This document shows, piece by piece, positions 1 to 28,591 of a stretch of 28,591 nucleotides of DNA; position 1 is the first letter of the stretch; each line of letters starts with the position of its first letter. The notes under the pieces are model-generated. The model did no database searches. It worked only from the letters and a program-made list of their open reading frames with translations, and had not been told where the DNA came from. Source of the stretch: Pseudomonadota bacterium (lineage in GTDB: Bacteria > Bdellovibrionota_C > UBA2361 > OMIW01). Location of the stretch: NCBI GenBank assembly GCA_900299205.1, contig OMIW01000082.1, positions 1-28,591 on the forward strand, read 5' to 3'. A program made the position numbers and the translations under genes.

Positions 1-1
1 C

Positions 2-1045
2 ATGATGACGACTTTCTGGCTCTCCGGTGAATTTCTCTCAAGGCGGGTGTACCAGCTTAAGATCATTTTTTCCTTCTTCCGCAACCCTCACCGTCATTTC
101 GCTACTGTACCGAGGAACCGCCCTCCGTTTGGGCGTATCCGCCTCTCCTTCTTTGTAATTGGAGTTATTTCTGCAGTTTCGCTGTTTCTTCTCTGGGATA
201 GGAGTCTCGAGGATGCGTCTTTTCCAGAGCTCGCCGAAGGTCGTTACATAGGTCTGCTCGCAGAGGATCGCCCTTCAGGTCAGCGAATTTCTTCTCCGAT
301 GATCGTTGACGTTCCCCCAAAAGGGCCAGCTCTCCTCATAATCCTCGACGAGAAGAGTAAGGGAGGGACCGTTAGTTTAAGGCTTCCTCAGAACTCCGAC
401 ATCAGAGAACCTGTAATAATTAACATCGCTGGAGGGGAGAAGATTCAGCTTATCGGCAGCCAGACCACCGAGGGCTACGGAGGAAGCGGCCTACGAGCAT
501 CCGGGGCAGAAATGTCATGGATTTTGAGGAAGGTTGCCTTATCATCTCAGCCCCCTCCCGCGGGTCTGACCAATTTACTGGATCAACGAGCGAAGCTTGC
601 CTTTATCGAAAGACGAATTGAAGAAACAAAAGCTGGTGCCTCACGTGCATCAAATGAATCTCAAAAGTTGCGTGGCACATTGCCCGACGGAACAGCAAAA
701 AGTACGTCGAACCTTGATGCTCCTACCGAGAGAGCGCAAGAGAGGGAAAGCAGCGGGGGGAAGATTCTGGAGAGCGAGGTTTCTGAGCTTACCCAGAACA
801 TCGATATCCTCGTGTCAGTAGCTCCGAGTGCGAGAGTTAGCCGAGCGGCATTTAGGTCCCTTGCTGAAGAGGAAAAGTGGATAGATGCGATATTATTGGG
901 CACATCTTCGACCATCCTCAGCGCAGAGGATGAACAAGCTCTTTCAAGGGGGATCGAAGTTGATGACCTACAAAGAGCAATCGCAGTGGCAAGGCAAAGA
1001 ATCGATGCAGCTCTCCGTGCGAGTGATGATATCCTCGGAGAATAG
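2..1045 (+). CDS. Unknown membrane-anchored coiled-coil protein, first gene of GlmL-linked cluster
   Basis: I do not recognise a family for this 347-residue protein. It has a basic N-terminal stretch (residues 1-45), one clear hydrophobic span at about 47-66, then a region outside the membrane: a beta-rich part (about 80-185) followed by a charged helical region (about 195-265) that looks able to form a coiled coil, and a helical tail. Two ATG codons stand in tandem at bases 2 and 5. The true start may lie before the window edge, so the N-terminus is provisional. It is followed 47 bases later by a secreted coiled-coil protein of similar size and layout. This suggests that both are envelope parts of the complex encoded by the downstream overlapping genes. 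Function unknown; that it is a real gene is well supported by length and neighbours. Confidence 0.75.
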   Translation: MMTTFWLSGEFLSRRVYQLKIIFSFFRNPHRHFATVPRNRPPFGRIRLSFFVIGVISAVSLFLLWDRSLEDASFPELAEGRYIGLLAEDRPSGQRISSPMIVDVPPKGPALLIILDEKSKGGTVSLRLPQNSDIREPVIINIAGGEKIQLIGSQTTEGYGGSGLRASGAEMSWILRKVALSSQPPPAGLTNLLDQRAKLAFIERRIEETKAGASRASNESQKLRGTLPDGTAKSTSNLDAPTERAQERESSGGKILESEVSELTQNIDILVSVAPSARVSRAAFRSLAEEEKWIDAILLGTSSTILSAEDEQALSRGIEVDDLQRAIAVARQRIDAALRASDDILGE

Positions 1046-1092
1046 TTACTTAGCTGGTCCCCAAAAAATAAAAAGAGGAGTTCCTAAACGCA

Positions 1093-2100
1093 GTGGCGCT
1101 AGAAATTATAATCTCTTTTCTTCTCCTGATGATCCTTGGTTTTGGATCTCCAGCCAAAGCTGAAGGGTCGATATTTACAGCTGAGATCCAATCTGATCTC
1201 GAGTTTACTGACTCGTTCGCTCTGCTGATTTTCGATTCAGGACGACTTGAAACTATTCCCGTTTGGACCGCCCCCGTTAACGGCGGTGATTCCTCCGCAC
1301 GAGGTGTGAGGGCGAGGATAGTCGGGGGTATGTTACCCGAGGCAATATCTTCTCAAACTCCGAGAACATCCGCTGCCCCGGAACATTTGAGCAGTCTCAA
1401 AGTCATCCTCCGAGGTGAAAGCGGCCTTATAGAAGTGATCCCTGTTCCAGCACCCACCGATGAAGACCTTCACTCCATCGAGCAATCGACTCGTGAAATT
1501 GAGACTCTCATGACCTCTCGGATTAGGCACCTTGAAAAGATTGAGAATCGTGCCGTCCAGGCTGAGGCAAATCTAGAGAGGGCTCGCACCGAATTTGAAG
1601 GAACAACCTCAAGAGCTGTTAATAAAGAGGGTATCGTCAATCCTGAGGAGAAGCAAAGGGAGCTTTTTCATTTGGAACGGAAGGCCAAATGGTTGAAGGT
1701 GCGATTCCAGAAGCTCAAGGCGAATATTCAGTACCCCTATGCCGATCTCGTGCAAGCGCTCTACGACCGAGCGTCAGACACCTTCAGGGCGGCCCATCTT
1801 GCGGTAGCGAAACAGAACAAAGCTCGCCTCGGAAAAGCCGGCCTCCCGGCCGACGAAAGGGAGCGTCTCATTGAACTCGGACAGAGCGTTGATCCTCAGC
1901 CTCTTCGCGAACGGCTTACTCTTCTCCGCGCAAAAACGGAAGAATTTGAAGAAAGGCTACGGGCTATAACACCACCCGACATGCTCATGGAGAATGCTGA
2001 GCTTCACCCAGAAGAACCATCTCCTGATTGGAGAAATTCGAACGATCAGAAATCACAGAGCGACCTGCTCGATGGCTCCTCGGGTCCGATGGATGAGTGA
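1093..2100 (+). CDS. Unknown secreted coiled-coil protein in GlmL-linked cluster
   Basis: This 335-residue protein starts at a GTG, with GAGGAG about 12 bases upstream. Residues 1-23 form a good Sec signal peptide: a hydrophobic run followed by SPAKA, a plausible signal peptidase I site. The mature protein has a beta-rich part (about 25-120), like the gene before it, then a long charged helical stretch (about 130-215 and 245-285) typical of coiled coils, and a polar low-complexity C-terminus. I therefore place it in the periplasm or on the cell surface. The first two genes share an overall plan (hydrophobic N-terminus, beta part, coiled coil) and may be distant paralogues. No enzyme motif is visible, and I cannot name a family. 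Confidence 0.75.
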   Translation: MALEIIISFLLLMILGFGSPAKAEGSIFTAEIQSDLEFTDSFALLIFDSGRLETIPVWTAPVNGGDSSARGVRARIVGGMLPEAISSQTPRTSAAPEHLSSLKVILRGESGLIEVIPVPAPTDEDLHSIEQSTREIETLMTSRIRHLEKIENRAVQAEANLERARTEFEGTTSRAVNKEGIVNPEEKQRELFHLERKAKWLKVRFQKLKANIQYPYADLVQALYDRASDTFRAAHLAVAKQNKARLGKAGLPADERERLIELGQSVDPQPLRERLTLLRAKTEEFEERLRAITPPDMLMENAELHPEEPSPDWRNSNDQKSQSDLLDGSSGPMDE

Positions 2101-2435
2101 GAGATTATTTATCGAGAAAGAATATCATGAAAGATTCTCTCACCCTTGGTTCGACTCATCAATCCAAAGGTCACACGCTAGACGAGGATATTCGCTGGTT
2201 AGCTCAGACAATTAAGAGTTCCCCTTTAGCTCTTCCTCTTGCTATTCTCATCGAAGCTCACATTCCGCTAAGGGGTTGCCTCTTTGCGTGCTTCGAACTT
2301 TTGGCGCCAATCATCGGACTTTTTTTACCTGACCGGGTATTACAAACTCTCAGCAAACTATCCACAGCCAGTGGCGAGAGCGATTTCGAGGCATTATGGT
2401 CCGACTTTCTGGAGCATCTTACTGATGGCAACTGA
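2097..2435 (+). CDS. Small unknown protein in GlmL-linked cluster
   Basis: This protein of up to 112 residues lies between the secreted coiled-coil gene and the DUF6754-like gene. Two starts are possible. A GTG at 2097 overlaps the previous stop as GTGA but has a poor ribosome binding site. An ATG at 2127 has GAGAAAG six bases before it and gives 102 residues. The middle holds a moderately hydrophobic segment (AIPLRG-like turn, then a run ending in IIGLFLP, about residues 52-78) that may be a membrane-associated helix; the C-terminus is acidic. Its stop overlaps the next start by 11 bases, so it is translated as part of the operon. No family recognised. Confidence 0.6.
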   Translation: MRDYLSRKNIMKDSLTLGSTHQSKGHTLDEDIRWLAQTIKSSPLALPLAILIEAHIPLRGCLFACFELLAPIIGLFLPDRVLQTLSKLSTASGESDFEALWSDFLEHLTDGN

Positions 2436-3243
2436 CCATGCAGCTCCCGTGATGTTGCTGTCTCTGCTGCTGCTGATCGCGGTACTCTTTCAATTTATCC
2501 GGCGAGCACAAACCTCGCCTGACAGACTCGCTATTCGCCGAATCCCTGGGATCGACGCAATAGAGCATTCGGTAGGCCGAGCTGTAGAGCAGGGACGACC
2601 GATAATGTTCACGACAGGTTTAACCCCCCTCGGGCCGGTCCTTTATGCCTGTATGGGAGTGCTATCCTTCGTCGCGCGCAAAGCTGCCCTTTTTCGCTCG
2701 CGTCTGATTGTGCCTCAGTCGGCTCCGGATGCCCTTGCCCTCATCGAAGACGTCGTCTCGGAATCTTATCGTTTAGAGCATCGATCCAGTTCTTTCGATT
2801 CTACTTCCCTCATGTATCTATCTGATGAACAGTTTGCTTTTGCTTCTGGATACATCGGTATCACTCACCGTGAACAACCTGGAGCTGCATTTCTTTTTGG
2901 ATCCTTCGCCGCAGAAAGTTTGATACTCTCTGAGGCAGGGCAGCAGGTCGGTGCAGCACAAGTCGCCGCGTCCGTCAGTCCCGAGCAAGTGCCATTTTTT
3001 GTTTGCACATGCGATTATACTCTTATCGGCGAAGAGCTCTTCTCCGCTTCGGCATACCTAAGTAAGGAACCAGTCCTTGTCGGAAGCCTTTATGCTCAAG
3101 ATCGGGCTAAGGTCGGGATCATGATACTGATTGTTGTGGGGATTCTCTTCGAGACTATGAAACAGGTAGTTCCCTCCCTCAGAGCGATCCCCGACCTCGT
3201 ATCACTCCTCATATCCTTTCATTGGAGCGCTCTCACGACATGA
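2425..3243 (+). CDS. DUF6754-like membrane protein
   Basis: This is a 272-residue protein with a membrane span at about 9-26, a conserved-looking central domain (about 44-215) and a second span at about 219-237. The central domain contains FTTGLTPLGPVLYA, a Ser/Ala-rich segment and FGSFAAESLILSEAG. From memory this pattern resembles the DUF6754 family; that match is a recollection, not a search result. I chose the ATG at 2425 because the hydrophobic N-terminus begins right after it, GGAG lies about ten bases upstream, and it overlaps the preceding gene by 11 bases. The open frame reaches back to 2284, but that extension lies inside the preceding gene in another frame. It ends in an ATGA overlap with the next gene. 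Function unknown; likely a membrane component of the complex. Confidence 0.75.
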   Translation: MATDHAAPVMLLSLLLLIAVLFQFIRRAQTSPDRLAIRRIPGIDAIEHSVGRAVEQGRPIMFTTGLTPLGPVLYACMGVLSFVARKAALFRSRLIVPQSAPDALALIEDVVSESYRLEHRSSSFDSTSLMYLSDEQFAFASGYIGITHREQPGAAFLFGSFAAESLILSEAGQQVGAAQVAASVSPEQVPFFVCTCDYTLIGEELFSASAYLSKEPVLVGSLYAQDRAKVGIMILIVVGILFETMKQVVPSLRAIPDLVSLLISFHWSALTT

Positions 3244-4250
3244 AAATCCGCAATCTCCGTGAGGCTCTCATAGCGGGCGTAACATTCCTTGGTGGAGTAT
3301 ATTTTGTACTTGAATTTCTGCTGCCGGAATCTACGCTCGATGCTTGGGGTATTTCATCTCATCATGAATCGATAACAAACGGATTCCTTGCTGCAATTTA
3401 TGTATCTGTCGGACTAGGAATCATAAACCTTTGCTTGGTACATGGATCAAAAATAGCATTTCGACGATCAGGAGCACTCTTTAGTGGAATTCTTCTTTCT
3501 GGTCTTTTTGCTATGATGATAGCTTCAACAGCAGACTGGTTCTCCTCTCTTTCCGATGCTCGAAAAACGCGAAAAATTGAGATCCTGTCTCTCTTTGCAG
3601 AGGCCATCGTTTCCGATGCGGCTGCTCAGCGGAAGGATGTTCCCCCTACTGAACTCCGCGTGAGAGCTTTTATCCCCGAGCTTGTCGCCCTCGAGGCTCA
3701 AATTACATCTATTAGCGCACCGGAAATTCAAAAGGAGCCAATTGCCATTCTCTGCGAGCAACTTCGAGATGCTATCACGTCGCTCAAAGCAACTCCCTCT
3801 TCTCTAAATACTGTCGCCACCCTCCCCCCTCTCCTTTCCTCGGCTCGGACGTTTATTTCTGCCCAAACTGCCTATGAGCGAGAGAATAGGCTTTCTCGGA
3901 AACTCTTCACTCTTCTTTTCGATGGAATATTCACCTCACTCGGCTCATCAATGTTTGCACTTCTTGCCTTTTATATTGGGGCAGCAGCTTACAGAGCTTT
4001 CCGAGTTACCTCTATCGAATCGCTTCTCATGATGATGGCTGCCCTTCTGGTGATACTAGGTCAAACATCTGTCGGACTGATGATATCAGAGTCATTCGGT
4101 TCCATTCGGCTTTGGCTACTTGAAGTTCCCAGCGCCGGAGTTTTTCGGGCTATAAAGCTGGGGGCGGGAGTTGCCTCCCTCGTTCTCTGTATTCGGATGT
4201 GGTTCTCAATAGAGGCGAAAGGCTTTACGGGAGGGCCGGATCGTGGCTAA
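3240..4250 (+). CDS. Unknown multi-span membrane protein in GlmL-linked cluster
   Basis: This 336-residue protein has about six predicted spans: three near the N-terminus (about 10-30, 45-67, 77-99) and three near the C-terminus (about 225-255, 263-285, 298-320). A mainly helical soluble loop of about 115 residues separates the two groups. The ATG at 3240 overlaps the previous stop as ATGA, with GGAG 12 bases upstream; a TTG at 3222 would add six residues but lies on that same ribosome binding site. The split arrangement of three spans, a soluble domain and three spans suggests a scaffold or channel-like part. I see no transporter signature and cannot assign a family. Confidence 0.75.
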   Translation: MKIRNLREALIAGVTFLGGVYFVLEFLLPESTLDAWGISSHHESITNGFLAAIYVSVGLGIINLCLVHGSKIAFRRSGALFSGILLSGLFAMMIASTADWFSSLSDARKTRKIEILSLFAEAIVSDAAAQRKDVPPTELRVRAFIPELVALEAQITSISAPEIQKEPIAILCEQLRDAITSLKATPSSLNTVATLPPLLSSARTFISAQTAYERENRLSRKLFTLLFDGIFTSLGSSMFALLAFYIGAAAYRAFRVTSIESLLMMMAALLVILGQTSVGLMISESFGSIRLWLLEVPSAGVFRAIKLGAGVASLVLCIRMWFSIEAKGFTGGPDRG

Positions 4251-5109
4251 CGCGGGGAGACGAATTGTTTATCTGGTCATATTTTTAGCGGTCCTTTTAC
4301 CTCTGGTTGGTGGCATACGGCTTCCTGCAGCCCCCTTAAAGGCGGCGACTGAAAGCTTCCATCTCGTAGAGAAATTGCAAAAAAAGAAGGGTAGAATCGC
4401 TCTCGTAGCAATGGATTATGGCCCATCGAATTACGCGGAGAACGGCCCCCAAGCGGAGGTTGTTATAGAGCATTTGATGCGCCGACGAATTCCGTTCGTT
4501 GTAATGACCCAGATTAGCCAGGGGGAGGGTTTTCTCGAGGCGGTACCTGAGTCCGTGGCGAGCCGATTAATGCGCGAAGATCCATCCCAGAGGTGGACCT
4601 ATGGAGAGGATTGGGCAAATATCGGTTTCCGCACGGGGCTAGCTCTCTTTATCCAGGCTTTAGCGAAGTCGAATAATATCGCCACATACATCAGCAAGGA
4701 CGCTCGAGGAAATGACCTGTCTAAGCTTCCGCTCATGGAGGGAGTATCGACAATCTCCGATATTGATCTTTTGATTCAATTAACTGGCTACATCGGCACA
4801 TTTGATACCTATGTGCAATTCTTTCGGCGAAATGGAGTAGCCCCCACATTCATTCACGGTTGCACCTCAATAACCATTCCCGAGGCCTACATATATCGCG
4901 ACTCCGGACAGCTAAAGGGAATTCTTGAAGGCGTTTCCGGCGCTGCCTGGTATTCCGAGTTACTAGAAAAAACCTATCCCAAACGGGAGGAAGATTCATC
5001 TCGGGCGATTAATACGGCACTGGGGATATCACAGCTGGCCATCGTGCTTCTTATATTTCTGGGAAATTTTCCGATAATTGTGAGGGCTATTTCCAGGAGG
5101 ATAAGATAA
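4243..5109 (+). CDS. Unknown membrane-anchored protein with large extracytoplasmic domain
   Basis: This 288-residue protein starts at a GTG overlapping the previous stop by eight bases, preceded by GGGAGGG. It has a signal anchor or signal peptide at about 8-26 and a C-terminal span at about 264-282 followed by basic residues, so the domain in between (about 30-260) probably faces the periplasm. That domain has an alternating strand/helix pattern (for example RIALVAMDYGPSNYAENG, then IPFVVMTQ) suggesting a Rossmann-like alpha/beta fold. Possible functional residues include D58 and the Cys in FIHGCTSITIPEAY. An alpha/beta domain of this kind outside the membrane could bind a ligand or a partner; this is inference. 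No family recognised. Confidence 0.75.
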   Translation: MANAGRRIVYLVIFLAVLLPLVGGIRLPAAPLKAATESFHLVEKLQKKKGRIALVAMDYGPSNYAENGPQAEVVIEHLMRRRIPFVVMTQISQGEGFLEAVPESVASRLMREDPSQRWTYGEDWANIGFRTGLALFIQALAKSNNIATYISKDARGNDLSKLPLMEGVSTISDIDLLIQLTGYIGTFDTYVQFFRRNGVAPTFIHGCTSITIPEAYIYRDSGQLKGILEGVSGAAWYSELLEKTYPKREEDSSRAINTALGISQLAIVLLIFLGNFPIIVRAISRRIR

Positions 5110-5813
5110 TGTGGGAGCTCGCATCAGTGCTGATCGGAGGTATTTGCACCCTCGCAATTTTCAGCTTCCTAATAAAAGAGAATGCCGTTTATCGGTCCTT
5201 TGAACACCTCTTCATCGGCATTGCTGCCGGTTTCGCTCCAGTATTCACCATTAAGAACTTCCTCTGGCCGAATATATTGGCTCCTCTGCTCGGGTTTGGT
5301 GTTGAATACTTTCCCGATGGGACGGTCTTGACCCCTTACAACAGCTCCTATCTTTTGTACATTTTCCCTCTTTCATTTGGATTACTCTACTATACCATCT
5401 ATTCAAAGCAGTTCGGGTGGCTTGCAAAACTAGTAATAGGTCTTTCACTGGGATTTAGCGCAGGGCTGGGCATTAAGGGATTTTTTGCCGAAATGGTTCC
5501 TCAGATTCGAAGCAGTCTCAAACCCTTAATCGTTTTTTCGGCAGAGGGCATCAGCTGGACTTCGAGTCTCAGCAATATCGTATTCGTGGGGGCAATGACC
5601 CTCGTCTTCCTCTATTTCCTTTCAACGGTTAAGAATGATTCGCTGCAAAAAGGCTCTTCATCCAAGGCAGCTCGCTGGGTAATGATGATATGCTTTGGGG
5701 CATTCTTTGGGTCCACTGTGATGGCTCGCATGGCACTATTGGTTGAGAGAGTTCAATTCATGTCCGGTCCTTGGTTTCAAGCTGTCAAAGGTTTGATAGC
5801 TGGAGGAGTTTAG
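5109..5813 (+). CDS. Unknown multi-span membrane protein in GlmL-linked cluster
   Basis: This is a 234-residue, very hydrophobic protein with about six membrane spans (about 3-22, 30-52, 75-97, 100-123, 150-173, 185-208) and short loops. The ATG shares its A with the stop codon of the previous gene (TAATG), and a perfect AGGAGG lies eight bases before it, so translation is coupled and strong. The loop FFAEMVPQIRS and the conserved-looking GLGIKGFF segment may matter for packing. It shows no known transporter motif. As the most compact membrane protein of the cluster it is a candidate pore or anchor for the ATPase encoded next. Function unknown. Confidence 0.75.
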   Translation: MWELASVLIGGICTLAIFSFLIKENAVYRSFEHLFIGIAAGFAPVFTIKNFLWPNILAPLLGFGVEYFPDGTVLTPYNSSYLLYIFPLSFGLLYYTIYSKQFGWLAKLVIGLSLGFSAGLGIKGFFAEMVPQIRSSLKPLIVFSAEGISWTSSLSNIVFVGAMTLVFLYFLSTVKNDSLQKGSSSKAARWVMMICFGAFFGSTVMARMALLVERVQFMSGPWFQAVKGLIAGGV

Positions 5814-5834
5814 TCATTACGCGAGGGGCTCTTA

Positions 5835-7643
5835 ATGATTCGAGTTGTCGTCACAGATTGTGGGTCAACAACGACCAAAGCCCTCATGTTTGAGCGCGAT
5901 GATACTGGTTGGCACTTTCGGACGCGCGGGGAGGCGCCAACAACTGTCGAGCAGCCGGTCGCCGATGTCACAGTAGGAGTCCGAAATGCCTTTACCGAAT
6001 TAGAGGAACTGTCATCCTGTCACTTTTTTTCCCGGGAGCTTAATCCCCCGATTGAGACTCCAGCCAAAACCTCAAGAGGTACCGATCTTTACCTTTCTAC
6101 AAGCTCAGCGGGAGGTGGCCTTCAGATGATGGTCGCCGGTCTCGTGGGGAAGATGACAACTGAATCAGCTGAACGGGCAGCGCTGGGTGCTGGTGCCATC
6201 GTCATCGATTCGATTTCAGCTGATGACGGAAGAAGTGATCACGAAAGAATAGAACGCATTCGCGCCCTGAAGCCAGATATCTTTCTGCTCTGTGGTGGTG
6301 TAGATGGAGGAGCGGTTGCTCAGGTAATCGAAGCCGCAGAACTCCTGCTCGCAGCGGCACCTCGCCCTCGATTCGGCGATTCGCTGTCGCTCCCGATAAT
6401 ATTTGCTGGAAATACCCTCGCGGCAACTGAGGTGCAGAGAGTACTCGCTCCGATGGGGTCGGTCACTATCGTTGATAATGTTCGTCCGGAGCTTGAGAGA
6501 GAAAATCTTGCGCCGGCACGCGAAGCCATTCACGACTTCTTCCTCTCCCATGTGATGAGCCATTCTCCGGGTTACCGCACCCTTATGGGCTGGACGAGCA
6601 CTCCGATTATGCCCACTCCACTTGCTGTCGGCATCATGGTCGATCATTTTGCCAAACGCCGAAACATCGAAGCGATTGCGGTTGATATCGGCGGAGCGAC
6701 GACCGATGTTTTTAGTTCCTGCATTAACCCGCGTAACGAACGAATTCTGACACGGACCGTCAGTGCCAATTTAGGTATGAGCTACTCCATTGGAAATGTT
6801 CTGCTAGAGGCTGGTATTGAAGCGATAGCGCGCTGGTTGCCGTTTGTCGCCGACCTCGACGATCTAAAGAATAGAATTCGCAACAAGATGATTCGTCCGA
6901 CCACGATACCACAAACCCACGATGACCTCTGGCTCGAACAGGCGGTTTGTCGGGAGGCTCTGCGACTCTCATTCACTCATCACCGATCACTTGCGCTGTC
7001 GGTAAATGCGGACGACAAGGCAAAAGAGATTGGCGATGCCTTCAACCAAGGGTCAAATGATCAGCTCATTTCGCTCATTCGAATCGAGGCGATTGTCGGT
7101 TCAGGTGGTGTTCTCAGCCACGCGCCCGATCGCGCTCAGGCGGCTCTCATGATGATTGATGGATTTGAAGTTGAGGGCATTACACAGCTATTCGTTGATT
7201 CTGTCTTTATGCTTCCCCATCTCGGTATATTCTCTTCGGTGGAACCGGCCGGTGCGACTCAGATTCTTGAGAGAGATTGCCTCATTCATTTAGGGTACTG
7301 TATTGCACCAATTTTTTCCTGCAAGCTCCCACCGGGTACCCCTCTTGGTACGATTATCGTAGATAGCGGAGAGGGCCAGGCATTCACCGCATCCGAGTTC
7401 TCTGTTATCCCCCTGCGAGGAGAGACTCACACGCTCCTCATCGAGCCGAAAGGCCAGGTGGATGTCGGGGCAGGCCCAGGAATCCCTTTGAGGCGCCAAA
7501 TCATCGGTGGTGGCTGTGGTCTCATTATTGATTGTCGAGGTCGGCCTATACGTTTTCCTCCAGACACTGAATCTCGAGCAAGAAGGCAGCTGCAAATAAT
7601 GAACGCTCTCAAGATCGCGCCCGATTCTCAGGAGGATGACTAA
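5835..7643 (+). CDS. GlmL/MutL-family ASKHA ATPase
   Basis: This 602-residue protein belongs to the GlmL/MutL ('glutamate mutase L') family of the actin/Hsp70/sugar-kinase fold. Seen directly: the phosphate-1 motif TDCGSTTTK at residues 7-15, the family-typical EAPTTVE followed by DVTVGV at about 34-48, the segment LSTSSAGGGLQMMV, and the phosphate-2 motif VDIGGATTDVF near residue 283. In glutamate fermenters GlmL lies beside the B12-dependent glutamate mutase subunits and is thought to act as an ATP-dependent activator. Here no mutase gene is nearby; the neighbours are membrane proteins. A cytoplasmic actin-like ATPase beside membrane partners recalls the GspL/PilM arrangement in secretion systems, though that is only an analogy. 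GAGGGG lies before the ATG at 5835, and the stop overlaps the next start (TAATG). Confidence 0.9.
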   Translation: MIRVVVTDCGSTTTKALMFERDDTGWHFRTRGEAPTTVEQPVADVTVGVRNAFTELEELSSCHFFSRELNPPIETPAKTSRGTDLYLSTSSAGGGLQMMVAGLVGKMTTESAERAALGAGAIVIDSISADDGRSDHERIERIRALKPDIFLLCGGVDGGAVAQVIEAAELLLAAAPRPRFGDSLSLPIIFAGNTLAATEVQRVLAPMGSVTIVDNVRPELERENLAPAREAIHDFFLSHVMSHSPGYRTLMGWTSTPIMPTPLAVGIMVDHFAKRRNIEAIAVDIGGATTDVFSSCINPRNERILTRTVSANLGMSYSIGNVLLEAGIEAIARWLPFVADLDDLKNRIRNKMIRPTTIPQTHDDLWLEQAVCREALRLSFTHHRSLALSVNADDKAKEIGDAFNQGSNDQLISLIRIEAIVGSGGVLSHAPDRAQAALMMIDGFEVEGITQLFVDSVFMLPHLGIFSSVEPAGATQILERDCLIHLGYCIAPIFSCKLPPGTPLGTIIVDSGEGQAFTASEFSVIPLRGETHTLLIEPKGQVDVGAGPGIPLRRQIIGGGCGLIIDCRGRPIRFPPDTESRARRQLQIMNALKIAPDSQEDD

Positions 7644-8803
7644 TGGGTCAGGCTTACTCCGGTGGGGCCTCCGTGCTCCTGAATACTGCTATCAAAAGAC
7701 GAAGGGACCTTCCCATTCCCGGGGTAATATCGGTTCGAGTCGGTGATTGCGTAGAGTCTGATACTATCATCGGATCGGCCTCAATCAGCGGTGAGGGGGT
7801 TCTTGTTCGGATTGCCGAGGAGATCGGGCTTCCTTCTGAGGAAGCTATGAATACGATCACTGTCAGGATCGGCGACCCAGTACGAAAAGGGGATATTCTT
7901 GCCCGGCATCGGGCTTTCCTCGGACTGTTTCGGGCTGAGGTCCCCACTCCAGTCGATGGCACCATTGAACTAATAAGTGGAGTAACCGGCACCATCATGG
8001 TTCGCTGCCCGCCTATCGAGGTCCAAAAAAAAGCCTTTCTCGAGGGAACAATCTCCGAGGTTCAAGATGGAATCGGAGTTACGATATCGTCAATCTGCAC
8101 CCTCGTTCAGGGGGTGTTTGGAGTTGGTGGTGAGCGGTCAGGAAAACTGGTAGTTCTGGAGCAAGGGGGCCTCTTATCCTCCCTTCCGCTGCGTGAGGAC
8201 TTAGCGGGAGCTGTGATTGTCTCACGAGGTTCTCCCTCCCTCGAAGGTCTTCTCGATGGAGCTAAACGAGGCATCGCGGGATGGGTCGCCGGCTCAGTTG
8301 AAGATCGCGTTATTGAGTCATATGCCAAAAGAAGATTTGGAGTCGCGATTACTGGTGATGAACCAGTTCCTTTCACCTTTTTTGTAACGGAGGGGTTTGG
8401 TTCGATACCGATGAGCGATCAGGCATTTTTTGCGCTGAAGCAGCATGAGGGTCAGGGAGCATCGATATCAGGAATAACTCAGGTACGGGCGGGTGCGATA
8501 CGACCAGAGGCAATTATTTCATTAGGTAAGGCTCTTTCGATTGCCGAGCCGACTGAGGAAATTAACTTAGAAGAACATTCCCTTGGATTAGCAGTCGGTC
8601 GATCGGTCCGGCTGATACGACACCCCTTCTTTGGTCAAGTAGGGCGAGTGCATGAGCTTCCTCACCATCCCCGTATCATAGCGACCGGCGCCTCAGCCCG
8701 GGTTGTCGTCGTTGAGCTGGCTCAAACTCCCCATTTTACATCCGAATGCTCTGGGCCATTATTCGTGGAAGTTCCTCGCGCGAATGTCGAGCTTCTCGGC
8801 TAA
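7643..8803 (+). CDS. Barrel-sandwich and KOW-like domain protein, GlmL partner
   Basis: This 386-residue protein has no signal peptide or membrane span, so it is probably cytoplasmic. Two similar segments near the N-terminus, ISVRVGDCVESDTIIG (about 29-44) and ITVRIGDPVRKGDILAR (about 72-88), followed by PTPVDGTIELI, look like the hammerhead/barrel-sandwich fold of biotinyl-lipoyl domains, but without the modified lysine motif. The C-terminus (about 320-386) has a KOW-like turn, GQVGRVHELP, and a beta-rich end. The central part (about 130-310) is alpha/beta. Its start overlaps the GlmL-family stop (TAATG) with GGAGG seven bases upstream, so the two are made together and likely bind each other. 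No catalytic motif visible; an adaptor role is inferred. Confidence 0.75.
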   Translation: MGQAYSGGASVLLNTAIKRRRDLPIPGVISVRVGDCVESDTIIGSASISGEGVLVRIAEEIGLPSEEAMNTITVRIGDPVRKGDILARHRAFLGLFRAEVPTPVDGTIELISGVTGTIMVRCPPIEVQKKAFLEGTISEVQDGIGVTISSICTLVQGVFGVGGERSGKLVVLEQGGLLSSLPLREDLAGAVIVSRGSPSLEGLLDGAKRGIAGWVAGSVEDRVIESYAKRRFGVAITGDEPVPFTFFVTEGFGSIPMSDQAFFALKQHEGQGASISGITQVRAGAIRPEAIISLGKALSIAEPTEEINLEEHSLGLAVGRSVRLIRHPFFGQVGRVHELPHHPRIIATGASARVVVVELAQTPHFTSECSGPLFVEVPRANVELLG

Positions 8804-8868
8804 AATGTCCAAAATAAATAGTTCGTCACCATATCTCAACCAGCAATGAAATTTGTAGTGGAGTTCTC

Positions 8869-9723
8869 ATGAAGGATGATTATCCTCTTTCAATCGCTTG
8901 CCAAGGGGCGACTGGATCATTCAGTCATCTAGCGGGACAAGCTTTTTTTAAGGCTCCCTTCAATTTAGTTGAAACGAAGAGGTTTGAGGAAATATTCTTG
9001 GCAATCGTCGAGGGCCGATCCTCATTCGGCGTCCTCCCCATTGAAAACTCTCTGATTGGTTCCATCTACGAAAACTACGATCTTTTATGCCGGTACGATA
9101 TCCCCATTAGAGGTGAAGTATACCTCCGCATTCAACATAATCTCTTGGTGCTTCCAGACCAGACCATGACCCCTCATGAGCGGATATCTCATATTTCTCA
9201 GGTGTGCTCTCATCCCAAAGCGCTGGAACAATGTCGAATCCTCTTTGAAGAATATCCCCATTTCTCACCGGAGCCATTCTCAGACACCGCGGGAGCAGCA
9301 CGTTTCGTAGCTCAGTCTGGAGACCTCTGCCGAGCAGCCATCGCGAGCGAACAAGCCGCTCAAGTATACGGTTTAACCATCCTCCTTCCCTCGATTGAGG
9401 ATGACCCCCAGAACTACACTCGTTTTCTAGTCGTGGGAAAGCCGCAGATTCCTCATGGTTTTCCTTCCAAGGTTTCGCTGGTTGCCACCCTTGAGCATGA
9501 GCCGGGCAGTCTTCTTAAAGTTCTTGCGGAATTAAAAGACCAAGGGGGTAACTTGACGAAGATTGAATCAAGACCCGTTCGAGGTAAGCCGTTTCAGTAT
9601 CTCTTCTACCTCGATGTTATTCATCCGGAGGGAGCCGATGTTCTGGTGCGTGGCCTTACTCGACTTACAACCTCGTTAAGAATCCTGGGTGAGTACTCGC
9701 CCGGAGATCTGTCACGGGACTAA
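8869..9723 (+). CDS. pheA: Prephenate dehydratase (monofunctional)
   Basis: This enzyme converts prephenate to phenylpyruvate in phenylalanine synthesis, in the cytoplasm. The 284-residue protein has the prephenate dehydratase fold from CQGATGSFSHLAG (residues 11-23) through FGVLPIENSLIGSI (about 58-71) to the signature NYTRFLVV with Thr184-Arg185-Phe186. A regulatory ACT domain follows (about 199-278) with GSLLKVLAEL and IESRPV, the region that binds phenylalanine for feedback inhibition in family members. There is no chorismate mutase domain at the N-terminus, so a separate mutase is expected elsewhere. The ATG has GTGGAG upstream. The 65-base gap after the GlmL-linked cluster leaves open whether it shares that transcript; functionally it looks unrelated. 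Confidence 0.95.
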   Translation: MKDDYPLSIACQGATGSFSHLAGQAFFKAPFNLVETKRFEEIFLAIVEGRSSFGVLPIENSLIGSIYENYDLLCRYDIPIRGEVYLRIQHNLLVLPDQTMTPHERISHISQVCSHPKALEQCRILFEEYPHFSPEPFSDTAGAARFVAQSGDLCRAAIASEQAAQVYGLTILLPSIEDDPQNYTRFLVVGKPQIPHGFPSKVSLVATLEHEPGSLLKVLAELKDQGGNLTKIESRPVRGKPFQYLFYLDVIHPEGADVLVRGLTRLTTSLRILGEYSPGDLSRD

Positions 9724-10059
9724 TCAAAAAGAGGGGGCCCGTTAAAGCGCGGCAAATGGGATTTCGTTCTGCATTCGTATTGACCGTCGGCCCCAAAACT
9801 CAGAATGGCTGGACAGAGGTGAGCACCCTACCCTTTTCAGCGACACATCAAGGGTTTTGCTACTAAAAGGAAAACCCTATAAGCCTGCCAATCAGTTCCG
9901 TCTTTTCTTTATGACTCGTTGCTCGTATCCTTATGAGACTTACGACACATCTCCACTTAGCTTAAAGTTGAGAGCGGTTGGCCCTCGTTCAACCCTTGAT
10001 GTGTTCTGGGAAGAAGACGACAGGTCTGGGGTACATCACTGTTATGCACGGAGTGCTCG
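9724..10059 (+). other. Intergenic region between pheA and sthA
   Basis: No convincing gene lies in these 336 bases. An open frame begins at 9857, but most of it overlaps sthA in another frame and it has no protein-like pattern. The region contains a G-rich/C-rich stretch just after pheA and one clear 8-bp inverted repeat at 9851-9878. It probably carries the sthA promoter, but I see no strong -35/-10 pair. A GGAG before 10060 supplies the sthA ribosome binding site. Confidence 0.6.
9851..9878. repeat. 8-bp inverted repeat between pheA and sthA
   Basis: AGGGTTTT at 9851-9858 and AAAACCCT at 9871-9878 are perfect reverse complements with a 12-base loop. No T-run follows on the + strand, so a standard intrinsic terminator is unlikely. 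It could be a protein-binding site or a weak hairpin in the sthA leader. Confidence 0.5.
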
Positions 10060-11466
10060 ATGTCATCAAATTATGACATGGTGGTCATCGGTAGTGGTCC
10101 AGCAGGTCAGAAAGCCGCTATTCAGGCCGCTAAATTTGGAAAGAGAGCTGCGATCATCGATCTCAATCCGAGAGTTGGTGGAGTTTGTCTTCACGATGGG
10201 ACGATTCCAAGTAAGTCGTTTCGAGAAGCGATTCTCCATCTCTCGGGATATCGCCTTTGGACTCAGTTTGGGCAGTCCTATCGTGTTAAAAACGATATTG
10301 AGATGGAGGATTTGACCCGCTGGTCAGCTTCAATCGTTGCAAGTGCTGAACAAACCCTTCGGGCCCAACTATTGCGAAATCGTGTTCAGATTATTTGCGG
10401 ATGGGCTTCGATAGAGGATGCTCACACTGTCGTCGTTCAGCGGGGCTCGATCCGCGAAAGTCTGACGAGCGAGTTCATCGTTATTGCAACTGGAACGAGT
10501 CCCCGTCGTCCCGATGGTTTTGAGTTTGATGATAGCGTCATCATTGACAGCAATGGCATCTTGGGGCTTGAGCGTTTGCCTCGCTCCCTTGGGATCGTGG
10601 GTGGCGGGGTTATCGGATCTGAGTATGCATCAATGTTTGCAGCACTCGGGGTTGAGGTAATCGTCGTTGAGGCTCGTCCCTCCATCCTTGGCTTTATTGA
10701 TCAGGATATTCGGGAGTGCCTCGTTCATAGCCTTCGGCAATGGGGAGCGTCAATTCTCACCGGTGAAAAGGTCGCTCAGTGTCGCCGCGCCTCTGATGGA
10801 AGGGCTGTCATTGTACTCGAAAGTGGTAAACGGCTTGTTACCGATGTTCTCCTTGTTTCTGCGGGTCGAACAGGCAATACAGCCTCGCTCAGACTTGGCG
10901 CACTCGGCATACAGGTTAACCCCGAAGGGATGATCCCTGTGGACGAAAATTTTCAGACCTCCGTCCCAAATATCTACGCTGTCGGCGATGTCTGTGGTCG
11001 ATCAGGTCTTGCTTCAACTGCGATAGAGCACGGAAGACGGGCCGCATGTCATGCCCTTAAAATTGATGATACTTTCCCTGATCTTCCCGTACCGTATGGA
11101 ATTTACTCTATTCCTGAGATATCGATGGTGGGAAAAACAGAGGCGGAGCTTACCCGGGATAAAATTCCCTATGAGACCGGCACGTGTCGTTTTTCCGAGC
11201 TTGAGAAGGGACGAATACTCGGTAACACCGACGGCTTCTTGAAAATAATCTTCAATCCGAACTCCCTCGAGATTCTCGGCGTACACGCTATCGGTGAGGG
11301 AGCAACTGAGGTAGTTCACATCGGTCAAACAGTCATCGCCACAGGAGCAAAGCTAGACCTTCTCGTCCACCTTGTTTTTAACTACCCCTCCTTGTCGCAA
11401 GCCTACAAAATCGCCGCGCTCGACGGTTTTAATAAAGTTCTTTCTACGAGGGGTATCAGCTTCTAG
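10060..11466 (+). CDS. sthA: Soluble pyridine nucleotide transhydrogenase
   Basis: This cytoplasmic FAD flavoprotein moves hydride between NADPH and NAD+ to balance the two pools. At 468 residues it matches the usual SthA length. It carries the FAD-binding VIGSGPAGQKAA (about 8-19), then GGVCLHDGTIPSK with a single cysteine at 43, the NAD(P)-binding GIVGGGVIGSEYASMF (about 178-193), and YAVGDVCG for FAD. Related lipoamide dehydrogenases and glutathione reductases have a CxxxxC redox pair here; only one Cys is present, as in E. coli SthA, so a disulfide oxidoreductase is unlikely. The C-terminal dimer domain has FNYPSLSQAYKIAAL. The ATG at 10060 has GGAG about seven bases before it. It stands alone, with a convergent small gene after it. 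Confidence 0.92.
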   Translation: MSSNYDMVVIGSGPAGQKAAIQAAKFGKRAAIIDLNPRVGGVCLHDGTIPSKSFREAILHLSGYRLWTQFGQSYRVKNDIEMEDLTRWSASIVASAEQTLRAQLLRNRVQIICGWASIEDAHTVVVQRGSIRESLTSEFIVIATGTSPRRPDGFEFDDSVIIDSNGILGLERLPRSLGIVGGGVIGSEYASMFAALGVEVIVVEARPSILGFIDQDIRECLVHSLRQWGASILTGEKVAQCRRASDGRAVIVLESGKRLVTDVLLVSAGRTGNTASLRLGALGIQVNPEGMIPVDENFQTSVPNIYAVGDVCGRSGLASTAIEHGRRAACHALKIDDTFPDLPVPYGIYSIPEISMVGKTEAELTRDKIPYETGTCRFSELEKGRILGNTDGFLKIIFNPNSLEILGVHAIGEGATEVVHIGQTVIATGAKLDLLVHLVFNYPSLSQAYKIAALDGFNKVLSTRGISF

Positions 11467-11481
11467 GACGTCATTATTGTA

Positions 11482-11733
11482 CTACCGAGAATTCTTGTCC
11501 TCGTGAGATGGCTTAGGGGGCTGCTGAGATCCCGGTTGTTTCCCTGTCGATTGCCCTCCGGGATACAAAGCTCTTAAGGGGGACAGTGTCTCAAGTCCCT
11601 CTGTACCGATGATGGTCAAGGGCATCCCTGGTTGGTCGACCTTTATGGCTCGGGGAAACCGCTCCAAGTAGGTAGAGAGGAGCCACTCAAAGTCCGGGTC
11701 CCCTATTTCATGCGAATAAACACCCCGAGCCAT
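11482..11733 (-). CDS. Small unknown protein, convergent with sthA
   Basis: This 83-residue protein on the - strand starts at the ATG at 11733, with AGGG seven bases upstream. The frame stays open further back (to 11901), but that extension is rich in Gly, Pro and Cys and looks non-coding, so I prefer the short form. The N-terminal 50 residues look like a real folded domain: MARGVYSHEIGDPDFEWLL, then a helix and LTIIGTEGLETL. The last 30 residues are polar and disordered (Gln, Pro, Gly, Ser). No family assigned. Its stop lies 15 bases from the sthA stop. Confidence is moderate because small ORFs can be chance. Confidence 0.5.
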   Translation of the reverse strand: MARGVYSHEIGDPDFEWLLSTYLERFPRAIKVDQPGMPLTIIGTEGLETLSPLRALYPGGQSTGKQPGSQQPPKPSHEDKNSR

Positions 11734-12003
11734 AAAACATCCCTGAGTAGAGAAACAGAAGCAAAACGTGATACACTTCGTAGGGTAAACCACACCCGGT
11801 CCGTAGCCATCGGTTTGTGCCTCGGGCCCCGTCGATCGACCTCTGTTTGGTCCCAAGGGCTCGCATCTGACATGATCGAGCGCTACGCCGTCGCCAACCA
11901 CAGAAGGGGTCGGCTTAGACGGTGAAAAGCTTTATGATTCGGAGCACTATTTTCTCCATTTTTTTCTTTAATATTAACCCCCTAGGGGATTCTCTTAGGT
12001 TAC
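11734..12003. other. Divergent intergenic region before pcnB
   Basis: This 270-base stretch separates the small - strand gene from pcnB. Its left part stays open on the - strand but looks non-coding. Its right end is AT-rich and holds two palindromes close together: TTAATATTAA at about 11968-11977 and CCCCTAGGGG at 11979-11988, the latter 15 bases before the pcnB ATG. These may be an operator or promoter element for pcnB. I see no clear -35/-10 pair. Confidence 0.45.
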
Positions 12004-13299
12004 ATGAATCCGCACCGCTATTCGTCTGAACATCACTGTATCCGGCCCTCGGACCTCGATCCTCTTGCTCGCTCCGTCATCGAGCGACTCGCGCACCACG
12101 GCTACTCCGCCTACCTAGTGGGGGGCGGGGTCCGCGACCTTCTGCTCAAGAAGACCCCCAAAGACCTTGACATAGCCACCGATGCGACTCCGAGAGCTAT
12201 TAAATCGCTGTTTCGCAACAGCCGCATCATCGGGCGGCGTTTCAAACTTGCTCAGATTTTTTTCGGCCGCGAGAAAATATTTGAAGTATCCACCTTCCGT
12301 GAACTTTCACCCCTTCCATCCGTTGACGAAGATGTTCAGGAGGGACCATCCTCCCCGATTCTCGACGACAATCGTTTCGGGACCGAAGAGACCGATGCAT
12401 ATCGGCGAGATATCACCATCAACGCCCTTTACTACGATCCATTGTCATCGACTATCATCGATTATGTTGGGGGCATCGATGATATGCGTGCGAGACTGAT
12501 TCGCATCATCGGAGACCCCGATGTGCGAATATCGGAGGACCCCGTTCGTATGATACGGGTCGTTCGACATGCCGCCCGAAGTGGATTTAGCATTGAAGAA
12601 AGCACCGCTCAATCAGTCCTCAGGAACACTCAACTAATTCATCAGTGCACCGACGTGCGGGTTTTCGATGAATTTAGGAAGGATGTTCTCTCCGGGCACT
12701 TCCTTAAGATTGTACGCCTCCTCGGATCGATGAAATTACTCGAAGCTCTCCTTCCATCGATTGATGTTACCATCCTCGAACCCCATACCCCCTGCTCGGA
12801 AACATTAGAGCGACTCGACGACATCGTCCAAAATGGAGAACCGGTAGACCTCTTCATTCCGTTGACTTTACTTGCGCTCTTCTCTAAGGCTCCAAACGGC
12901 GGAGAGGACATTCAAAGAGTTGGAACTGGACCGTCGGATGTCGCTGAATATGTGCGAACCTTCTTCGGCAAGATGGCGGTACCTCGGCGGGAACGAGAGC
13001 GGATAACCGCATCGATTCAGATAATCCACGCTCTGTTTACAGAGGGGGTCAGTGGCTCCTTTACAGGTCAACAGTGGGGGGCGGATTCACTCAGCGATGC
13101 CGATGGCATTCTTCGCGTTCTCCCCTCATCGGGTCACGATCGCCTGTTCTATCGACTGCTTCGAGAGGCTCGTTTTTACGAGGAGACCGAGGGCTCGCAT
13201 GATGGAGCACGCAAACGAGGACGATCACGCAGCAGGGGACGTCGCCGACGGAACACATCGGGAGCACCCTCTGGCCAACCTACCTCTTCCCCGAAATGA
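12004..13299 (+). CDS. pcnB: Poly(A) polymerase PcnB
   Basis: PcnB adds adenosines to RNA 3' ends, promoting RNA decay. The class II nucleotidyltransferase head is clear: YLVGGGVRDLLLKK then DLDIATDA (about 36-62), where the acidic residues bind metal, followed by RRFKLAQIFF and the later RRDITINALYYD motif. The region ISEDPVRMIRVVRHAARSGF is typical of the neck domain. What favours PcnB over CCA-adding enzyme is the very basic C-terminal tail (about 398-416, with many Arg) that follows the body domain. The length of 431 residues fits. The start at 12004 has only a weak ribosome binding site (AGGGG about 15 bases upstream). The end of the gene may overlap an alternative start of the next gene. 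Confidence 0.88.
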   Translation: MNPHRYSSEHHCIRPSDLDPLARSVIERLAHHGYSAYLVGGGVRDLLLKKTPKDLDIATDATPRAIKSLFRNSRIIGRRFKLAQIFFGREKIFEVSTFRELSPLPSVDEDVQEGPSSPILDDNRFGTEETDAYRRDITINALYYDPLSSTIIDYVGGIDDMRARLIRIIGDPDVRISEDPVRMIRVVRHAARSGFSIEESTAQSVLRNTQLIHQCTDVRVFDEFRKDVLSGHFLKIVRLLGSMKLLEALLPSIDVTILEPHTPCSETLERLDDIVQNGEPVDLFIPLTLLALFSKAPNGGEDIQRVGTGPSDVAEYVRTFFGKMAVPRRERERITASIQIIHALFTEGVSGSFTGQQWGADSLSDADGILRVLPSSGHDRLFYRLLREARFYEETEGSHDGARKRGRSRSRGRRRRNTSGAPSGQPTSSPK

Positions 13300-13306
13300 A
13301 CTTACC

Positions 13307-14089
13307 GTGAAACATTCCGCCCTCTCAACAATTGAACTTTATTCAGAGACCGCTCGAGAATCGGTGCGACTACTCAGGCGGCATTGGCGGATCGTTCCAG
13401 CTTCAGTCGGATTGGTGATGCTGTGGATCTTCTCACTTTCACTCCTTGGTTCCTTTTTTTCGTTACTTGCTGGTCTCTCCCTGATAGGAAGCTTGATACT
13501 GGGATTACTTCAGGCTGCGATGATCGGAATGTTCTATAACTGGGTGGGCGATCTGGCGTCAAATCGAAGTCCTGATTGGCGTACCTTCCGCTACGAAACA
13601 TTCTCGAGTGTTATCGCCTTTGGCTTCTTTTTTTACCTAGTAGAACTGTCAGCTCAGGCCATTGGAGGAGCGCAAGAAGGTTTTAACATGGTGACTCTTT
13701 TCATTCATCTGGCAGTTGTCATTTGGTGTAACCCTGCGCCAGAGATCATTCAACACATTCAGCCCGATGGGATGAATGGAATCATGCTCTGTTATGAATT
13801 CATGAAGGAGCAGGGCGCTGCCTGGCTTGGAGCCATCCTCCTCGTTGTTAGCCCACTTTTCCTCATATCGGGCACCGATGGACTATTTACGGTGATGAGA
13901 GCGATGAACCCCCTCTTTCCCGTCGCTGCATTGGCTCTTCCCGGAAGCGAGGTTTCTTCAGCAGTGTTCGGCCAAATCTTTGGTGGGGTTCTCGGCCATA
14001 TCGGAACCCTTTTTGTGAGTCTCGTTCTGGGGATCTGGATCATGATATTTCGTTCAATCCTCTTTCAGCGACTTAGCGGACGGCGTTAA
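13307..14089 (+). CDS. Unknown multi-span membrane protein after pcnB
   Basis: This is a 260-residue membrane protein if the GTG at 13307 is used, seven bases after the pcnB stop. An earlier ATG pair at 13199 has a better ribosome binding site (GAGG) but would overlap pcnB by about 100 bases, reading the basic tail in a second frame. The protein has about five spans (about 25-60 as a pair, 98-118, 123-143, 168-190, 220-250), with a gap containing NPAPEIIQHI. No family recognised. It shares the strand and close spacing with pcnB and the DUF1614 gene, so these may be one transcript. Confidence 0.7.
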   Translation: MKHSALSTIELYSETARESVRLLRRHWRIVPASVGLVMLWIFSLSLLGSFFSLLAGLSLIGSLILGLLQAAMIGMFYNWVGDLASNRSPDWRTFRYETFSSVIAFGFFFYLVELSAQAIGGAQEGFNMVTLFIHLAVVIWCNPAPEIIQHIQPDGMNGIMLCYEFMKEQGAAWLGAILLVVSPLFLISGTDGLFTVMRAMNPLFPVAALALPGSEVSSAVFGQIFGGVLGHIGTLFVSLVLGIWIMIFRSILFQRLSGRR

Positions 14090-14131
14090 GATACAGGTGA
14101 GTGGTCTTCCAGTTTATGGAGGGTCCGGTCA

Positions 14132-14833
14132 ATGAGATCTCCGTCCCACACCTATTTCCCCGTTGCTCCCTTTTTCATGTTTGTGGGGTTTCTCCTCACT
14201 TTTGCTCTCCTCATCCTTGTTGAGCTGCACCTTATTTCATTCGCGTTTGAGAAGCTGGGCATACCTCCCAGAGTAATTACAATCTGTCTGCTCAGCTCGC
14301 TCCTTGGTAGCGTGATTAATATTCCGGTCGCGAGGTTAAAAACGAGACGAATTCCCCCCCCTCAAACGGTAATGTTCTACGGCATGCGTTATCGGATACC
14401 AGAGGCTCGAAATTCCTCAGAAACGATTGTTGCGGTCAATCTCGGAGGAGCGATCATTCCGGTAGGCATCTCCCTGTACCTTCTCTTTAACCATTTGGTC
14501 ACCCTCGATCACGAGGTGATAACCTCTACCCTCCTTGCAACTGCGATCGTCACCATTGCTGTCCACAACCTTGCTTTCCGAATTGAGGGGGTCGGCATCG
14601 CAGTTCCCACCCTCATCCCTCCCATCATAGCCATCCTTGCTGCCAACACCATCGCACCCGAGCACGCTGCACCAGTTGCTTATATTGCCGGTACCCTTGG
14701 AACTCTTATTGGCGCGGACCTCATGAATCTGAGCGATCTCGACAAAATTGAGGCCCCCGTCATCTCAATTGGGGGAGCGGGCACCTCAGATGGCATATTC
14801 CTGACCGGTATCATCGCCGTCCTTTTGTCGTGA
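14132..14833 (+). CDS. DUF1614 family membrane protein
   Basis: This 233-residue protein has about six or seven spans and the end motif IGGAGTSDGIFLTGI that I associate with the DUF1614 family; the middle segment VNLGGAIIPVGISLYLLF also fits. The function of the family is unknown. The ATG at 14132 has GGAGGG about eight bases upstream. It ends 21 bases from the convergent panC stop, with no visible intrinsic terminator in the gap. Confidence 0.8.
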   Translation: MRSPSHTYFPVAPFFMFVGFLLTFALLILVELHLISFAFEKLGIPPRVITICLLSSLLGSVINIPVARLKTRRIPPPQTVMFYGMRYRIPEARNSSETIVAVNLGGAIIPVGISLYLLFNHLVTLDHEVITSTLLATAIVTIAVHNLAFRIEGVGIAVPTLIPPIIAILAANTIAPEHAAPVAYIAGTLGTLIGADLMNLSDLDKIEAPVISIGGAGTSDGIFLTGIIAVLLS

Positions 14834-14854
14834 GGTAGGATGCTTGGACATCAT

Positions 14855-15745
14855 TTAAAAAAGTACCCGATTATGTGACACCGAGCCATCCCACTCCTCT
14901 CCCTGCCGGAATCTCATAGTATCAATCAGACGAACTCCCCCCACCCACGCAGCAAGACACACCCGAGCTCCCCATCCCACCTGCTTGACTGGTTGCACCG
15001 TCTCCTCATCTATGACGGATACATACTCAGTTCGTATCCCTTCGTCTCCCAAACGTTCACGGATCTCTGCTCGAAGTACCCGAGCACTCGATTCTCCTTT
15101 TAACCAAAGTGCATGAGCAGCCTGAAGGGCACGGGGTATAGCTCGAGCCGATTCACGCTCTGCCGGAGATAACCTCACATTCCTTGAGCTCATTGCGATT
15201 CCATCATCCTCTCGCACAAGATGTCCCCTCAGGATGGATATTGGAAAAAAGAGACTACGGGTCATCTCTTCAATCACCCGAAGCTGCTGAAAGTCCTTCT
15301 CACCGAATATGGCCACCTGCGGTTGAATGATATGGAAAAGCTTCGTAACCACCGTTGTCACCCCCTGAAAATGACCGGGTCGATATTTTCCCTCCATGTT
15401 TTCGGTAACCCCCTCTACGGTTACCCAAGAGGCGGCTCCTTCAGGATAAACCTCGTCGACACCGGGGATAAAAACAGCACTCACACCCTCCGCTTCGAGA
15501 AGCTCACAGTCTCGCTCCTCATTCCTCGGATACCTTTCAAAATCTTCCGCTTGATTGAACTGGGTGGGATTAACAAAAATGGTAGCCACGACATGGTCGC
15601 ATGCTGGCCGAATTTGGCGAACGAGTGAAAGATGCCCTTCATGGAGATACCCCATAGTCGGGACGACACCAATCCGCCCCCCTTTCTGGAAACGCCACCC
15701 CGTGTAATCTGACACCGTTTTACAAATTATCATTTTGCCCCCCAA
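14855..15745 (-). CDS. panC: Pantothenate synthetase
   Basis: PanC joins pantoate and beta-alanine using ATP, the last step of pantothenate (coenzyme A precursor) synthesis. Family motifs are all present: PTMGYLHEGH (about 29-38), with the two His of the nucleotidyltransferase HIGH-like site, NPTQF, YRPGHFQGV, FGEKDFQQL, and DGIAMSSRN. At 296 residues it is slightly longer than E. coli PanC (283). Two starts are possible: a TTG at 15745 with GAGGAG six bases before it, or an ATG at 15733 that matches the usual N-terminus (MII...) but has only a G-run upstream. It stands alone on the - strand, divergent from pyrG. A separate panB is expected elsewhere. Confidence 0.95.
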   Translation of the reverse strand: MGGKMIICKTVSDYTGWRFQKGGRIGVVPTMGYLHEGHLSLVRQIRPACDHVVATIFVNPTQFNQAEDFERYPRNEERDCELLEAEGVSAVFIPGVDEVYPEGAASWVTVEGVTENMEGKYRPGHFQGVTTVVTKLFHIIQPQVAIFGEKDFQQLRVIEEMTRSLFFPISILRGHLVREDDGIAMSSRNVRLSPAERESARAIPRALQAAHALWLKGESSARVLRAEIRERLGDEGIRTEYVSVIDEETVQPVKQVGWGARVCLAAWVGGVRLIDTMRFRQGEEWDGSVSHNRVLF

Positions 15746-15775
15746 TTATTGCTCCTCGATAATGCGGACGGCCCG

Positions 15776-15805
15776 ATTCTAGTGTAATCTCACCCGTTGT
15801 ACCAA
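15776..15805 (-). promoter_or_regulatory. Candidate sigma-70-type promoter for panC
   Basis: On the - strand, TTGGTA (15805-15800) and TAGAAT (15781-15776) lie 18 bases apart. The -10 box matches the consensus at five of six positions and the -35 at four. Transcription would begin near 15769, giving a short leader before the panC start. Confidence 0.35.
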
Positions 15806-15837
15806 TGACATCGGTAGTTGATAACCGGGTCTCTTAA

Positions 15838-17499
<1,662 letters not shown>

Positions 17500-17550
17500 G
17501 TGCTATTTCCTTAGCCAAACGGGTTAAACATACCTCGGAGTGAAGCACTA

Positions 17551-18366
17551 ATGTCACGATACATCAAACCCAACAAGCTGCTCTTAATCGCTGGACCTTG
17601 CCAAATAGAGACACGGGAATTAGCGCTCCAAACCGCATCGTTTTTGCAATCTCTGCAGGAGCGATACCCGATTACGGTTGTTTACAAATCATCTTTCGAT
17701 AAAGCCAATAGAACAAGTGCGACCGGGATTCGCGGAATAGGCCGTGACAAGGGGCTTCGTATCCTCGAAGAAGTACGAGAAGCCACCGGATTGCCGGTCC
17801 TGACTGATGTGCACTCAGTGGAGGATGTAAAAGCATGTGAAGGAACCATAGACATCATCCAGATTCCCGCATTCCTATGCCGTCAGACCGACTTACTTCT
17901 CTCAGCGGGGGCGCATGCGTCTTGCGTGAACATAAAAAAGGGCCAATTTCTCCACCCCTCTGATATGTTATATGCCGCCGAAAAAGTAAAAGCCGCCGGA
18001 CAAGCAGAGATACTTCTTTGCGAGCGAGGAAGCTGCTTCGGGTATCGTGACCTCGTGGTCGATATGCGGGGACTCGTCATCATGAGAAATATCGGCTTCC
18101 CTGTCATCTATGACGGAACTCACAGCGTTCAATCGATGGGAGGAGCTGGCGGGAGCTCTGGAGGAAGTCGGGAGTTTATTGCGCCCCTCGTGCGTGCTGC
18201 GATTGCTGTGGGTATCGACGGGCTTTTCCTTGAGTGTCATCCAGAACCTCACAACGCCCCCTCAGATGGGGCTTCGATGGTTCCTTTAGATGAGATGGAA
18301 CCTCTCATCAAAGTTGCTACCACTCTTTTTGAGACGATCCAATCAGTAACTACCTCTCCTCAGTAA
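17551..18366 (+). CDS. kdsA: 3-deoxy-8-phosphooctulonate synthase (Kdo-8-P synthase)
   Basis: KdsA condenses arabinose-5-phosphate with phosphoenolpyruvate to make Kdo-8-phosphate for the LPS inner core. It has IAGPCQIE (13-20), YKSSFDKANRTS, PVLTDVH, IPAFLCRQTDLL and YDGTHSVQ. Cys17 sits where the metal-dependent class has cysteine and E. coli has asparagine. The other expected metal ligands, His in DGTHS, Glu in FLECHPEP and Asp in PSDGASM, are also present, so this looks like a metal-dependent enzyme. Its 271 residues are slightly fewer than E. coli KdsA (284). GGAG lies about nine bases before the ATG at 17551. kdsD and kdsC are not in the window. Confidence 0.96.
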   Translation: MSRYIKPNKLLLIAGPCQIETRELALQTASFLQSLQERYPITVVYKSSFDKANRTSATGIRGIGRDKGLRILEEVREATGLPVLTDVHSVEDVKACEGTIDIIQIPAFLCRQTDLLLSAGAHASCVNIKKGQFLHPSDMLYAAEKVKAAGQAEILLCERGSCFGYRDLVVDMRGLVIMRNIGFPVIYDGTHSVQSMGGAGGSSGGSREFIAPLVRAAIAVGIDGLFLECHPEPHNAPSDGASMVPLDEMEPLIKVATTLFETIQSVTTSPQ

Positions 18367-18379
18367 GGGATTCTTTGCC

Positions 18380-19015
18380 GTGGCTCGCATCTCTCGTCGA
18401 TTGAGCTTTATTCTTGCAGCTCTCATCTTAGTTGGGTTTTTTAGCGCCACCTTTGCTCTCAGCACCCTTACTCGAGAGCAATCAATCCGGAAATTGGATG
18501 ATAATCCGGTCGGTTTCCAAGCCGCAGAATCGGAGAACAGTAACGAATCAGAAAAACCAACTGGCTCAGTCGTTCTGGAAAAATTTCACCGAAGTCAAAC
18601 AAAACCGAACGGCCAAAAGGAATGGGAGATTACTGCCGATGTTGGGGAGTACCTACCTCAAACAAGCGTCGTACGAATTACCAATGGGACGCTGCTACTT
18701 TTTAAGGCTGATGGCTCGCAGACCAAGCTGATCGCTCCAAAAGCCGAGCTCATTCTCTCAGGAACCGACCTCACCGAGGCTCGGTGCTCAGGAGGAGTAA
18801 AAATTGAGCACAAAGGCGACACAACTATCTCGAGCGAGACGATTACTTACGGGCGAGTTGATGGTCGGGTAGTGGCCCCCTCACGAGTTATCATCGAGAA
18901 CAGCTCGGGAACCACCTCAGCAGATTCAATGCAGGGCAACGTCGAGACCAGAATATTTCAACTTCTTGGCTCAGTCCGAACCGAGATACGACCTCAAAAT
19001 AAGGGAATGCCATGA
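18380..19015 (+). CDS. lptC: LPS export protein LptC-like
   Basis: LptC bridges the LptBFG transporter and the periplasmic LptA bridge in LPS export. This 211-residue protein has one N-terminal membrane span (about 9-27), then a low-complexity linker and a beta-rich domain (about 65-205) with repeated strands such as WEITADVGEY, TLLLFKADGSQTKL and VKIEHKGDTTISSETITYG, as expected for a beta-jellyroll. It starts at a GTG with AGGGA upstream, 13 bases after kdsA, and ends in an ATGA overlap with lptA. Sequence conservation in LptC is low; the assignment rests on fold pattern plus position between kdsA and lptA. Confidence 0.82.
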   Translation: MARISRRLSFILAALILVGFFSATFALSTLTREQSIRKLDDNPVGFQAAESENSNESEKPTGSVVLEKFHRSQTKPNGQKEWEITADVGEYLPQTSVVRITNGTLLLFKADGSQTKLIAPKAELILSGTDLTEARCSGGVKIEHKGDTTISSETITYGRVDGRVVAPSRVIIENSSGTTSADSMQGNVETRIFQLLGSVRTEIRPQNKGMP

Positions 19016-19671
19016 TCACAAGTTCTCCGTTCGATAACCCGAGGCGGGCTATGTCACTGATTGTAATCCTTTCATGCCTGGCGATACCTCTTGCCTCACC
19101 CACGCCGAGTCTCTCGGCGCCGCGCTCATCAAACAGCAAAAAAGACGATACCCCCCGAAAGAAGATAGCGCCCGCGGCTAGCCAGATCCGCGAGACTTCT
19201 CAGCCTCAAAAAAATGAGAATCGTTCGGAGGCTCCTGTTATCGATCTGGGAAGCTCGTCGTCGCGAAATGAGCCGGTGTATATAACCTCAGACAAGCTCG
19301 AGCTCGATGCGGAGAACCGCTCCTTTGTTTATAACGGGGATGTGAAAGTTGTCCAGGCGGATGTCACTATCACGGCCCGACAAATGGTGGGGAGGTATGG
19401 CTCTGATAATAAAGTCGAGACCATCACTGCGCGTAAAGATGTCGTCGTAACCAAAAGTCCCGACACGAAAGCGACGAGTCAGTTGGGGGTTTACGATGCT
19501 AAATCGGGGATAGTGACTCTTACTGAAAATCCCCACCTCTTCCAGGGAGGCAACGACCTAGCAGCCGATAAAATTACCATCAACCTAACAACCAATAAGA
19601 GCTCTGCCGAAGGACAGGTACGGATGAAGGTCATAAAGCCTCCAACAGGTAACAGAGACTCTGCTCAATAA
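19012..19671 (+). CDS. lptA: LPS transport protein LptA-like (OstA domain)
   Basis: LptA forms the periplasmic bridge carrying LPS from the inner to the outer membrane. The 219-residue protein starts in an ATGA overlap with lptC. It has a signal peptide (about 14-35, after a short polar lead), a Lys/Ser-rich linker, then an OstA/LptA domain (about 85-205) with VYITSDKLELDAENRSFVY, GDVKVVQADVTITARQM, and DLAADKITINL. The domain is a run of short beta strands. A later in-frame ATG would shorten the lead to the signal peptide; I keep the overlapping start. Confidence 0.88.
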   Translation: MITSSPFDNPRRAMSLIVILSCLAIPLASPTPSLSAPRSSNSKKDDTPRKKIAPAASQIRETSQPQKNENRSEAPVIDLGSSSSRNEPVYITSDKLELDAENRSFVYNGDVKVVQADVTITARQMVGRYGSDNKVETITARKDVVVTKSPDTKATSQLGVYDAKSGIVTLTENPHLFQGGNDLAADKITINLTTNKSSAEGQVRMKVIKPPTGNRDSAQ

Positions 19672-19680
19672 GGCACTATC

Positions 19681-20826
19681 ATGAGGCGCCAGTTCTCGAA
19701 CGCTCCCCATCACCAAGCTTCATCGATGGCGAGGCGCTCTCCTGTGAAGAGAACTTCACTTTTATCCCCTTCTTGTTACTGGACCCTCACCTTTTCGAAG
19801 GGCCTTGGCTCACTGGTGGTTGAAGAACTGAGCGAGAAAGGGATACGGATAGCATCGCAGTTGATCGATGATGAAGAAATATCATTTTCGGGGGCTCAGG
19901 CTTCGGGCAGCAAACTCGTTACGATAAGGACAGCCTCCGCTCTCTTTCGAGGAATCATCCTTCCTATTGATCGACCTCGAGGTATAACCTCATATGAATA
20001 TCGGAAAGCGATGGGGCTCCTTTTTGAGGATGTTTCCCGCATCACTCCTCTCACTACATTTAAGGGGATGCGACTTGAAGGCGCGGGGAAAGAAACAGCG
20101 ACCTTCAAGAAACTTGGAGCATTTTTTCAAGAACTAACCTCATGTCCGTACCGTCCTGATGATCCGAATGCCGATCTCGTTATTCGTATTCGCCGTCCAC
20201 TTCGGGAGCAAGGATGGGAGATTCTGGTACGAGCTACTCCACGCCCACTCGCAACACGTCCCTGGCGAGAGAGCAATTTCCGTGGCGCTCTCGCCGGTCC
20301 TCTCGCAGCCGCGATGGTTCGTCTCGGGCGACCTCACAAACGAGACCTCGTTCTCAACCTGCCGTGTGGAAGTGGGACCATACTAGGTGAACTTTTAGAG
20401 ATGGGCCATGTTGGTCGCCTGATTGGACTAGATATCAGTGAATATGCCCTCGCAGCAGCCCGAGCTAATACGACCTCTTGCCCCCCCTCCCGAGCAGTAC
20501 ATCTGGTTCGCGGCGATCTCTGCCAGCTCCCATTTCCCGATAAGTTAGCATCACTTGTCATAAGCGATCCTCCGTGGGGCGAGTCCATGGGAAATCGAAG
20601 GGATGCCAAGATACTTTGCGCGCCAATGTTACGAGAGATGGATCGGGTCCTCACCGATAACGGCCGCCTCGTGATTATATCTCCCCACGATGAACAACTT
20701 CAGCGAGCTGCGCAGCCATTCTTCACCCTCGAACGCTCGCTAAGGGTGTTTCAGCGAGGGTTCCACCCCTACATTTCTGTCTTCCGAAAAAAAAGGCCGA
20801 TAATTGGTGGGGCTAATGCCTCATAA
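19681..20826 (+). CDS. THUMP/RlmL-Trm14-like RNA methyltransferase
   Basis: This 381-residue protein looks like a class I S-adenosylmethionine methyltransferase acting on RNA. The catalytic half has motif I LNLPCGSGTILGE (about 224-236), IGLDISEYALAAARAN for the SAM-binding acid, and motif IV DPPWGESM, an (N/D)PPW/Y box typical of N2-guanine or related base methyltransferases such as RlmL and Trm14/Trm11. The N-terminal half, starting YWTLTFSKGLGSLVVEEL (about 37-54), resembles the region leading into a THUMP RNA-binding domain. The start is at 19681, nine bases after lptA, with a weak ribosome binding site. Its place between lptA and lptB is unusual. Exact substrate unknown. Confidence 0.78.
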   Translation: MRRQFSNAPHHQASSMARRSPVKRTSLLSPSCYWTLTFSKGLGSLVVEELSEKGIRIASQLIDDEEISFSGAQASGSKLVTIRTASALFRGIILPIDRPRGITSYEYRKAMGLLFEDVSRITPLTTFKGMRLEGAGKETATFKKLGAFFQELTSCPYRPDDPNADLVIRIRRPLREQGWEILVRATPRPLATRPWRESNFRGALAGPLAAAMVRLGRPHKRDLVLNLPCGSGTILGELLEMGHVGRLIGLDISEYALAAARANTTSCPPSRAVHLVRGDLCQLPFPDKLASLVISDPPWGESMGNRRDAKILCAPMLREMDRVLTDNGRLVIISPHDEQLQRAAQPFFTLERSLRVFQRGFHPYISVFRKKRPIIGGANAS

Positions 20827-20878
20827 TATTTAGCAGGTATTGGCTCCACAGGCACTATATCGCGACGTGACACAAAGC

Positions 20879-20908
20879 TTGAACGATGACCCCTGTGCGG
20901 GGTAGGAT
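20879..20908 (+). promoter_or_regulatory. Candidate sigma-70-type promoter for lptB
   Basis: TTGAAC (20879-20884) and TAGGAT (20903-20908) lie 18 bases apart, each matching the consensus at four of six positions. They sit in the 112-base gap between the methyltransferase gene and lptB. The lptB ATG has no clear ribosome binding site, so a short leader or translation from upstream are both open. Confidence 0.3.
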
Positions 20909-20938
20909 TCTCCCTAACTTTTTATCATCTACCTTCCC

Positions 20939-21664
20939 ATGCACACCCTCGCCGCTCACGACCTCGTTAAGCGATACAAAGAACGGCCTGTTGTCAATGG
21001 GGTCTCGCTCTCGGTCAACGCGGGGGAGGTTGTGGGGCTTCTCGGCCCGAATGGTGCCGGAAAAACGACGACCTTCTATCTATGTGTTGGTCTTACGGCA
21101 CCGACGTCAGGAGCGATTACTCTTGATGACCACGACATCACCCGTGCTCCTATGTTTGAACGTGCGCGTCTCGGAGTAGGGTATCTTCCGCAGGAACCAT
21201 CTGTATTCCGCAAGCTGTCAGTAAAAAACAACATCCTCGCAATCCTGGAAACCATTCCATTTCCTTCCGAGGCGGCCCGCCTCGAACGGCTGGAGCAACT
21301 TCTCGAAGAGCTGGGGGTGAAGCGGATTGAGCGGAGCATGGCGTCAGCACTCTCCGGTGGTGAACGACGTCGCGTTGAAATTGCCCGTGCTCTCGCATCG
21401 AATCCCCTCTTTATACTTCTGGATGAACCATTTGCCGGTATTGACCCAATCGCGGTCCAAGATATCCAGGAGATAATCACAACCCTCCAGAAAAAAAATA
21501 TCGGGGTACTCATCACCGACCACAATGTTCGCGAGACTCTTGGCATCTGCACGAGAGCATATATCCTGGTTGATGGGAAGGTCCTTGTAGAGGGCCCCCC
21601 CGAGGTAATAGCCGAAAGCGAAAAAGCTCGTCGCTACTATCTAGGGAATGACTTTTCACTGTAA
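20939..21664 (+). CDS. lptB: LPS export ABC transporter ATPase LptB
   Basis: LptB is the cytoplasmic ATPase that powers LPS extraction by LptFG. At 241 residues it equals E. coli LptB in length. Seen: Walker A GPNGAGKTT (36-44), Q-loop in YLPQEPSVFRKLSV, signature LSGGERRRVEIARAL, Walker B FILLDEPFAGIDP, and the H-loop in ITDHNVRETL. The Q-loop region and the FAGIDP and DHNVRETL segments are characteristic of LptB rather than of amino-acid ABC ATPases. There is no clear Shine-Dalgarno before the ATG at 20939. lptF and lptG are not in this window. Confidence 0.96.
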   Translation: MHTLAAHDLVKRYKERPVVNGVSLSVNAGEVVGLLGPNGAGKTTTFYLCVGLTAPTSGAITLDDHDITRAPMFERARLGVGYLPQEPSVFRKLSVKNNILAILETIPFPSEAARLERLEQLLEELGVKRIERSMASALSGGERRRVEIARALASNPLFILLDEPFAGIDPIAVQDIQEIITTLQKKNIGVLITDHNVRETLGICTRAYILVDGKVLVEGPPEVIAESEKARRYYLGNDFSL

Positions 21665-21786
21665 CCTCCCCTAAAACTGTTTAATATGGTGAGACGCATG
21701 AGTACTCCGAGCTTGATATTCCCGGCACCGCTTATTGCTTGACACATCCTCCTTTTTTGGGGCTCCCTCGACCGAGGTATCAACTC

Positions 21787-22602
21787 ATGCAAGAGCAATC
21801 ACCCTCTGGGCATCAGCCTTTTGATCTATCCTCCATACCCACAATTTTGAGTCTAAAATCGTCCGTGGTTCTGATTCGTCACGGAAAAAGTGGCGGGAAT
21901 GTTCTCAGCGCCAAGTTGCGAGCCAATCCGAATATGCATTTTAAGTTACCCCCTGGATTGGAGGACAGCTCATTTAGATTAACCTCTACGGGGCGGGAAC
22001 AGGCTATCAAGACAGGTAAGTGGCTTGCCGCGAGATTTCCTGAGGGATTTGACATCATTCTTGCTTCACCCTTCCAAAGAGCCAGAGAGACTGCTCAGCT
22101 CGCCTGTCTCGCGGCAGGGTGGGATATTCACAAGATCAGGGATGAGCCTCTCGTACAAGAGAGATGCTGGGGAGATATCTACTCAATGAACGCATCTGAG
22201 CGTCGGGAGGTACTCGAGGCATTTCGAAAAAGCCCCCGCGACACCCGTATACCCAATGGTGAAACTCTCGATGAAACGAGGGCTCGAGCACACCGGTTCT
22301 TCGAAAAAGTTCGCTCTGATTTCAGTGGGAAACAACTGCTGGTCTTTTCTCATGGTGAGTTTATCCAAGAGGCACTGGCCGACATCAGCGGTATCTCAGA
22401 CCATAATCGGCGGTACCGAGTTAAAAACTGTCAAGTCTTCGAATTATCCCCCTGGCCAGAGAGTCACAAGAGTGGCGGAGGATCGGATTGGCTCATCCGA
22501 ACTTCATGGCCACACCGTGATATGGAGGGGACTTGGGAGGATCCCAAACAGTCTAAGATGCCGGGGCGACCGAATCTTGATTCGCTGGACCTCGGGTCAT
22601 AG
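21787..22602 (+). CDS. Histidine phosphatase family protein
   Basis: This 271-residue protein has the RHG motif in VVLIRHGKSGGN (about 27-38, with His32 as the expected phospho-acceptor), the conserved arginine region ASPFQRARETAQ, an acidic PNGETLDETRAR region, and the second catalytic His in LVFSHGEFIQE. These mark the phosphoglycerate-mutase-like histidine phosphatase superfamily. The start at ATG 21787 has CGAGGT about nine bases upstream; a TTG at 21739 would add 16 residues but lacks a ribosome binding site. The insertion between the RHG motif and the next conserved block (about 38-65) is somewhat long. The substrate cannot be read from sequence; small phosphoesters, phosphoproteins and nucleotides are all possible. 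It lies between lptB and rpoN. Confidence 0.85.
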   Translation: MQEQSPSGHQPFDLSSIPTILSLKSSVVLIRHGKSGGNVLSAKLRANPNMHFKLPPGLEDSSFRLTSTGREQAIKTGKWLAARFPEGFDIILASPFQRARETAQLACLAAGWDIHKIRDEPLVQERCWGDIYSMNASERREVLEAFRKSPRDTRIPNGETLDETRARAHRFFEKVRSDFSGKQLLVFSHGEFIQEALADISGISDHNRRYRVKNCQVFELSPWPESHKSGGGSDWLIRTSWPHRDMEGTWEDPKQSKMPGRPNLDSLDLGS

Positions 22603-22749
22603 CGCCCAAATCCCTCAATCGTTCGTCTATACGAGTCCTCAGATAACCCAGTCGAAACTCAATTCTATAATCCTCGAAGATATCCCCTCTCAACAACCAA
22701 TAATCCGAAGACGGATGCCCTTTTGACGCATCAGATGAGGAGGACGGTA

Positions 22750-22812
22750 ATGGAGCGAAGAGACGCGCCCCACTATGGTGGCGCATCGCCATCCCGCGCC
22801 ACCACCACCTGA
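22750..22812 (+). CDS. Possible 20-residue leader ORF before rpoN
   Basis: An ATG at 22750 is preceded by GAGGAGG six bases upstream, the best ribosome binding site in this part of the window. It opens a 20-codon frame (MERRDAPHYGGASPSRATTT) whose TGA overlaps an ATG at 22812 that is in frame with rpoN. An inverted repeat lies inside it. It may be a regulatory leader whose translation controls entry into rpoN. It could also be a chance ORF. Confidence 0.4.
   Translation: MERRDAPHYGGASPSRATTT
22776..22804 (+). promoter_or_regulatory. Inverted repeat in rpoN leader
   Basis: TGGTGGCGC (22776-22784) and GCGCCACCA (22796-22804) are perfect 9-bp reverse complements with an 11-base loop, GC-rich, ending 25 bases before the rpoN ATG at 22830. 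No T-run follows, so it is more likely an RNA hairpin affecting translation, or a protein site, than a terminator. Confidence 0.45.
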
Positions 22813-22829
22813 TGGGAGATAAAGGGATC

Positions 22830-24290
22830 ATGGCTCTTGAGGCAAAACTTCTTCAGAAGATGGGACAGTCTCTTCTGATGACTCCCCAACTTCAACAGGC
22901 GATTAAGTTGCTTCAGCTTGGTCGACAAGAGTATCTTGATGCTATCCATCAGGAATTACTTGAGAATCCTCTTCTCGAGGAAATCCCTTTTGGGGACGAA
23001 GGGGGCGAAGCCCCCCAGACGCCATCCGAGATACCCCCCCCCCCACCTTCAGAAGATACAGAGACTCGTTCCGTTGATCCGGAGGCTCGATCTGATTGGG
23101 AGGACTTCTCTGATTTCTTCACCGACTACTCGGGTGCGGCCCAACCGAAAGGAGCGCTGTCGGCAGAAGAATATCGTCCCCTGTACGAACTGATCGCCGT
23201 TCAATCGGAGACTCTCGTTGATCACCTCGGAGAACAGCTCCGATTTCTTGATATTACTGAGAGTGAGAGAAATCTGGTCCTTTACCTCATCGGCAATCTT
23301 TCCCGAGATGGGCTTCTCGTACATCCGATCGAGGAACTCGCTGCTGAGACGGGCACTCCAGTGGGCGAGCTCGTATCAGCTCGCGAGATCCTCAAGAACC
23401 TAGACCCTCCGGGAGTTGGTACGATCGACATCGGGGAGTGTCTCCTTGTTCAGCTTGAACGTCTCGGGCACATTGGGCTCGAGTCAACAATCATTAAGAA
23501 ACACCTCGACAAACTTGAGCGACATCAACTTGATCGAATCGCCAAGGAGGAAGGAATAACAATTGCCGAGGTGCAACGGGCAGTCGGAATTATCCAGCAG
23601 CTAGAGCCACACCCTGGGCGACAATTTGCGGATGATAGCCAGCGGTATATCGTGCCAGATGTATACGTCCACCGCGTTGAGAATGACTACGTCATCGAAT
23701 TGAATGAGGATGGAATTCCACGGATCCGTCTCAATGATTTTTGCGTTCAACTACTTCAAGAACCTCCCATAGGAAGAGATGGTAACAAGCAGTATCTCCA
23801 GGAAAGGTATAAGAGCGCATCATGGCTCTTGAAGAGTATTCAACAAAGACAGCGGACAATCTTCAAGGTGACCGAGAGCATCGTAAAATTTCAGCGACAT
23901 TTTCTGGATGCGGGAATTCATCATCTTAGGCCGATGGTTCTCAAAGATGTTGCAGATGACATCGGCATGCATGAATCAACAGTGAGCCGAGTTACCTCGA
24001 ACAAATATGTTCACACCCCCCAAGGGGTATTCGAGCTTAAGTTTTTTTTCACCTCGGGAATCAAGGGAGATGAGGGAGATGTGTCATCGTCGGCAGTCAG
24101 AGAGCGTATACGAGCCCTTATCGGACAAGAGGCTTCCGGACACGCCCTCAGCGATCAGCAGCTCGTGGAAGTTCTCGAAAAAGAGGGTATTACTATCGCC
24201 AGACGAACCGTAGCAAAATATCGGGAGTCGTTGGGAATCGAATCATCCGCCCGAAGAAACAAGATCGCCTCTTTTTCGAAGAAAAAGTGA
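22830..24290 (+). CDS. rpoN: RNA polymerase sigma-54 factor
   Basis: Sigma-54 directs RNA polymerase to -24/-12 promoters and needs an ATP-driven activator. The 486-residue protein has region I, ALEAKLLQKMGQSLLMTPQLQQ, split by position as glutamine-rich helices at 2-45; an acidic, proline-rich region II (about 50-100); the core-binding domain; a helix-turn-helix DIGMHESTVSRVTSNKY (about 378-395); and the RpoN box ARRTVAKYRE near residue 460. The ATG at 22830 matches the usual family start and has GGGAG 11 bases upstream. The ATG at 22812 would add six residues and overlaps the leader ORF stop. hpf follows, a common pairing. Confidence 0.97.
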   Translation: MALEAKLLQKMGQSLLMTPQLQQAIKLLQLGRQEYLDAIHQELLENPLLEEIPFGDEGGEAPQTPSEIPPPPPSEDTETRSVDPEARSDWEDFSDFFTDYSGAAQPKGALSAEEYRPLYELIAVQSETLVDHLGEQLRFLDITESERNLVLYLIGNLSRDGLLVHPIEELAAETGTPVGELVSAREILKNLDPPGVGTIDIGECLLVQLERLGHIGLESTIIKKHLDKLERHQLDRIAKEEGITIAEVQRAVGIIQQLEPHPGRQFADDSQRYIVPDVYVHRVENDYVIELNEDGIPRIRLNDFCVQLLQEPPIGRDGNKQYLQERYKSASWLLKSIQQRQRTIFKVTESIVKFQRHFLDAGIHHLRPMVLKDVADDIGMHESTVSRVTSNKYVHTPQGVFELKFFFTSGIKGDEGDVSSSAVRERIRALIGQEASGHALSDQQLVEVLEKEGITIARRTVAKYRESLGIESSARRNKIASFSKKK

Positions 24291-24296
24291 CGAGTC

Positions 24297-24319
24297 GAGA
24301 GAGGAGCCCCTCCTCTCTC
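24297..24319 (+). terminator. Strong hairpin just after rpoN
   Basis: GAGAGAGGAG (24297-24306) and CTCCTCTCTC (24310-24319) form a perfect 10-bp stem with a 3-base loop, beginning seven bases after the rpoN stop. No T-run follows, so it is not a textbook intrinsic terminator. It could cause pausing, protect the rpoN mRNA 3' end, or give partial termination before hpf. Confidence 0.45.
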
Positions 24320-24492
24320 AAGCTCGAGAAGAACCCTTGTCACACTATGAAGTCCGTGGCTACGATCCGACATTTCAGGATAATCACTTACCGATGAGCA
24401 AAAAGGGACTATGCTCAGATGAATTTAAAATAGGGAAAATGGCTGTCGGCTAAACATTAGGATACCAATAAACTGAGTACATAGGGACGCGT

Positions 24493-24810
24493 ATGTCGAA
24501 CGTATCAAATTCATCTCTTCGGATTGCAATTACCTTCAAAAATACCGACTCGACAGAACCATTAAAAAAATACGCCTCAGAAAAGCTCATTCACTGTATC
24601 CAAAAATTCGTGCATCAGGATGCTGAGGTTCATGTGGTCCTCGCTGTTGAGAAAGTTCGACAAATTGCCGAGGCCTCGTTCCACGCCTTTGGCATTGACT
24701 TCTTCGCTCGGGAAGAGAGCACCGATCTTTACGCCTCGATTGACAAGCTCTGTGATTCGCTGTCTCAACAGCTTAGGAAGCAGAAAGAAAAGGTGAAGAA
24801 TCACCATTAA
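24493..24810 (+). CDS. hpf: Short ribosome hibernation promoting factor (HPF/RaiA family)
   Basis: This 105-residue protein binds the 30S subunit and silences ribosomes when growth slows. It has the beta-alpha-beta-beta-beta-alpha pattern of the family: IAITFKNTDSTEPLKKYASEK, then EVHVVLAVEKV and AEASFHAFGIDFFAREESTDLYASID, ending in a basic helix (LRKQKEKVKNHH). It lacks the long C-terminal dimer domain, so it is the short form. AGGGA lies about eight bases before the ATG at 24493. The 202-base gap after rpoN holds a strong hairpin, so hpf may have its own promoter. Older annotations call this a sigma-54 modulation protein because of this gene pairing. Confidence 0.9.
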   Translation: MSNVSNSSLRIAITFKNTDSTEPLKKYASEKLIHCIQKFVHQDAEVHVVLAVEKVRQIAEASFHAFGIDFFAREESTDLYASIDKLCDSLSQQLRKQKEKVKNHH

Positions 24811-24862
24811 GGGTCATCACTCTTTACTGAATCGGACGATTGTGCGATTGTTTCCAGAGGGG

Positions 24863-24893
24863 TCGGTGCGTTTTATTCCAAACAACGCACCGA
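24863..24893. repeat. 10-bp perfect inverted repeat between hpf and tRNA-Thr
   Basis: TCGGTGCGTT (24863-24872) and AACGCACCGA (24884-24893) are exact reverse complements with an 11-base AT-rich loop. It lies 53 bases after hpf and 17 bases before the tRNA gene. There is no following T-run on either strand. It may end hpf transcripts by a factor-dependent route or be a site near the tRNA promoter. Confidence 0.5.
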
Positions 24894-24910
24894 GTCACAT
24901 CTGGATTCTT

Positions 24911-24983
24911 GCCACCTTAGCTCAGTTGGTAGAGCATCTCATTCGTAATGAGAGGGTCACGTGTTCGAGTCACGTAGGTGGCT
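24911..24983 (+). tRNA. tRNA-Thr (anticodon CGU)
   Basis: The cloverleaf is complete. The acceptor GCCACCT pairs with AGGTGGC at all seven positions. The D stem is GCTC/GAGC, the anticodon stem TCTCA/TGAGA holds the loop TTCGTAA with anticodon CGT, and the T stem ACGTG/CACGT encloses TTCGAGT. The anticodon reads ACG (threonine). The discriminator base is T and CCA is not encoded. Twelve bases of its 3' end recur downstream at 25100. Confidence 0.96.
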
Positions 24984-24986
24984 TAC
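24975..24986 (+). repeat. 12-bp direct repeat, copy 1 (3' end of tRNA-Thr)
   Basis: TAGGTGGCTTAC here covers the 3' acceptor strand of the tRNA plus three following bases. An identical copy lies at 25100-25111. tRNA 3' ends are classic phage and island attachment sites, but no integrase or cargo lies between the copies. Confidence 0.5.
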
Positions 24987-25099
24987 CGGGTTGGGTCGGG
25001 TAATACCTCCCGAATGAGCCCCGCCAAAGTGCCTCTTTTAATGATGCAGGACCGTTAGCGAGTGCGGTTTCCCTCGTTGAGCGACCTCCTCTGGCTGCT

Positions 25100-25111
25100 T
25101 AGGTGGCTTAC
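25100..25111 (+). repeat. 12-bp direct repeat, copy 2
   Basis: An exact copy of the tRNA-Thr 3' end sequence TAGGTGGCTTAC, 125 bases downstream of copy 1. Flanking bases differ on both sides. It could be a remnant attachment site, a decayed tRNA duplicate, or chance. Confidence 0.45.
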
Positions 25112-25112
25112 G

Positions 25113-25134
25113 AAATCCGCTCTGTGGATTTTTT
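25113..25134 (+). terminator. Possible intrinsic terminator after tRNA-Thr
   Basis: AAATCC (25113-25118) and GGATTT (25126-25131) form a 6-bp stem with a 7-base loop, running directly into a T-stretch to 25134. The stem is AT-rich and weak, but position and T-run fit the end of the tRNA transcript. Confidence 0.4.
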
Positions 25135-25153
25135 CGGTAGCTAGGCACGGGAA

Positions 25154-25168
25154 TGGCACTCTTTTGGC
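25154..25168 (+). promoter_or_regulatory. Candidate sigma-54 promoter before AT-hook gene
   Basis: TGGCAC at 25154-25159 and TGGC at 25165-25168 place the GG and GC pairs 12 bases apart, as in the -24/-12 consensus TGGCAC-N5-TTGC, with one mismatch in the -12 part. The AT-hook gene starts about 100 bases downstream. A single such match may be chance; rpoN being nearby adds no direct proof. Confidence 0.3.
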
Positions 25169-25266
25169 GATTTCCCCCAAGCGCTCATGTTTCGTGCAGT
25201 GCTTGCAAAAGCGCTTGATTTGCCAAACCTTCCGAGCCGCCAAAAGGTCCGTATAACTGCAACTGA

Positions 25267-25836
25267 ATGTCTCAAAAAAGCGTCCCTGCCCCCATGCGTC
25301 CCCTTGCCGCCATCCGAACTTACAAACAGGTATCCCGCGCTTCGGTCGCCAAGGCTCTGGGGCTTTCTGTTGCTAAAGTTGAGTACTTTGAAGACCATGC
25401 TCCGCTGACGACCCTAGAGTATCTCATCAATCTCAAGCGAACCCTTGGGGTGTCATGGTCAACGGTAGGCGGAATCCTCGAAGAGGCGGCTGCGCCATCC
25501 CTCGTCCCCCCGACTCCATTGCGCGGGCGGGGACGACCAAGAAAAAACTCCTCACCGATGACTCCCCCCCCCTTGTCCACTAAACGTCAGCACCTGGGAG
25601 AAACAGAAAACGCTGCTAGAACGCCCCCTCTCACCTCTTCCTCGAAGGTCAAGCGAACCAAGCAACCAACCCGAGCAGAGAGTGTTCCATCTCTGCAACC
25701 CCAAGGAAATCCTCCGTTCCAGAACCTAAAACATCACCGCGCTACCCCAGACTCTCCCCAACCCAAGCGACCTCGTGGTCGTCCCCGCAAGCAACCTGCG
25801 CCAACATCGCTTTCGGCTCTTCTTGGCCTTAAATAG
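25267..25836 (+). CDS. Unknown protein with HTH-like N-terminus and two AT-hooks
   Basis: This 189-residue protein has two AT-hook motifs: RGRGRPRK at 86-93 and PRGRPRK at 169-175, each with the GRPRK core that binds the minor groove of AT-rich DNA. The N-terminal part (about 14-72) reads like a small helical DNA-binding domain: SRASVAKALGLSVAKVEYFE resembles the helix-turn-helix of XRE-type repressors. The remainder is Pro/Ser/Lys/Arg-rich and probably disordered. I infer a chromosome-binding or transcription protein. The ribosome binding site before 25267 is weak; an in-frame ATG at 25294 is an alternative. It converges on the - strand oxidase gene with 42 bases between stops. No family name assigned. 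Confidence 0.7.
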   Translation: MSQKSVPAPMRPLAAIRTYKQVSRASVAKALGLSVAKVEYFEDHAPLTTLEYLINLKRTLGVSWSTVGGILEEAAAPSLVPPTPLRGRGRPRKNSSPMTPPPLSTKRQHLGETENAARTPPLTSSSKVKRTKQPTRAESVPSLQPQGNPPFQNLKHHRATPDSPQPKRPRGRPRKQPAPTSLSALLGLK

Positions 25837-25878
25837 GCCAAAAACGGGCGTGTTCGTAAACGTTCTTGCGGACCATCA

Positions 25879-27066
25879 TCAGGACCGAGCCCTGCGAAGA
25901 TCCCTCATCATTCGCACCATCAAACGGCGCGGTTCCAGCATTGTATCCGCTGGCTGCGCGTCATCCCTTCCCGTGCCACATACTGCCAGAATTTTAGGGG
26001 TGAGGAGCTCCGCTGCATAGTGAGCCGAGAGCAACCCTCGCGATCCGTGCCCTACTGAAACAAAACAATTTGGGAGGTATGACAGATCTCCAAGGAGAGC
26101 CTCACACGCTGCAACGGGGCGCCGAGCCTTCAATGCCGAATCAACTCGAGCCCGAAAATCCCAATAATCGGGTACAGCTCCGACGTACGGTAATCGGTCA
26201 TGAGTTGAGGTTCTGAACGCTACTCTCCCCGAGCGAATAGCTTCGGAGGGAATGGAAACCTCAAGCCACTTATTCATCCTTCGAATCAGTGCTGAGGAGA
26301 TTCCCGGATGAACCCGAGTGTCGACTGAAATGTGGTCATAATCAGCCCCGATGAGGTGCCCCCCGGCAGGGATAGGAAGGACGTAGCCGTCAAAACAAAC
26401 GGGAATTTCGGGCAATCCCTTTACCGATGCACGGACGATAACGACCTGTCCCCGAACTCGCTCAAGCTTGAGCCATCCAGTGAGCGGTATAGCCATCGCT
26501 GCCGCGCCGTTCGCGATGCACACGACCGGCGCTTCTCCGAGAATCTCACCGTGACGATTGAGTGCTCGCCATTTACCGTTTCTCAGGCTGAGAGAGACAA
26601 CCTCGCCGATAACGACCCCAGCTCCCGAGCAGAATACATGGGCTCGACATAAATCACTCGGATCTACCGTAATCCCCCGACAAACAAGCCCATCACTGAG
26701 ACATCGCGCTGCCGTAAGTTGCGAAAGGTGCGTTGCCGACACCGCCCCGACCAAACACCTCTCAGCGAGACGCGGAGTCACCGGGAACTGCACAACATCC
26801 CCATAAACGGCTCCCGCAAGATACCCCCCTCTTTGATGGAGACCTATTACATCTGAAAGCACCTCAAATCCGCGCGTATCACGAGGATCGACCTCCGCCG
26901 AACGCCCCGAATCCGCGACCGCAAGCCCAGCAGGGTTGCCCGAGCCCTCGGCTGCGATACCTATTTTATCGATTATGACGGAACGAAGCCCGTGTCGAGA
27001 TAGCGCAAAGGATACCGCTGTCCCCGCGAGCCCTCCCCCGATAATCAGGCAATCTGTCGAGACCAT
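25879..27066 (-). CDS. Stand-alone MnmC C-terminal-type FAD oxidase (tRNA wobble uridine)
   Basis: This 395-residue protein matches the C-terminal oxidase half of E. coli MnmC, which removes the carboxymethyl group from cmnm5U at tRNA wobble uridine. Seen: the FAD motif IIGGGLAGTAVSFAL (8-22), GSGNPAGL, VRGQV, CFDGYVLPIP, GADYDH, the block TSTHDRLPYVGAVPDY, GHGSRGLLSAHYAAELL, and the end LEPRRLMVRMMRDL. Each block has a counterpart in MnmC. The N-terminal methyltransferase domain of bifunctional MnmC is absent, so it acts alone or with a separate methyltransferase. A general amino-acid oxidase such as ThiO is less likely given the TSTHDRLPYVGAVPDY block. The ATG overlaps the stop of the TerC-family gene (TAATG), so the two are translated together. 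Confidence 0.82.
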   Translation of the reverse strand: MVSTDCLIIGGGLAGTAVSFALSRHGLRSVIIDKIGIAAEGSGNPAGLAVADSGRSAEVDPRDTRGFEVLSDVIGLHQRGGYLAGAVYGDVVQFPVTPRLAERCLVGAVSATHLSQLTAARCLSDGLVCRGITVDPSDLCRAHVFCSGAGVVIGEVVSLSLRNGKWRALNRHGEILGEAPVVCIANGAAAMAIPLTGWLKLERVRGQVVIVRASVKGLPEIPVCFDGYVLPIPAGGHLIGADYDHISVDTRVHPGISSALIRRMNKWLEVSIPSEAIRSGRVAFRTSTHDRLPYVGAVPDYWDFRARVDSALKARRPVAACEALLGDLSYLPNCFVSVGHGSRGLLSAHYAAELLTPKILAVCGTGRDDAQPADTMLEPRRLMVRMMRDLRRARS

Positions 27067-28106
27067 TACCCAATCTCAGGCGGCCCTTCGCCTTTATCTG
27101 ATATGCCTCCCTTCGGAAAAAGAATTGAGGCCCAAATGGAAGCGGATATAGTGAGAACGATGAAAACAAGGGAAGGAAGTATTGGAAAATGACCATCCCA
27201 CATCGGGTTGAGAATGGCCATTTTGAGGCCAACAAATATCAGCACAATCGCCAACCCGAATCGGAGACAATGAAACTTATCAACCACAGAAGCAAGAAGA
27301 AAATACATTGCCCGCAAGCCGAGAACCGCGAAGATGTTGGAGGTAAAAACAATCAATGGCTCGTCTGTTAGCGCAAAGATCGCCGGCACCGAGTCAAAAG
27401 CGAACAAGATATCGCTCAGCTCAACAACTACGAGGGCCACAAACAGGGGAGTCGCCATGAACGCCCCCTGCTCTCTCACAAAAAAACGATTGGAGCGCAG
27501 CCCGGCCGTGATCGGGATAAGTTTTCTGAGCAATTTAAGAGCACGACTCCCCTCTAGATCAATCTCCTCCGTATCTTGGAAAAAAAGCTTGAATCCGGTG
27601 AGAATAAGAATTCCCCCGAAGATCCATAACATCCAATCGACCGACATGATAACGGCACCTGCTGCGATGAAAATCGCTCGAAATGCCAAGGCTCCGAGAA
27701 TACCGTAAAAGAGAACCCGATGTTGGTATTTAAGCGGTATACCGAAAAAATTGAAGAGCACTACAAATACAAATATGTTGTCAACAGCGAGCGCCTTTTC
27801 TACGACGTATCCACTCAAAAATTGTAGATAAAAATCCGCCGCCTTAGAGGCTGCCGTAACGCCCGGTTCTAATACTTCTGGATGAGCTGAGAAGTGGCCC
27901 CGTACGAACCAATAAAACCAACCAGAATAAGCGAGGGCCAAAAAGACCCACAGCACGCTGAGACGGAGGGCCTGCTTGAAAGATATCTCTTCGGTGCGTT
28001 TGTGGAGAATACCAAGATCGAGGAGCAGGACGACCACAACTCCGGCGACGAACCAGAGATAGAACTGCCAGAACTCTGCAAACGGGAAAAAAATGGTCCT
28101 GGTCAT
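27066..28106 (-). CDS. TerC/Alx-family membrane protein (probable metal exporter)
   Basis: This 346-residue inner-membrane protein has about nine spans and the two family signatures: VEKALAVDNIFVFVVLF (about 101-117) and VELSDILFAFDSVPAIFALT (about 227-246), whose acidic residues are thought to bind the metal. Relatives include Alx (manganese export in E. coli) and TerC (tellurite resistance). Manganese is the most likely substrate by family knowledge; the sequence does not prove it. The ATG at 28106 has only a weak ribosome binding site. I looked in the 5' region for a yybP-ykoY manganese riboswitch, which controls alx in E. coli, and saw no convincing match. It shares an operon with the MnmC-like oxidase. 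Confidence 0.93.
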   Translation of the reverse strand: MTRTIFFPFAEFWQFYLWFVAGVVVVLLLDLGILHKRTEEISFKQALRLSVLWVFLALAYSGWFYWFVRGHFSAHPEVLEPGVTAASKAADFYLQFLSGYVVEKALAVDNIFVFVVLFNFFGIPLKYQHRVLFYGILGALAFRAIFIAAGAVIMSVDWMLWIFGGILILTGFKLFFQDTEEIDLEGSRALKLLRKLIPITAGLRSNRFFVREQGAFMATPLFVALVVVELSDILFAFDSVPAIFALTDEPLIVFTSNIFAVLGLRAMYFLLASVVDKFHCLRFGLAIVLIFVGLKMAILNPMWDGHFPILPSLVFIVLTISASIWASILFPKGGISDKGEGPPEIG

Positions 28107-28120
28107 AAATGTCTTACCAA

Positions 28121-28151
28121 ACTATCCCCGGCTGCGGAATCTTTTAGTCAA
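28121..28151 (-). promoter_or_regulatory. Candidate promoter for the TerC-family gene
   Basis: On the - strand, TTGACT (28151-28146; five of six to consensus) and GATAGT (28126-28121; four of six) lie 19 bases apart, just before the gene at 28106. The long spacer lowers confidence. Confidence 0.25.
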
Positions 28152-28381
28152 GAAGGAGCAAACCTCGATCTTAACTTGAGCATCGGGCCTTCCTAATTCC
28201 TGCCCCCAGAGCGCAAGGCGCCCCTCATTTTGACCGAAAAAAAGACATTTCTCAAGGCGTTATACCCTCGATTCAAGCCCTAACGACGACGCAGTGGACC
28301 GACCAGAAGTTGAATGGGATATGGGGAGAAAAACCGACGTTCGCCCCCAAATCGCCGTCTTGCCCCCAATAGGGGCGACCT
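28152..28381. other. Intergenic region between TerC-family gene and last partial gene
   Basis: No protein-coding pattern is seen. One small hairpin (GCCCC 28362-28366, GGGGC 28372-28376, 5-base loop) lies about 6 bases after the stop of the - strand gene at 28382 and might help end its transcript, but no T-run follows. Confidence 0.4.
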
Positions 28382-28591
28382 TCATAGCCGCCGGGCCAGC
28401 TTCTTCTTCACCCGACTAAAAAGTCCGAGCAGGATTGCTAGGTCTCTCTTCTGGGGCTCCATACGGGCAATAAGGTGCGGGAGAAGGTCTCGCATCACCG
28501 GCGGGGTTCCCGCTCTATAGAACTCTGAGAGCTGTGCCACCTCGTCGACTAATTTTTCTAACTGCTCGACCTGACTTCGCTCAGCAGCGTC
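28382..28591 (-). CDS. C-terminal part of an unknown protein (runs off window)
   Basis: The - strand is open from the window edge to a TGA at 28384-28382, giving the last 69 residues of a protein whose start lies beyond the window. The piece begins with a charged helix with heptad-like leucines (VEQLEKLVDEVAQL), then TPPVMRDLLPHLIARMEP, and ends in a hydrophobic helix (DLAILLGLF) followed by a basic tail (VKKKLARRL). It looks protein-like, helical and cytoplasmic or peripheral to the membrane. No family recognised. Confidence 0.55.
   Translation of the reverse strand, partial: DAAERSQVEQLEKLVDEVAQLSEFYRAGTPPVMRDLLPHLIARMEPQKRDLAILLGLFSRVKKKLARRL

Follow-up and report, generated by a model that had tools for sequence, protein, structure and literature searches.

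A conserved seven-gene unit pairing a long GlmL-type ATPase with predicted membrane proteins

Gene layout of the locus

The window, a stretch of 28,591 nucleotides, is an entire contig of a 2.45-Mb MAG from a Pseudomonadota bacterium. Nine open reading frames (g1–g9) lie on its plus strand between positions 2 and 8803 (Table 1). As noted in a preliminary description of this DNA, most of the genes overlap. Shared stretches of 1–11 bases occur at six of the eight junctions. The g2/g3 and g4/g5 overlaps are four bases each (GTGA and ATGA, respectively), g3/g4 and g5/g6 overlap by 11 and 8 bases, and the g6/g7 and g8/g9 junctions share one base within TAATG, while the remaining two junctions are gaps of 47 bases (g1/g2) and 21 bases (g7/g8). 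Because the window is a whole contig, g1 abuts the contig end, and further genes of the cluster may lie upstream of it. Downstream, the genes past g9 are not conserved in relatives, which places the boundary at g9.

Table 1 Coordinates and predicted features of the nine genes in the window
Gene	Position	Strand	Predicted product
g1	2–1045	+	One TM near the N terminus (residues 46–64) and an exported domain of ~280 aa
g2	1093–2100	+	Protein with a signal peptide; body charged and probably helical; Pfam matches weak
g3	2097–2435	+	Helical protein of ~100 aa; motif GLxxPAxFxLExxKPL
g4	2425–3243	+	DUF6754; Rossmann-/DHS-like cytosolic domain between two TM; start ATG 2425
g5	3240–4250	+	Six TM; ~134-aa loop between TM3 and TM4, probably extracytoplasmic
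g6	4243–5109	+	TM, extracytoplasmic Rossmann-like domain (HGCTS...PEA and AEN motifs), TM
g7	5109–5813	+	Five- to six-TM protein; FGxxFGSTVMAR motif (alignment)
g8	5835–7643	+	Long-form GlmL/MutL-type ASKHA ATPase, 602 aa; C-terminal extension of ~120 aa
g9	7643–8803	+	N-terminal barrel-sandwich (lipoyl/RnfC_N-like), middle and C-terminal KOW-like domains; candidate partner of g8

Two of the nine products exceed a Pfam cut-off, and both carry the family names assigned to them earlier: g4 matches DUF6754 over nearly its full length (PF20539; E 5.3e-78, 262.1 bits against a cut-off of 27) and g8 matches MutL/GlmL (PF13941; E 2.8e-117, 392.7 bits against a gathering cut-off of 27). Hydropathy places membrane or export segments in g1, g2 (a signal peptide), g4 (two, terminal), g5 (six), g6 (two) and g7 (five), in agreement with the earlier count of at least six membrane or secreted proteins, and finds no membrane segment in g8. 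For the proposal that g1 and g2 are coiled-coil envelope proteins, the coiled-coil signals are weak. PADLOC models returned no anti-phage defence family for g1–g9 at E≤0.01.

Elsewhere in the window, positions 18380–24810 hold lptC, lptA, lptB, rpoN and hpf-like genes (named from sequence), which make an LPS-bearing Gram-negative host probable, and positions 25267–25836 encode a putative DNA-binding protein in which AT-hook-like motifs (GRPRK and RGRPRK) recur. Several relatives carry genes for a NUDIX hydrolase and a hexapeptide acyltransferase (gA) just upstream of g1 (e.g. L052:6500-7782). The two were dropped as parts of the cluster, as no orthologue of gA was found in the window's genome (best E 4.7e-4).

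Conservation and gene order across phyla

The preliminary description treated all nine genes as one set. Among the loci of a GTDB-wide scan, g1 and g2 are lineage-specific, being recognisable in the window's own lineage and in close relatives but in no other group; the remainder of the set holds together, and the conserved unit is the seven genes g3–g9 (2097–8803). In the window's phylum, DUF6754 is present in 42 of 45 genomes (20/20 of the good ones) and GlmL (MutL) in 44, in single copy except for two genomes with the gene split over contigs. Nearly all of 20 loci sampled around DUF6754 in the phylum keep g4–g8 or g4–g9 together in order, the exceptions being one that ends at a contig edge (L044), one with g4 alone (L045) and two without a recognised g9 (L050 and L051). 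Publicly named relatives have been deposited as Deltaproteobacteria, Bdellovibrionales, Oligoflexia and Candidatus Dadabacteria.

The predicted co-occurrence of these genes beyond a single genome was borne out. The GTDB-wide DUF6754 profile scan yielded 67 loci, including records named as Binatia, Planctomycetota, Armatimonadetes and Bacillota/Symbiobacteriaceae. Binatia, Planctomycetota and Armatimonadota have the unit, and Bacillota have related pieces. A GlmL over the cut-off, mostly long (~600 aa), occurs in 24 of 25 module genomes sampled nearly all from outside the window's phylum, whether adjacent to the module or not. By Fisher's test, which ignores shared ancestry so that its P values overstate independence, DUF6754 and MutL co-occur at P=1.7e-12 in 151 Armatimonadota genomes (127 with both, 2 with DUF6754 only, 8 with MutL only and 14 with neither) and at P=3.6e-30 in 199 Planctomycetota genomes (44, 5, 8 and 142, respectively). 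The phylum labels of these sets are the deposited names of central loci, and weak partial MutL matches (three in Armatimonadota, one in Planctomycetota) were scored as absent. The patchy distribution in Planctomycetota (25%) makes for the stronger test of co-occurrence. Near-universality in the window's phylum and in Armatimonadota (129/151 genomes with DUF6754) points to a basic cell function.

Almost all loci not cut by contig ends keep the order g4-g5-g6-g7, mostly with g3 ahead, and g3 adjoins either g4 or g8-g9 depending on the locus. Two arrangements of the full unit recur: g3-g4-g5-g6-g7-g8-g9, found in the window, in Armatimonadota (L153) and in Planctomycetota (L184 and L185), and g3-g8-g9-g4-g5-g6-g7 (e.g. 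L152, L156, L173, L174, L176 and L188), the latter often with a small membrane gene, c12 (weak bPH-like match), in front. Recurrence of the same gene order across phyla means that the cluster is more than chance, and a common order in two permutations, together with fusion of g8 to g9, argues strongly that the genes make up a single functional unit. In many Armatimonadota and Planctomycetota, g4–g7 and g8-g9 occupy separate loci. The g4-g5-g6-g7 block is tandemly repeated at five loci (L114, L172, L174, L175 and L178), which suggests that it can vary or form hetero-oligomers.

The GlmL-type ATPase g8 and its pairing with g9

The ASKHA motifs of g8 (DCGSTTTK, DIGGATTD and GSGG) are invariant or nearly so in the alignment, and the protein is predicted to be an active ATPase. 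Module-type sequences from across the phyla are 49–58% identical to the g8 of the window, and a mutase-linked GlmL is 33% identical. The g8 of the window falls below the NCBI cut-offs for the GlmL equivalog (224.5 against 475 bits), the GlmL family TIGR01319 (172.8 against 204 bits) and ornithine Or-4 (202 against 600 bits). A tree of 68 proteins separates 62 module-type GlmL sequences from six short ones with a split support of 100/100, at a depth that is uncertain because long branches meet and the root is a midpoint. By this sequence comparison, module GlmL is a clade of its own, apart from mutase-linked GlmL. One short GlmL sits in a glmS-glmL-glmE operon (L122:1011-4328; GlmS and GlmE named from their sequences) and another (L197) adjoins a GlmE relative. 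The Planctomycetota genome with the ordinary glmS-glmL-glmE operon also has a separate long-type GlmL.

The observation that drew attention to the locus, a GlmL without its mutase, extends to the whole phylum: the window contains no mutase genes, and glutamate mutase E (PF06368) exceeds its cut-off in 0/45 phylum genomes, the window's own (90% complete) included. Alternatively, g8 could reactivate another adenosylcobalamin enzyme while the membrane proteins supply or export the cofactor. Such a role would suit the family of g8 and the methylmalonyl-CoA-mutase-type proteins found in 39 of the 45 genomes, but we regard it as improbable. Against it stand the lack of any glutamate mutase E over the cut-off and the separate clade of mutase-linked GlmL, and no B12 gene recurs in the module neighbourhood. 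In a survey of B12 enzymes that covered PF06368 and PF01642, g8 is also kept in three genomes of 90% completeness or more (G008, G012 and G015) that show no PF01642 mutase, which weakens such a role.

Of the 105 loci examined, 69 bear g8, and g9 adjoins it in 55. The two are also found as single-ORF fusions (L201:5310-7814, 835 aa; L202:4278-6749, 824 aa), both of them divergent extra copies beside the standard module of one Planctomycetota genome. Gene order and fusions show the close pairing of g8 with g9, and the two proteins probably form a physical complex. g9 also tracks DUF6754 and long GlmL: 44 of the 46 Planctomycetota genomes with g9 (one more edge fragment excluded) have DUF6754, and the genomes with short-type MutL only (G220, G249, G306 and G404) are without g9. 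The N-terminal domain of g9 resembles RnfC_N weakly in the window (16.3 bits, under the cut-off of 25.6) and above the cut-off in a homologue (L171, 30.4 bits), and its KOW-like C terminus gives weak profile matches to uL24 and Spt5.

GlmL relatives are regarded as reactivating or accessory factors, and the NCBIfam name itself includes the word 'accessory'. The main rival to a motor role is that g8-g9 serves as an assembly or repair chaperone for the g4–g7 complex, as the GlmL reactivase does for B12 enzymes. In keeping with this, g8-g9 is often unlinked from g4–g7 and nonetheless co-occurs with it, and divergent g8-g9 pairs exist without g4–g7 neighbours, alone or near FtsX, ABC and HlyD membrane systems. 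The separate loci are as compatible with a regulator or chaperone as with a motor; the tight operon order in most loci and the near-universal pairing, however, are equally expected of a core subunit, and we consider the chaperone reading rather unlikely. In one Bacillota MAG, a single run of genes (L211:1207-14251) contains two GlmL-g9 pairs together with genes for an FtsX permease and an ABC ATPase, and HlyD and FtsX genes adjoin it. Such neighbours of the divergent Bacillota pairs were too few to serve as a basis for interpretation.

A putative ATP-dependent membrane complex and its relation to known systems

The models of g4 (pLDDT 94.5) and g6 (pLDDT 95.4) both consist of a TM helix, a Rossmann-like domain and a second TM helix. 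Folds were compared by Foldseek (E≤0.001) and by VIA-align Z scores. Foldseek gave no match in the PDB at that threshold for either model, and PDB sequence profiles gave nothing usable for g4, g6, g7 or g8. The g4 model aligns with Sir2 (Z 12.3, rmsd 3.4 over 143 residues), ACDS epsilon (Z 10.2) and transhydrogenase dIII (Z 10.0), which all have the DHS-like NAD/FAD-binding fold. The best Z for g6 is 9.0 (1kjn and 3cf4), close to what common arrangements give. Homology between g4 and g6, considered for their similar layout, has no support at the sequence level (hhalign probability 1.6%), and a likeness of g6 to 8h2i P22 (E 1.2e-6) was set aside, as no single stretch passes alone.

Positive charge follows TM1 in g4 and lies at both ends of g6, a placement that argues for opposite topologies: the domain of g4 would face the cytosol and that of g6 the outside. 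Planctomycetota g4 proteins have an N-terminal extension beginning with a signal-like stretch, and such exported-looking extensions outside the window's phylum agree with an N-out g4; assignment of the Planctomycetota extension to fibronectin III was rejected for want of Pfam support. Together, charge distribution and models suggest that both faces of the membrane carry a Rossmann-like domain. When alignment positions are read against the secondary structure of the models, conserved residues cluster towards the C-terminal ends of strands in g4 (G65, Q136, G159, E164, G202, E203 and E204) and in g6 (D58, E66, H205–T208, E229 and G230), probably at the usual ligand edge of Rossmann-like folds.

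These likenesses could also describe a redox or NAD(P)-linked membrane complex in which g4 binds a dinucleotide and g9 acts like the barrel-sandwich domains of RnfC and NqrA. The g4 alignments with Sir2 and transhydrogenase dIII, the RnfC_N scores of g9 and a NuoJ-like match of g7 (Pfam E 0.002, under the cut-off and rejected as an assignment) all lean that way. Against them, Pfam finds no Fe-S, flavin or quinone family in g1–g9, the fold matches stay outside the Foldseek threshold, barrel-sandwich domains are widespread and such enzymes would not be expected to contain an ASKHA ATPase; we regard a redox complex as improbable.

We favour, with moderate confidence, a reading in which the products of g3–g9 would assemble into one ATP-dependent complex of the inner membrane, with g8-g9 serving as the ATPase unit on the cytosolic side. 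In this model, g8, an actin/Hsp70-fold GlmL-family ATPase no longer serving a mutase, would pair with g9 on the cytosolic face, and g3 and the cytosolic Rossmann-like domain of g4 would recruit the pair to the membrane. The membrane core would consist of g5 and g7, and g6 would hold a Rossmann-like ligand-binding domain outside. ATP turnover by g8-g9 could then couple the inside ligand of g4 to the outside ligand of g6, the simplest forms being transport or a transmembrane coupling that serves the envelope. Transport, signalling and envelope maintenance are all candidate functions. With the ATP motifs conserved, an envelope machine driven by this ATPase is plausible. More tentatively, the module may represent an unrecognised class of membrane machine, conserved in several bacterial phyla and near-universal in two of them. 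Its transmembrane complex, with Rossmann-like ligand domains inside and outside, would be powered by a GlmL-family actin/Hsp70-fold ATPase released from its role with B12 enzymes.

The earlier view that the system is largely undescribed agrees with our survey of a library of open-access papers, in which we found no mention of DUF6754, nothing relevant on long module-type GlmL and no description of the module. The module appears to be an undescribed system in that it matches no described one. Most of the MutL/GlmL genes that we examined belong to this broadly conserved membrane system without a mutase, and those in Armatimonadota, Planctomycetota and deltaproteobacteria-like MAGs are open to misnaming as mutase accessories. 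With a name, the seven-gene unit can be put to the test, and a family known for servicing B12 enzymes would gain a membrane role.

Among the closest described systems is glutamate (methylaspartate) mutase, GlmS-GlmE-GlmL, which shares PF13941 and the ATP motifs with g8. The module differs in lacking GlmS and GlmE, and its g8 is ~600 rather than ~460 aa and has g9 and a membrane module as partners. The module may work like PilM-PilN-PilO or FtsA, placing an actin-fold protein against the inner side of a membrane complex, but its partners differ, and PilM, PilN, PilO and FtsA have no Pfam match in g1–g9 up to E 10. Its likeness to Rnf and Na+-NQR lies in the putative RnfC/NqrA-like barrel-sandwich of g9, whose sequence match is weak, and Pfam finds none of the remaining Rnf/Nqr subunits in g1–g9. 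The predicted Rossmann fold of g4 likewise resembles dIII of proton-translocating transhydrogenase, with a weak sequence match. For DUF6754 (PF20539), to which Pfam gives no function, the module adds partners, membrane anchors and a predicted fold.
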